A stretch of 64,000 bases of DNA. Origin: Ceratotherium simum simum (taxonomy: Eukaryota; Chordata; Mammalia; Perissodactyla; Rhinocerotidae). The position numbers and the translations under genes are program-made. The first letter of the stretch is position 1, and every line of letters starts with the position of its first letter. The notes below the pieces were generated by a model that worked only from the letters and a program-made list of their open reading frames with translations, was not told the origin of the DNA and made no database searches. Below are positions 1 to 64,000 of the stretch, in pieces. The stretch is taken from NCBI RefSeq assembly GCF_000283155.1, contig NW_004454160.1, forward strand, positions 5,484,356-5,548,355, written 5' to 3'.

Positions 1-948
1 GCAGGGTGTTTGAGAATTCAACTCGATTCTGACACTATATCCAGAGATGAATCAGATTCCACAGGTAAAAGGCTCAGTTCCACAAGACCGCCCAGTTGCA
101 AGCCCAGGTTATTACCTGGGCTTCTGACAGATGGGCTACAAACTGGAGGGTCCAACGACCCCCTCCAATTCAGGATGCAAATTGTAATTCCAGGTTGTTA
201 CCTGTACTTCTGATCAACTGGCTATAAATCAGAGGTTCTCATGACACTCTTCTTGAGTTTAATTACTTTGCTAGAATGGCTTGCAGAACTCAAGACAACC
301 CGCTTACTCACTAGATTATTGATTTATTGCAAAGGATATTAAAGGATATGAATCAACAGCCAGATGAAGAGATATATAGGGTGAGGTCCCAAACCAAGCA
401 GCTTCTCGACCTCATGGAGCTTGGGGCCCGGCACAGTGGCATGTGGAAGTGTTCTGGTTCCCTAACCTGGAAGCTTTCTTGAAAAAGAGCTGACAAACTG
501 TCCTTTCGGGTTTTTCTGGAGGCTTCATTGCACGGTCATGATTGACTAAGTCATTGGCCATTGACAGTTGATTAAACCTCAATCCCCCTCTCCCTTCTCC
601 ACAAATCAGAAGGTAGGACTGCAAGTTCCAATCTTCTGATCACATGGCTGGTTCTCCCGGTAACCATCCCCCAGCCTTTGGTGGGGGTCCAAAAGTCACC
701 TTCATTAGCAAAAACAAGACACCCACTTCACCTGTATGGCCCTGAAGCATTTTCAGGAACTGAAGATGAGAGGCCAAATGTTATAACAAAAGATGCTCCC
801 AGTGCTCTTATCGCTCAGAATATTCCAAGGCTTTTGGGAGCTGTGAGCCAGGAACTGTGGGCGAGGACCAAATATCTGTGAGAAAAATATTTCAGTCATC
901 TGAACGACCAAATACATACATTTCTTATAAATCACAATATCACAATTT
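1..948 (+). mobile_element. ERVL-type LTR (MER21-like), possibly cut by window edge
   Basis: The stretch reads like a MER21-type LTR of the ERVL class. Landmarks I recognise are a central block around 490-580 (gcttcattgcacggtcatgattgac, then cattggccattgac) and the tail 'cttataaatcacaatatcaca' around 925-948. No internal retroviral genes follow, so it is a solo LTR or fragment. It stops exactly where inverted L1 sequence begins at about 949. The family name is from memory; the LTR nature is firmer than the subfamily. Confidence 0.55.
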
Positions 949-1620
949 CAGCCTTTTTAAATGTGCTAAGACTTGTTTTGTGACCTATCATGTGATTTAT
1001 CCTGGAGAATGTTCTGTGTGCACTTGAGAAGAATATGTATTCTGCTGCTATTGAGTGGGACGTTCTATATATGTCACTTATGTCCACATGGTTCAAGTCC
1101 AACGTTTCTTTGTTGATTTTCTGTCTGGATGATGTATCCATTTTTGAAAGTGGGGTATTGAAGTCCCCTACTATATTGTATTGTTGTCTATTTCTCACTT
1201 CAGATATGTTAGTATTTGCTTAATATATTTAGGTGTTGTGATGCTGGGTGCATATGTATTTACAGTTGCTATATCTTCTTGATGAATTGACCTCTTTGTC
1301 GTTACATAATGACCTTCTTTGTCTCTTGTTACCATTTTTGGCTGAAAGTCTATTTTGCGTGATCCAAGTGTAGCTACCCCTGCTCTCTGTTGGTTTCCAC
1401 TTGCATGGAATATCTTTTTCCATCCCTCACTTTGAGCCTATGTATGTCCTTAAAACTAAAGTGAATCTCTTGTAGGCATCATAGAATTGAGTCTTGTTTT
1501 CCAATCCATCCAGCCACTCTGTTTCTTTTGATTGGAGAATTCAATCCATTTACATTTTTGAGTTATTATTGCTATGTAAAGACTTATCACTGCCATCTTA
1601 TTAATTATTTCTGACTGTTT
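949..1620 (-). pseudogene. L1 ORF2 endonuclease-domain fragment
   Basis: On the minus strand around 932-1198 the peptide contains IVGDFNTPLSKMD and SRINHMIGHKTSL, which match the L1 endonuclease core (IxGDFN and SRIDHILGHK). The family's catalytic Asp is retained in GDFN, whereas the SRIDH Asp has changed to Asn. Upstream residues continue at 1229-1423 in another frame, so at least one frameshift separates them. This is a degraded fragment of a retrotransposon protein with no expected function. Confidence 0.85.
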
Positions 1621-1842
1621 TATACTTCTCTTTTTCCTTTCTTCCTCTCTTGCTGTCTTCCTTTGTGAATTGATGATTTTTCATAGTGGTATGCTTTGTT
1701 TCTCTTCTCTTTATCTTCTGTGAATTTACTGTAGGTTTTTGCTTTGTGGTTATCATAAAGCTTACATAAAACATCTTATAGATACAACAGTCTTTTTTAT
1801 GCTATCAACTTAACTTTAGTCACGTAAAACAACTTTACCCTT

Positions 1843-2037
1843 GGGGCTGGGCCCGGTGGCACAAGAGGTTAAGTGCACGCACTGTGCTGCGGCGCCCCGG
1901 GGTTCACCGGTTCAGATCCCGGGCGCACACCAACACATTCCTTTCAAGCCATGCTGTGGCGGCGTCCCACATAAAGTAGAGGAAGATAGGCATGGATGTT
2001 AGCTCAGGGCCAATCTTGCTCACAAAAAGAAAAAGAA
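1843..2037 (+). mobile_element. ERE SINE (perissodactyl tRNA-derived), type 2/3
   Basis: The tRNA-derived head ggggctgggcccggtggcac is followed by an RNA polymerase III B-box-like ggttcagatcc. The body has the 'tgctgtggcggcgtcccacataaagtag' type tail and an A-rich end. It is flanked by a 12-bp target duplication, aactttaccctt at 1831-1842 and aacttaaccctt at 2038-2049, with one mismatch. It sits inside the inverted L1 and is therefore younger than it. Confidence 0.9.
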
Positions 2038-2324
2038 AACTTAACCCTTTTACTCCTCCCCCTTTCATGTTCTTGATATCACAATTTACCTTTTTATATT
2101 GCGTATTCATTAACAAAGTATTGTAGCTATAGTTATTTTTAATACTCTTGTCCTTTAACCTTGATACTAGAGTTAAGTGGTTAACTGTCCTCCATAGTGT
2201 AGTTTCAGAATATTCTGAATTTAACTATATAGTTACCTTTACCAGTGTGTTGTATATTTTTACGTTTTCATGTTACTAACTCACGTTCTCTTTTTGGTTT
2301 GAAGAACTCTTTTTAGCATTTCTT

Positions 2325-2569
2325 TTTTTGTGTTTGTGAGGAAGATCAGCCCTGAGCTAACATCTGTTGCCAATCCTCCTCTTTTTGCTAAGGAAGATTG
2401 GCCCTGGGCTAACATCCGTGCCCATCTTCCTCTACTTTATATGGGACGCCGCCACAGCATGGCTTGACAAGCGATGCATCAGTGCACGCCTGGAATCTGA
2501 ACCCGCAAACCCCGGGTCACCGAAGCAGAGTGCATGCACTTAACTGCTATGCCGCCAGGCCCACCCCTC
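2325..2569 (-). mobile_element. ERE SINE, type 2/3, inverted
   Basis: Minus-strand ERE, with the T-rich tail at the left and the tRNA-like head at the right (gccgccaggcccacccc). The internal motif 'gctaacatc...ccaatcctcctctttttgct' is typical of the ERE2/3 tail. The duplication agcatttctt occurs at 2315-2324 and again at 2570-2579, a perfect 10 bp. This is a second independent insertion in the same L1. Confidence 0.9.
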
Positions 2570-4627
2570 AGCATTTCTTACAAGGCAGGTCTAGTGATGA
2601 TGAATTCCCTCAGTTTTTGCTTGTCTAAAAAGTCTTTATCTCTCCTTCACTTCTAAAGGACAGCTTTGTTGGGTAAAGTATTCTTGATTTTCACTCTCTC
2701 TGGTCTGTAAGGTTTCTGCTTAGAAATCTACTGACAACTTTATGGGGATTCCATTGTAAGTTACAAGCTTTTATTTTTTCCCTTGCTGCTTTTAAGATTC
2801 TCTCTTTGCTGTTAATTTTTGACAGTTTTATTAAAATGTGTCTTGGAGAGGATCTCTTTAAGTGGTTTTTCTTGGTGACCTATGAGCTTCATGAACTTGG
2901 ATATCCAAATCTCTCCTCAGATTTGGAAAATTCTCAGCCATTGTTCTTTAAATAAGCTTTCTGCTCCCTTCTTCCTCTCTTCTCCTTTTGAAACACCAAT
3001 ATTTTGCAAATTGGTTCTTTTGATAGTATCCCATAGATCATAGTAGGCTTTCTTTACTCTTTTTCATCTTTTTTCTTTTTTCTCCTCTGACTGGATAATT
3101 TCAAAGTTCCTGTATTCTATCTCACATATTCTTCATTCAACTTGATCTATTCTGTTATTAATAGTCTCTGTTGCATTTTCCATTTCATTCATTGTATTCT
3201 TCAGCTCCAGAATTCTGTTTGGTTCTTTCTTATGCTTTCTATATCTTTGTTAAACTTCTCATTTTGTTCATGTATTGTTTTCCTGATTTTGGTCGATTGT
3301 TGTTTTGATCAATTGTTTTCTTGTCACTCATTGAATTTCCTTAAAATAGTTTTTTGAATTCTTTATCAGGTAAATCATAGAACTGCATATTTTTGGGTTT
3401 GGTTAATGGAAAATTATTGTGATCCTTTGGTGGTGTCATTTTATCTATATTTTTCATGTTCCTTGAAGTTTTGCATTGCTGTCTTTGCATTTGAAGTAGC
3501 AGTCACCTCCTCCAGTCTTTACTAACTGCCTTTGGGAGAGAGATACCTTCTTCCAGACCTGCTAAAGATTCTGAGGCTCTCTCAGACCTTCTATGGGTAC
3601 AGCTGCTCAATGCTTCTTGTTCCCTTTTGTTTCAGAATTCTTAAGCTTTTACACCTTCTCTTGATCCTTCAACACACTGGGCTGAGTGCTGATAGTCTCT
3701 CTTTTGTTTTCCCAAAGGTATTTTTAAAGATCAAATTTGTAGGGTCTCTCCCACAGATTTGAGTGTGCTGACTAGTCATCTGCAAAAACTTGCTCATGCT
3801 GCAGTTGGGAGCATGCATACAAAGGGTGAACACGTGTGTGGGTGAGGTATATGGAGCACTTGGGGTGCCTGTGGGCCAGCTGGGGGGAACCATAGGTGAG
3901 GCATTGCCAGCAGCTCATGGATGGGCTTCTTGATGGAGTCCATGTAGTAGTTGGTAATATTCATGTCGCTTTAGTATCCTCAGAGAGTCCTATCTGCCAC
4001 CCTGTCCACGTCTTCCTTCCCTCCCCAGCCATGTAACTCATGATTCAGTATTCTGAATAGGGAAAGAGAAGAATGAGCCCCTTTGGCAGCACCTTGCACA
4101 ACTGGAGAAGCCATTTGTTCACTCACAGGCTCTCCCTTTCCCCTGTGGGAGAAATCATAGACTGGGAGGATCTCTGTTGGCCCTAAACTGTGCTGCCTTG
4201 GGGAAGGGCAATGTGGGTAAAGTCAAGCAGTTCCTCTTATCCGCTCCATTGTGTCCAAACTTATATTTTTTTGCTCCAGTGGAGTGCTGGAACTTTTCCT
4301 CTGGAAGCCTGGACTTCCACCAAGGCTCTCTCATCCGTGGGTGATTCTCTAAGACAGTGTTTTCCAGGGGCTCCTGGACCATAGCTGGGAGGGGCTGGGG
4401 CTGGTTCATGGGCCACTGCAGGGTCCACAGCCAGGACTGAGGTTTGTCTGCCTATTACCCAACACACGGGTGAGTGAGACTCTTCCCGGGTCCCTTGTCA
4501 TATGGTGCTGGATCCCACAGCTCCCTTAAAGGCACTTTTGTCCATGGAATTATGCTAAATTTTGTTGTTGGGGGGGACAAAAATGAGGGCTGTCTTATGC
4601 CACCACAATGCTGACATCACCTCTCCA

Positions 4628-5589
4628 CCTTCAGATATTTTAAATTGTATTTATGATTTTAATATACTTGACTTCTCTTTAAATAAATCAATTGTCTGAC
4701 AAACCTCATAATTCTAATAAACTAAAATAATAAAAATGGCACTTCTTAGGTTCTTTCAAATGTTTAAAAACCACATAAACAATAAAATTTCAACGAAATC
4801 ACAAGTCTAAATTAATCATTTAATTGCACACTTTATTTTGGAATCACAAACTGACCCCTTAAATCTCAAAGGCCAATTCAAAAACACTTAAATCAAATAT
4901 ACACAAGTTTATAAACCTGAAGTATTAATACTTAAGCTTTGATTCTCTTGAATTCTATATTTCATTGTAAATCATTTTGAGATTGAAATGCACTTGCCAC
5001 TAAGGGAACAATTCTGTTATTTTACAGAATTTTGGGGGTTTTTGGGAATTGTCACCTCAGCTTGCTGGGATCTTGAAAGACCAGAGAAAATTTTGGCCAC
5101 AATGCTACTGAGGTCCTGTCCCCTGCCCAACTGTAAAGTACTAGCCCTCGTTTATGTCTATGACAGGGAATTGATAATTTAAAGAAGGAAGTGGTCAGAA
5201 GCCCCATACTTAGATTCGAATCATATCACTTCTTCATTTTCAAGTTGAATTAGGATTATTACAAACCATAAGCACCAGCCACTTGATAGAATTTTGCATT
5301 TCCTTTGCTCTAAAAATATATAAATATTTTTTTGTCTAATTTCTCAGAACTGTGAGCCTGACCAAATCCTCCATTCTTTTCATTTGCTTCCTGCATTGCT
5401 TTCATTTGCACCTCTTGGACCACACAATATGAGAGCCAATCAAGGTCTAGATATCTCTCAAGTCTTTGTCTAGCTGGACATACCTTTCAAACTCACCCTA
5501 CTGATATAAATAAAATTGCTATAGCACATTCAGAGAATTCAGGTCTGAGCAGGGCAAGTTTCTTGCAATATCTTTGTTGAGCAAATACC
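4628..5589. other. AT-rich stretch, nothing recognised
   Basis: Unique-looking AT-rich DNA. I see no coding frame, RNA gene or repeat family that I can name. Confidence 0.5.
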
Positions 5590-5805
5590 TCTATAGAGCC
5601 TAATATGGTCAGGCACTATTATATGTACGTTACCAATAGTAATTCTCATAACAACCCAATTAAGTAAATACTATTACCATCCACATTTTCAGATGAGGAA
5701 AATGAAGCACAGAATGGTTATGCAACTTGCCCAAAATCACATGCTAAGTGGCAGAGCAAGGATTCAAATGCAACAGCCCAGAGGCAGAGTCTAGGCTCTT
5801 AAATT
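5590..5805 (-). repeat. MIR SINE, inverted
   Basis: The antisense MIR order is clear: a 'caggcactattatatgtacg' block, then ttttcagatgaggaaaatga, then acttgcccaaaatcacatgc, then a gcagagcaaggattcaaatg tRNA-side end. It is nearly full length, and its divergence indicates a very old copy. Confidence 0.85.
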
Positions 5806-6279
5806 CTGACACTTTGCTGCATCTGTGCATTCTAAAAGACTTGGTCTAGTCTTTGGATAAAGTCTAGTGATTTGGATAAAGAGAGAAGGTAAGGTCATCA
5901 ATTTGCACATGAGACACAGTAAAAATCTATTAGTGGATTTAATTCATTTAAAAATTATTAACTGAGTACCTACTGGGTTCTAAGACATCAGAAGAACAGC
6001 AGATAACATTAATAAGGATGGAGATTAGATCTTAAACTTGGGTTTTAAGTGACTGCCACCACCATAGCAGCAACAATAATTAAACACGCCCACCTAAGAA
6101 GAAAAAATAAATCCCCAAGGTTACAGTGTGAATTAACCATATCCAAAAAAGTATAGAGATACTAATTGGCACTGAACTCAATGCGAATCAACAATGCACA
6201 TTGCTTCCCCAAAGCTGGCACAATCTTAGGCTGCATTAATAGAACATGCAATCCAGAATGAGGCAAGTGATAGTGCTAA
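5806..6279. other. AT-rich stretch, nothing recognised
   Basis: No supported feature. A short MIR- or L2-like phrase occurs near 5955 (ctgagtacctactgggttct) but is too brief to call. Confidence 0.4.
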
Positions 6280-6840
6280 AATAGACATGGTCCAGACCAC
6301 TCATGGAGTATCCAGTCCAGTTCTGGTGTAATACTTTAAAAATGATGTTCAGACACCAAAATGGTCAAGGGATACCCAAGCTAACTAAGAAATTTACAAA
6401 CCATATCACAAATGGAAGTGGTGAAAGGAAGACTCAAAATAGTTGTCTTTGAATAATTGAAGGAATGCCATATGGAAGAAAGAGTTAAACCTTGTTCTGA
6501 ATGGCATGGGCAGATGTCAGCTCAAAATACAGGAAAAAAAATTATAATTATCAGAGTGTTCAGATATCAGGTAATTGAGATGACAATATTAGATGTTCCA
6601 TGTGAAATTAAAAGCATAGTGCCTTTCCTGGCATGAAATAAGCCCTCAAGATATTTTTGCAATGGTGATGTTGAAGAAGAAGAAGGAGTAGGCCATTTTG
6701 AAGGTGATGAGGTCCATTGCTATAGAGACTCAAGCACAAGATCACTTAGTATGGATGTTGTGCCAGAGACACCAGGGTCAGATGGACTAGCTAACCTATA
6801 AGGTCCTTTCCAAACTTCAGATTCCATGATTCTAACCAAT
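6280..6840 (+). repeat. CR1/L3-type LINE 3' remnant
   Basis: Phrases in order match the 3' end of CR1-superfamily LINEs. There is a 'caagggatacccaagctaac' block, 'ttgaataattgaaggaatgccatatgga', 'ttaaaccttgttctgaatgg', and near 6780-6835 'gatggactagctaacctataaggtcctttcc' leading to attccatgattctaa. The last string is the family's hallmark terminus. The remnant is very diverged and consistent with an ancient L3/CR1 copy. Confidence 0.6.
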
Positions 6841-8929
6841 AGCCATGTTTGAGACCTTAATGGCAGAACATAAGCTCCTGGGGGCTTAAGCATGGCCCAG
6901 GACCGAGGAAAAGTGAAGGTAGGACAGCCTAGGTGATAAGTGAACAGGAGCAAGTTGCAGAGCAGCAGAGGCAGGATGACAAGAAATCAGGGCATCTGTT
7001 GTTATGCCATAACAGGACTTGATGACTTAAAGAAGATAATTTAAACTAAGAGTTGAAGGGATGTAAAGAACAAAGATATAGATTGAGGAAAATGAGAGAG
7101 GATAGAAGAAACAGAACCAGGAAGCCATGTCCTTGAGAGGGCAGTCCACAGAGCATGTAGATCACTGACATCTCTGGGTGGGAACAGTGCCCAGGAGTAT
7201 GGAAGAGTAGGGGAATGAAGAATACAAATGAGCATAGGGCAGAAGGGGGAAAAGGGAGGAGAAAGATGTGGAGGAGGGTAAGAGATGCAAAATTCCTGAC
7301 TATTTATCCAGGAGTATTTTCCACGACCCCACACATTCAGGGATTGTACTATCACTGATTGACACATTAATTCAGACACAGAAGAGTTCAAATTATGGAC
7401 CATCACTGCCCATATTAAAATTTACAGGTGGACGTTATACCATCCATTGATCCACCCATTCATCCAGCCATCAATCTTGTGCTTCCTCCCTCCATGAGGC
7501 CAAAGCTGTTAGGAATCACATTATTATATCTGCAGCTCACAGATGCTGCCTTAGTGCTTTAGCATAATCAACGAGTTGTAGATATAACAATCCAACAATA
7601 ATTGTTAATTATTTTTTGAGTAGAGAATATATTTTTTTCTGCGGCTCTGTTTATTTTGCATGACTTATTAGCCTACTCTTTTTGTGTGGTTTCCTCCTCC
7701 CTACAAAGGATATTCACTCTATAAGTCACTAGTGTAGCTAGAGAAAACTTCAATTTTTCCTGTTTAGAAATTTTCTACTTGATTTTTTTTAACCTTATCC
7801 AAATAGGGCCTAGAAATCTTATCAAAAATTTCTACTATACAAGATGCTAATGAGGTATGGTATACAGAATGTAAAAGAATCATTTTTTTCCTAAATCTAA
7901 AAATGACTTTTTGGGCAACTTTTCTTGAAAAAAAAAAAAAAAGATAGTTAAGACTAGCTTACCTTTCATGAAATTATTCTTTCTCTCCCCCTCATAAACT
8001 TAAAAGGCAATGTAATAAACTTCAGTTAAATAAATGGCTTATGCCAATTGTAATTTAATTTTTCTAAAAACAGACCTGAGAGATTTAATTTAAATAAAAG
8101 TTCTTTGCTAAGTTTGGGCAATACAAAATTTTATTGACTATGTTGAATAGTAAAGCTACTCAAATCATAAGCCAAAGCCATGAATAAAAATATAGCCTTA
8201 GACACAATTTTATGTAAGACTGAAAAAACTGAGATATAGTCAGAGTCAAAATAAGCCTAGTATTTATAATATTATTATACACATTTGTTGAAATCTTGGC
8301 TTGGAATTTTTCTCTTCTATTTTACAACTCATCTTCAAATATTGTTGTATTGGACAGTCTGCCATATTTGTAAAACAAATCTAATAATAAATACTTAAAA
8401 TGAGAAAGTAGCAAAAAATAAAAATTTCACAGTATAGTTCACTTGTAACTTACACAATCCACGGTTTTCAATGTTTACAACAATAGTAAAGCAGCAGGGA
8501 GGTAATTGAGCACATAAAAATTTATTCTTAAAATGAAAATTTCCCTTGTATTTGCTTTCATACTGGGCTTATTTGCCCTGATGAGCCACTGGTCAGAAGG
8601 GTGAATCTGTGGGTGGTAATTCAAGAGGGAGAGGCTGAGGTCAAGAGCCTATCACCCCTCCCTCTGTGTAACTCACAGCCCACCAGTTATCGACGATGAC
8701 CAGACCTAAGAAAGGACTCAACCAAATGAACGTGGTCCAACTGTGCACTACCATAAGAGGCTGAAAGACCTCTAATGAAATCACTAACTGGGCAGCTCAG
8801 TCACAGTTAATCAATCACTGTTAGTACTAGCACCTGGTTACGTGATCAGTTTTTAAAAAAGTTATGTTTTTTTTTTTCAAGATGTATTATGAAATCTGTA
8901 GCAACAGTGCTAGGGTTCCATGGAACCCA
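6841..8929. other. Long AT-rich stretch without recognisable features
   Basis: Purine-rich text lies at 7040-7290 and very AT-rich text at 7560-8560. There is a short A-run at 7927. I find no gene and no repeat family that I can support. Confidence 0.5.
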
Positions 8930-9035
8930 TTTGAGAAACCCTACCATAAGAGTTACTATGACGGTTAAATCAGTTAATACATTCAAAGTTCTCAGAAGAT
9001 TGTCTGGTGCCAAGTGGTAGCTATTATTGCACTGG
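8930..9035 (+). repeat. MIR 3' fragment
   Basis: The run 'gttaaatcagttaatacattcaaagttctcagaagattgtctggtgccaagtggtagctattatt' matches the 3' third of sense-strand MIR (ttaatacatgtaaagcgctt... gcctggcacatagtag... gctattatt). Confidence 0.7.
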
Positions 9036-10774
9036 GAACAAAGGAACTTGCAATTGGGAAGGAGATTGGCATTAACACCAAAAATTGTAATATGATAAGG
9101 TCATTGCCTTAATGAAGGCATATATAAAGTTCTCTGGACACACAGAGAAGAAGCACCTAAGTTTGCTCTAGGGAGTTAAGAGATGGTTTAACCTAGTAGA
9201 TGGCATTTGACTCCAATTTGAAGAATGATTAGGTGTTTTATAGGAAGACATCAGAGGGAGAGGGTGCTCTAGACAGAGAAATCCCGTGGGTAAGCAGCCT
9301 CGTTACACATGTAATAGGTGATCCCCAGCACGGGGAAAATAAGAAGGAAATGTATGCATTGTGCTTCTATTTAGCCTACAGTTGACACAGGTAATCATTT
9401 GCACATACACTTTGCCTTGCTCAGAACTGTTGTAATTTAAAATATTTGCTAAGTCTAACCTCCTGATGTAAACTAGACAATTTGTAAAACCCAAACAAAT
9501 TTTAGTTTACTAATGGCCACAATCAGAGCAGAAGTGTGTGCTTAATAACATTTGGTTTTGGGAAAAGACAAACAGGAACACAATTAGTTTATATTTATCG
9601 TTTTTCCTTGCTCCAGACTTAAACTGGAATTTAATAATTTGCTCTGAAACACAGGAACATGTATGTTTGTGGAATTGATACACTCTAACGATGTTTCAGA
9701 AAATTCATTATCATGTTACAATGTTCCTACTGGGCTTTCAAAAAATACTTCAAAAACAACTGAACAAACTTGATGCTATTTCAGGCGCATTTGAAAGCAA
9801 ATCTTAGCTCTAGAGGAAAATGAGAGAGATTTAAGGAGGTGTGGAGAGAATGCTGAACTGATTCCAAAATCTCTTTATAAATGTATTTTGAAAGAAATAA
9901 TTCAGCATTGTTTCTAAATCATGATTTCTGGAACGAGGAGTAGAAATTGGCAAGTCTCATAAGATGCAGACTTGGCCAAAATTATACTTCACTCTGAGAG
10001 ATTTTTCATCTTAAGTGAAAACTCCGCTGCTGTCTTTAGTTTGCGAGCTCTTGAGCAGAGTTCTTGCTCTGTTTAGAGAACAAGTCAAGAATCATAGTGG
10101 CTTCATATCGGAAAAAGCGGGCCCAAGGGACATAGACATGAAGTGTGAGTGTCCCTCTCTTCATTAGCCTTATGCCTGCAGTGGTGGCAGCCAAGGCCCT
10201 GCTGTCTATGTCACCACGAAGGGCCCTTGTCAGAGCCCCAGGGACAGCATGGCCGTGGCAATCTGGAGCTTCTGGTGCCATCCAAAGGAGTCAGCCATGT
10301 GGAGCACAGGAGGAGTGGCGAGAGATGTTTGGGAATGGACATTATCTGACTTCCCACAGATTAATGGTTTTGTCCAAAGCCCTGAGGACTCCACTGTGAA
10401 AAACACTGCACCAGGAAGAGGAGACAGAGGAAGCAAAAGGATAAGGGTGGGGTGGGAAAGGACGTGGGGCAGGAGAGCAGGGAGCAGTGGGAGAGGCGGC
10501 TAGGGGAAGAGGGCAGAAAAGGACGGGGATTTCTGCTGGGGCGGAGGGCCTTGCTGAAACCACTAGGAACTGGGAACAGGCTCTGCCCCTAGGTGGTGCT
10601 GTGTGGCTAGCAAGTTCAGAAAATAACCCTCACTCCAGGTGCAGAATCCCAGCTTTCCCTTCCGTGCCTCTGCGTACCCGGCACTTGTTTGTATCAATTC
10701 CTGCACGGAGCCCCCAAATTAACTCCTGGATGCTGCCCTTTGCCCTCTTCTCCCCTCCCTCCGTTCTCCTCTGC
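9036..10774. other. No supported gene
   Basis: Unique-looking DNA, AT-rich to about 10.0 kb and then GC-richer. Several overlapping short open frames at 10.03-10.8 kb lie on both strands, and none resembles a known protein. Confidence 0.45.
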
Positions 10775-10985
10775 TGTGTGCTATGCTTTAGGTGAATTAT
10801 CTCATGGATGCTCACAAGAAGCCTGTGAGAGAGGCAGCATTATATGTTTTGTAGATGAAAACACTGAGATGCAGATATATGAAGTAAGAAGCCCAATGTC
10901 TCTCAGTCAGCAGGTTCAGCAGCTGGAGCCAGGGTTTGCATCCAGATCTGTGGGACTGCAGAGTCCATGCACCCGACAGTGGGGA
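10775..10985 (-). repeat. MIR SINE, inverted
   Basis: Antisense MIR. 'gaattatctcatggatgctcacaa' is followed by tttgtagatgaaaacactga, a poorly kept 'ctctcagtcagcagg' block and 'gagccagggtttgcatccag' at the tRNA-derived end. Confidence 0.75.
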
Positions 10986-13114
10986 CCTCGCGCTTGACTC
11001 CTCACAGCCGTCTCTGTCCAACTCTGAGCATGGTTGGTGTCATGTCTATTTGCATTAGCTAAGGGCCAGCCTGCCGGCCCTCTGCCCTCAGTCACTCCAC
11101 ACTCTTTACTGGGTGAACACCGTGCTGTGCACACAGCCCTGCCCTGAGCCCCGAGGCAGTGAAAGTCACAGGTGGCTCCCAGGGGAGGGAGGGGGATGCT
11201 TTGAGTCATTGCTTCCCCCAGGAGGAACCCAGGGTGAGTCCCTTGCTCACTGGTCATCAGAGTGACACAGCTGAGTGTGAGTAACCAGAAAAAGAGAGGG
11301 AGGAAGGAGGACAAAAGGGAAGAAACGCAATAATCTCAACCATCACTGCTTTCTTCTGTTCTGACGAGGAAGACATTTTAGTCTCCGTTTAGAGTTATAC
11401 CTCTCAAGGCACGTGGAGGAGCAGGCTAAGGATCCAAGAAACAGACCCTATTCTCAAACAGTAACTAAACTGTACAAAACGCAAGATAAAAATCATTAGT
11501 CAATGTTATTTCGGTGGTAATAACAATCTTTGAAAAAGAAAACATAAACGTTTGATTCCATTTTGTAATTCATTTTAAATTGGGAGAGAGTGAAAAGAAA
11601 GAAAGAGGGAGAGATAAAGAGGAAACAGAAGCAGAGAAGTGAGAAAAGAGAAAGAAAAAGGAAGAAAAGAAGTCACTGTCCCACAAATCCCCCTTGGGCA
11701 CCTATATCTTTCCTGACGATCCCTTGGCTTCTCTTCTTGCCTATTTCTCCTTTGTGTCTCCATGTCTTTCCTCTCTACACACACATGAAAATAAATAGGG
11801 CAGGAAAATATAATTCAAAGGTGATTTTCATTCCCATCTTATTGTCTGTGTATTAACTATCTGGCCATTTTCATTTCATTAAAAAAATTAGTGATCAGCC
11901 AATTATCAATTCTGGCAATAAAATAAAATTATGATAATTGTAGCCTGGGCTAACGACTTTAAAAAAATTTACAAAGCAGTTGAATGAGTTTCGTGTAGCT
12001 GAGTAGGTAGAGAAGAAGGGGAAGAGTGTTGTGATGTTGGTGGTAGTGATGACAAGGAGACAACTTTTAAAACATGTCTTTTATGCACCTGATAGTGTAC
12101 TAAGCAACTGGCAGGTTGCGGAAGAGAATAAAGAGAAAAGAGTTCAGAGAAAAAGCAAACATGAGATGATATATTATTAACATGTTTCCCTTTCTAAAAG
12201 TTCTTCAGTACTCATCAAAACAAAGGGCAATCTTGTCTTTTATGAGCAAAAGAAGAACCGTTTCTGTTACATCTGGTAAATTCATTTGTTGTTGGAGAAG
12301 GTACAGCCACGTGTCCAGAGAAATGACTTTCTTTAGGCATCTCTGTAAACTGTCTGGATTTTATCAATGGTCTTGACTTCACAGAATAGAGCAGTGTGAG
12401 AGGCAGGCATCCAAGTGAGTTAGTTTCCAACTTTCAGGACACGGATAGGCAAAAATCCTTGAGTCAAGCAGTTGTGAACAATGAATAGGAGGCCCTCAAA
12501 ATCTGCTTGGTTAGAGTGTTAAGATCAAGCAAGAAAACAATTAACTTTAACTTTTAGTTCTATTGCAACCTCAATGAGATTTTATCTATTGAGTGAAAGA
12601 TTAGGAGAGACCAAATTTATTGTCATTCAGAGGAAGTATTCATAAACTTGGCAGAGCCTCATGTGAAAGCAGAACAAAGGCTGAAGAGGTTCATAAATTG
12701 AGATGGATGATCTGAAAGTATTTTCCATATATATTGCATACATATGGTTATATATACACTGCATGGCCCAAGCTCAGTATTGAATTGCCCTGCATGAATG
12801 CTGATGCTATCTCCTTTGTGGGCATGGGGTGGGTGGGGAGCTTGAACCAGTGTGAGAGTTAGAATTGGGATGGAGAAGAAAGGATGTTCTGAGGATGAGG
12901 CTGCATGTTGGAGAGGGATAAAAGGAAGCAGAGGATTGCAATGAAGGGGAGGTTGCAGTGAGGGCAGAAGACTTTCACAATAAGTTCCATGGAGAAGAAG
13001 AAAAACCAGGAGGGCTAGGCTGGAAGAGAAGATATGAGAAGGGAAGAACATGATGTGGGGAATGACACAGAAGAAAGAATAATAGCATCAAGAGAAAGCA
13101 TTCAGTAGGGAGAA
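10986..13114. other. No supported gene; purine-rich patches
   Basis: A GA-rich tract lies at about 11580-11670 and another purine-rich patch at 12830-13050. The open frames across these are low-complexity artefacts. No repeat family is recognised. Confidence 0.45.
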
Positions 13115-13345
13115 CAATGGTCTTGACCAGTAAGACCCATGGGCCAAAGCAAGCCTGCTGCCTGATTTTGCAAATAAAGTTTTATTGGAACACAACAAGC
13201 TCATTTGTTTACAAATAGTTTATGATTGCTTTCACGCTGACACAGCAGAGTTGAGTAGCTGTAACAGAGATCATATAACCCACAAAGCCTAAAATATTTA
13301 CTGTCCTGCCCTTTACAGCAAATATTTGCCAAGCCCCATCCTTGA
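13115..13345 (-). mobile_element. hAT-Charlie nonautonomous DNA transposon (MER1 group), inverted
   Basis: The strand shown reads 'gggccaaa... tttgcaaataaagttttattggaacacaac... gcagagttgagtagctgtaacagaga... aagcctaaaatatttactgtc... ctttacagcaaatatttgcc'. This is the well-known Charlie-type element whose other strand ends in a 'ggtcggcaaac' terminus. It is old and mutated. Subfamily is not assigned. Confidence 0.7.
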
Positions 13346-13627
13346 CTATAGAGTCTACACCCCTCTCTGCCACTCAAATGCTACTGAACTCTGGCAGGAT
13401 CTACTCGTATCAATGGCAACGCTGGATTGTACTCTACATGGCATCTATTTATATTTATTTTGTAGATGCTTAAAGCTTTGCCATATTACTCTTAGGAAGG
13501 CATAGGTATGTGATAGCTCATAAAAAATAAATAGTAAGAGCTGGTAAGAGACACGAGTGCATGCCCAAGAGGCCTCTAACACAGGGTCTCCTGAGGACGC
13601 TCTTTCATTAAAGCAGCGAAACATTAT

Positions 13628-14061
13628 TGTGAATTCAAGTGTGCCCCCCTCTTCATATGTTGAAATCCCAATCTCCAGTACTTCAGAATGTGACCTTACT
13701 TGAAAATAGGGTTGTTGCAGATGTAATTAGTTAAGGTGAGGTCATTAGAGTGAACCCCTAATCCAATATGACTGGTGTCCTTATAAAAAGGGGAAATTGG
13801 TGAAAGATGTACACAGGGAGAGCACCATGTGAAGATGAAGGCAGAGATGAGGGTGATGTAACAGAAGTCAAGGAACACCAAAGATTGCCAGCAAACCACC
13901 AGAAGCGAGGGGAGAGGCCTGGAACAGATTCTCTCCCACAGCCCTCAGAAGGAACCAACCCTACCAACACCTTGGTCTTGTACTTCCAGCCTCCAGAACT
14001 GTTGTTTAAGCCATCCAGTTTGTGGTACTTGGTTACAGCAGCCCTAGCAAACTGATACACA
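13628..14061 (+). mobile_element. MLT1-type LTR (ERVL-MaLR)
   Basis: MaLR LTR landmarks occur in order: 'catatgttgaaatccc' at about 13658, 'gtgtccttataaaaagggga' at 13776, 'acagggagagcaccatgtgaagatgaaggc', 'cttccagcctccagaactg' at 13985, and an end reading ttacagcagccctagcaaac then tgatacaca. It starts TG and ends CA as an LTR should. No internal region follows, so it is a solo LTR. Confidence 0.85.
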
Positions 14062-14774
14062 CATGCACAAATTTTCCCAAGTAGACTTTCTTTGCTGACA
14101 ATGACCGTCTCCCAAGCAGCACCTCCACTCCCAGGCGGAAACTTACGTAAGACCAGAGTTCACAGGAGTCTAAGGGTCTTTGCTTTCTTTCTCTCAGAAA
14201 ATCCTGACTTGACAGGCAAGCCTTCCAGCACCTGATCTTCAGCTCTGGGACTGCCTACTTCCAACAATTCTTCCTTCAACAAAGACTCCAGAACAATCAC
14301 AAGCTTCCTTTATTTATGCCCACATTTAGGACAAACCAGAAATGCTTTATCATCTTTCTAATTCAAATTCATCTTTAGGGTTGAATCACAAGCTGTAGAA
14401 GGCATTAACCCACTCTGAAAATGTCGTATCCTTTAGAGGCATGGTTGCCAGAAGGAGGGTCCCAGACTCCCAATAGGCCAAGAGTGATAGACACTGACCT
14501 ACAGATGTCCCTCAAACTTTGTGTGTTGGCTCAGTTCAGTTTTAAAAGTATTGTATTTATAGGACCATCGGGTCATGATAAAATTTTTATTCTCAAATAT
14601 TAAAAATTCAACTAGTACTTCATATGTGGGTCCGTGAAATAGTTGGACTTTAAAAAGGAGATCCTCATACTTAAGTAAAGCTTCTGTTTTAAAGGAATGA
14701 GCAACAATTGCCCCTTTAAAAACTATTGATTTCTCCAATCATTCTCTTATTTGTATGTATGAAAAATGTTCTAA
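14062..14774. other. No supported feature
   Basis: Mixed-composition DNA with no repeat or gene I can name. Confidence 0.4.
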
Positions 14775-14945
14775 ACATAAGCAGCAGGTACTCTGCTAGG
14801 CACTAGAACGAGAAAGGAATAGAACACATACTGTCCTCAAGGAGCTGCGAGTCTATTGGGAGAAACAGATAAGGGAATCAAGGATGAACCATAGAGAAGC
14901 CAGCACTGTGTTGGAAGCACGTGCATGGAGAATGGAGGTGGATGC
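14775..14945 (-). repeat. L2 LINE 3' fragment, inverted
   Basis: Inverted L2 3' end: 'ggtactctgctaggcactagaa... cataactgtcctcaaggagctgcgagtctattgggagaaacagataag'-like text matches the complement of the family's '...gtctcccccactagaatgtaagctccatgagggcag...' end, with some mutations. Confidence 0.7.
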
Positions 14946-15074
14946 CCAACTCAGCATGAAATGGCTAAGTTGATACAAGGAGTTGGAACAGGAGCTAAAA
15001 GTCACGGATGTCTGAGTTATGAGTGGGAGTTATGCTGATAGCAGTGCAAGGACTTTCCAGAAAGAAGGAAGAAG

Positions 15075-16130
15075 AATTAAGCAAGCACCTACTGTATGCC
15101 AGCATCCATCATGCCAAATGTATTCCGCATACTTATGTGACCATCTAAGGTGACTACACTGTGACCTTCTAAGACAGGCAGTGTTATTTAAAAAAAAAAT
15201 TTTTATCGTGATAAAATATACATCACACAAAATTTACAATCTTAACCATTTCTACGTGTACAGTTCAATGGCATTAAGTACATTTATGTTGCTGTATAAC
15301 CATCCCCATCATCTATTTCCAGAACTTTTTTATCTTCCCAAACGGAAACTCTGAACCCGTTTAAAAAACAATAACTCCCCATACGGCCTCCCTCCAGCCC
15401 CTGGCAGCCACCATTCTACTTTTGGTCTCTGTGAATTTGACTACTCCAGGTACATCGTTTAAGTGTAATCATACAATATTTGTCCTTTTGTCTCTGGCTT
15501 ATTTCACTTTGCATAATGTCTTCAAGTTTCGTCCATGTCGTAGCATGTATCAGGATTTCATTCCTTTTTAAGGTGAATAATACTCCATTGTATGTATAGC
15601 CCATATTTTGTTTATCCATTCATCCAGCGGTGGTTGCTTGGGTTGCTTCCACATTTTGGCTATTGTGAATAATGCTGCTGTGAACATGGGTGTTCAAATA
15701 TCTGTTCTAGTCCTTGCTTTTAGTTCTTTTTGTTTATACCCAGAAGCGGAATTGCTGGATCATATGGCAACTCTGGGATTACCTGGGAATTACAGATTCC
15801 CAAATCTGGATACAGATTTGTAATTTTTTTTTAAGAATTGCCATACTGTTTTTCATAGAGGCTGCACCATTTTACGTTCTTACCAGCAATGTGCAAGGGT
15901 TCCAATTTCTCCATAGCCTTGCAAACACTTCTAATTTTTTGATAATGGCCATCCTCATGAGTGTGAAGTGGTATTGGACTGTGGTGAGACAAGTACTGTC
16001 ATTACCTGTATTTTTTCATATGAGGAAACAAAAGTTTAGAAACTTGCCCAAGGTTCTCTGGCCAATACTTGGCAGAACCAGAACTTAAACCTGAGTCCAT
16101 CCTGCTCTGGCTCTGTGTTCTAAAGCATGA
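15075..16130 (-). repeat. MIR SINE, inverted, split in two by an L1
   Basis: The left part is 15075-15189 ('gcacctactgtatgccagcatcc... acaggcagtgttattt') and the right part is about 15986-16130 ('tactgtcattacctgtattttttcatatgaggaaac... acttgcccaagg... cagaaccagaacttaaacc'). Together they make one antisense MIR. The material between them is an inverted L1 3' end, so the L1 inserted after the MIR. Confidence 0.8.
15190..15985 (-). mobile_element. L1M 3' end, inverted, inside a MIR
   Basis: The minus strand reads as an L1 3' end: a 'caccattttacgttcttaccagcaatg' complement, 'aaggtggaagcaaccc' complement at about 15640, 'gaattgctggatcatatgg' complement at 15746, 'ctggcagccaccattctactt' complement at 15402, and the 3' tail near 15190-15245 (tttttatcgtgataaaatatacatcacac). 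It contains ORF2 C-terminal and 3'UTR sequence with many stops. Confidence 0.85.
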
Positions 16131-18144
16131 TACCAGATTGCCTGGTGGGGAGCTGGAGGAAGACATGGGGAGCTTGGGGAATGTAAAGAGAGGAGTGGGT
16201 GAGGAACATAGATGGAGATGAGGCCGACAAGTATGCAGGGGCCAGATCACAGAGACCTTTGGGTGTTTTCCTGGAAAAAGTTTCAGTCCTTATAAACAAC
16301 TTGGAAACACAAAATGTATATGGTAATCATATTAATCTAAGGATAAAGAAAAAGAAACACGATATGAGCCCATTAAAAAAACCCCTACGTTTCTCAGAAA
16401 TGTAATCAGAATAGCTGTAGGTTAAGGCCTAATGTAGGGAATAACTTATTTTTCCATCAAAGTACAACTGAAAATAACCAAGAATAATAAGATGTTGGCT
16501 TTACATTTTTCCATTTGTACTGAGCAAGGATATTTTGGGGCATCTTATGGAAAATATAACCTCAAGGGTTAAGGGAGCAATCATCAGGCATCTCAGCAAA
16601 TTCCTATAAGGAATCTGTGCTTGTACGAGGCACAGCCCCCAGTGTATGGTCCTGGACAAGGGATCTACAAGGAGGGAAGGACCCCACTGTGCACTTTAGG
16701 ATTCAGACTGTCCAGGCATGCCCGGACAGCGTGCACGGAGGAGTGGGGAGGAGGGAGGGATCCCTGTATGGGATGAGCTGGGGGCAAGCTGATCAGGAGA
16801 GAGAGTGGTCTGGGGAACCCAGAGCTTGTGCCTGGTGGCCTGAGAAGCAGGCATTTTCTAGACTAGTACTGCTGCCAGCACTCTCCACCAGCACAGCGGG
16901 CAAACCTAACATCCTGTAAAAAGGTGGAAAAGTTTGGGTGTAAGTGGAGGGAGAGAGGAATGGTAGCTGAGGGTAAAGGAATGAATAAACGGTCATGAAA
17001 TGAAGCAGATCGGGTACTACGTTAATGCTGTGAAAGAGACTCAGAGCCGGAGATGATATTGTCTCTTAGTTCAATGACACCAGATACCTCAAAGAGTGAA
17101 GACATATATTGCTGGGACCACTCCTGCTTTTGGCACTTGCCAAGATCAAATGGAAGCCTGAAAACCTGAGTGGCCTCACCCTGGAAGGCATTTTGGTCAT
17201 GTGATATGATGATGAATCAGACTAATAGCTAAAGACTGAGTGGGACTCTAGTAATGTGCCAGGTTTTTTATTTTTTTCAGGTTACATCTACCACGCTGTG
17301 ATATGGTATACCACTGGCCTTGTTGATAAGATTATGATGCCAATATTGATGCTCACATGCATTGGGAACTTGAACTAAGCCTCCTATCCCCACCCTATGC
17401 TGGCTCCTTTGAATCTTAGGCATATAAGAACCATGGCCAAAGCCCTGGGGGTGGCCTGTGTGGTGAAGAATTCACTTCACCAAAGAGAGATCCAGCTTTT
17501 GTCCCTGGTTTCTGGGAGGTGAACGCTAAACCTTTATCTGCATCAAGATATTTTGGAGGAAGAGAGCTAAAAGTGAAAATTCCTTTGATTCCAAACCAGC
17601 GGGATCGTGGACTGATGAGAAGAGGAAGTGGCTGGTGATTTGTTTAGGGCAGAAAGTGTGCCAGTATGTGCTCCTGGGGGCAGCAGGTGGTTGGAGAGGG
17701 TTGGTTAGGGGGAGGAGAAGAGGGAGAGGCTTGGCACCCAAAGTCTTTGTCACATAAGAGCCGTGCTCTGAGCCACTGGTGCTCTGTGGAGGGCAGATGC
17801 CTCTCTGTGCCTTGTTCTAGACACCGAGTTTGGGGGACCCCAGGGCCTTAAAGGCACCATCCCAGAGACTCAGGACCTATGGACACACCGAGGTATTGTG
17901 GGTGCACATGGCCGGAGCCCTTCCCCTTGGGCCCTTCACCTCTTATGAATGCTCAGGTGAAATGAGGCCAAGAAGGAGGAAGAAAGGTAGAGGGCCTGTG
18001 AGGGGGTTCCGAGCAGGGAAGGGAGGGCAGGGCTGGCTGCTGTGCCTCCTGTCCCTGCAGAGGGGATGCTGTCTGTGTCCCAGCTGGCCGAAAGTCCTGC
18101 AGCTCCACAGTCCCGAAGCAGCGCTGCCCAAACAAGCCTCGTGA
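16131..18144. other. No supported gene
   Basis: AT-rich to 16.6 kb, then a GC-richer stretch. No frame with family resemblance and no repeat I can name. Confidence 0.4.
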
Positions 18145-18265
18145 ACGCAACACCTCCAGGCCTCAGTTTCTCCATTTATAAAATAGGAGTGAGGTTGGGC
18201 TGTTTGGCTCTAAGATTGTCTGATTTGGTCTCATACAAGGCTGGTCACTCTGCCTGAAGGCTGGG
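18145..18265 (+). repeat. MIR fragment
   Basis: The core 'caggcctcagtttctccatttataaaatag' at about 18160-18187 matches the sense MIR core (cctcagtttcctcatctgtaaaatgg). The flanks are poorly preserved. Confidence 0.65.
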
Positions 18266-18814
18266 GACAAGAGTGAGCAGGTTGGGACACAGGAGCATTT
18301 CCACGAAGCTGGAGGCGGGTGGGGGTGTCCTGTGGGCTTGTGGCCTCTGAACAGGACTGGGGGCATCAGACGGAGGTGAGACTGCAGAAGCTCAGTAACT
18401 CACAATAATCTCATATCCCCCTTTGGCTTCTAAGCATCTAGGGGCAGGGGGTGTGATACTGACCTTAAAACCTCCAGAAAAGCCACATGGAGACTTGAGG
18501 TAGCATAAGGCATTCTTTGTAAGAAAGGGATGAAGGAATTTGAGGGTCTGCTTAGTGTCTGGAAAAGCACAGACTTAGAGAAGACTCCAACGGGGTCTTT
18601 AACGGGAAAAACTATAGAAAATGCTGCTTGTTTGTCCTGAGGAGAAAACAAAAGGAAATGGACTTGCTTTGTTGCCTGTTGGAGGTGTGGGGTGGATCTA
18701 GGTCACTTATAGGAAGAGCTTAGATGCCAGGAAGAGGCAGCCAAGGATAACTGGGTGTGGGACGTGGGGGTGTGGGAAATAAACCTCAGAGAGCAGCATC
18801 CGTCTAACGATGAC
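18266..18814. other. No supported feature
   Basis: Unique-looking DNA without a recognisable gene or repeat. Confidence 0.4.
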
Positions 18815-19285
18815 AGTAATAGTAGCTGTCACCTATTATGCATCCAGGTCCGCCTTGTGCTGCTCAACTACACATTATCCTCTTAGTCTACGAATATTTA
18901 TTTAACACCTACTATGCCGCAGGCACTGTGCTAGACTCAGGGTCTACAATGATGAGAAAAAATAGGTATATTTCCACAGTGCTCTGGGTGAGGTGTGGTC
19001 TCAGACTACTGGGTGAGTCAGAAATAAATTAAGCATGTAAATGTATCATTACCATGTCCAGGAGAATGTACAAATGCCACAAGAAAGTAAAATAGGCACA
19101 TCTGAGATCCTCTGGGATATTAGGAAAGCTCACCCCTCTATATTAGGTTTTCTTATTCCCATTTCACTGAGGAGAAAACTGAGGCTCAGAGAGGTTGTCA
19201 TTTGCCCAAGATTGCATAGCAGTTAATGGACAGAACTGGGATTCATCTCTACCCAGATCTGTCTGATCCCAGAGGCTTTTCTCTC
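18815..19285 (-). repeat. MIR SINE, inverted, interrupted by L2-like sequence
   Basis: The left part (18815-18885, 'agtagctgtcacctattatgca...acacattatcctctta') and the right part (about 19140-19285, 'tattcccatttcactgagga... ggctcagagaggttgtcatttgcccaag... cagaactgggattcatctc') are the two halves of one antisense MIR. About 250 bp of L2-like DNA lies between them. Confidence 0.7.
18886..19135 (-). repeat. L2-like fragment, inverted, within a MIR
   Basis: 'gaatatttatttaacacctactatgccgcaggcactgtgctagactcagggtctacaatgatgag' matches the inverted L2 3' end (tattgagcacctactatgtgccaggcactg... ggggatacag). The right part (about 19000-19135) is weaker. Confidence 0.65.
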
Positions 19286-20011
19286 AGCTACCCGACTCTA
19301 GAAACTCCCAGTTTGGAGGCCTGGGGAAGGGTGAGATGATCTGTTGCATCTCTGTGCGATTTGTAGGCCTTCCAATCCTTGATAATCTACTTTTCCTGCC
19401 CCGTCTTGGAGTGGAGACCTGTAAGCCTGCTCCTGCATGCCCTCTGACTATCAGTTCTTTCTCCCGCCTGTCCCTCCTACACCCACGTGGCCCTGCCGGG
19501 AGCAGGCAGCCCTTTCCCCAGGCCCCACCAGGCTGCAGATGAAGCGGGACAGGCACACCTGGGCAGCTCTCCATGGGCACAGCGCCGCCTTCCAGCTTCC
19601 CGGTTCCAGGACCGCTTGGGGCAGACAACATGGCTGTGTGCACAAGTGAGCGTGTGCACACGTGTGAAGGGGCCCCTGTGCGTGCACCCCACCTGGAAGA
19701 GCTTGCTGACACCTGTGTGATGGACAAACAGGAAATGCTGCTGTGCACACCTGGGAAGGTGCACATACGTTCAAGGATGTGGTGGTCATTCACTCTGGTG
19801 GCATGTGTCGTGTCTGCGGGCAGGAGACTAAGGGCCGTCAGTCTGTGGGCGTGTGACGTGAGGGGCACAGGCAGGAGGTGTGGGAGCCCCTCCAAAACAA
19901 CATAAAGGGGTTTCCATTCTCCCAGGGGTTTCGGGGCTGGGCTTGTCCCTGGAGTGGAGGGAAGCTGGATCCTGAGGAGAGAGAAGACTCCACATCCCTT
20001 ATGTGGGACTT
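19286..20011. other. No supported gene; GC-rich
   Basis: A 203-residue minus-strand open frame spans 19284-19895 in GC-rich text with alternating gtgtgcac phrases (19640-19760). It has no recognisable domain and runs into the MIR, so I do not call it a gene. Confidence 0.4.
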
Positions 20012-20255
20012 TTTTTGTGTGTGTGTGAGGAAGATCGGCCCTGAGCTAACATCTGCCAATCCTCCTCCTTTTGCTGAAGAAGACTGGCCCTGGGCTAACA
20101 TCCATGCCCATCTTCCTCCACTTTATATGGGATGCCGCCACAGCATGGCTTGCCAAGCGGTGCGTCGGTGCACGGCCAGGGATCCGAACCGGCGAACCCC
20201 GGGCTGCCTCAGTGGAGCGCACGCACTTAACCACTTGCGCCACTGGGCTGGCCCC
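20012..20255 (-). mobile_element. ERE SINE, type 2/3, inverted
   Basis: Inverted ERE with the head at the right (cactgggctggcccc) and the tail at the left (ttttttgtgtgtgtgtgagg). The 13-bp duplication ttatgtgggactt is perfect at 19999-20011 and 20256-20268, which makes it a relatively recent copy. Confidence 0.93.
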
Positions 20256-20528
20256 TTATGTGGGACTTCAGCCTGAGCTTTGGGGTGCACTGGGAGGGGC
20301 TGGCTGTGAAACAGAGAAGAGCCGTTGGTGAGAAAACACTCTGGGCGGGTGAGCCGTTGTCACTGTGATGCTGGGGTGCCATGAGGGGCTGCCCTTCCCA
20401 GGTCAAGTTGAAGCGTGGGCACAGGCTCCCCAATATAAACATAATCCACACCGCACGACTGGAGATACTCTTTGGGGTTAAATGTGTGCAGAAATGGCCA
20501 TCAGAGCTCAAAGGAAGATGTCCTAGTG

Positions 20529-20849
20529 CAGCGCTGTCCAACTGAAGTATGATGCAAAGCATGTGTCATTTAAAATTTTCTAGTAGCCACACTAAAAAGT
20601 GTAAGAAGAAATGGGTAAAATTAACTTTAATAATATATATTATTTAAATGAATGTATCTAAAATATTGTAACTACAACATGTAATCAATAACAGAACTTA
20701 TAAATAAGCTATTTTACACTCTGTTTTTGTAGTAAGTCTTCGAAATCCAGTGTGTATTTCTCACTTGCAGCACATTTCTACTCGGACTGGCCGTGTTTCA
20801 AGTGCCCAGTAGCCACATGTGGTGAGTGGCGGGGTTTTGGACAGCGCAG
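20529..20849 (+). mobile_element. hAT-type nonautonomous DNA transposon with TIRs and 8-bp target duplication
   Basis: The element begins cagcgctgtccaac and ends ttggacagcgcag, so the ends are near-perfect terminal inverted repeats of about 13 bp. It is flanked by tcctagtg (20521-20528) and tcctagag (20850-20857), an 8-bp duplication with one mismatch, the size hAT transposases make. The AT-rich interior carries the familiar 'ttaaaattttctagtagccacac... aagtcttcgaaatcc' text of mammalian hAT-Charlie MITEs. At 321 bp it has no transposase. Strand is arbitrary. Confidence 0.88.
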
Positions 20850-20857
20850 TCCTAGAG

Positions 20858-22062
20858 GTAATCAGAAGAGACTATTTACAGCACAGACTAATCAGAACCT
20901 CCACCTTCAGCTGCGGGGTTGGACGTTCCCCGTCTCAGCCTGGGGTGGCAGTGTCCCCCTGGTCTGACCAGGCTCCCTGAGGCTGCTGCTGGGGCCTCAT
21001 GGGGAAGAAAGGGTTTGAGGTAGGAGCTGGAAGATCATGAAATTGGGACAGAATGAAGGAGAAAACACACTGAGTCCCAAGTCGGGAGTGAGGAGGTGAC
21101 CTGGTGGCCCGCCCGTGCCCAGTGGAGCCGTGGGTGAGGGACATGGGTGTGGGGGGAGGTCGTCAGGAGCCCACAGGCCCGCCTTGCCTGCCTGTCACAC
21201 TTCCTTTGGCTTTATCACTTTTGTCTCACACCCTGTTGTCTGGGGTGTCTACCTTTTGTCCTCCTGTCAGTGCTGCTGACTTTTATTTTCCAGTCAGCCT
21301 GGTTGTTTTCTTTTTTTTGTCTGAAGTCCCAGAGAGGAAGGTTTTATTTTTAGCGATTTGATTAATTCGTAGCTTGAGCCCAGAGTTTGTTTACTATGAA
21401 ATTGCTGCCCTCAGCTGCAGGATAATACTCCCTCTTGACTTTCCTCACCCCCATTCCTTGCCCCCCACTAATGTGCTCCTCCCTGTGCCCCAATGGGCTG
21501 AGCCTCCTGCTTCCCAGGATGCCCCCCAGGCCCCTGGCAGATGAGGAGGGGACCTGAGAGCCACACCTCAAAGCCCAAGGGCAAGCTGGGGTCACTTCTT
21601 TTCTCCTGACCAGGGTGGAAGGGGGCTGACGTTCTTAGGGACAGGTATGTGCCTCTCTCCTCACCCTGCAATGCCCTGTCCTGGGTCCCACGCCAGTTCC
21701 CAGGACACTGCCCTTAGAAAGTGAGTGGGCAGGAGAGTTTAGTCTGGTCTGATCTTCAGGGTGGAATCAAATGGAATATATGTATATATATATTTCAACT
21801 AGAATGCTCTTTTAGTTGGTTAACTAAAAACACTGTGCATGTATGCTACTCTACCCAGCACTGTAACGTATTCATTCACTGCATTATTCATTGTATAGGA
21901 TTTTATAAGAAACATTTTACTATACAGGATTGATGCAATATACAAATATTATACTGCTCCTCAATTTAATTTAAGGGATGTTTTACTATACCTTATTTTT
22001 TGTGTTACATTTCCCCTAAAAATTTATTCCTCATGTAAAAAAATTTTTTTAAATTTTATTTA
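20858..22062. other. No supported gene
   Basis: GC-rich to 21.7 kb, then AT-rich. Open frames here overlap on both strands and have no family resemblance. A short (TA)n-like run lies at about 21778-21793. Confidence 0.4.
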
Positions 22063-22247
22063 ACGGTGCTTCTCAAGCTAGTGTGTATCAGAAGCACCTG
22101 GAGCACTTGTTAAAACAGTTTCCTGAGCCCCACCCCGGAGATTCTGACTCATGGGAGGGACTCATGACTTTGCCTCTCCAATGGTCGAATGCTCACAGGC
22201 AATGCTGAGGCTGCAGGTCCTTGGACTGCTCTTGAAGTAACCATGCT
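22063..22247 (+). mobile_element. MER5A-type hAT-Charlie element
   Basis: 'gtgcttctcaagctagtgtgtatcagaagcacctggagcacttgttaaaaca... gccccaccccggagattctgactcatg... aatgctgaggctgcaggtcc' follows the MER5A consensus order (ggttctcaaa... catcagaatcacctggagggcttgttaaaaca... ctgattcagtagg... gatgctgctggtcc). The right terminus is degraded. Confidence 0.85.
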
Positions 22248-22254
22248 TTAACAA

Positions 22255-22485
22255 ATGCCCATACTGTGCTAACTGTACTTCCAGTGCCATGCTCTGTTCT
22301 AAACCCCATGCAAATATCAACCCACAGTCCTCATGACAGCCTTATGTGGCAGGGACTCTTGTCATCCTCACTTTACAGATGGGGAAACTGAGATGTGGTG
22401 AGGTTAAGTAACTTGCCCAAGGCCACTCAGCTAGTGGAGTACCAGAGCAAGGACTCATTCATGCTTGTAACCTGTTGTGTGTCGC
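22255..22485 (-). repeat. MIR SINE, inverted
   Basis: Antisense MIR with a well-preserved core: 'ctcactttacagatggggaaactgagatg', 'taagtaacttgcccaaggcc', 'ctcagctagtgg'. Confidence 0.9.
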
Positions 22486-23325
22486 CACAGGAATCCAGGC
22501 CTTCCCGATCACGTCTCTGCGTGCTTGCCCAGCTACTTCAGAGGGTGGGTAGGTGAACTATGAGTATCTACGGCTCTGGCCCCAAAGCTCTCATGAACAC
22601 TGGAAAGAGCTTCCCAAGATCCGGTGATGGCTTAGGTTCTCTGGATGTCCCAGCCAGTGATGTGGCAGGAGGGGGCAGCGATGGGGAGCAGCTGAGGCAG
22701 AGGCTCTGCAGAGTGGGCCAGGTCTAGCAGCTCCTTATGTTACTGCACAAAGGGCATGATCTGCTCACCGCGAGACAAAAACCAATAGTCAAGAGGCAAG
22801 ATGGTGGAAAAGAAAGGGCAGTTCATTACAGCTTGCTAGCAAGGGGGAAGATGGCCGACTAATGTCTCAAAGAACCAACTTCCAGAACAAAGACTACAGG
22901 CCAGTCATATAGAGGGCTGGTCTCCGAGTGGGGGAGGCATCTGGTCTCAGGGTGGGGCATCCACTGGTCTTAGTTCCTGGCAGTCTTTTGTTTTATTTGA
23001 TATGCATCAGAGATTGGAGTAACGCCCTATACGCTGATGTTTCAGTTGTCATTGATGATGGCTATCAACACAGACTCTCTGCCCGGGGGTCATCACATCA
23101 CATTCCTAAGGAACTCAAAAGAGCAAAGTTATCAACTTATAGCAGCTGGGAGGGGCCATCCAGTCCAGAGTTAGTCAGAGGTCATTCCAAGTCACAATAT
23201 GGTTTCCCCTCTACAATATGGCTTCCCTTATGTCAACCCTGTATTGAGCTGTTATCACTTAAACTAGGGACTGCAAATTCAAATGTCTACAGGGGCCAGA
23301 CTCTAAATGAGAGACTCTAGCTAGA
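22486..23325. other. Unclassified, possibly LTR-like text at 22790-23325
   Basis: The part from about 22790 has the feel of retroviral LTR or flanking sequence (cagcttgctagcaagggggaagatggc, later gaggggccatccagtccag), but I cannot name a family or place ends. 22486-22790 shows nothing I recognise. Confidence 0.3.
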
Positions 23326-23921
23326 TATAAGAAAGTATTTTCCTTAAAACCACTCATTCTCTCAGCCTGTTGTTTGTTTTTCCACTTTTGGTAGATACAT
23401 GGATAAAAGAAATATTTCACATGCATTTCAAATCTACTGTATGAAAAACAAAACATAAAAGCATATTATATAGCACAGTGAATATTTGGTCTTCTCTTGG
23501 AGTAGGTGGTAATTAGGGAGTGGTGGGGACTAAGATAAACTGGCCCATCCATAGGCTGTAGGGAGTAGCCGCTGCTCAGTTCCAATCAATTGTTGCCAAA
23601 GGCCAACTGCAAGACAAGTTGAAATAGATTTTTATGGGATATCTCTTGATTTTTAAATTTTGGTAACTACAAATGCATACATAGAAACACACACAGACGT
23701 ATATCTATATATACATTTGATCCTCATTATTCATAGATCTTGTATTTACGAACTCTCCTATTTGCTAATATTTATTTGTAATCCCCGAATCAATACTCCT
23801 GGTGCTTTTGTGGTCATTTGTGGACATGCAAAGAGTGGCAAAAAATCTCAGTCGCCCACCATGAACAATCCCAGCTGAAGCTGAATAAGGCGACGCTCTG
23901 CGTTCTTGTCCCAGCTAGCCA
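23326..23921. other. AT-rich, nothing recognised
   Basis: No supported gene or repeat. Confidence 0.4.
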
Positions 23922-24935
23922 TGCTGCAGTGTGGTGCAAGAGCCTCCGTCTCCGTGCCAGGGGGGAGGGAGTTTGAATCTCAACTCTGGCATCTGCTAGT
24001 GGGGCCATGTGATATAACAAAAAATATATACCCAGGTTCCCGACACAGAGCTCCTAGAACTCTTGCAATTTCCTGAGTGATAAGTGTTTTTTGTTATTCA
24101 TAACAAGCCCCTTTTGACCACACCTGAGTTTATGCTAATGAGGTGACCCTTGGCAGGCCCCTAGATAGCTGCAAGATGGGATGGTGGCCAGAGGAACCAA
24201 CCATGGGAGCAGCCCCATGTTTTTTCTTTCAGCCCCAGCCCCTGATCTTGGGTGGGAGAGAAGGGCTGGAGATTGCACCCATGGGCAATGATTTAACCAG
24301 TCATGCCTACATAATGAAACTTCAATAAGAAATCTTGAACAACGAGGTTGGGGGATCTTCTGGGTTGGTGAACACGTCAATGTGCTGGGAGGGTGGCGCT
24401 CCCAGAGAAGGCACGGAAGGTCTACGCCACCCCCATACCTTGTCCTATGCATCTCTTCCATTTAGCTACTCCTGAGTAGTATCCTTTAAAATAAAACAAT
24501 AATTGTAAGTACAATGCTTTTCTGACTTCTGTGAGTTGTTTCAGCAAATTATCAAACTTGAGTAGGGGTGGTCAGGGATACCCCTGAATTTGTAGTAATC
24601 CAGGCAGAAATGCAGACGTCCTGGGGTCCCAATTTGTGGCTGCTGTCTGAAGTGGGGCCGACTTGTGGGACTTAATCCTTAATTTGCCGAGTCTATGCTA
24701 ACTCAGGGTAGTTACTGTCAGAATTGAATTGAATTGTTAGATACCCAATTGGTGTCCAGGAATTGGAGAATTAGTTAGTGTTGGAACGACGCATTTGGTG
24801 TCAGAAAAAAACCAAACTGGTGGCCTCAGGCAAGTCGCTTAATACTTCTGAACCTCATCTTCTCTTTTGTAAAGTAAGGAAAATAGCATCTACCAGGATG
24901 AGTTGCTCTAGGATTTAAGATTGCAATCTGTGTGA
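23922..24935 (+). repeat. MIR SINE split by an ERVL LTR
   Basis: The left part (23922-24007) is the MIR tRNA-derived head ('gtggtgcaagagcctccgtctccgtgcc... gtttgaatctcaactctggcatctgctag'). The right part (about 24812-24935) resumes at the next MIR position ('ggcctcaggcaagtcgcttaatacttctgaacctcatcttc'). An LTR with a short piece of downstream sequence lies between them. Confidence 0.75.
24008..24806 (+). mobile_element. ERVL-class LTR plus start of internal region with tRNA-Leu-like primer site
   Basis: It starts TG at 24008 (tgtgatataac) and the LTR proper ends CA near 24793. Inside are 'cataacaagccccttttg' at about 24100, 'tatgctaatgaggtgaccc' at 24132, 'ttctgggttggtgaacacgt' at 24358, a polyadenylation signal in 'taaaataaaac' near 24487, and 'cagaattgaattgaattgttag' near 24720. 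After the LTR, tggtgtcagaa (24796-24806) matches a tRNA-Leu primer-binding site, the primer class used by ERV-L. The copy ends just after that site, and no gag or pol follows. Confidence 0.75.
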
Positions 24936-25279
24936 GAAATGTTTGTGTATATGTGTGTATGTATGTATTCATACATCACACAAATTATAATCTCATATAT
25001 CTATTTCTCCCAGGAGGAATGATTCAGTGTTCACCATTCAGTGTTCACAGTGACTTTCTAGAACATAACTGCTGCAAATAATTAGAATTGACTGTAATAA
25101 TATTTAGCTCTATTGAGCTCAGAAACAACCAATTAACCATCTCTCACTTCATTAGATGAACTCATCATCCCCCTAGTCCCAACATTACAGTAGGCAGGGA
25201 TTGCCAGGTGTGGAGCCCAATCTTCTCCAGACCTCTCTATTAAAAGGGAAAAGAAAAGACAGACAGAGGGACTTTTCTA
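24936..25279. other. No supported feature
   Basis: A short tgtgtatgtatgtat run lies at 24944-24970. Otherwise nothing is recognised. Confidence 0.4.
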
Positions 25280-27095
25280 ATTTTTAAAAATTAATACACT
25301 TTAGAGCATTTTTGGGTTCACAGCAAAACCGAGTGGAAACAGCAGAGAGTCCCCACGTACTTTCCCCTTCCAACCTCTCCCACCATCAACATCCCCCACC
25401 ACAGTGTTACATTTGTTACATTTGATAAACCTACATTGATACATCATTGACACATCATTATTAACCAAAGTCCACAGTTTACAGGTTTTGAGAAATGTAT
25501 AAGGACATGTATCTAGGATAGTTTCACTGCCCTAAAATTCCCCTGTGCTCCACCTATTCATCTCCCTCCTCCCAAATAACTGGTAACCACTGATTTTTTT
25601 ATTATCTCTATAGTCTTGCCTTTTCTAGAATGTTATATATTTGGAATCATACAGTATGTAAGCTTTTCAGATTGACTTCTTTTACTTAGTAATATGCATT
25701 TAAGTTTTCTTCATGTCTTTTCATGGCTTGATAGCTAATTTTTTTAGCACTGAATAAATTTCATTGTATAGAGGTACCACAGATTATTTATTCATTCACC
25801 TATTGGAGGACATCTTGATTGTTTTAAGAGTTCTTTGTATATTTTGTATAACAGTCCTTTATCATTTGGTGTTTTGTAAAAATTTTGTTCTCATTCTGTG
25901 GCTTGTCTTTTCATTTTCTTAGCATCTTTCATAGAGAAATTGTAACAAAATATAATTCACCAATTATTTATTTCATGGATTATGCCTTTGGTGTTGTACC
26001 TGAAGAGTCATCACCAAACCCAAGGTCATTTAGATTTTCTCCTATGTTATTTTTATATTTTTGTGTTTTACACTTAGGTCTATGATCTATTTTGCAATGA
26101 TTTTTGTGAAAGATGTAAGGTCTGTGTCTAGATGCATTTTTTGCATGTGGATATCCAGTTGATTCAGCATCATTTGTTGAAAAGATTTCTCCATTGAATT
26201 GCCTTTTTTCCTTTGTCAAAGATCAGTTGACTATACTGTGTAGGTCTATTTCTGGCCTTTCTATTCTGTTCTACTGATCTATGTGTTTATTCTTTCACCA
26301 GTACCTCACTGTTTTGGTTTTTGTTGCTTTATAGTAATTCTTAAAGTCAGGTAGTGTCATTCCTCCAACTTTGCTCTCCTTCAATACTGTGTTGGCTATT
26401 CTGAATCTTTTGCCTTTCCGTATAAACTTTGGAATCATTTTGTCAATATGCCACAAAATAACTTGCTGAGATTTTGATTGGGATTGCATTGAATCTATAG
26501 ATCATGTTGGGAAGAACTGACATCTTAACAATATTGAATCTTCCTATCCATGAACATGAAATATATTTGTGTTTACTTAGATCTTCTTTGATTCCTTTCA
26601 TCAGAGTTTTGTGGTTATCCTCATATAGATCTACTCATACATTGTTAAATTTATTCTTTCTTTCTTTTGCACTAATGTCAATGGCATTATGGTTTTAATT
26701 TCAAATTCCAATTGTTCATTGCTGGTATATAGGAAAGGAGTTGACTTTTGTACATTAATCTTGTATTCAGCAACCTTGCTATCATCACTTCTTAGTTCCA
26801 GGACTTGTTTTGTTGTTAGTTCTTTGGGATTTTCTACATAGATAATCATGTCCTCTGTAAATAAAGACAGTTTTAGTTCTTCCTTCTCAATCTGTATACG
26901 CTTTATATCCTTTTTTTGTATTATTGCCTTAGATAGGCAATAATTCCAGTACAATGTTGAATAGAAATGGTGAAAGTGGACATTCTTGCCTTGTTTCTGA
27001 TCTTAATGAGAAAGCACCTAGGTTTTCACCATTACGTATGATATAGGGTTTTTGTAAATGTTCTTTATCAAGTTGAGGAAGTTCTCCTCTATTCC
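25280..27095 (-). mobile_element. L1M 3' part, inverted: 3'UTR and ORF2 C-terminal/RT region
   Basis: Minus-strand L1, 3' end near 25280. ORF2 peptides are visible on that strand, for example PKFIRKGKRFRIANTVLKES with DFKNYYKATKTKTVRYW at 26295-26489, and [18 protein letters not shown] near 26650-26950, which is the RT to C-terminal region of L1 ORF2. Reading frames are broken repeatedly. At about 27095 the element gives way to unrelated sequence and a GATA microsatellite. Confidence 0.85.
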
Positions 27096-27116
27096 AGGGA
27101 AACAGAACCAACAGGA

Positions 27117-27119
27117 GAT

Positions 27120-27166
<47 letters not shown>
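27117..27166. repeat. (GATA)n microsatellite
   Basis: About 11-12 uninterrupted tetranucleotide units (tagatagata...), length about 48 bp. The uninterrupted array suggests it may be length-variable. Confidence 0.95.
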
Positions 27167-27529
27167 TAACTTATAATATATAAAATCATTACAGAGATAC
27201 ACCTGCCATTGCATTTAGACAACTATTTCTAGGAGTCCATGTAAGATACATGGACTTATTACAGAATGTTCAGCACCTCCATTTATGAATATAACACTGT
27301 TCTCCACATGCGAAGCAAATACCATAGTTAGAAGCATCATTTTTACATGTTTCTTTAAACATTTCTCTCCATGCATTACAGAAATAAATAAATAAATATA
27401 ATATAATATATTTTGCCCTAATCTTATTCCTTTCTCATTCTGCCACTCGAACAACACAAATGTTAGATCTTATATGTTGTCTCATAGGTACTTGGGGCTC
27501 TACTCATTTTATAAAATCTCTTTTCTTCT
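27167..27529. other. AT-rich, unassigned between L1 pieces
   Basis: A short 'aaataaataaataaat' run with a following 'ataatataatata' lies near 27383-27410. The rest may be diverged L1 or another insertion that I cannot name. Confidence 0.35.
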
Positions 27530-27692
27530 TTTTGTTGAATTGTAAACGGGATTGAATTCTTGATTCCTCTTTCTGCTGGTTCATTATTAGTGTACAGAAA
27601 TGCAACTGATTTTTGTATGTTGATTTTGTACCCTTCAACTTGACTGTATTTGTTAATTATTTCTAATAGCTTTTGGTAGATTCTTTAGGGGG
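27530..27692 (-). mobile_element. L1 ORF2 fragment, inverted
   Basis: 'tttttgtatgttgattttgtacccttcaacttgactgtatttgttaattatttctaatagcttttggtagattc' is the complement of L1 ORF2 text. It stops at the boundary with a plus-strand L1 3' end. Confidence 0.75.
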
Positions 27693-27856
27693 GAGAGTGA
27701 AAGAGGTAAAGAGGCATATATGTATGGTAATGGATAAAAACTAGACTATTGGTGGTGACAACAATGCAGTCTATACAGAAACTGAAATATAATAATGTAC
27801 ACCTGAAATTTACACAATGTTATAAACTAACATAACCTCAATAAAATGATTTTTAA
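27693..27856 (+). mobile_element. L1 3' end, plus orientation
   Basis: 'ctattggtggtgacaacaatgcagtctatacagaa' is followed by 'ataataatgtacacctgaaatttacacaatgttataaac' and a terminal 'cctcaataaaatgatttttaaaaaa'. This is a classic L1 3' terminus with polyadenylation signal and A-rich tail. It is a short 5'-truncated insertion in opposite orientation to the surrounding L1. Confidence 0.8.
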
Positions 27857-28829
27857 AAAATCTCTTTTCTCTCTGTTCTTCAGACTGGATAACTTCTTCA
27901 GGTTTATTGATTCTTTCCTTGGCTTTGTCCACTCTACTAACGAGCCCATCAAAGGCATTCTTCCTCTCAGTTACAATGTTTTTGATCTCTAGCATTTTCT
28001 TTTTGATTCTCTCTTAGAATTGCTCTCTCTGCTTACATTACCCATCTGTTCTTGCATGTTATCTACTTCTTCCATTAGAACTCTGCGCATATTAATCACC
28101 CTTATTTTCCAGTCTGATAATTCCTACATCCTTGTCATATCTGAGTCTGGTTCTGATGCTTGCTCTGCCTCTTCTAACTGTGTTTTTGTCTTTTAGTATG
28201 CCCTGTGATTTTCTGTTGAAAGCTGGATATGATGTACTGGGAAAGGGAAATGAAGTAAATAGACCTTTAGTGAATTGGTGGGGGGTGCTTTCTGTAATCC
28301 TATGATTAGGTATCTGTCTTTGATGGGCCTGTGCCCCTGGTCTGTGACCTTTACAGGTGCTTCTTAGTCCTACTCACTCCCCACCCTCCTCCTCATCCCC
28401 TGATTCCTTAGGTAAGACAGAAAGGCTAGAGGGGCTGGAATTAGGTCTTTCCCTTCTCCCAGCTCCATTAAGTTGGGTGAAGTAATTTATTTTGAGGGCA
28501 GGCCTTGTTAAGAACAGAGTCCTCTGGGAGTATTTCAAATGGCTATTTTCCTCTCCCTCTGCTGGAAGTACAAGAGGATTTTCTCTAATTTTTCCTCTGA
28601 GAACATGGTAGGGCTCCTGAAGGTAAAACTCACAAAAGTGTGCCCCCTTCAATGCTTGGTGTCCTTGTAGTTTTTAATTTTCAAACACGTCCACACTGAG
28701 CCTCCAGCAATTTGTCAATTAAGGTTCAGGTTTTCCTACCCTGAACTGGTTCCCACAGAGGTTTCTGCTCTGGTAAGTTGTGATTCTCTAAATCCATCTG
28801 TCTGACTCTCCAATTTTGGGGAGGCAACT
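27857..28829 (-). mobile_element. L1M 5' part, inverted: ORF1 coiled coil and 5'UTR
   Basis: On the minus strand a peptide at 27810-27995 includes EIKNIVTERKNAFDGLVSRV and EQREKRFFKN, which match the coiled-coil part of L1 ORF1p. Further right, 'tatgccctgtgattttctgttgaaagctgg' (28197-28227) and the following text match the L1M 5' region. The right border is approximate. Confidence 0.7.
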
Positions 28830-28970
28830 TTTTGATATAGGCAGTATTAACCTCATTTTATCAGTGAGGAAATTGGGATTCAGAAGGCTGAAGGTCACAT
28901 AGGCAGGAATTACTAGGACTTGAACACAATTTTTACTCCAGAGCTATATCTTCTGAACTTGGCAGGCTGC
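28830..28970 (-). repeat. MIR SINE fragment, inverted
   Basis: 'cctcattttatcagtgaggaaattgggattcagaaggctgaaggtcacataggcaggaattactaggacttgaac' fits antisense MIR. Confidence 0.75.
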
Positions 28971-29004
28971 TTTATCTCACATGACCTGTTTCTGAGGTGA
29001 GGAT

Positions 29005-29130
29005 TTCCAATAGTAAAAGGATCCATAAGCATAGGCTTTGAAATTGGGCAGACCTGGTTTCAAACTTCTTCCTCTTACTACCTGTATGACATCTGACAAA
29101 CTCCAGAGAGCATCCATTTCTCAGTTTGTT
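29005..29130 (+). repeat. MIR SINE 5' part
   Basis: Sense MIR: 'cataggctttgaaattgggcagacctggtttcaaacttcttcctcttactacctgtatgac'. It is truncated after 'tttctcagtttgtta'. Confidence 0.75.
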
Positions 29131-29439
29131 ACACGGAGTGGGGAAGGGGCAGCAATGGGTGTGTGAGTGTGGGGGACTCTCTCAAAGGCTCCTGTGTCCT
29201 CAGATTTCAGAGCTGGCTGGGTTCCTGCTTCTGGGCAGGGAGGGGCACGGGTCATGGATCCACGAGGGAGGCATGCTGACAGTGGGCAGGTGCATAGGCA
29301 AGGGAGGGGTGAGCGGAGCTTTGCTTCTGGACCAAAGAGATGAAGAAATAAATGTAAACACACACCACAGTTCCAAACCTCTCCTGTGCAGGAGCCACGC
29401 ACCCCTGGAACCAACCCCTGGAAGGATGCACCAACAGAC

Positions 29440-29780
29440 ATCCACCGCATCCCGGTTCCAGCCTGGCCCCGAACCCCCTCTGGTACCTTGCTCCAAACTT
29501 GCTCAGGCTTCCAATGTGGCCGAGGCTCCTGGATGGTGTCGTCCTGGCCTACGGATTGCGGAGGCCAGGGACAGCAGCCACGCAAACGCCGCCTGCCGGA
29601 TCCCGCTGCCACACCCGCCGGCGGGAGCGCCTGCGACCACTGCCGCCAGCTACTAGCTGGAGCATGGGGCGAGGGTGACGCCTGCGGGGAGACCCTGCCC
29701 CCATCCAGGTCCCTACGAGGCCTCTTCTGAAGCAAGGAGGTGACCTCTTCCTTCCCACCCGGGCTGGGAGTCTCTGTCTC
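29440..29780. promoter_or_regulatory. CpG-rich patch around ETNK2 exon 1
   Basis: CpG dinucleotides cluster here (for example the stretch around 29580-29650 with cgccgcctgccgg and cacccgccggcggg) while the flanks are CpG-poor. It coincides with the ETNK2 exon 1 remnant, so I read it as the remains of that gene's CpG-island promoter. Confidence 0.5.
29487..29565 (-). pseudogene. ETNK2: Damaged ETNK2 (ethanolamine kinase 2) exon 1
   Basis: ETNK2 phosphorylates ethanolamine in phosphatidylethanolamine synthesis. The minus strand encodes IQEPRPHWKPEQVWSK, directly followed by a gtacc donor at 29486-29482. This matches the end of ETNK2 exon 1 as I know it (IQELRPHWKPEQVRTK, then a splice). Just upstream, SVGQDD fits SVDPDD, but about seven codons between that and IQE are missing. 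Farther upstream the similarity continues only with a 1-2 bp shift, so the frame is broken. The surrounding 29.44-29.78 kb is CpG-rich, as expected for a promoter/exon 1 island. The strand and position, 3' of the dead renin gene and pointing away from it, match the human ETNK2-REN order. I found no other ETNK2 exon in the window. A living gene with an unusual first exon is possible but less likely. Confidence 0.7.
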
Positions 29781-30489
29781 AAGGCTCGGGCAGGGGCGGA
29801 GGCAGGCTCTTCCAGCGCCCCCCGCTGTTTCCTGGCGTATGGAGGTTCGGTTACTTCCTGGGGTCAGCTTGGACTGGCCCACCTGTGCCCCTGCTACCTG
29901 CCACCACTCCCTGGACCCTGGAAAAGGCTCTGCAGGAGCGGCCCCTGCTCCATCTCAAAGGCCCTTTCTTGCAGGGAGCCTCCCGGGCCACTCTCCCCCC
30001 ACCCCAGCACACTGGATAGAGAGGGCACGTTGGGTGATGGGGGAGGGGGTGCCTGAGAGGCCACTCAACATTCTGGGGCATGGGGATGTTTGGACACACC
30101 TGGGGCCGGGATTTTGAGCAAACTGAGTTTTGGTCATTAAGTAATTCTTAATGCCTCCCCCAATCCTGAGTCTGACTGGGGGCAGGCTGTGGGCATGCAG
30201 CTGTCCCTGAGCCTAGTGCTTTGCTGGGCACTAGGTGTACCTAGGTGGGGCAGGCGCTGTGCTTGCCTTGGAGAAGAGAGATAAAGGCTTGGCTCTGCTA
30301 TAGGGCCAAGGCAGGATGAGGCTGTGTATATGAGTGTGTGTGTGTGTGTGTGTGTGTGTGTTGGGACACACAGGTGGGGAGCAGAGTTGCTGGGGGGAGG
30401 AGGAGACATGGAGAGAGGCCAAGTCAGCTTAGGAGAAAGCCTCTCTGCAGGGAGCATTTGGTGAGAGAATGGAGCTAAAGGGACAAACA
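29781..30489. other. No supported exon; expected place of REN exon 10, not found
   Basis: From neighbouring exon positions, renin exon 10 (C-terminal lobe, 3'UTR) should lie about here. I searched by eye on the minus strand for the DIPPPTGP and FIRKFYTEFDR coding signatures and found neither. Confidence 0.45.
30334..30361. repeat. (GT)n microsatellite
   Basis: About 14 uninterrupted GT units. Confidence 0.95.
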
Positions 30490-30663
30490 GTGATTTGCAC
30501 ACTTGGCTGCACATTGGAGTCACTTGGGCCTTGTGTAAGCCACTGATGTGGCAGTGCCACCCCCAGAGCTTCTGATTTAAGTAAGGGATGCGGCCTGGGC
30601 ATTGGGGATTTTGAAAGCTCCCCAGGTGACTCTAACATGCAGTCATTTGAGAACCACTGGTCT
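30490..30663 (+). mobile_element. MER5A-type hAT-Charlie element
   Basis: 'cttggctgcacattggagtcacttgggcc... acccccagagcttctgatttaag... ccaggtgactctaacatgcagtcatttgagaaccactgg' follows the MER5A consensus, including the terminal ttgagaaccactg. It lies just beyond the exon 9 remnant of the renin pseudogene. Confidence 0.88.
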
Positions 30664-30752
30664 AGCATATCTTCTGTGCATAATGACTTGTCCCATTTGA
30701 GGGCTCCTGGCCACCCTTCCTCCCTGCCGCTGAGGGACCAAATGGAGCCCAG

Positions 30753-30851
30753 CTCGTAATACATCATCCGTTCCAGTGAGCATGTAGCTCTCCCTCGGAG
30801 GTGGGAGGAGATGTCGCAGAGTGTGGGTATCTGCTTACAGTCCTTGACATT
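30753..30851 (-). pseudogene. REN: REN pseudogene exon 9
   Basis: The acceptor is present (ttcccctag before 30851) and the length, 99 bp, is the size expected for renin exon 9. The frame gives PTLCDISSHLRGRA, which fits renin PTLPDISFxLGGRA. A one-base loss follows, after which the next frame reads YMLTGTDDVLR against renin YTLSSTDYVLQ. The exon end is followed by ctggg instead of a gt donor. It carries the C-lobe strand region after the second active site. The frameshift and missing donor are direct evidence of decay. Confidence 0.85.
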
Positions 30852-31139
30852 CTAGGGGAAGTAACACAGGGAGCCCATTTGACATTTGAGTGTAGAGGTC
30901 CCTCAGGCAGATACAGAACCCAGTGCTTGTGGCCTGGCCTGTCATGGACAGGGCTGGCCACAGTGCCCTCTCTCCCTTGGGGACCAAGTCACACCTGTGA
31001 AAAGTATGTGAGAGGTGAGGAAGAGAAGGCCCGAGACAACCTCGTATGGGACCTGATGCTGCCTTGGGTGATTTCAGAGTCTGGACCAGGTGGTGCGCCC
31101 CCACCCCCAGTTTGTGCCTTCAGCTCCTTTGTGGCTTCT

Positions 31140-31278
31140 CTTCATCTGTGCTCAGCTCCTTGGCCCCCACGAACAGCCTCAGGGAGCTGGTGAGACCCGA
31201 GATGAAGGATGCCCTGGTGTCCACCACTACCATGCAGCCCTCCTCGCAGAGCCAGGTGACAGACCTCACAGACACCCC
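31140..31278 (-). pseudogene. REN: REN pseudogene exon 8, with active-site DTG changed to DTR
   Basis: The minus strand encodes [15 protein letters not shown] and then [16 protein letters not shown]. This fits renin exon 8 (GVSVGSSTLLCEEGC, VVVDTGSSFIS), which carries the second catalytic Asp. The Gly of the DTG motif is now Arg (codon agg), which would spoil the active-site loop. About three codons are missing before GAKE, and the frame runs on without a clear gt donor into a tga stop near 31119. At the left edge of the exon the strand reads 'ctctgctgggg', so there is no AG acceptor where one is needed. The edges given are therefore by homology. Confidence 0.88.
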
Positions 31279-31684
31279 AGCAGAGGCCACAGTCAGACAA
31301 ACAGACAGGCAGAGCCTGATGGGGCACCAGCAGGCTGCATAGCTTTTCTGAGTGAGGACAGGTGATCAGAGGCCATGTTGGTGGTCTGCGTGCTGCAGTG
31401 GAAGATGGGCAGGGCCATGTGGGGAAGGGAAGGGAAGGTGCTACCCCCTTGCTCAGCTTAGTCACCCTCCACTGCCTCTCACTAGCCTCCCCCACCCCAT
31501 TCCTCATATCTCCATGTTCACCATCCCTGGACAGAGCAGGCAGAGAGCAAATGTTGGCTGTGCCTTGAGAAGTGGCTGCATTGGGGTACAGGGCAGGATG
31601 GCAGCCCTGCCCCTCCCCTATCCCTACTCCAACCCCAGTGGCAGCAGCATTTTTGGAGAATGGGGATAGTTGAGGATCCCTGAC

Positions 31685-31805
31685 CCTTTCATTTTGATTC
31701 TGCCAGGAGCCAGTCTTGCTGACGCTTACGTGTTGAAAGTTCCCTTGGTAATACTGGGGCTCACTGCCTCCCAGCACAATCTCTCCCCCCAGCAGCTGGG
31801 AATTC
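31685..31805 (-). pseudogene. REN: REN pseudogene exon 7
   Basis: The acceptor tttag lies at 31810-31806 and a gt donor at 31684-31683. The frame reads [16 protein letters not shown] followed by [19 protein letters not shown], clearly renin (mouse-like GGEVVLGGSDPQHYQGNF). Length is 121 bp against the 120 I expect. The extra A lies in the A-run after tggcag, so the expected IxMKG ending becomes NQNER and the frame is shifted. This is the best-preserved exon and the reason a long 267-residue open frame (31142-31945) exists here. Confidence 0.92.
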
Positions 31806-33319
31806 CTAAAGGAAAGATGAGAGACTCTTAGAGACTTATAACCTCTGAGATCCAGTGACCCAGCAACTAGGGATGTTGAGCCCCAGGAGCAGGGTGGGGC
31901 AGAGGAAGGAGAGATGGAGGGCAAGGCTGGGAAGCTGCAGAACATACCTCTTCTCCACCTTTCTTGCCCTTCCCCAAGCCCATCCAGAGGTGTCTCCAGG
32001 ATAGTCCAGCCACACCCAATATAGCATCCCCAGTGAGGTCACAGGAAAGGAGCAGGCAGAGGACAGTGAGCAGAATAAAGCAAACAAGATGCAAACTGGC
32101 CCCACCCGCCCTCACATGGGTTTGGGTTGCTCCGGTTGAGCCGCAGGCGCAGGGGAGGCCACTCTGGGGAGCTGTTGGGTGGGGGCGGGCAGGGGGCAGG
32201 AGGGGAGCAGGAAGGGGGGCGGAGCCCCGGCCTGCTGAGGTGAGTTTTGGGTGGGTGGCTTGTGTGACTCTGGGTCAGGTGGTCAGGGAGTACCGGCAGG
32301 TCAGGGCCAAGTGGGGCTCCTCTCCTTGCTTGGAATTTCTGCAAAGAGCCAGTGAAAAGGCGGCTTTTGTTCCGGGCGAGCCTCACCAGCCTGTTGTTTG
32401 GCAGGGCAGGTCTGATTCACTCTCATTTGCCCTTCAGGCAACGGAGTCACTCAGAGGTGAAGTCACTTCCTGAAATCCTGCAGGCTGAGTGCGGTGCAGG
32501 AGGGACTGGAGCCAGGGCTCCTGGTGCCCAGTCCGAAGTGGATGCCCCTTGCCTTCCTCTCCTCCACGGTGCACGATGCTTTCCACGGCTTAGGGGCCAC
32601 CGTAGGCCTGGTTTCCAGGGTGTGCATGTGTATGTGATGTGGCTTTCTAGCATTCATAACAGGAGGCATGTGTACATGCACGCGTGTGTGTGCACAGTGT
32701 GCAGGTGTGCACATGTTACTTTGTGCAAGTGTAATTTCACATTTGCAAATTCAGTACATTTGTGCATGAGTTAGCACAAGTCCGTTGTGCCTGCCCCTCC
32801 CCTGATACCTCAGGATCCCACAGGGTGTTCCCTCTTCTTCCCTGGGGTAAAGGAAGAGGCACACCCTCTCCTCAATGAGGCCCTCCTTCTTCGGATTTGC
32901 TGTATCCTCATCCCTTCCATGGCCTCCAGGCTCCCGTGCCCTCAATGATCTTCTTTTTTCCCGTGGTTTCAATCTCTCTCTTTCCGTTGGCTTCTTCCTC
33001 CACCTGCACACATGTTTGGGCATCCCCTAGCATTTAAAAACACCCACTCTTCCTTACCCTACTTCTCTCTGACTTCTCCCCACCTCTCATCCCCACATTC
33101 CCTTCCCTGTTGAATCTCTCAAGACAGCCTACATTCACAACCTCTACTTCCTAACACCAACATCCACCTCTTAGCTGATTACCACCTGTCCTCCCCCCTC
33201 CTCCTGTAAAAGAGCTCTTCCCAAGACCACACCTGACTGCAGAGTTACCAACTGGTGGCCTTTTCTCAGTATCTCCCTTCCCCTCCAAACCAGAGACTCC
33301 TCTCCATTGTACCTCTGAG
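31806..33319. other. REN pseudogene intronic DNA; exons 5 and 6 not found
   Basis: Renin exon 5 (about 197 bp, with the FDGVxGMGF signature) should lie between exons 4 and 7. I found no match on the minus strand here or up to 34.0 kb, so it was probably deleted or replaced. A weak inverted MIR-like patch lies at about 32430-32535, and a tg/ca-rich patch (gcacgcgtgtgtgtgcac) near 32680. Confidence 0.5.
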
Positions 33320-33720
33320 ATTTCTCTGGACTCCCACCTTCCTCTCCATCCTCACTGCCACTGGCAGTATTACTCTGATGACAGCTTGTCTGCAGCAGCT
33401 TGGAGCAGATCATGTTCCTGCTCAAAAGCTGACCACAGCTTCCCCAGGCTTGTTGAACTGCACATAAGCGCAGCCTAGGACTGAAAAGCATCCACGGTTG
33501 TCAACACTTCCTCCCATGTGCTCCCATAACGTGATTCCCGTAACGCTCCTCAAAGTGTAATATCTCGTGCCTTTCCTGGTAGACCGTGAGCTCTGTGAGG
33601 GCAGGGACTCTGCCTTGCACACTGCGTTCATGGCTGTATCCCCAGAGCCTGGCATGGTGCTTGGCACCTGGGTGTCCAGTATCTACTGAATTGATGAGTA
33701 AGCAAATGAATAAATGACTG
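33320..33720 (+). repeat. L2 LINE 3' part
   Basis: L2 landmarks in order: 'gcagatcatgttcctgctcaaaagctgaccacagcttcccc', 'ccataacgtgattcccg', 'gtagaccgtgagctctgtgagggcaggga', 'tgtatccccagagcctggcatggtgcttggcacc', and an end reading 'aaatgaataaatgactgaatga'. It lies in the intron between exons 4 and 7 of the renin pseudogene. Confidence 0.85.
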
Positions 33721-34020
33721 AATGAAGTGAGAGGAGCCATAGGCCTCACAGGGAGGGTCCCCAGGTACTTCCCCTAGATACAAGTAGGATGCAAAATCCT
33801 TCATAACCACCAGCTTTGAGCTAGGAGCTCAGGTCTGCTCCATTACAGGCCCTGCTTCATTGCAGCTCCAGCTGGAAGCAGCAGAGCAGGGTGTGCCTCA
33901 ACTCCCCAGGCTCCAGAGTGGGCTGGAGAGCACCTTCTCCCAACTACGGTCCCTGGAGGGTCAGGAGAGCCCTGGAACAGGAAGGACAGGTGGTCAGATG
34001 ACCTGTGGTGACCCCTTTAC
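33721..34020. other. REN pseudogene intron, nothing else recognised
   Basis: No repeat or exon recognised. Confidence 0.4.
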
Positions 34021-34143
34021 CATCACCAGGTCCTGGCTCAGGAAGCCTTTGAGCCTCTCTGAACTCCAGTGGATGGTGGGTAGTGAATTCTGTCCCATTT
34101 TCCAGTGGCTGTGAGTCTCTGGCAGAGGGACACAGGCTCAGGT
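34021..34143 (-). pseudogene. REN: REN pseudogene exon 4
   Basis: The acceptor is intact (ctcttgggcag before 34143) and a gtaaag donor follows 34021. The right part of the exon encodes LENGTEF. After a shift of frame it encodes TIHWSSERLKGFLSQDLVM, matching renin (ENGSDF, TIHYGSGRVKGFLSQDSVT). Length is 123 bp where I expect about 119, which agrees with inserted bases and a frameshift between TEF and TIH. The flap and substrate-binding residues of the N-lobe lie in this exon. Confidence 0.88.
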
Positions 34144-34722
34144 CTGCCCAAGAGAGGCCCAGGCAGGGGACTCAGAGGCAGGCCTGTGTGGGTGTGGCTG
34201 GTGTGGTTGAGAACACAGGTGCAGGAATGGAGTGGTCCTGGGGTCGGCGCCTGGAAAATGGCTTTCATCAATCAAGAACTGTGTTTCTTGAGCCCCTATT
34301 ACGCGCTTATACTTCTGAGAATTTTGTCTCAAATGATGCATTTTAAAGTAATTGCTAACTCTGGGATGGAAAGATTCTGGGCACAGAGTACTCAATAAGA
34401 GGTTGTTGACTAAGGATGGGCATGAAGGAGCACAAGTGCCTGGGTGGGACTGAGAATCAGTCCTGTCTCAGTCTCAGGAGAAGGGAGACATGGTCTTCTG
34501 ATTGGGCCAGGTGACCCTGGGAACTGGCTGTTTATCTCGGTGGGCACATCTAGAAAATGAGAAACATCTTCCTTTCTCCTCTCAGGGCCAGTGGGAGCAG
34601 AGGCAGCAAGGATGCAGCTCAAATAGCAGCAGGAGGGGTTTAGCGGGGTGTGAGGCAGGACTGCCCAAGCACAGCAGGCAGGGCAGGGGGCTGGGGAGAG
34701 GCCCAGAGGCCCTGGGTCTCAC

Positions 34723-35212
34723 CACAAGCGGCATGGAGAGAGCCGCACTTGCTGGGGGCACCAGAGATGGGCTGACCCTGTGTCAAAGATGACTCTGAAG
34801 GTCTGGGTAGGGTGCTGTCTTAGTCCATTCAGGCTACTGTAACAAGGTACCATAAACTGGATGGCTTATCAACAACAGAAATTTATTTCTCACAGTTCTG
34901 GAGGCGGGAAGTCCAAGATCGGGGTGCCAGCATGGTTGGTTCTGGGGAGAGCCCTCTTCCGGGTAGCAGATCACCACCTTGTCCTTGTATCCTCACATGG
35001 TGGAAAGAGGGTGAGAAAGCTCTCTGGGGTCTCTTTATAAGGGCACTAATTCCATTCAGAAGGGCTCCACCTTTATGGCCCAGTCACTTCCCAAAGGCCC
35101 CACTTCCTACTATTATCACATTAGGGGCTAGAGTTTACCATGTGGATTTTTGGGGAACACAAACATTCAGTCTATAACAGGTGCCAGTGCCGATCTCGCC
35201 ATAGTACTGGAT
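34723..35212 (-). pseudogene. REN: REN pseudogene exon 3, split by an LTR insertion
   Basis: The exon begins at 35212 after a tag acceptor and encodes IQYYGEIGTGT before an LTR interrupts it at 35180. It resumes at 34815 with PTQTFRVIFDTGSAHLW, includes the first catalytic motif FDTG, and ends at 34723 before a gtgaga donor. The exonic pieces share a 5-bp target duplication, ggtgc. Without the LTR and one copy of it the exon is 121 bp, against about 124 expected. After the Trp the alignment to renin continues only with a base change in frame. The insertion alone would abolish the mRNA reading frame. Confidence 0.92.
34816..35179 (-). mobile_element. MaLR LTR (MST/MLT1-type) inserted in renin exon 3
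   Basis: The plus strand reads tgtcttagtccattcaggct, 'accataaactggatggcttatcaacaacagaaatttatttctcacagttctggagg', 'ctcacatggtgg', 'tttataagggcactaattccattc', 'ccaaaggccccacttcctac', and ends ttcagtctataaca. This is the inverted MaLR LTR of about 364 bp, bounded by TG and CA. Direct repeats ggtgc at 34811-34815 and 35180-35184 are the 5-bp duplication typical for ERVL/MaLR. Divergence from the family looks high (perhaps 15-20 percent by eye), which suggests an old insertion. Confidence 0.93.
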
Positions 35213-35814
35213 CTATAGGGATGAAAGAGGCTTCCTGAGGGGTTGGGGGACCCTTGGGCTTCGAGGTCTTGCCTGGCTCCACCCTTGGTGCTCAGGTGAG
35301 ATTAGGCAGGTTGTACAGGCTCTGTGGGTTTCCACTTTCCAGCAGGAACTGGACGGGAGGCTTAGCCCTGTCCCATGACTCCCCAGGAGGTGGGAGACTC
35401 AGTGGGACAAGAGGGCAGAATAGAAACATTGAACCTGAGGCAGGAACGTGTCCAGACCCTTGAGGATCCACTGGTGTAGTAAGAGGTGAAGCTGCCCTGA
35501 GCCTGGTCACCGAAACCCAGCCCCGAGGTCACACGACCCTCCCACACACCAGTGACACCTAGGATTGGGGACAAGAGCCTGGATTCCTGGGTTCTAAATC
35601 TGACCCTGCCTCTGACTAGTCCCTGAGATTCATCCTGCCCTCTGTGCCTCAGGCTTTCTGGCTGTAATGTGGGAATTTTCTAGGGTGCTCACGTGCTCCT
35701 CAGCTCCTCAGTCAAAGGCAGTGGGGAAAGAGTGGGCCTTGCAGGAAAAGCAAGCCTTAGGTCCAAGAGAGAAAGGAGACAGGGAGGAAGTGAGGGGCTG
35801 AGCTGGGCACTCAC
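35213..35814. other. REN pseudogene intron 2, nothing else recognised
   Basis: No repeat recognised with confidence. Confidence 0.4.
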
Positions 35815-35964
35815 GTCCAGGTCGGTGCTGAGGACCGCAGAGTGGGTGCCGTAGCCAAAGGGGGTCTCTTGGTGAACTGGCTCCCCTTGGGGCTGAGACT
35901 GGCCACACTCGTGCCTTGCTCCCTCGGGCTTTCCTGGACTAAGCGCATTTTCTTAAAGGAGATC
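35815..35964 (-). pseudogene. REN: REN pseudogene exon 2
   Basis: The acceptor ccag precedes 35964 and a gtgagt donor follows 35815. The first frame gives ISFKKMRLVQESPREQG and then SQFTKRPPL, matching the renin propeptide (PLKKMPSVREILEERG, FTKRPSL). The end fits only in another frame, FGYGTHSAVLSTDLD against LxNxTSPVVLTNYLN. Length is 150 bp against 151, so one base has been lost. This exon encodes the inhibitory prosegment with its basic residues. Confidence 0.9.
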
Positions 35965-36209
35965 CTGGCCCAGCGTGAAGGATGAAAAAATAGAAGAGGC
36001 CTGTGCTGTCTCCTAATGGCAGAGTCCCTGAAGCCACCGCCTGCTCCTGTCGCCACCACCCCTAACCTTAGCCCAGGCACCTAGGATCATTCTGTTCCCT
36101 GAGGCCTCTGAAGGAGAATTGACAGGTCTCCGTGAGTCACCTGTACTGTCATTAAATAAGACTCAACTAAGTTCCTCTTGTAGTCTATGATTTCCATCAC
36201 TGCAAGGCC

Positions 36210-36420
36210 ATTCACTCATTCGTTCATTCATTTATTCATTCATTCATTCCATAATCACATGTTGAACACTTCCTCTGTGTTTGTACTGTGGTAGATGCTG
36301 GAGATAAAGATAAAGAAGATCATCGCTGCCTTCAGGGAACGCCAGCCAGCCTGGAGATAGACGCGGAAACATGCAGTGACATCTCTGAGGACATGAAGGC
36401 TGGGAGTGCGCCCCTCAATG
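36210..36420 (-). repeat. L2 LINE 3' end, inverted
   Basis: It starts with an attcattcattc run, then 'gttgaacacttcctctgtgtttgtactgtggtagatgctggagataaagataaag... gctgccttcagggaa'. This is an inverted L2 3' end within intron 1 of the pseudogene. Confidence 0.8.
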
Positions 36421-36724
36421 TTGGACATGGGGAGGCAATTCCATGTGGGGCCTATAGGTGGCAGCAGATGCCCATCACAGCCTGCCGGGGCTCCTGAATA
36501 CCTGGGGGCAGGTACCAGCCAGGCGCGAGGGAATGAAGTGGCCCGATGGAACTGGGTTGGGCGAGGAGGGAGACCAGCATCTCCAGGGTGCCTGTGACCT
36601 TGTCCTTAGAAAGATGTGTTTGGACCTAAGTCCCAGTTCCTCAGCTTCTTGTCCAGATGCCTTCCCGTCACTTTTGGGAGGCAGAATTGAAGAGACCTGG
36701 GCAACTCACAGTGGACTGGGCTGT
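36421..36724. other. REN pseudogene intron 1, unassigned
   Basis: GC-rich text without a recognisable repeat or exon. Confidence 0.4.
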
Positions 36725-36880
36725 GGAGTGTGAGTGCTAAATATTATACACCCCCCTTCCTAAGCCCTCGTAACAACTCGGCAAACTAGCTGTCCTTGTC
36801 CCCATTTTATAGACGTGGAAACCAAGGCTCACAGAAGTGATGGAGCAGGGATTCAAAGCAGCGGAGTCTGACTCTATTTG
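36725..36880 (-). repeat. MIR SINE, inverted
   Basis: 'taacaactcggcaaactagctgtccttgtccccattttatagacgtggaaaccaaggctcacagaag... cagggattcaaagcagcggagtctgactc' fits antisense MIR. Confidence 0.8.
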
Positions 36881-37171
36881 TAAAAGGCTCCCTGGGCTCT
36901 GCTGACAGGGAGCTGTTGGTGATGCCTGGAGGAAGACGTCCCCAGCAGTTGTGGGGGGAGGGGGCACCCCAGTTCAGTTTAACTTTGCAATGGGCTTTCC
37001 CCATCCATATGGAGTTTCCATCTTTCTTCTCAGCTGCTAGTTCTCCTTTGCTTCTGCTATCCTTTCCTTCCACACCCTGTGCATTCTACTTACTGTTGCA
37101 CCATCGTGTCCAAGAACACGAAACCTACTCTCATGCCTATCCGTGTAATACGATAATGGAAAAGACTCATC

Positions 37172-37389
37172 GGGGCCGGCCCCGTGGCTTAGCGGTTAAG
37201 TGCGCGAGCTCCGCTGCTGGGGGCCCGGGTTCGGATCCTGGGCGCGCACCAACGCACTGCTTCTCCAGCCATGCTGAGGCCGCGTCCCACATACAGCAAC
37301 TAGAAGGATGTGCAACTATGACACACAGCTATCTACTGGGGCTTTGGGGGAAAAAATAAATAAATAAAATTTAAAAAAAAAAAGAAAAA
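37172..37389 (+). mobile_element. ERE SINE, type 1, young copy
   Basis: Head ggggccggccccgtggctta, then the tRNA-like B box gggttcggatcc, 'gctgaggccgcgtcccacat', 'caactagaaggatgtgcaactatgac', 'ctactggggctttggggg' and an A-rich tail with aaataaataaat. A perfect 13-bp duplication gaaaagactcatc lies at 37159-37171 and 37390-37402. It sits in intron 1 of the renin pseudogene and is probably the youngest insertion in the window. Confidence 0.95.
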
Positions 37390-37404
37390 GAAAAGACTCA
37401 TCAT

Positions 37405-37545
37405 ATTTATATCGTGGTTTACTGTCCACAAGGTGTTTTCACAATTGTGACATTATTTGCTTCTCAGCCTTCCCATGAGGTGGGTAATTTTATTATTCCC
37501 ATTTTACAGATGGAGAATTGGAGGGTCACAGAAAGTTTTACCTCA
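37405..37545 (-). repeat. MIR SINE fragment, inverted
   Basis: 'cccatgaggtgggtaattttattattcccattttacagatggagaattggagggtcacagaaag' matches antisense MIR. Confidence 0.85.
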
Positions 37546-37599
37546 GAGAAGGTGCATTTCCCACTACTTATTCCAAACAGCCTTCTGCTCTGGAACTTT

Positions 37600-37730
37600 G
37601 CTTTTGCTAATCCTCTTTCAGAAAATATCTTTCTTCTCCCCTTCTTTTTCCCCAAGGCTTTAATCCTTCAAAGCCCAGCATGTGTCCCCCCTCCAGGAAG
37701 CTTGCCCCACGGCTTGATGATCTCACCGGC
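37600..37730 (+). repeat. L2 LINE fragment
   Basis: 'taatccttcaaagcccagcatgtgtcccccctccaggaagcttgccccac' fits the L2 3' region (ctcagctcaaatgtcacctcctccaggaagccttccc). Confidence 0.55.
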
Positions 37731-37849
37731 CTTGTCTCTCCTTGGTCTCCTGCTCCTTCTCCTGCCCTCTGTGCCATGCTCCCCCCCGCCCCTCAGCACC
37801 CAGCACTGCAGGGCCTCATGCTATGGAGGCAAAGGGGAGGGCATGGTGG

Positions 37850-38035
37850 TTGTGGGGACATGCCTGAATCCAGGCCCCCTGCCTTACTACCTGTGTGATT
37901 CTGAGCAACTTACCTAACCTCTCTGGGCCTCTTCTGAGCCCTCTATAAAAATGGGCTTAATGGTAGTACCTATCTCAGAGGGTCTCTGTGTGAATTAAAT
38001 GGGCTGACCGCTGCTCAATAAATGTGAACTGTGTA
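37850..38035 (+). repeat. MIR SINE
   Basis: Sense MIR: 'ctacctgtgtgattctgagcaacttacctaacctctctgggcctc... aaaatgggcttaatggtagtacctatctcagagg... ctcaataaatgtgaac'. Confidence 0.9.
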
Positions 38036-38039
38036 TGTA

Positions 38040-38150
38040 TAAGGCAATGTAAGCACCTTGAGAATGGGTGTCACGCGCTCAGATCTCCCAGAGTGCCTTG
38101 CATGATGCTCTGCACACAGCGGTTGATAAAATTCCCGTAACTGTGTTTCG
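38040..38150 (+). repeat. L2 LINE 3' tail fragment
   Basis: 'gtaagcaccttgagaatgggtgtc... cagagtgccttgcatgatgctctgcacacagcggttgataaa' fits the L2 3' end. Confidence 0.5.
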
Positions 38151-38354
38151 AAAGCCTGACTCCCTTTCCACCCTGGCCCAGTTCCCGGGCCTGGCTCTTT
38201 TCTTTTGGAGAACAAGGGAGGATGGTTTTACCTGCCTCTGCCTTTATCCTGGGGCGGGGCTGCCCTAGGCCTGCGTTCACCCTTGCCCTCGCCCTGTCTT
38301 CCCAACCCAGCAGTGTCTCTCTAGGAACCTTGGGGCAGGGAAAAAGGCTTTGGA

Positions 38355-38545
38355 AACGAGTCAGGTGTTGCTTCAGCCCCTTGCTTATGGCCTCGAGTTT
38401 GCTGCTTAGCCTCCCTGATCCTCAATGTTCTCAGTTGTGCAATGGGACTGTCAGGTTGTTGGGGGGATGAGTGGAGGTGAGTCAGGAGAAAAGATCCTGT
38501 GAAATCCTAGGCATTTCATAGACTTAGCAACTATTCCTGTTATAA
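38355..38545 (+). repeat. MIR SINE
   Basis: Diverged sense MIR: 'gcctccctgatcctcaatgttctcagttgtgcaatgggactgtcagg' with a '3' half ending 'acttagcaactattcctgtta'. Confidence 0.65.
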
Positions 38546-38819
38546 AACCTGCCCTCTCGCTGAGGCCTTTTGCATCCCATCTGGACTGCTCAGACTGAGA
38601 ACCCCATTCTTCTCGAGGCCGTCTCCCGACCCTGCCTCTGCAGCCCTGAGGAATTGCCTGTTCCCGCAGGGCTGGGCACGGACTGGATATTAAGTCTTTC
38701 TCCTCCTCCTCTGGGCTGCCTTAAGCCTTTCTTTTGCCTTTTTGCTGCCTTTCAGATCTTAACACTTACGATAATCCGCCCTGTCGTCCTAGTCACAGCC
38801 GAGTTCCAACAGTCCGCCC

Positions 38820-39010
38820 TGCACCAGGCTGAGGGCTCCACTCACGTTATCTCAGGAAATCACAGAGCAACCCCATGTGGTGGGAGCTGGGGTTATTCTT
38901 GTCTTAAAAATGAGTAAACTGAGGCTTGAGAGCTTACTTGACAAGAGATAACTAGTCCGTGGTTCTGAGCTGGTTAGTTCTGCCAGTGGAGCAGCATTTG
39001 AACCAAGAAA
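38820..39010 (-). repeat. MIR SINE, inverted
   Basis: 'ctcacgttatctcaggaaatcacagagcaaccccatgtggtgg... ttattcttgtcttaaaaatgagtaaactgaggcttgagagcttacttgac... gcagcatttgaaccaag' fits antisense MIR. Confidence 0.8.
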
Positions 39011-39184
39011 ATCCTCCTCTAACGGCCTCTGCTGCTTCCCCAGTGGAGCCCCTGGTGCCCACACCAGTCTTGATAGTTCAGCTCTGAGCCTCCTGAGGGT
39101 AAGGCCATGGCTTAGTGGTCTTTGGGTTCCCCACGGTGCTGAGTGTGGGGTGCCTAGTGGGAGCTCTGGGCAGGGATCGGAAGG

Positions 39185-39315
39185 TATGGCTTCTGAGCCT
39201 ATGTTCTACGTATCTATTATCTGTGTGACTTTGGGCAAGTTGCCTGACCTCTCTGAATGGGACCATCCTTGCCCAGCTGGTTGTGAGGACCGGATGACAT
39301 AACATATCTGAAAGT
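39185..39315 (+). repeat. MIR SINE fragment
   Basis: 'attatctgtgtgactttgggcaagttgcctgacctctctgaatggg' then 'gttgtgaggaccggatgac'. Internal core deleted. It lies just 3' of the exon 1 remnant of the renin pseudogene. Confidence 0.8.
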
Positions 39316-39374
39316 CGGGCTGTTGGGTAGATGGGAAACCCTGTGGCCCTGCCTCCCCCCTCTGCCTGGGTCAC

Positions 39375-39454
39375 TGTTGGAAGGCACCGGGCTCTGCGCG
39401 GAGCCTGAAGGCGCAGGAGACCCAGAGCGCCAGTAGGAGTCCCCAGAGAGGCAT
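39375..39454 (-). pseudogene. REN: REN pseudogene exon 1 (signal peptide)
   Basis: The coding part reads MPLWGLLLALWVSCAF then RLRAEPGAFQ, a hydrophobic signal peptide matching renin ([26 protein letters not shown] in mouse-type order), followed by a gtgacc donor after 39375. The ATG used here is the second renin methionine. The upstream ATG-GAT-GG start is replaced by ccggacc in the corresponding place (about 39470). Eighty bases remain, and with the six lost start codons the exon would match the usual size. This is the 5'-most recognisable exon. Confidence 0.88.
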
Positions 39455-39545
39455 CCTGCTCTGAAAGGTCCGGGCCTCCCCCGACCTGGGGCTCTCTCCG
39501 GGATCCACGGCAGCCTGTGGCCCAGAGCCCTTCTCCTTTTGTACA
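39455..39545 (-). promoter_or_regulatory. REN: Decayed renin promoter and 5'UTR
   Basis: On the minus strand, ggagtgtacaaaaggagaag and then 'ggatcccggagagagccccag' match what I recall of the human renin proximal promoter and 5'UTR (ggagtgtataaaaggggaag, ggatctcagagagagcccc). The TATA box has become TACAAAA. The spacing of TATA, UTR and exon is preserved, so this copy arose with its promoter, by DNA-level duplication or vertical descent rather than by retroposition. Confidence 0.7.
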
Positions 39546-39778
39546 CTCCACAGGGCCCAGGGTGCGGGTCTTCTATGCGCTGGTCTGTTACCTCGGGGCA
39601 GATGGCAGGCAGTCAGAAATGAGTCCTAACCACGGTTCCTGGCTAGGTGGGTGAAGAGGGGCTGGAGGAAGGAGGGCTGAGGGAGAGGAGTGCTGTACCC
39701 AGTGATGCCAGCAGCCCCCTGTCTCAGCCTGGCCCCGGACGCCCCCGAGGGGGCAGAGGCTGATGAGGCACAGCACTG

Positions 39779-39812
39779 CTCAGGGACAAGGTCAGGGACA
39801 AGGTCAGGGATG
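39779..39812. repeat. 12-bp short tandem repeat
   Basis: The unit cagggacaaggt occurs twice in full and a third time in part and mutated (cagggatgag). Confidence 0.85.
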
Positions 39813-39874
39813 AGACAGACACAGAACCTAGGGCAAGAGCCAGCCCAGACACCACCCCTAGGCCCTTGAAGCTC

Positions 39875-39985
39875 CATTCTCTGTATAAACCTTGGCTGTG
39901 CCTCTGACTGGCTTTTCCCAGGCTACATCTCAGTTTTCCCATCTGGAAGATGGGTGGATCCTCCTAGCTTGTTCCCTGATGGAGC
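39875..39985 (+). repeat. MIR fragment
   Basis: 'catctcagttttcccatctggaagatggg' fits the MIR core. The flanks are weak. Confidence 0.55.
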
Positions 39986-40424
39986 CAGCCCCAGAGGCCT
40001 CAGTGCTGCCTCCCTTCAAGCCTCTGTTAGCAGCAACTGTTTATGGGAAAGTGCACTACAGCCTGGCAGGAGAAGAAGCACCTAGTGGAAGCTTCTAGAA
40101 GCAGGGAGCTGGGGGAGGGGAGACTGTGTCTATCCTCAGTTTACCTAGTGATGGTGGGAAGGAAGGGCAGCCCTCAGGGCTTGGGGAAGCTTCTGCAGAT
40201 AGGAGGCAGGCCAGCTGGTCTTCTAACTCATCTTCTTCTTTCTGCTTGGCCCTAACTCTCTTTTGAGTCCCATCTCTCTGCCTCCTTCCCTTTTCCCGGT
40301 AGCTTTTCAAACAATCTGGGGCAGCACCCCAAGCACACATCTGCCCCTTAAATCTCAGGATAGGTGCTATTCATATGCATCCATTAATATTTAATATTTA
40401 ATATGCACTCATTTAATATGCCCT

Positions 40425-40665
40425 CACCCGGCTTCACCTTGCTCACTCTTCAGGGACCGCTTTAAATATCACCACCTCCTCCATGAAGCAAGTCCCGACT
40501 CAGCCTGGAATTCGCTGCTTTGTGGGGCTCCCACAGTGCAGACGAGCCCTTGTATGAGAGCACTGACCCCAGTCGTCCTCATATCAGTTATTTATCTGTG
40601 TGTGCATCTGCCTCTCGCCCAGCACAGAGTAGGGATTAATACTTGTTAAACGAGTGAACCAGTGA
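40425..40665 (+). repeat. L2 LINE 3' part
   Basis: 'cttcacc...tcagggaccgctttaaatatcaccacctcctccatgaagcaagtcccgac' leading to 'cccagcacagagtagggattaatacttgtt' fits the L2 3' end. Confidence 0.75.
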
Positions 40666-40679
40666 CCTGGGATGGGCAG

Positions 40680-40850
40680 CGCCAAGAGCCCTGGGTTAGT
40701 TGTCAGGGGCTTGGGATCCAGTCTTGGCTTTACCGTGAGTTTGCTGTGTGACATTGGACCTGTCCCTTCCCCTCTCTGGGCCTCAGTTTCCAAATAAGTA
40801 CAGTGAGGAAGATGGCTGGAAGGTCTCTAAGGTGCCTTCCATCCCAGGCC
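40680..40850 (+). repeat. MIR SINE
   Basis: Sense MIR: 'cttgggatccagtcttggctttaccgtgagtttgctgtgtgacattgg... cccctctctgggcctcagtttccaaataagtacagtgagg'. Confidence 0.88.
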
Positions 40851-40894
40851 CTCCAGCATTCTAAGTTCTGTGCCTCCATGATGGTGCTGTCCAC

Positions 40895-41700
40895 AAGGAG
40901 AGGAAATAGAGCCCCAAAGAGAACAGCACATGCAAAGGGCCTGGGGAGAGAGGAAGCATGGTGAGAACAAGGGCCTGAGAGTGAGCTAGGATGGCTGAAA
41001 CAGACTGATGAGAGGGGGAGGGATGAGAGAAGAGACTGAGGATGCAGGGGATGATGGGAATAGACACTAACTGAGTGCCTACTAGGTGCCAGGCATCATT
41101 AGAAGTGCTCAACACATCCAGGTCTCACAACAACCCTGGGAGGTAGGTACCAATATTACCGCATTTTACAAATGAGGAGACTGAGATACAGGGGATTCAG
41201 AAGGTAACTTGCCTTGGGTCAGACTGACAGGAAGTGGTAGAATCAGGCTGTAAATTTAGGCAATATGACCCAGAACTCATCACATAGCTGACTTGAGTGT
41301 TGAAGGTTCTTGAACTCCATGTTAAGAAGCTACTGATGGGTTATGCAGGGTGTAATTAGACGTGTTTTGCAAAGATCTGACTGCAGTGTGGACTAGCAAG
41401 GGATTGGAGTGGGTCTAGAATAGCATAGCGTGTACCCAGTAGGAAGCCATGGCATTTGAACTTGAGAGTTACAATGGAAGCTTGGACTTGGGTAGGCATG
41501 GTGGAGATGGAGAAGATTGGATCAAACTGAGAGAAATTTAGGAAATAAAATTCACAGGACTTGGTGATGAATTAGGTATAGGAAGTGAGGGAGAAGGAGG
41601 TTTCTGGATGGTTGGTGATACACAGGATGCAGTGGAAGAGAACCAGCATTCCAGGAGGGGAGGAGGGATAGGGTGATCATGAGTTTGAGGACCTGTTGAG
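40895..41700 (-). repeat. L2 LINE, inverted, containing an inverted MIR (41056-41280)
   Basis: Inverted L2 text: 'gaacagcacatgcaaagggcctggggag' at 40922 (complement of the L2 'agggcctttgcac...tgttc') and 'agatctgactgcagtgtggactagcaagggattggag...gtagg... caggacttggtgatgaattagg' at 41370-41575. The MIR between them reads 'gtgcctactaggtgccaggcatcat... acaacaaccctgggaggtaggtacc... ttttacaaatgaggagactgaga'. Order suggests the MIR inserted into the L2, but the L2 right part is very diverged. Confidence 0.65.
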
Positions 41701-41721
41701 TGTGGGGCTGCTAGTGAGACC

Positions 41722-41811
41722 TCCTCCCTCCTTCCTTCCCTCCTTCCTTCCCTCCTTCCTTCCTCCTTCCTTCCTTCCCTCCTTCCTTCCTTCCTTCCTT
41801 CCTTCCTTCCT
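41722..41811. repeat. (TTCC)n/(CTCC) microsatellite
   Basis: About 90 bp of pure pyrimidine tetranucleotides (ccttccttccctcc...), ending in eight or so perfect ttcc units. Low-complexity 'KEGRKEGR' open frames on the minus strand come from it. Confidence 0.95.
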
Positions 41812-42934
41812 AATAAGAGGGAGATGAACACATTTAAAGGCATAGCAAGGACTCAGCTGAGAGGAAGGGATAATCAATACAGTAAGATTCCTGAGATAAG
41901 CTCAAGCCACAGCCCTTGCACTGGAGCAGAGGAAAGGAAGGCAGGATGTGTGCTGCATTTGTAGTTTACTTGCTTGGTATTGGAAGCCAAGGGACTTCCT
42001 GTCTGATGGCTGTTATGTTCTCTGACAAGTAGGAAGCAAGGACCTCTGCTGGGAGCTGAGGCTGGGAAGGGGTTTGGAGGCATGAGAAAAATAGAGAAGG
42101 TGTAAAATAATTGTAGAAAGTGGAAAGGAGTTGGCCAGGGAAACTGAGAGAATTTCTGGGAGGAATTAAGAACATATTTAATGGCTGGAGATCATGGCTT
42201 TGTAGGAAGCCAGTCTGCCCTGTTCTCTGACTCCCTCTACCACCACCAGAGTGCTTGGCTGCTTGGGTACAAATGTGGAGAAAGTACATGGCTGGCTTCA
42301 TCCAGGGCTGGGGTTTTGCCAAATGTGGTGATTAAGGATGAGGGACAAAGGAATTTTGCAAAAATTTTGCAAAAAAAAATGTTATTGGATGATAGACTGT
42401 GGAATATAAGTAGGAGAGAACTCAAAACAGGACAGGAAGAATGAACTGCAAGAAAGCAGAGAAGATCATGGGCAGGTGAGAGGCAAGAGCAGTTTGGTGG
42501 GAATAACTGAGGCATAGAGCTGGAAGATGAGGAGCTGGTCAAGAGTGAGATGTTTGAGAGTCTTTTTGGAGGTGGAACAGTAACAAATGATGACTAAGTC
42601 CAGAGAAGGACGTGGGAGTGGATGGCTGAAGTAGAGTGGGGGTGAAGGCCATTGGAGAAGGCCACTCAAGGAACAGAGGGGCCAAGGTGCTGGCCAGGTC
42701 AACATCTGTGTAGAGGGTGGTCCATCCAGGATGATTGTAGGGAGCTTGGGGTGGAAGAAGTCTGCAAGTCAGGATCCAAAGTCTTTGATTAATGATGTGA
42801 TGGGACCTGGAAGTCCAGTCACAACAGTAGTGAGTGGGTGGAGAGGGCCCACAGTTAAAAAGCACGGGCTGGAAGGGAGGAGGCTCTTCTCCCAACGTCA
42901 CGTCAGCCCTGGGCTATGAGGGGAATGGACCAGT
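41812..42934. other. Purine-rich, diverged repeat-like DNA, unassigned
   Basis: Text such as 'gggagtggatggctgaagtagagtggggg' recalls old interspersed repeats, but I cannot name the family. No gene. Confidence 0.35.
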
Positions 42935-43050
42935 AGCCCTGTAACACAGGAGGAAACCAAGACCCAAGAGGTTAAGTAATGTGTCCTAATTTGCAGCTGG
43001 TAAGTGACAGAATGGGGACTTGAATCTCCCCTGCACCGTATCCTGTGTTA
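42935..43050 (-). repeat. MIR SINE fragment, inverted
   Basis: 'aggaggaaaccaagacccaagaggttaagtaatgtgtcc... cagctggtaagtgacagaatggggacttgaatc'. Confidence 0.8.
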
Positions 43051-43354
43051 CACGTGGGTCCAGCTGCCAAGGTGGTGGGGTGTCCCAGAATCTCACTTCT
43101 CCCCACAGTGAGGCCCTCTGCTGGTGGAGAGCAGGTCACGAATCTCAGGAGAGTGATGCTGTCTCCATTCCCACCAGCAGGCCTGACAAGATTGTGACCT
43201 GTGCTGGCCGCTATTGGTGATTGACCACCCACCTTTCCTCTCCCTCCCCTCTCCCCAAACTCTAGAGCAGAGGGAGCAAGGAGTAAGGAGAGAAGAGGTT
43301 GGGAGAGGGAGGCTGTGGGAAGATCAGCAGCCTGGGGGCCGTGTCAGAATATGA

Positions 43355-43500
43355 GTACACCAGCCACCATTTATTGAGCACCTCCAATGTGCTGTGAAGT
43401 TCGAGTGCTAATGTATTTTATTCTCCCAGCTGCCCTGTGAAGTGGATACTCTCATCCCCATGGTTCAGATGAGGAAGCTGAGGCTTCAGAGAGCTTAGAG
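43355..43500 (-). repeat. MIR SINE, inverted
   Basis: 'ccaccatttattgagcacctccaatgtgctg... tgtgaagtggatactctcatccccatggttcagatgaggaagctgaggc'. Confidence 0.85.
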
Positions 43501-45444
43501 AAGAATGGGCTGAGGCCTCCACCTCGTGCCTCCTGGCCCCTCTGCTGTGGCTGTGGGTGTCAGAGATGACTGGCAGAGCCAATGGGATTCAAAAGAGAGG
43601 GGTGCTGAGCTGTGGCAGGAGGGAGCAACACTAACTCACAGAGCTTTCTGTGGGGGAGGGGCAGCTTCTTAAAGCCCCCACCCAGCACAGTGCTGCAGGA
43701 CCCGCGCGTACATTTTGTGTCAAGGTTCAGGATTCTTACAAGACAAAGGCAATTTCAAATTTGTTTTCCTAAGTTTCTTTTATTTTTATCTCCTGATTTC
43801 ATTTCATTATACTTTCTAGGAGATTTCCTTAACTTCATTTTCCAATACTTTTTTAAATTTTTGCTCTTATATTTTTAACTTCAAAGGCCCTTTCTGGTTC
43901 TCTGATGATTTCTATTTTTATTGCACCCACTACTTGTTTTATGGATAAAAAATTTTCTCGTATGCCCCTTAAGGATATTGATTACAGACCAATGTTTAAA
44001 AAAACGTTGTCTCTGCATTCTGCACGGTCTCTGTGTTCTTTGTGTCTGTTTGCTTTGGTCTCTTCTTCCAAATTGGAGGCTTTCATCCAATTCCTGTGAC
44101 CCCTTGCTCTCCATTCATGGTTAAGCAGGCAGGAGGAAGGACCGAGAAGCTCAGTGTGCACAGGCAGGCCTCCTGGACTGGTAGCACCAAGTTGCCTGTA
44201 GAGAGGGCTCTGAGTTGGCCTCCCCTGGGGAGCCCTCCAGTGTCGGCATCTGAAGGTCTTTTCTTTGGGACCTCCATCTCCCACCTGGGGAGGATGTACT
44301 TTACCACCTGCCTTCTGGGGACAGAGACTGGGAAGGGGCTGGGGGCTCGCCAGTCCACACAGACTTGCACACAGTCTCTCTTTTCAGCCACTCTCTTTAT
44401 TACCACCCTCATGATGTTTGGAGTGTCTCTACTGTGATCCTCAAGAGAGGAAGCCACTAGCCTCTTCCTGGCAGGGTAGTGTGATGCCTGGTTGTGTGGG
44501 CTGGGGAGAGGGCATGTGGGAAGTCTAACTCTCCATGACAGATTCTCAGCGGTTCCCCTGTTTCCAGTCCAGGTTCCGTCCATCCCAACCAGACACATTC
44601 AAGTCCTGAGCCTCTGTCCTGGGTGAATCCATCATGTTTCCTCCGCATAAGCTTTTGCTGGCTCTGCCCTGCCAAGCCCTACCTCTAATTTCCATCTTCA
44701 AAATCTGGTTGTCGTTTCTCATCAGCTGTGGTTTCCTTTCCCTTCTCTTTGTCCTTGAGGGTTTATACCTTTCCTGTTCCTTTGCTGTCTTTTAAGGTTC
44801 TTGGGAAGAGAACAGACATAAATGTGTCAAAAGTGGTTCTTTTTAACATTTTATGAAGGTAATATGTTGAAGAGACAGTTGTTAAGACCATATTGGACAG
44901 ACATTAGAGAAACCACGGGAAGGTAAAACTTTAAAAGGTGGTGAAGGTGGGGGCTATTTGTCATGTCCTGGCTCCCCAACACCAGAAGGAAGCCCAATCC
45001 CAGGCTCCCCGCTCTGAGCCAAGCACGGAACTGCGTCGGGCTCTGCTATCTTTTAAAACGGAAGTGGAAAAGGGAAGGAGGCACTGAAGGTGAGAAAGGA
45101 CACACTAGCTCTCCTCACACTTGATGTCCCTCACCTCCCTGTGACCAAGCGTGGACCCGGGGAAGCTGCTGACAGAGGGAGAAGGAGGCAGGCAGTGGGG
45201 CAGGGCGGAGGAGGCCGAGAGCTCCATGCCTGACCCCTGCTGAGGTCTGAGGGCAGGGGGCCCGCTCTGGGGATTGTCGACTTTGCCTCTGTTGTCACTA
45301 AAGGAGTGTGGAGAGGGGCTTGAATCATAACTTTGATTCAAGTTATGTTGACCGCCAGCCCTGCTTCCCAAGACAACTCATTCAGGGAAAATGTTGGCTC
45401 TGCTTAAAAGGGTGGGGACCTGAGGAGAGACTGTAGTGTGTAGG
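43501..45444. other. No supported gene; old AT-rich repeat-like part at 43.74-44.15 kb
   Basis: The AT-rich part ('ccctttctggttctctgatgatttc... gttttatggataaaa... ggatattgattacagacc... ccattcatggttaagcagg') resembles an old interspersed repeat that I cannot name. The rest is GC-rich and unassigned. Confidence 0.4.
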
Positions 45445-45655
45445 AAGACGATGGAGTTTGGAGTTAGAATGTGGGAGTCCAACTCTTGGCTCTATAACTT
45501 TTTGGGTGTGTGACCTTGGGCACACTGCTCAACCTCTCTGAGCCTCAGTTTCCTCTTCTACACAGTGGGGATAATGTGCCCCCCTCATGCAGTTGTTGTG
45601 AGGATGAAATGGGGTAGCGCTGTGCTTAGCATGCTGTAGGCACTCAAAAATTGCC
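45445..45655 (+). repeat. MIR SINE, near full length
   Basis: Sense MIR: 'gtgtgtgaccttgggcacactgctcaacctctctgagcctcagtttcctcttctacacagtggggataatg... ttgttgtgaggatgaaatgg... gtaggcactcaaaaattg'. Confidence 0.92.
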
Positions 45656-45762
45656 GGTTAAAATGTTACGCGTGATACTAGAATGAGAGGTCCCCCTGCA
45701 TCCCCCTCCCTCTTCCTGCTCATACTCCTTTCCAGAGTGGTGTAAGGCCAGCCCACTACTAT

Positions 45763-46429
45763 TGTAACAGACTCACCAAAAGGGATGGTACCTGGGAAAA
45801 GACCCTCCCCCACACCCTACCCCCATCAAAGGATACCCAGGACCTCCTACTTCCTTGCACCTTGGGCGCTGTCCAGAGAGTCCAGGAAGAAGTGGGTTTG
45901 GGTGACCCTGGGTGCCCAGATCTCTGAGCCCACCCAGAAAGGATCTGGAGAGGGTGATGGGGGTCCCTGGGTCAACTAATGTCTGTACCCCCTCGGCCTC
46001 CAATCTGCCCTGTACCTTCCCTCTAATTGGGGCAGCAGGTTCAGAGTCAGGCTGGGAGCCACATGAGGCAGAAAGATCCCTTTTGTCCCAACAAAGACTC
46101 CCATCCCTTCCCAAGTCTTGGGGTTCAGAACTGCAAAGCCCGGAGTCTCGCCAGCAGCAGTCCTGGGCCAAGAAACATGAGACAGGAGGACCTGCTCCCT
46201 TCTGGCTGTCTGCTGAAGCTGGGCCTCCACATAGCTGGGTCCTGGAGGGCCCTTGGGCTGTGGTGGGTGCTGACAAAGCCTGAAACGTAGTTGGAGGAGC
46301 CCACCCCACACAGGGTCACAGAGGCACATGTACCTGAACATGCACGTGGTTCTCATATTTATCTTCATACTCACATACCCTCTCTCACCCTGTAACAGAC
46401 TCACCAAAAGGGGGGGCAGCTGGGAAAAG
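45763..46429. repeat. Pair of 39-bp direct repeats 628 bp apart
   Basis: Copy one (45763-45801) and copy two (46391-46429) share tgtaacagactcaccaaaa and ggg, differ over about eight bases, and share tgggaaaag. The 590 bp between is GC-rich and carries a 178-residue minus-strand open frame without recognisable domains. No known repeat family explains the pair. Confidence 0.75.
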
Positions 46430-46478
46430 GTCTGCTTCTAATACCAGAAAACGCATCTCACTCGCTTGCCCTTGAAGC

Positions 46479-46503
46479 AACACACACACACACACACACA
46501 CAC
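46479..46503. repeat. (CA)n microsatellite
   Basis: About 12 uninterrupted CA units. Confidence 0.93.
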
Positions 46504-47299
46504 CCCTACCTTCTATCTACCTAAACTTAAGGCTGTGAGGTAGGGGTGGAGGGCATCACAGGGCATTTGGTAAAACTAGGCTGGCTGACAGCAGAGCCAG
46601 ACACCCATCAGCCTTTTCCTACCCACAGTCATCATCAGAGAAAGGGGGGTCAGGGTGAGGAGGATGGCTCACTTTACAGAACAGGTGTTGAGTTGTGATT
46701 CTTTACCCAGGGTGCAGAGATACAACCCAGGCTGTTTGGGGATGAAATGCTCTATCCAAAATCAGCAGCATCACCCTGTCGTGACATGCTATGACATGAG
46801 CTCACAGCGGTCTTGATAACGTGAGAGACTCTGGAGGACAGTTTCAAGGGTGGAGTTTGGGATGGAGCAGGTTGTCACATTCCCACAACAGCCTATCTCA
46901 TTTCCATAGCAACACAGCTCTGCCTCCATCCCATGGAGTCCTGGTTTCTGTCATAGGTGGAACACGGTGGCACTTCACAGTGTGGTGGTAGGCCTCACAA
47001 TTCCCAGGCCTCTGGGAAAGAACATTTCCATCCTAGACCAAGCAGGATAGGGGTAGCCTGAGGCTGTCAAGTAGAGCTGGGTTTTCTTGTTTGAAGGGGT
47101 TGTGGATTTCTTGGGGTTTCCCTACTAACAAGCTCTACTCCTTCCTCCAGCAATTTCAACTCACCAGCTATTGAGTCCCCTGGAAAAGTCCCCATACAGT
47201 CAACTGCCCTTTCTTGATCCCCACCACAGCTGACTCCAAAGGAAACCCTGCCATCTCAGAGACACATCACAGTGCAGCTGGGGAGCCAGGCTCCAGTGT
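46504..47299. other. No supported feature
   Basis: Unique-looking DNA. Confidence 0.4.
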
Positions 47300-47460
47300 C
47301 AGAAGTGCTGGGGACCAGTATTAGGATTGCCACTCACTGACTGTGTGCCTTAAGTTCTTTATCTTTCTAAAGCTCAGGATTCTGAATTGTAAAAATGGGG
47401 ATAATACACACCATCTCCCTGGGTGGTTTGAGGATGCAGTGAAGAGACCCAGGTAAGATA
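47300..47460 (+). repeat. MIR SINE
   Basis: 'gattgccactcactgactgtgtgccttaagttc... aaagctcaggattctgaattgtaaaaatggggataatacacacc'. Confidence 0.8.
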
Positions 47461-48829
47461 CGGTACCCGTCCCGGGCTTCAATGCTGGAGAGCGGACGTC
47501 TACACTGGTTTCTTTTGTATGTGGAGTGGGGCTTCAGAGCCTTCAGGCCGAGCACCCCAGCAGAGGTCCGACTGTGGGGATAGGATGATACTTAAGGCTG
47601 GATGGACAAGACTGCTTCTGGGGGTGGCTGACATCATCTTCCAAAGTGAGCTGTCTGACTGGCTGCTAAGTTCCCTGGGAAAGGGCAAGTGTGGGCCATG
47701 ACCCATGCTCCTCTGCAAAATGTTTGTTACCCCACGGCAGTGGGACGAGTACAGGAATTAGAAGGAAGTCTTCAGAAAATATTTTAGAAATTTGACATTG
47801 CTGAAACATCCAAGCTGGGCTTCTCTTTAGTTCTTTTTTGAAATTTAATTTTCTAGTGATTCATTTTTACTGTATTTTTTAAAAAGTATTGATCTGTAAT
47901 GGATTGGGGGGGAGAAACACTGTTCCTTCACCACATATAGTTTGGGAAGCTCTGACCTTGATAATACTAAAGCCACCTTATAATCAACTACGATCCACTT
48001 AAGGAGAGAAGAGGACCAATCTCAACAGTGCTAGTTGCAAAGATTAGCCACAATCATGTGGTGGGGAGTTGGCAGCATTTCCTTTATGCCTCAGGGCAGA
48101 AACTCTAATCCCCTTCCCACTTGCCCAGCCCCTAGCCCTCCAGCCCCCAGTCGCAGTGCTCTGAGCCCTGGCCCCTTGTTTGAAGTTCATTGTCTGGAGT
48201 CTCCGCCCTCAGCCCATCCCAGCCCCCCCACAGTGGTTTGCCTTAACACACTCCAAAGGAGTCCAGTTGTGGGTCCTTCTGTCACTGCACCAGCACTGGC
48301 CTGGGTATGGGGGATCAGGAGGCTGGGGTGTGGATGCACAGGCCTGGCCTCTGGGGCCCCACAGAATTCTGGAGGGACAAGGATGGGTATAGCAAGGCCC
48401 CTTGGGGGGCCCAGTGGGCTTCCTCTCCATACACTGTGGGCTCTGCTCCCAGAGGGCCAGGAGGACCACGAGTACGAGCCACTGGCCTGGCCAGAGAGCC
48501 ACAGGGAGAGGCTGTGCTGAGGCCAGGGCATATGTGAGCTCAGGGGGACGGCTATGGAACACCTTTCCATCTCCATCCCATGCCTCCCTTTTGCCCCCTG
48601 ACCTGTAGGATGCTCAAGGCTAAATGCCATGCAGAACCAGCAGGACCGTCTTAGCTTAGGTGGTTAGCCCATTTGCTGCCCCCTCCTTCAACGTGGATTT
48701 GATTTTAAATGTTTACCAGAGTAGTCTTAAATGTATTTTATATTAAATTACTTCCTTCTAGGGAGCAAACAGGGTAGAGCTTAGAAATAAAGAAAACTAA
48801 AGTATTTACTGGACGCTCAGCTTTGCTGC
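47461..48829. other. No supported gene
   Basis: GC-rich at 48.0-48.6 kb, with several overlapping open frames on both strands (longest 161 residues, 48035-48520). None has a recognisable motif. Confidence 0.4.
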
Positions 48830-49000
48830 TCTTCTTGGCTCTACCTGGCTCATCTGTTGAGTCTCTGTGTCAGGCTCCCCCACCGGACCGTGAGCATCTT
48901 GGGGTGAGTGCGGGCCATGTTCATTCATCTGTGTTCCTCAGGGTGCTGGAAATGGTGCCTTGCATACAGTAGAGCTTCAGTAAATGCTTGTGAAATACAC
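48830..49000 (+). repeat. L2 LINE 3' end
   Basis: 'ccaccggaccgtgagcatcttggggtgag... cttgcatacagtagagcttcagtaaatgcttgtgaa'. Confidence 0.7.
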
Positions 49001-50069
49001 AAAAGCTAATGAAAAGCTTGTGGTAACAGAAATCCAGAAATTGGAGGCAAGACCATTGTGCCTTCGCTTACCTGTGATGCAACTCTGACCTCTGAGAACG
49101 ATAACTGTGACCCCCTAATAAGCTATGTAAAGACTCGAGGAAGAGGGAAAACTATCTGGGTCAACTTAATCTCCCACCTCCCCCACTCCTGGGAAATTTC
49201 CTGCCTTCCACACTGAGGGTAACAAGGCCAGTCTGGAAGGTACTTCATAGACAAGGCCAAATAAGTTAACTATAATTTTTGGTAGTAACATGGTGCAAGT
49301 AGCTCTGAGTAGACAACAACCCCAGCCAATTGTGGCAAGAGATTGGTGGAAATGAGGGCTGGTGTGTGCTGGGGGTGGCAGGGTTGGCTCTGAGCCCTAC
49401 TCCTCAGGGCCTTGACACAGTTTGGTGAAGAGGAGTGTGGCATGGTCCAGAGGTCATGAAAATCCACCCGGGAGGCCCTTCCCACCCCCTACCCGGCCTG
49501 GGGCCTTTGATTATGACCTGAACTTGGATTTCAGCTGGAACAAACCCCTAGCAGGAGACACCTAAATCCTTTCATCCATGTCTAAGCTGCTCTCCTTTCT
49601 CTCATCCAATCTTCTCGTTTGCTCTCTGTGCCTGGTATCGCATTAGTGTCTGAAGGATGAGTAGTTGCAGGCGCTCCCCCCCTTACAGAGAGAACTTGGA
49701 GAAATTTGAACAAGAAGTATGGGACAATAAATGCTTAGGCTGGGCGAGGCGTCAGGGCTGGCTGAGGCGTCGGGGCTGGGCGAGGTGTCGGGGCTGGGCA
49801 CTTCGTATGCAAAGATGAGTAAGCCCCCTCCCTGCCCTGCACGTCTCACCATCCAGCTCACACCTGTGACCAAGTGATGCGTGTGTGACCTGTGAGGAGA
49901 AGGTGAGGAGGATTCTGCCAGGTGGAGCAGGAAGAAGGACCCCGTAAGTAGGGGCAGGTAGAGCACGTGGGGGGGATGGTGAGTGTATGCAGTTTCCTGG
50001 GGAATGGTGACCTACTGCTGGTTACTCTTCAGTCAGAGGCATTGAGTAGTGACCCGTCTGCTGGCAGTG
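49001..50069. other. Apart from the 18-bp minisatellite, nothing supported
   Basis: No gene or named repeat. A cluster of TGACC-type half-sites at 49078-49112 is discussed as a low-confidence regulatory candidate in the findings. Confidence 0.35.
49739..49799. repeat. 18-bp minisatellite, 3.4 units
   Basis: Three successive units (gctgggcgaggcgtcagg, gctggctgaggcgtcggg, gctgggcgaggtgtcggg) and the first seven bases of a fourth. The period is a multiple of three, so the minus strand repeats a six-residue PDxSxS pattern in a chance open frame. Confidence 0.95.
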
Positions 50070-50165
50070 CTGCTCAGTGTGGTCTGAGGACCCATAACAC
50101 CAGAATCACCTGGGGCGCTTGCTAGAAATGCAGATTCTAGACCACTCCAGAGGTTGAGAACAGCA
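50070..50165 (-). mobile_element. MER5A-type element, inverted, internally deleted
   Basis: 'gtgtggtctgaggacccataacaccagaatcacctggggcgcttgctagaaatgcagattct' then 'ccagaggttgagaacagcag'. Both ends of a MER5A are joined across a deletion. Confidence 0.75.
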
Positions 50166-50529
50166 GCCACGGGTTTACTCCTGTTCCCAGCCTCACCCTC
50201 GACTGGCAAGGGACTGGATGCCAGGTAGGGCTGTGGACTGGAGAAGTGCCGGTGGCTGCACAGAGCAGGACTCATTATCATCAGGTCCTCCTCAAACTGC
50301 ACTAATAAATTCAGATAACGTGTCTGTCCAGACGACAAGTGATCAGGATATGGCTCTGAGACTCCTGCCTCAGCCTCTCAGGCTCAGCACAGTGAGAAAC
50401 TGAAATCCTCCTAACCAGATTGTCATCCAAGCAGGCTTGACTCCCTGAAAGTCTGTGGTTAACAAGGGACTGACCAGTTATTTCCAGGCTCCTTTTTGGG
50501 AAATTTGACAAGTTAATCCAGAATTTCTA

Positions 50530-50620
50530 GAGCTGTGCTGTCCAGTATAGTAGCCACTAGCTTACATGTGGCTATTTAAATAGAACATTTGCATCATCAC
50601 AGAAAGTTTTACTGAATGTT
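50530..50620 (-). mobile_element. hAT-type MITE fragment
   Basis: 'gtgctgtccagtatagtagccactagcttacatgtggctatttaaata... tttgcatcatcacagaaagtttta'. The same terminus type (gctgtcca) as the element at 20529, but a shortened relative. Confidence 0.65.
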
Positions 50621-50869
50621 GCTGAAGAGAAAACCAATTCTATTCTTACACATGTTACTCAGAACTTTGACATTGGGTCTCTTGTGTGTGCTGGGACAAA
50701 CGTCGGCCCTGAATGACAAAACTCAAGGTTTGTGTCAGATACCTTGACGGCCAGTCTATCTGGTCAGTCAGTTTAGCGGGGAGAAGAAATGAAACTGGTT
50801 AGTAAACATCATCTGTCCCAGTGGTGACATTACTGGCTTATTAAAAGCTTCCCTTTTCAGCTCCTCAGT

Positions 50870-51010
50870 CATTTTCCAAACATTCGTGGGGTACCTGTTA
50901 TGTCTCAGCATCATGTCTAGACACTGGGGATACGGCAGTGACAGGACAGATGTGGTTCTCATCCTTGTGGAACTTGTAGTCCTGTGTGGTCGAGCACTAA
51001 CATCGCAGAT
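50870..51010 (-). repeat. L2 LINE 3' end, inverted
   Basis: 'attcgtggggtacctgttatgtctcagcatcatgtctagacactggggatacggcagtgacaggacagatgtggttctcatccttgtgg'. Confidence 0.8.
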
Positions 51011-51574
51011 GAAGCATCGAGCATTACCAGATTGGCTTCAAATTTGTCTCCCAGGATTTCTCTCCCAACCAACTGCCTGTGATTTTAAATAAAAAACTAC
51101 AGCAAAATTCTGAAGCTCCCAAACTATTTCACAGTGAGCAATTCATAAGTCTACCCCTAAATGTCCTCCGCTTTCTCTGTGGAGCTCTGAAACCCAGACG
51201 GCTGGCAAGCCAGAGCCATCTGGACACGTTTAGAACAATGGAGGTGAGAGAGGAGCCTGAGAGGCAGCTTGGGAGGCCCTCCAAAGGGAGCTCCTGGGGG
51301 CAGCAGGAGTAAACAAATGCGGAGTGGCTGGTGAAATGGTTTGGCTGTAGAAGCTAATGCACTGAGGTTCAAAGCTTTGAAGAGAGTCTGCGGGGCAATA
51401 ACAAACGACTTTGATTTAATTACGTACCACAGACTTTCTAACTGACTTTTGAGGGAGACAGCCCTCCTGAGATCCACGTCTGGCAAGAATTTGCCATAGG
51501 TGATTTTTTTCAGGTTATTTTACGGACTGACATTTTTGTGAGACTCAGGAAATAAACAAACCCTTTGAAATCAA
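51011..51574. other. No supported feature
   Basis: Unique-looking DNA. Confidence 0.4.
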
Positions 51575-51602
51575 GAGGGTGTGCGTGTGTGTGTGTGTGT
51601 GT
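51575..51602. repeat. (GT)n microsatellite
   Basis: gtgtgcgtgtgtgtgt... about 13 units with one interruption. Confidence 0.9.
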
Positions 51603-51879
51603 GACACCACAATTTTCTAATTTTAAACCAGCATAGTTTGTGCTTGATCATACTGTGAATCTCAAATCGTAACTAAAAGTCTTTTTGAGTATCACTCATC
51701 TGTTCTCAGAAAAATGTACATAGAGGTATGTTGCAAAGCGATTTATGAAAAACACAGGGGTCCTTCCGGAGTTGGGGGGCACTCTTTTAGTTTATATTTC
51801 GGGTAACTACTTAAAGGACTGAGTGGTGGAGAATGCAATTATTGGTGTTGCAAATGGGCCTATTGTTACCCAAATCTTT

Positions 51880-52020
51880 AGTACTTTTAATGAGTATTTC
51901 TTGAGGACTTACTGTGTGCTTAGCACCTATCTGGTGGCAGGAAAAATACAAAGGAAAGTAAGAAAACTTTGGCTTGGTCTCCACAGCTTGCAGATTCCCA
52001 GGAGAGACAGGCACTGGTCA
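51880..52020 (-). repeat. L2 LINE 3' end, inverted
   Basis: 'gagtatttcttgaggacttactgtgtgcttagcacctatc... gtctccacagcttgcagattcccaggagagacaggc'. Confidence 0.65.
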
Positions 52021-52384
52021 GGCTGCGTAGGTGGGAGAGATTTATCCTTATGGAGGGGATCCAGGAAGGGTTGTGGAAGGAGGGGCCTTGGAGCTGGGCC
52101 TGGCAAGTGCAATCGTCAGCTGGCTCATCACACCAAGGAAAGGCCTTCTCCAAACTCCACTAGCTTGTTCAGGCCTGTGGTCTCCATCCTGCATGCTGGA
52201 AATTGTTCCTAAACGGAACTTCATATTTTTTGCAACTTTAAGAATTGATTTGGGGCAGGTGGAGATCTACAACAAAACTCTAAAATTTTGTTTGTTTATA
52301 TAATGGATTTGAGAAGTCTTTCTTGGGGTGAACTCCTCATCAATAGAGTATATGCCGTAGGCCTGAGCTTGGGAAGGAGATATG

Positions 52385-52625
52385 TAGTGATTACCTGTGC
52401 TGTGGAGTCAGAGAGACCTGGGCTTGAATCCTGGCTCCACTTCAGTGAGATCTTGGGGGAATTCCTGACCCTCTTTGAGCCTCAGTTTACTCATCTGGAA
52501 AATAGTAATCAAAATGCCTACCCTGTGAATTCTGTCTGTGGTTAGGATTTCATAAGATAGTTTGGTACATCTCTCAGTATTCAGTCAGGCGTGTAGTAAG
52601 TGCTTAGTTCATGCTGGCTACAATA
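52385..52625 (+). repeat. MIR SINE, near full length
   Basis: 'gctgtggagtcagagagacctgggcttgaatcctggctccacttcagtgagatcttgggggaattcctgaccctctttgagcctcagtttactcatctgg... gtgtagtaagtgcttag'. Confidence 0.92.
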
Positions 52626-52904
52626 CAGCTGACCCCCTGACATCTCAGTCTTATCCCATCTTAACTGGGCTACCCTGCCCTGTGGTCCCACTACTTACAA
52701 CCCGGTACAAACTGTAGCGAAGCAAAATGTTTGGCATAGGGAAGAGTTGGTGCAAAAGGCTTTTCATGGAGTGGTTTTAAGTAAAAGTCTAGACAGAGCT
52801 ACTTTGCATGAGGAAAGTTCTAGCCTATCCTGTCAAAAACACCCTCTCTGGGCAGCCCCACATGAGGTACTGGGGCCAGGTTCGTGTCCTTTCTCTCCAC
52901 TCCT
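52626..52904. other. No supported feature
   Basis: Unique-looking DNA. Confidence 0.4.
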
Positions 52905-53090
52905 AAGTAGCCTGTACTCATCTCACTTTAGCCCTTGTCACACCATATCGGAATAGCCTGCTTCCAGGTTAGACTCCACTATTTGACTATGAGCTCCTTA
53001 AGGACTGGGACTCTGTCTTATTAATCCAGCAGCAAGCCCAGTACCTGGCACCAAGTTGGTGCTTGATACTTTGTGAACTGATGGAGGGAT
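52905..53090 (+). repeat. L2 LINE 3' end
   Basis: 'gactatgagctccttaaggactgggactctgtcttattaatccagcagcaagcccagtacctggcaccaagttggtgcttgatac'. Confidence 0.85.
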
Positions 53091-53657
53091 GGGGTTCAAA
53101 TCTGAACCAGAGCTATGGTTGGGCACCAACATCTGGATTCTCTTTCAGTTCACTTAAGTGACAGATAGGAAGCACACTAGGAATATTTACTCAGTATATT
53201 ATAAATTACTGTCCTAGAAGAGCTAGTAGCATTTCCTTAAGTGGGCAAACTTGTAAAGCCCAGAGAATTGTAAGGCTGAGTGTTAGCTTCCTTCTGTCCA
53301 GCCTATTCCCTCGGTTCGTCCAGATTCTATATTTGGGTGACCAAGAAAAATTATGATGTTTTCTAAGCTTGTGGAGAACGAGTCATCCTATCCCTGTTAG
53401 ACCTGAAACACGGAAGAAAGGAGGGTGTCTGGGAAAAGTTAGCTCAGGTCGGGTGTCGAACCACAGAGCAGAAGAAAGAAGAAGTTCCAGGGTCAGGGAA
53501 AGTCAATAATTGATGAGTCTCCAGAGGAAGAAACGGCTTCATGGCCATATGTTTATGTAAACCCGTGTCAACACTTCCTGCTTTCCCCACTTCACTATGA
53601 ACTCATCAATGGCTGGTCACTCACTGATTCACCCTGTGTAGTAACCAGTAACCATTA
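53091..53657. other. No supported feature
   Basis: Unique-looking DNA. Confidence 0.4.
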
Positions 53658-53870
53658 TTCATTCATTCATTCATTCATTCATTCAACAAATACAGGGGAA
53701 TTTTTGTACGTAGAATATTAGCACAAAAGACACCATATTAGGGCACATAAAGGTGTATCCTACTTTAAACCTGGCCTCAAGGAGCTTATGGTCTAACAAC
53801 GCAGATTATTATATATACACACAATAGGTATAATAAAAGGTAGAAAATGAAAGGTTAAATATAGTCAAAG
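53658..53870 (-). repeat. L2-type 3' end, inverted, with (ATTC)n
   Basis: It begins with six or seven attc units and continues 'caacaaatacagggg... gcctcaaggagcttatggtctaacaacg', the inverted L2 end. Confidence 0.65.
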
Positions 53871-53929
53871 GGCCATGGGAGGCCGGGAGAGTGGGATATC
53901 ATTGCCACTGGAAGGCAGCGTATCAATGG

Positions 53930-54110
53930 GATTGGCAGGCTTTGGAAGCAAAAAGGTTCAAATTCCAGAGTTACCATCTCCTAACTGTATGACCTGCGGT
54001 GAGGTACTAAACCTCTCTGGGCCTCAGTTTCTTCACTTGTTGGATTTTTGTGAAGATTAAATGAGAAAAAATGTGTACAACCTTAGCACAGAGCCTGACA
54101 CAGGATGGCC
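53930..54110 (+). repeat. MIR SINE
   Basis: 'ggttcaaattccagagttaccatctcctaactgtatgacc... taaacctctctgggcctcagtttcttcacttgttgg... cttagcacagagcctgacac'. Confidence 0.9.
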
Positions 54111-54111
54111 A

Positions 54112-54745
54112 GTGCTTCTCAGCTCAACTGCCCAGGTCAGGGCACCTGGGGAGCCTTAAAAATCACTGATGTCCAGGTGTGGCAGTCAGGGTTACTTGGT
54201 TATAAACATGAAACTTACTTTGGCTAACATCAAGCAAGCAAGAAATTCATTGGGAAGACATAGAGCACTCAGAGAATTGAAGGAGAGCAGAAGAGCCAGG
54301 CCTTGGAAAGTATGAGACAGAGTGGCTCTGGGATCTCTGTGTAGGCATCACAGGCTGTTGACTTGGAGAGTTTTGCTGGAGGAATTGGCTCCATTGAATC
54401 CTCATTCCTGTTTTCTCCACCCATGATGTGGAACCTAGGAGAGTCCAGATGGCCTTGCTTGGTCCCACGCCCATGCCTCAGTTAGGGGAGTGGGGAGGCA
54501 CCTTCACTAATCCCCCTCCAAGCAGCATGTGGGGCTGGGTATTGTTTCCCAGGGGAAAATGAGGTACTTTCACCTGAACTCATCCTTAGTGTTGGGCAGA
54601 TTAGAAACAACAGTTGTTCACAGCACAATGCCCACCCTATACCTACATAGTGGGCATCTGTGTATGGAGTATAAGCAAGGTTACTTTTAAAAAGTTCCAC
54701 AAATAGTTCAGAGATGCACCAAAAGTTGAGAATCACTGAAAAGGC
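54112..54745 (+). repeat. Possible MER5A split by an unassigned insertion
   Basis: The left end 'cagtgcttctcagctcaactgcccaggtcagggcacctggggagccttaaaaatcactgatg' looks like MER5A, and 'atgcaccaaaagttgagaatcactga' at about 54713-54738 looks like its right end. The 500 bp between them is a repeat-like insertion ('agtcagggttacttggttataaacatgaaac') that I cannot name. Confidence 0.45.
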
Positions 54746-55560
54746 ACTAAAAAAGGAAGGGGTATCATTAGTTCTTAAGGCAGGGAGGGGAGATGGGTCC
54801 AAAGTTGAATAACATATATCTCTTCAGCACTTGAAATCTGTTGTAATAACTTGCATAGCAACATTATACTAAGTGTGATTCAGCCCTCTTGCCTTCTAGT
54901 GGAGGAGATAAACAATATTCTCATAGCTACAAGGATATGTGCAAGGTTTTAAGGGATGCTGGACCTTTCCTCTAGATGACTATTTTGGTCTCCATGACAC
55001 CAGCTACAACAAGGTCAGTCCAAGGCCCCCAGCAAGTGAGTGGTCCCAGAAGAAAGGGTGCTACCACTGACCCAGGAGAAGTGGTCTTCTCTGCATTGGG
55101 GGTTATCACCCTGCCAGGGCCTCCTCAGATCACAAAGAGAAGACCTGTAAGTCATTCTAAGGAATATTCCACTCCCTGGTTTCAGGGTCAGCCTCTCCCA
55201 CTGGGGGATTGAGCATCTGCCAGGTGACCCGTGGGAGTAACCTGCACTTTCTGAACTTCTCTGTGGGGTGGGGGAGGAAAGAGGGAGCAGCAGGCCTGGC
55301 AGTCTGCCAAGCGATCTGGAATCATGAGAATGTGCCTGACCAGCTCTGGGAGGATGCCCAGCCCTGCTGCATGTAAGCTTCAGGGTCTTTGAAGGACCAA
55401 ACATTGCTCTAGACATTTTGCTCCAGGTCCATTAATCCTGATGACAAGTTCCAAAATTGCAAAGGGTTGTCCTTTGCCAGATCACATGTATCTATAGCCT
55501 GACATTAACAGATTGAGTTTGGCTTTTCTGTGTATAATTGGCACCCAAATATAGCTAAAG
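54746..55560. other. No supported gene
   Basis: GC-rich in part. The minus-strand 133-residue open frame (55015-55416) has no recognisable motif. Confidence 0.4.
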
Positions 55561-55591
55561 CAAAAAAAAGAAAAGAAAAGAAAAAGAAAGA
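55561..55591. repeat. (AAAAG)n simple repeat
   Basis: A-rich run of aaaag-type units, 31 bp, next to AT-rich text. Confidence 0.85.
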
Positions 55592-56164
55592 ATTTTTGGC
55601 TTCCTCACCAGTTTAAAAATTATACCATGACATCTATTGCTTCCATTATCCAAAAATGTCAGTTTGGAGCAGGCTGGCCTCTTTTTGCAGCCAACTCACC
55701 CCCTCCACAAAGTCTTCCCATACTGATCTAATCAACAGAGAGCTCTTGTGTCTGGAAGTCCCATTGTACCTTCTGTCCCTACCAGGAGAGACCCCGGACA
55801 GGATCAGATCAGAGGAGAAGGTGTCTTTGGGCACTTCCAGCCTCTCTGTTTACAGGGCCTATAAAAGTTCAGAGAGTGTAGATGACTATTTCCAGGGGTA
55901 TTTACTTTTTTACCCTAATCTTTCATTGTCCAAAAAAAGAGTTGATCCCTTATTAAGCATCTTTAGGTTCTCTCTCTGGATTCCATTTCACTGAAGAAAG
56001 TATGTTTTAGTTAAGTCTTGTAATGTGAATTGGTAATTAGTCATGATTGTCTTCCTCAGAATGAAGGAGGAGAACAATGCTTAATCCAAAGGAAGAAATC
56101 TTCAGTCATGGCGTTCCAGGAGCAGCCTGGTCTTGAGGAATTATTTTGGCTGGGGAGGAATATT
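55592..56164. other. No supported feature
   Basis: A short L2-like phrase may lie at 55685-55770. It is too weak to call. Confidence 0.35.
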
Positions 56165-56575
56165 AGAATACTGGTTTGGTTACTGTAACAAAGGCCAAGA
56201 CAGTAGTGACTTGATCAAGGCAGAGATTTCTTCTCCTGTGAAGTTCAAGCATGGGCAGCTAGGCCTAATGTGGTAGTTCACAGGGGCAGGGACTAAGGCT
56301 CTTTCTATGTTATTGCTCTACCATCCTCAAAACGTGCCTCTACCTTGTGGTCCAGGAAGCCTGTCGCAGCTCCAGCCACCATATCCACACTACCCAGAAG
56401 AGGAGAAGGAAGGGGCTGGCCTGTGCTTTTCAGCGGCCCAAACTGGAAGTCGCAGCAGTTGCCTTTTCTCACATTCTATTTTCTAGATGGTCAAAGGGCC
56501 ATACCTAGTTGCAAGAGAGTCTGGGAAATGAGATTTTAAGTTGGGTAGCCACGTGCCCAGGCAACACTCTGTTAC
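56165..56575 (+). repeat. Interspersed repeat, family not assigned
   Basis: 'ctggtttggttactgtaacaaaggccaaga... ggcctaatgtggtagttcac... ctctaccatcctcaaaacgtg... tcacattctattttctagatggtcaaagggccatacctagttgcaagagagtctgggaaatgag' is text I know from other mammalian loci as an interspersed repeat, but I cannot name it with confidence. Confidence 0.5.
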
Positions 56576-56969
56576 CTCAGAGGACACAAAGGACAGATAT
56601 TGGGTGACAACTTGCAGTCTCTGCCACAGGAGGCCTTCTTGCTGCCTTTTGGTTCACACTCCTCAAGTGACTGTTCATCCTGACCAAGGCCAGTTTTATA
56701 TCTTTGTAAAGAGTTTATCATCTGACCTTCAAACATGTCTGTCTCCTCTGTGGCCAGTCTCTATGAATGCTTCCACCATTCGCTTCGTGGCCTCACATGG
56801 AGACCTCGCTGACATTATTGGGGCTTTATTACCCTCATGTCCCACTCCTAGATTGGCCACCAAGTCCTGTTGCTTCTACTTCAGAATTATCTTCCACATC
56901 TGGCCTCTTCTCTCCCTCTGCACCACCAATGTCTTAGTTCACGATTTCAACATTTCACCTCATTCCTTC

Positions 56970-57120
56970 TGTTACTAATTTATTCAATAAGTAATTATTG
57001 ATCACCTACCTTGTAGCAAGTAATAATACAGGTGTTGGAGATAAAAAGATGATCCTTGCCCTTCAGTAGCTCATGGAGTAACAGGGAGACAAAACTAAAC
57101 CGAACCAAATACTCATGTAA
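56970..57120 (-). repeat. L2 LINE 3' end, inverted
   Basis: 'tttattcaataagtaattattgatcacctaccttgtagcaag... gttggagataaaaagatgatccttgcccttcagtagctcatggagtaacagggag'. Confidence 0.8.
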
Positions 57121-57124
57121 CTAG

Positions 57125-58050
57125 AGGGAGAGGCACAAACTCCTGAAACCTACCATTTCTTCTCCAGAGCACCAACCCGCCTAACTCTAATGCATTCTCT
57201 TCACCGCTCCAGAGTTACAGTCCGAAAAAAGAAGTCTGCTTCTGTCACTATTCTCTGTTTAAAACCATCTCTCATCTCCTCCCCACGCCTCCCTTTATAA
57301 TTAATATAAAGGAGGTAGGGGTGATACTCAAGGTTTTGACAAACAATATGGCATGAGCACCGACCAAACCACAGAAACAGCCGTGCCAGTGGGGTCAGCA
57401 AAGCAGCTCCGCAGGGACGCTTCATCCTCCTTTGGCCCCAAACCACATCCCCCCTTAGCGCCACAGGCTCTGGCTGCTCTGAGCTGCTTTCTGTTCTCCT
57501 AACACGCCACGCTCTTCTATGACCCTGCGTTTTGCCCATGCTGTTCCTTCTGATAAGAGTATTCTTACTCCCTTCCTGGCACATTTTATTCCTCCTCATC
57601 TTCCTTCTATCTTCTCCTCCTCTTCCTGATAGCTGATATTTCTTGAATAATTTCTACGTTCAAGCACTATTCCAAACACTCTGCATCATGTAAAGGCTTG
57701 TTTGATTCTCACAACTATATGATAAGACTACCATTATTATTTCCACTTCAAAGGTGAGGAATCAAAGCCCAGAGAGGTTAAATAAATTGTCCCTGGTCAC
57801 TCAGCTCAAATGTCATCTTCTCTGTGAAACCCTTCCAGACATATCTAGTCAGAGCTGGTTGCTTTTTGCTTTGTGTTCCCATAACATTTTGTACCTATTT
57901 CTATTACTTACCTCATTGTATTGTAAATCATCTATTTACATATTTCCTCCTCAGTAGTAAATGATTCAACCACCAGGGCCTGGCACAGCACTTGGCATAA
58001 GATGGGCACTCAGTAAAAACTGCTAAATATGGAAGGAACGAATAAACTCT
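57125..58050 (+). repeat. L2 LINE 3' part, interrupted by an inverted MIR
   Basis: The left part (57125-57635) is mid-to-3' L2 ('tctgtttaaaaccatctctcatctcc... gcgttttgcccatgctgttccttctgataagagtattc'). The right part (57795-58050) continues 'ctcagctcaaatgtcatcttctctgtgaaacccttccagac... cagggcctggcacagcacttggcataagatgggcactcagtaaa'. The break holds a MIR. Confidence 0.85.
57636..57794 (-). repeat. MIR SINE, inverted, within L2
   Basis: 'tagctgatatttcttgaataatttctacgttcaagcactattccaaacactctgcatcatg... ttatttccacttcaaaggtgaggaatcaaagcccagagaggttaaataaattgtccctggtcac'. Confidence 0.85.
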
Positions 58051-59189
58051 ACATAAATGCCTTCTTACCTTTGTGGTTCCCTATACCACCTTTTTATCAA
58101 TAATTTCAATAATTTCCTAAAAGTGTCTTTTCTATTTTTCATTATTTCTTTCTCTGGGATGGCCTTACCTGGAAGAAGAGGAGGCAACCACCAATGTAGT
58201 ATGACTTCAGGAGCTCTGAGAAGACATAATTTCTTAAAAATAAATTTCTACCTACTGGTTACCTAGAATTGTACTGGCCAGAGTAATAATTCTTTGATTT
58301 CAGGCTTTAACTGCTATTAGGATGCAAATCTACCTTAAATTACTGAACCGTAGCTTTTAGTATGCATGTACGTTTTCATGTGGATGATGATTGGCAAGGA
58401 AGCTTTGCCACTAGACTGGTGGAGCGGGACAGGAGATCATTGCATGCCCACTCCGGGGAAAGGTGCAGAAATGAGAAGGGTGGAGGTGGGGAGGAACAGG
58501 GCAGTAGCCACCAATCCGGGGCCTGGTGACGGGGGAAAGTGAGTTCATCAGATTGTCTTCCTCCTGCCCCGCATTCTTCTAGGGTCCGAGCCTCTGCCCA
58601 GCACTGTCTTGATAAAGGCCTTTAAAGCAGGAATAAAGACCCAGCCACTGTCAACTTTCACATGACCTAGAATCTCAATTTGCTCTCTTCCTAACCTTGG
58701 CAGTCTTTCTACCTCAGTTTTTAAAATATTTAAAACGGGTAGCCAACATGAATACTATATTTTCACATAATAAGGTGTACAAGAGATGAACTGGAGTCCT
58801 CACTAATGAATAGAAGCTCCTCCAAAGAAACGTTGAACGCCATGCTTGATAGGATCTCTGTACCCTCAGAGTATCCCATACAGTGCCTGGCACATGGTGG
58901 CATCGGTCTTGATTCCTTCTGACAAGCCATCCCCCAGGCCAATCCACAAATTTTTTAAGATGGCACTATATACTCAGACAGACACACACACACATCCCAG
59001 TATAATTGAAGCCACTGTGATTTTGTATCCTCATACTTAATATAAATCACAACCTCTTTTCATTTTCATAATTCTCACAATGCCAGTTGTAAATGACTAT
59101 CCCATCCAGAAGATGTACCAGAACTGAGTTAGATATTCCCTGATAGTTGAGCATTTAGACTGTTTATATATTTTTGTAATTATAACTTT
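58051..59189. other. No supported gene
   Basis: A short L2-like phrase (tacagtgcctggcacatggtgg) lies at 58877-58900 and a short (CA)n at 58979-58993. Otherwise nothing is recognised. Confidence 0.4.
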
Positions 59190-60215
59190 TATAATTATAA
59201 CTACACAACTTTTTTACTTTATATTATGAAAAATTTCAAACATATAGAAAAATAGAGTACAATAATGAGCCCCTCAAAATTTATTACCCAGATTTAGCAA
59301 TAATTAACGTTTGCAATATTTGCACTTATTTTTGTGAAGATGTTTAAAAATAAATTACAGGTATCATGACATTTCACTGCTAAATCCTCCTGTTTGCATC
59401 TCTAAACAATAAGGACATTTCTTAATGTCAGTATTAGTACTGCTGCTAAGAAAATTAACATTTATTCCTTAATATCATCTAATACCTGGTCAATATTCAA
59501 AGTTCCCTATAATCCTCAAAATGTCTTTTTACTGTTTGTTTGCTCAAACCTAAATCCAAACAAGTTCCATGTATTGTGTTTTATGTTTATGGCTCTTGAG
59601 TCCCTTGTAACCTAGAATCCTCCCTCGAATCCCAATTGTTTTCTATTCCGTTGGCTTGTTGAGGAAACTGGGTCAGTTTTCAATTAGAATTATCTACCTT
59701 CCGGATTGCTTCCTGGGAATGTCATTAAACCTATTACCCTAATCCTCACATTTAAATTAAAAGTTGGATCTTAACCACATTTTTGGTAAAAAAATATTTC
59801 ATAGGGGATCATATTTCATATTGCATCAGAATGTACATAATATAAAATTGTTCCACCAAAAGTGATGATAAGATTAATTGATCAATTGATCAGTGAGTTT
59901 AAGTGGTGACAGCCTGATCTGTCCATTTGAAAGTTGTATTTTTTTCCCCTTTAGACCAGCAAGTAATAGGGGAGTGATGTTGTAGCATCCTCCAAATGTC
60001 CAGTTCCTGTTCAATCCTTCCCCTAACGATTTTAGCATCCATTGCTGAACATCACCTAAATCAAATATCTCATTAGGAGTTGCAAAATATCAGTTTCTAT
60101 TTCTATCACTTCCTCTGTATTTATTTGCTGAAATTCTATTGAGATTCTCTTTCTAACTTATTAATGGAAATTCTTCTGTAAATAAGAGCTTCCCCTTATT
60201 AATGGGGCTATTTAG
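59190..60215 (-). mobile_element. Old L1M 3' end, inverted
   Basis: Recognisable complement text: 'ttatgaaaaatttcaaacatatag... atagagtacaataatgagcccctc' at 59225, 'atgacatttcactgctaaatcc', 'ccttaatatcatctaatacctggtcaatattcaaagttcc' at 59466, 'ccaaacaagttccatgtattgtg', 'gttgaggaaactgggtcag', 'cattgctgaacatcacctaaatcaaatatctcattaggagttgcaaaat'. This is the long 3'UTR of an ancient L1M subfamily. Confidence 0.8.
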
Positions 60216-60239
60216 TGATCCTATGTTCCAGTTAACATT

Positions 60240-60805
60240 GGTATGTAGCAAACCACCCCAGCCTTAGAGGTGTAAAACAAGAATTTTATTATGTTTGTGG
60301 ATTCTGTGAGTAAGGAATTCAGACAGGGCACAGTGGGGATGACATGTCTCTGTTCTGTGATGTCTGGGCCTCAACTGGAAAGACTCTAAGGCTGGGATGA
60401 CTCAACAAGTGGATACTTGAATGATCTGGAAGCTCTTTCACTCTTAAGTTTCTCTTGGGCCAGAATGACTTGAACATTGGGCTCAGCTGGGACTGTCAAC
60501 CAGAGCTCCTACACATGGACTCTCCATGTAGCTCGGGCTTTCTCACAGCATAGTGGCCTCAGGGGACTTGAACTGCTCTACTTAGATGGTGAGGGCTCCG
60601 GAATGAACGTCCCAGCAGATATGGCAGAAGCTGAATTGCCTTTTATGACCTATCCTTGGAAATCACAAAGCATCACTTTTGCCACAGTCTTTTAGTCAAA
60701 GCAGTCACAATCCTGCCCAGATTCAAGAGGAGGGGACATAGACCCCACCTCTTGTTGGGAGGGTGGAATAGTCACATTGCATATAGTTCCTACAGGACAG
60801 GAAAA
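60240..60805 (-). mobile_element. Old MLT1-type LTR (MaLR), inverted
   Basis: 'gtagcaaaccaccccagccttagaggtgtaaaacaagaattttatta... gattctgtgagtaaggaattcagacagggcac... cacttttgccacagtcttttagtcaaagcagtcacaatcctgcccagattcaagaggaggggacatagaccccacctc' follows an older MLT1-type LTR on the complementary strand. Confidence 0.65.
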
Positions 60806-61276
60806 TAAATGTCTAATTCTACCCATTTAATTATCAATATTCAGAGTAAGAAACCAGTGTAATAGATACCTCAAATGATGAAAAATTAAGGTGTTTTTCT
60901 GAGAGGTGAGTGTGAGGTTTTCTCATTTTTGACTAACATTATTAGCACATTTTTTTTAATTCAATGTGTTTCTGTCTATTCTTTTTGATAGACAGATTGC
61001 TCTAACTTTGGCTTATGGGAGCCCCCTTCAAACTGGCTTCTGCGTCCTTTTGATTGTATGCCATTACCCTCTGATAGCTTCATTGCTTTCTGGCGTGACA
61101 AGACGTGTCAGGCTCACATTATACATTCCCTGCCCCACTCCCAGAATTAGCCATTTCTCCTAGGAACTCCAATTCCTTTTAAGGGAGAATGATATTTAGA
61201 AACCAAATCTGGACACTAAAGATGTTCATTAATATAGGGCTAGTATTGCTTCCAGGGCTTTTAGTGGACAGAGCAA
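60806..61276. other. No supported feature
   Basis: AT-rich; nothing recognised. Confidence 0.4.
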
Positions 61277-61283
61277 AGACAGA

Positions 61284-61285
<2 letters not shown>

Positions 61286-61315
<30 letters not shown>
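61286..61315. repeat. Poly-T tract (ERE tail)
   Basis: About 30 uninterrupted T on the plus strand, the A-tail of the inverted ERE. Likely length-variable. Confidence 0.9.
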
Positions 61316-61316
<1 letters not shown>

Positions 61317-61602
61317 TGAGGGAGATCAACCCTGAGCTAACATCCGTGCTAATCCTCCTCTTTTTGCTGAGGAAGACCGGCTCTGAGCTAACAGCTACTG
61401 CCAATCCTCCTCCTTTTTTTTTTCTTCCCCAAAGCCCCAGTAGGTAGTTGTATGTCATAGTCGTACATCTTTCTAGTTGCTGTACGTGGGACATGGCCTC
61501 AGCATGGCCAGAGAAGCGGTGTGTCTGTGAGCACCCGGGATCCGAACCCGGGCCGCCAGTAGTGGAGCGCGCGCTTAACTGCTAAGCCATGGGGCTGGCC
61601 CC
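61289..61602 (-). mobile_element. ERE SINE, composite type, inverted
   Basis: The head is at the right (gctaagccatggggctggccc) and a poly-T at the left. Target duplication agacagatcttt/agacagaccttt lies at 61277-61288 and 61603-61614 with one mismatch. The body near the head is ERE1-like ('tctttctagttgctgtacgtgggacatggcctcagc' and 'ccccaaagccccagtaggtag' on this strand). The tail region nearest the poly-T is ERE2/3-like ('gctaacatccgtgctaatcctcctctttttgct'), so it is longer than the other copies. Confidence 0.9.
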
Positions 61603-61614
61603 AGACAGACCTTT

Positions 61615-62104
61615 AAATTCTTAAATAAAAAAAAAAGGAATGCATGGTATATATGTGTATCTTTAAAAGTCTAAGTTTATACTAATATTTATAATTCAAA
61701 TTTAAATATAATAGGATCTTTACCTAATATTTTTGATTTTATACTTCTATGTCTTTTCTCTTACACTATTTTGCAACATAAATCTTACACTGTAAAACTC
61801 TTAGAAAATAGAAAATAGCTCAAAATGACATTGCTAATATAACTTCGAACAATAAGCATAACTAAAAATAAAGTTTAAGACTTCTTTGAAGTTTTTGTTG
61901 TTGTTATGCTTGTTTTATTTGCTTTTAAATTGTGTCCTTAGAATATATCACACTGAGCTTGTATGGTAAATGATCTATGTATAGTAAATGAATGAATGTT
62001 CACAGTATATTAGATTTAAATTTATGCTTCCAATGTTTCTTTTTACAAATATATATGCATATGTATAAAAATATTTGTATTTATACCCTCGCCTCTCCTG
62101 ACAC
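61615..62104. other. AT-rich stretch
   Basis: No gene or named repeat. It may be diverged L1 continuing from the right. Confidence 0.4.
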
Positions 62105-63095
62105 CAATATGTTATTTGTATTTTTCTGCATCTTGCTTTCTTTACTTGACAGTATATCCTGAAGACCTTACCACAAAGCTACTAAAACTCTTCCTCATCT
62201 TTTTCCAGGATGCGTGGACTCCACTCTGTGGATTTAGCATAGTTTATTTAATCAGTCCCCCAGTAATGGAGATTCAGGTTGATTCCAATCTTTTTATTTC
62301 AAATGAGGCTGCAATTAATGACCTTGTGCATACGTTATTTTGTATTTGTTTTTGTGTTACTGTATCTTGGGGATAGATTCCTAGAACTGGAATTGCTGGG
62401 TCCATGGGTCAGTGCATCTGAATTTTGCTTGATGTTGCCAATTCCTCTCCATGGAGGCTCTGCTATTGTGTTCCTAAGGGTAATGAAGGGGATGCTGGTT
62501 TGCCAGAACCTCATCATCAGAACATGTTATCAAACTTTTGGAGTTTTCCCAATTTGATAGGTGAGAAATGGTATCTTCATCTACTATTATCATGTGTTGA
62601 TCTAATCATGAATCTGCTTAAGCAACTTTAATATGTTTAAAGGCCATTTTTATCTCCTTTTATGAGTTTTGTCTGTTCATGTCTTTGGCTCATTTTTCTA
62701 TTGAGCTATTGGGCCATTTCTTCTTTCAGTATCTAGGAATGCTGTTTCACCACGCAAAAATTTGTTTTCCCTTTTGATCTTGTTGAATTTATCAATATTT
62801 CCTTTAATTGATTCTGAATTTAAGCCATTATTAGAAAGATTTTTCTCATTCTCAGATTGTAGGAATTCATGCATTATTTCTCCACTATTTTTACTTAAAA
62901 AAGAATTTGACTATTCTCCTATAAAGCTGGAAAACTTTCACTATTATAAATAATATGTTTATAAACATCCTTGCGCACAAAGCTTTTCTTTCTCCCCAAG
63001 TTCCAGATTATTTCCTTAGGATAGAGGCCTACAGTGGAATTTCTGGGTCAAGGAGCTCAAAACATTTTAAAGATCTTGATACATAATTCCAAATG
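62105..63095 (-). mobile_element. Old L1M 3' part, inverted
   Basis: Complement L1 text: 'gattcctagaactggaattgctgggtccatggg' at 62378, 'atgttatcaaacttttggagttttcccaatttgataggtgagaaatggtatc' at 62524, 'gtctgttcatgtctttggctcatttttctattgagctattgg' at 62671. A second copy of the 'tggaatttctgggtcaaggagctc' motif at 63033 suggests two adjacent L1 fragments. Confidence 0.75.
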
Positions 63096-63944
63096 AACAA
63101 TAAGTCTTAATACCATAGCAAATTTCACTGACAACAAATTCTGAGCCTAGATTATGGATAAAATGTTCAATCTGCTTGTCAGTTTTCATGATTCAGAGCA
63201 CGTGCTATAATTACAGTGAAATTCCCTGGGGGTGCACCTGTGTGGCCAGAATATCCCTTTACCTCACCAGCCACATGGGAATACATAGACTCTTGTTACC
63301 CACTTATACCTTAATTGGCTGACTTGTTTCCCCCATTTTCATACTGCTTGGTTCTTATATCAGAGCCACCCCAGTTATTTGCGGGGGGAGTCACTGAGTG
63401 TCTTTGGAGGAACAAGGGTTCTTCCTCACTGACCACCTTGTGTGTGTCCTCTGCCCAGAAGTCCCTTGAGAGGTGCCTCACCACTGCCACTGGGGGAGGT
63501 GTCCTCTCTGAGAATGTCACATCCCTGGACTGCATCCCCACTGCTCCCCCCATTCACCTAACAGCTCCCTTCGCTTTGTCTTCAGGGCACGGAAGCTATG
63601 CCCTGTCCTTGGCAGAGATGAGGAGAATTTATACCTCTCGTACTGTCACCAGAACCTTTAGTGGCTCTGCTGCTGCTGTAGGTTACAAAGTCCGTCATGA
63701 AGACCATTCCTTCATTCCTGTCTGCATTGCCCTGTCAGTCCATTTACGGGGCTTTGATCTCGTCATGATGCTTCCTCATCCAAGTCTTCCTGACTCCCTT
63801 GCATATAAACTCATGCAATAAATGTGGGGAGTTGGGTCAGAGTAGAGAGCATGGCTCACAGCTGTATCTGATACAACAGACTGAACCCAAATTTTCTTGC
63901 TCTATTTACTATTTGGTATGAGGGATATGGAGACCGTACAGGGT
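63096..63944. other. Unassigned; 168-residue open frame with nearby aataaa
   Basis: A plus-strand open frame spans 63315-63821 and is followed at once by a polyadenylation-type signal (tgcaataaatg, about 63817). The text 'tatataaactcatgcaataaa'-like end and lack of any domain suggest an LTR or similar repeat rather than a gene. I cannot name it. The protein shows no signal peptide or motif that I recognise. Confidence 0.35.
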
Positions 63945-64000
63945 AGACCAACAATTATTCAATTAACAAGGATTTACTAAGTGCCTAGGTGTCACTCTAG
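63945..64000 (-). repeat. L2 or MIR end, inverted, cut by window edge
   Basis: 'acaattattcaattaacaaggatttactaagtgcctaggtgtcactctag' fits an inverted L2/MIR terminus. Confidence 0.55.

Follow-up and report, generated by a model that had tools for sequence, protein, structure and literature searches.

In the mouse, the renin genes Ren1d and Ren2 are separated by 21 kb, have 96% of their coding sequence in common and both encode protein (PMC5787795). A 64,000 nt stretch of the white rhinoceros (Ceratotherium simum simum) genome, taken from contig C5 and referred to here as the window, holds a renin copy that also derives from a DNA-level gene duplication but, unlike the mouse pair, it lies on a different contig from the intact gene, is only about 78% identical to it, and is dead. 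The rhinoceros and mouse duplications were presumably independent events, and the rhinoceros locus adds an old renin duplication without evident functional consequence. Duplicated (non-processed) pseudogenes of mammals likewise arise by DNA-level copying of exons together with introns and promoter, and have an intact parent and many disabling lesions. The rhinoceros copy is the same in kind, but is old and sits inside a multi-gene block.

Large blocks copied between two genomic places are also found among the segmental duplications catalogued for the white rhinoceros, but in PMC13296254 only pairs over 90% identical were kept, and a pair as old as the renin block would fall outside that cut. 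Measured against the usual definition of a segmental duplication quoted there (>1 kb, >90% identity), the block is long enough, but its identity of about 78% is too low. An old, decayed, multi-gene segmental duplication that includes a duplicated pseudogene is of an ordinary, known kind, and its age is mildly interesting. A literature search found no report of a renin pseudogene, including in Ceratotherium simum, or of renin gene loss in rhinoceros; most subscription papers were outside its scope and publication elsewhere is possible. The excerpted text of PMC13389413 makes no mention of a renin pseudogene.

Renin exons 1–4 and 6–8 are found in order, with their introns, on the minus strand of the window at 30753–39545. 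By tblastn, human renin (identical to PDB 2x0b over residues 24–406) matched this region in eight pieces, all on the minus strand and in gene order (39457, 35966, 35209, 34811, 34077, 31804, 31278 and 30848), with top E values of 9e-12 and 3e-8. Taken singly, three of these pieces are weak (E 0.13–0.52), and were accepted only because of the order of the pieces and the DNA alignment. When the exons of this genome's intact REN were aligned to the window at the nucleotide level, exons 1, 2, 3 (split), 4, 6, 7 and 8 could be placed; exons 5 and 9 were not found in the window, their scores being below the best of 20 shuffles. The aligned coding sequence differs from intact REN at 152 of 814 bases. 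Counted on the exon alignments, GT/AG is kept at 10 of 13 splice sites across the seven pseudo-exons, the three losses being the exon 7 acceptor, the exon 7 donor and the exon 8 donor. A blastn control against the reversed C15 sequence gave 0 matches. The original prediction, made from the window sequence alone, was of a multi-exon, non-processed renin pseudogene with promoter, its seven exons retaining their order, strand and mostly real splice signals, and the tblastn pieces and the exon and intron alignments confirm that this observation is real.

A processed copy was rejected, as the introns align to those of the parent REN. Another aspartic protease as the source, a match that would have counted against the prediction, was rejected as well: the 120 listed matches of the pseudogene translation (out of 317) were named renin or were a few unnamed mammalian entries, and REN (L012, L013) scored best among 13 aspartic protease loci compared with the pseudogene, while L009 and L010, which we take to be cathepsin E, matched weakly and L001–L008 not at all.

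The lesions can be followed along the gene from its 5′ end (all features on the minus strand unless stated). The promoter (39477–39795), described beforehand as recognisable but mutated, aligns to the intact copy at 250 of 309 bases, and the sequence TATAAAAG of the intact gene has become TACAAAAG in the pseudogene, a mutated TATA box (TATA-like box near 39536–39543). Pseudo-exon 1 (39374–39476, limits approximate; tblastn and exon alignment) has lost the first ATG and carries a 1-base insertion, and a second in-frame Met is still present. A young SINE, presumably of the ERE family, occupies 37170–37389 of intron 1 (no strand assigned), and has copies elsewhere that are up to 99% identical. 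Pseudo-exon 2 (35815–35964; exon alignment) shows a 1-base deletion. Exon 3 is split by a 364 bp interspersed repeat (34816–35179, no strand assigned) with GCACC at both sides, leaving a 5′ part (35180–35212; tblastn and alignment) and a 3′ part (34723–34815; tblastn and exon alignment) in which there are three 1-base deletions and the first active-site motif, DTGSA, is preserved. Pseudo-exon 4 (34021–34118; exon alignment) has a 28-base deletion and a 7-base insertion, and is followed by a deletion scar (33766–33772) at which 1.8 kb with exon 5 is absent (C15:33595186–33596962 in the intact locus). The remaining pseudo-exons, all placed by exon alignment, are exon 6 (31685–31805) with a 1-base insertion, exon 7 (31141–31276) with a 9-base deletion, loss of both acceptor and donor, and a G-to-R change in the second active-site motif (DTGAS to DTRAS), and exon 8 (30753–30851) with small indels and a lost donor. 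The lost ATG, the frame-changing indels (in pseudo-exons 2, 3, 4 and 6), the inserted repeat, the missing exons 5 and 9 and the lost splice sites disable the gene, for which the original prediction had counted at least seven independent lesions.

An open, nine-exon REN of 404 residues is present on contig C15 of the same genome. Its protein equals the white rhinoceros renin entry P0059 except for an optional three-residue KNS insert. The gene sits between KISS1 and ETNK2/SOX13, which is the usual mammalian gene order, and the coding pieces flanking it are ETNK2, KISS1, GOLT1A and SOX13. A genome-wide search with renin protein gave 67 matches, of which 9 are the C15 REN, 4 are the pseudogene and 54 lie elsewhere; the latter are attributed to other aspartic proteases, the best of them being on C102 (71% over 42 residues, with the other six pieces on that contig at 39–56%). 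Two points had been left open by the original prediction, namely whether the gene was dead in place or a DNA copy, and whether a perissodactyl renin had been lost or duplicated, and a tBLASTn of the full assembly was proposed to decide them. The intact second REN settles both in favour of duplication: renin is not lost in the white rhinoceros. The introns and promoter of the window copy are what a gene dead in place would also show, but with an open REN on another contig, between KISS1 and ETNK2, a unitary loss in the rhinoceros lineage is rejected and its probability is negligible. Retained introns and flanking DNA, an open parent elsewhere and a disabled frame make this a non-processed pseudogene and not a unitary one, for which no intact gene of the kind would be left in the genome.

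The renin exons and promoter are only one part of the copied DNA, and here the original prediction, although correct about the renin pseudogene, missed a larger block with dead pieces of ETNK2 and KISS1. When the window and its 10 kb flanks were searched by blastn against 220 kb of C15, window positions 17551–49501 formed one inverted, collinear chain to C15:33573764–33643409, introns and intergenic DNA included. On C15 the genes of the counterpart follow one another as KISS1 (last coding exon), REN, ETNK2 and SOX13, the latter including 5′ noncoding DNA; GOLT1A is just outside. Chain pieces are 61–78% identical with gaps counted, or 0.70–0.81 of aligned bases, and 21,903 window bases are aligned in all. 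Weak chained pieces outside the block (below 17551, and at 61295) match several other places and were for that reason left out of all counts.

The left part of the block (17551–25285, minus strand), broken by later repeats, is homologous in a collinear chain to C15:33637620–33643409, the DNA directly upstream of the first SOX13 coding exon. It is followed by a decayed ETNK2 exon 1 with a CpG-island remnant (29487–29747, limits approximate, minus strand), the observed/expected CpG ratio being 0.46 in the window versus 0.87 on C15. To the right of the renin promoter, the chain continues through the duplicated REN–KISS1 intergenic DNA (39796–48203, minus strand) to the decayed last coding exon of KISS1 (48204–48487, minus strand), which has several indels, a frame broken near the decapeptide region and a CpG ratio reduced from 0.92 to 0.11. 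The block ends in the KISS1 intron (48488–49501, minus strand), where homology to the 220 kb C15 stretch stops. The block lacks about 34 kb, as C15:33603835–33637620 is without a collinear counterpart except for one 170 bp piece at window position 27692. This piece fits C15:33492979 better (87%) than its collinear place (75%) and was left out of the counts; if kept, it would be the sole match inside the missing 34 kb. Human SOX13 gave no match in the window, and human ETNK2 none beyond exon 1.

Among the matches that were scored, no long non-repeat partner other than the C15 locus appears for either 29100–40100 (39 of 12,300 candidates scored) or 40100–49600 (40 of 560 scored); those scored for 17500–28500 all belong to high-copy repeats (39 of 44,025 candidates). 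A third copy of the block, including its 17500–28500 part, is conceivable, as only the best-scored genome-wide candidates were examined. Misassembly is very unlikely to be the cause, because the two loci differ by about 22%.

These features are very probably explained by a DNA-level duplication in which about 70 kb was copied to a second genomic site, probably before horses and rhinoceroses diverged, followed by decay of a now most likely inert copy while the original renin gene stayed intact. The segment would have included the 5′ noncoding part of SOX13 together with its coding exons, ETNK2, REN and part of KISS1, and with an intact original elsewhere the copy would have been dispensable. 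A stretch of about 34 kb would then have been lost, taking away the SOX13 coding exons and every ETNK2 exon beyond the first, whose former presence in the copy is deduced from the C15 counterpart. REN exons 5 and 9 would have gone in smaller deletions, repeats would have inserted (one of them within exon 3), and the remainder would have been affected by point lesions and by CpG decay; these events may have occurred in another order.

The noncoding K80 between the window block and C15 is 0.268 over 20,802 sites (0.240 without CpG sites), and the exonic K80 is 0.253 over 1,142 sites. With clock rates between 1.5e-9 and 2.5e-9 per site per year, the duplication falls at 89 to 54 Ma. A rate of 2.2e-8 per 25-year generation, which PMC13296254 applied to rhinoceros demography, would, by our arithmetic, give about 150 Ma, which we think is too old.

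Evidence that does not depend on the clock comes from derived residues. In a comparison with 52 of 120 listed renin proteins, picked by group, seven sites were perissodactyl-derived (a residue common to three Equus entries and one rhinoceros entry and present in less than 25% of the other proteins). At five of these the pseudogene is ancestral, at one it is derived and at one it carries another residue; two of the seven, residues 2 and 3, come from the degraded 5′ end, and without them the pseudogene is ancestral at four of five, derived at one and other at none. At nine rhinoceros-derived sites it is ancestral at four, rhinoceros-like at two and other at three, and at six horse-derived sites it is ancestral at four and horse-like at two. 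Its identity to perissodactyl renins is 68%, and to those of other groups 66–70% (cetartiodactyl), 66–69% (bat) and 65–69% (carnivore). A tree of 38 rows clusters the horse and rhinoceros renins, with starred support, and leaves the pseudogene outside; the best tree itself puts the pseudogene weakly (38/76) with bats. The AU test rejects pseudogene plus rhinoceros (p 0.007) and is borderline for pseudogene plus horses (p 0.088). It does not reject a placement with all Perissodactyla (0.44), Cetartiodactyla (0.14) or Laurasiatheria (0.41), or one outside other Boreoeutheria (0.46).

The ancestral residues at five of seven sites and the AU rejection of pseudogene plus rhinoceros indicate that the duplication probably predates the horse–rhinoceros split. 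A segmental duplication confined to rhinoceroses, after that split, would be helped by the uncertainty of clock rates, by a genome comparison that covered only the rhinoceros and by the rhinoceros residue at two of nine rhinoceros-derived sites, but it seems improbable given the same residue and AU results and a K80 of 0.268 between the copies. Conversely, a duplication of the REN–KISS1 block deep in laurasiatherian or boreoeutherian ancestry is a tentative possibility. Orthologous relics would then be expected in horse and tapir, perhaps also in bats, carnivores and whales, and even in primates, and would have escaped notice because catalogues of duplications do not extend below 90% identity.

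Ka/Ks between the two renin copies is 0.53 (bootstrap 0.38–0.75), and mismatches at codon positions 1, 2 and 3 are 0.167, 0.170 and 0.223, a pattern that would be expected if one copy is constrained and the other is not. Most probably the window copy has neither a product nor any effect today; nothing in the analysis points to a present role. A second renin that stayed functional for a substantial time before dying would accord with the copying of REN together with its promoter, and a Ka/Ks of 0.53 allows some constrained time, but the exonic K80 is close to the noncoding K80 and the repeat in exon 3, whose relatives elsewhere in the genome are only 80–81% identical, appears to have inserted early, so that a long functional life is unlikely and a short one conceivable. 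A present regulatory or noncoding-RNA role for part of the block is more doubtful still: some stretches are more alike than others (0.88 at 31500–31999, for example), but this one overlaps with exon 6, a constrained exon in the intact copy, and no match in the window reached the cut-off of any Rfam family. As a fossil beside a living renin locus, the block could be used as a neutral yardstick.

A Pfam scan of 20 of the 383 stop-free frames (50 codons or longer) in the flanks found no genes at the insertion site; the sole match, to a spider-toxin family (E 0.019, below the curated cut-off), is taken as chance. In an attempt to place C5 by human synteny, PF11851 (presumably TFEB and relatives) matched C2, C3, C13 and C51 and gave no match on C5. 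Window positions 49500–59209 had no scored match elsewhere in the genome (39 of 1,496 candidates scored), and positions 1–4631 consist of high-copy repeat.

Two high-copy interspersed repeats were located inside the decayed duplicated block, and their copies elsewhere in the genome were compared among the scored matches for window 17500-28500 (39 of 44,025 candidates). One, at window 22735-23266, has copies that are 89-92% identical, and is a clean insertion in the block: C15, the contig with the intact REN locus, is uninterrupted at the corresponding point (33638261). The other (window 25821-27095; copies 75-81% identical) sits in the stretch occupying the place of the 34 kb of C15 that is missing from the block.

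Window 49502-59209 directly adjoins the right breakpoint of the block. A genome-wide search with this sequence gave no match elsewhere among the scored candidates (39 of 1,496, for 49500-59209), and a Pfam scan of 20 of the 383 stop-free flank frames of at least 50 codons revealed no coding domain. At the left end of the window, positions 1-4631 are a high-copy interspersed repeat; most of its relatives throughout the genome show about 70-85% identity.

The region C69:5390000-5646000 of the same assembly (G000) holds at least eight copies of aspartic-protease genes, lying on both strands, and seven of the loci compared with the REN pseudogene (L001-L005, L007 and L008) are situated there. By domain match they are probably pepsinogen/PAG-like, and so candidates for either pepsinogen A or pgf/PAG; according to PMC13389413, the number of pgf/PAG copies retained in perissodactyls is one or two. 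Two more aspartic-protease loci lie on the window's own contig, a few Mb away, at G000:C5:9317440-9329269 and at C5:10117762-10125946; at the latter, one of the matched exons contains stop codons.
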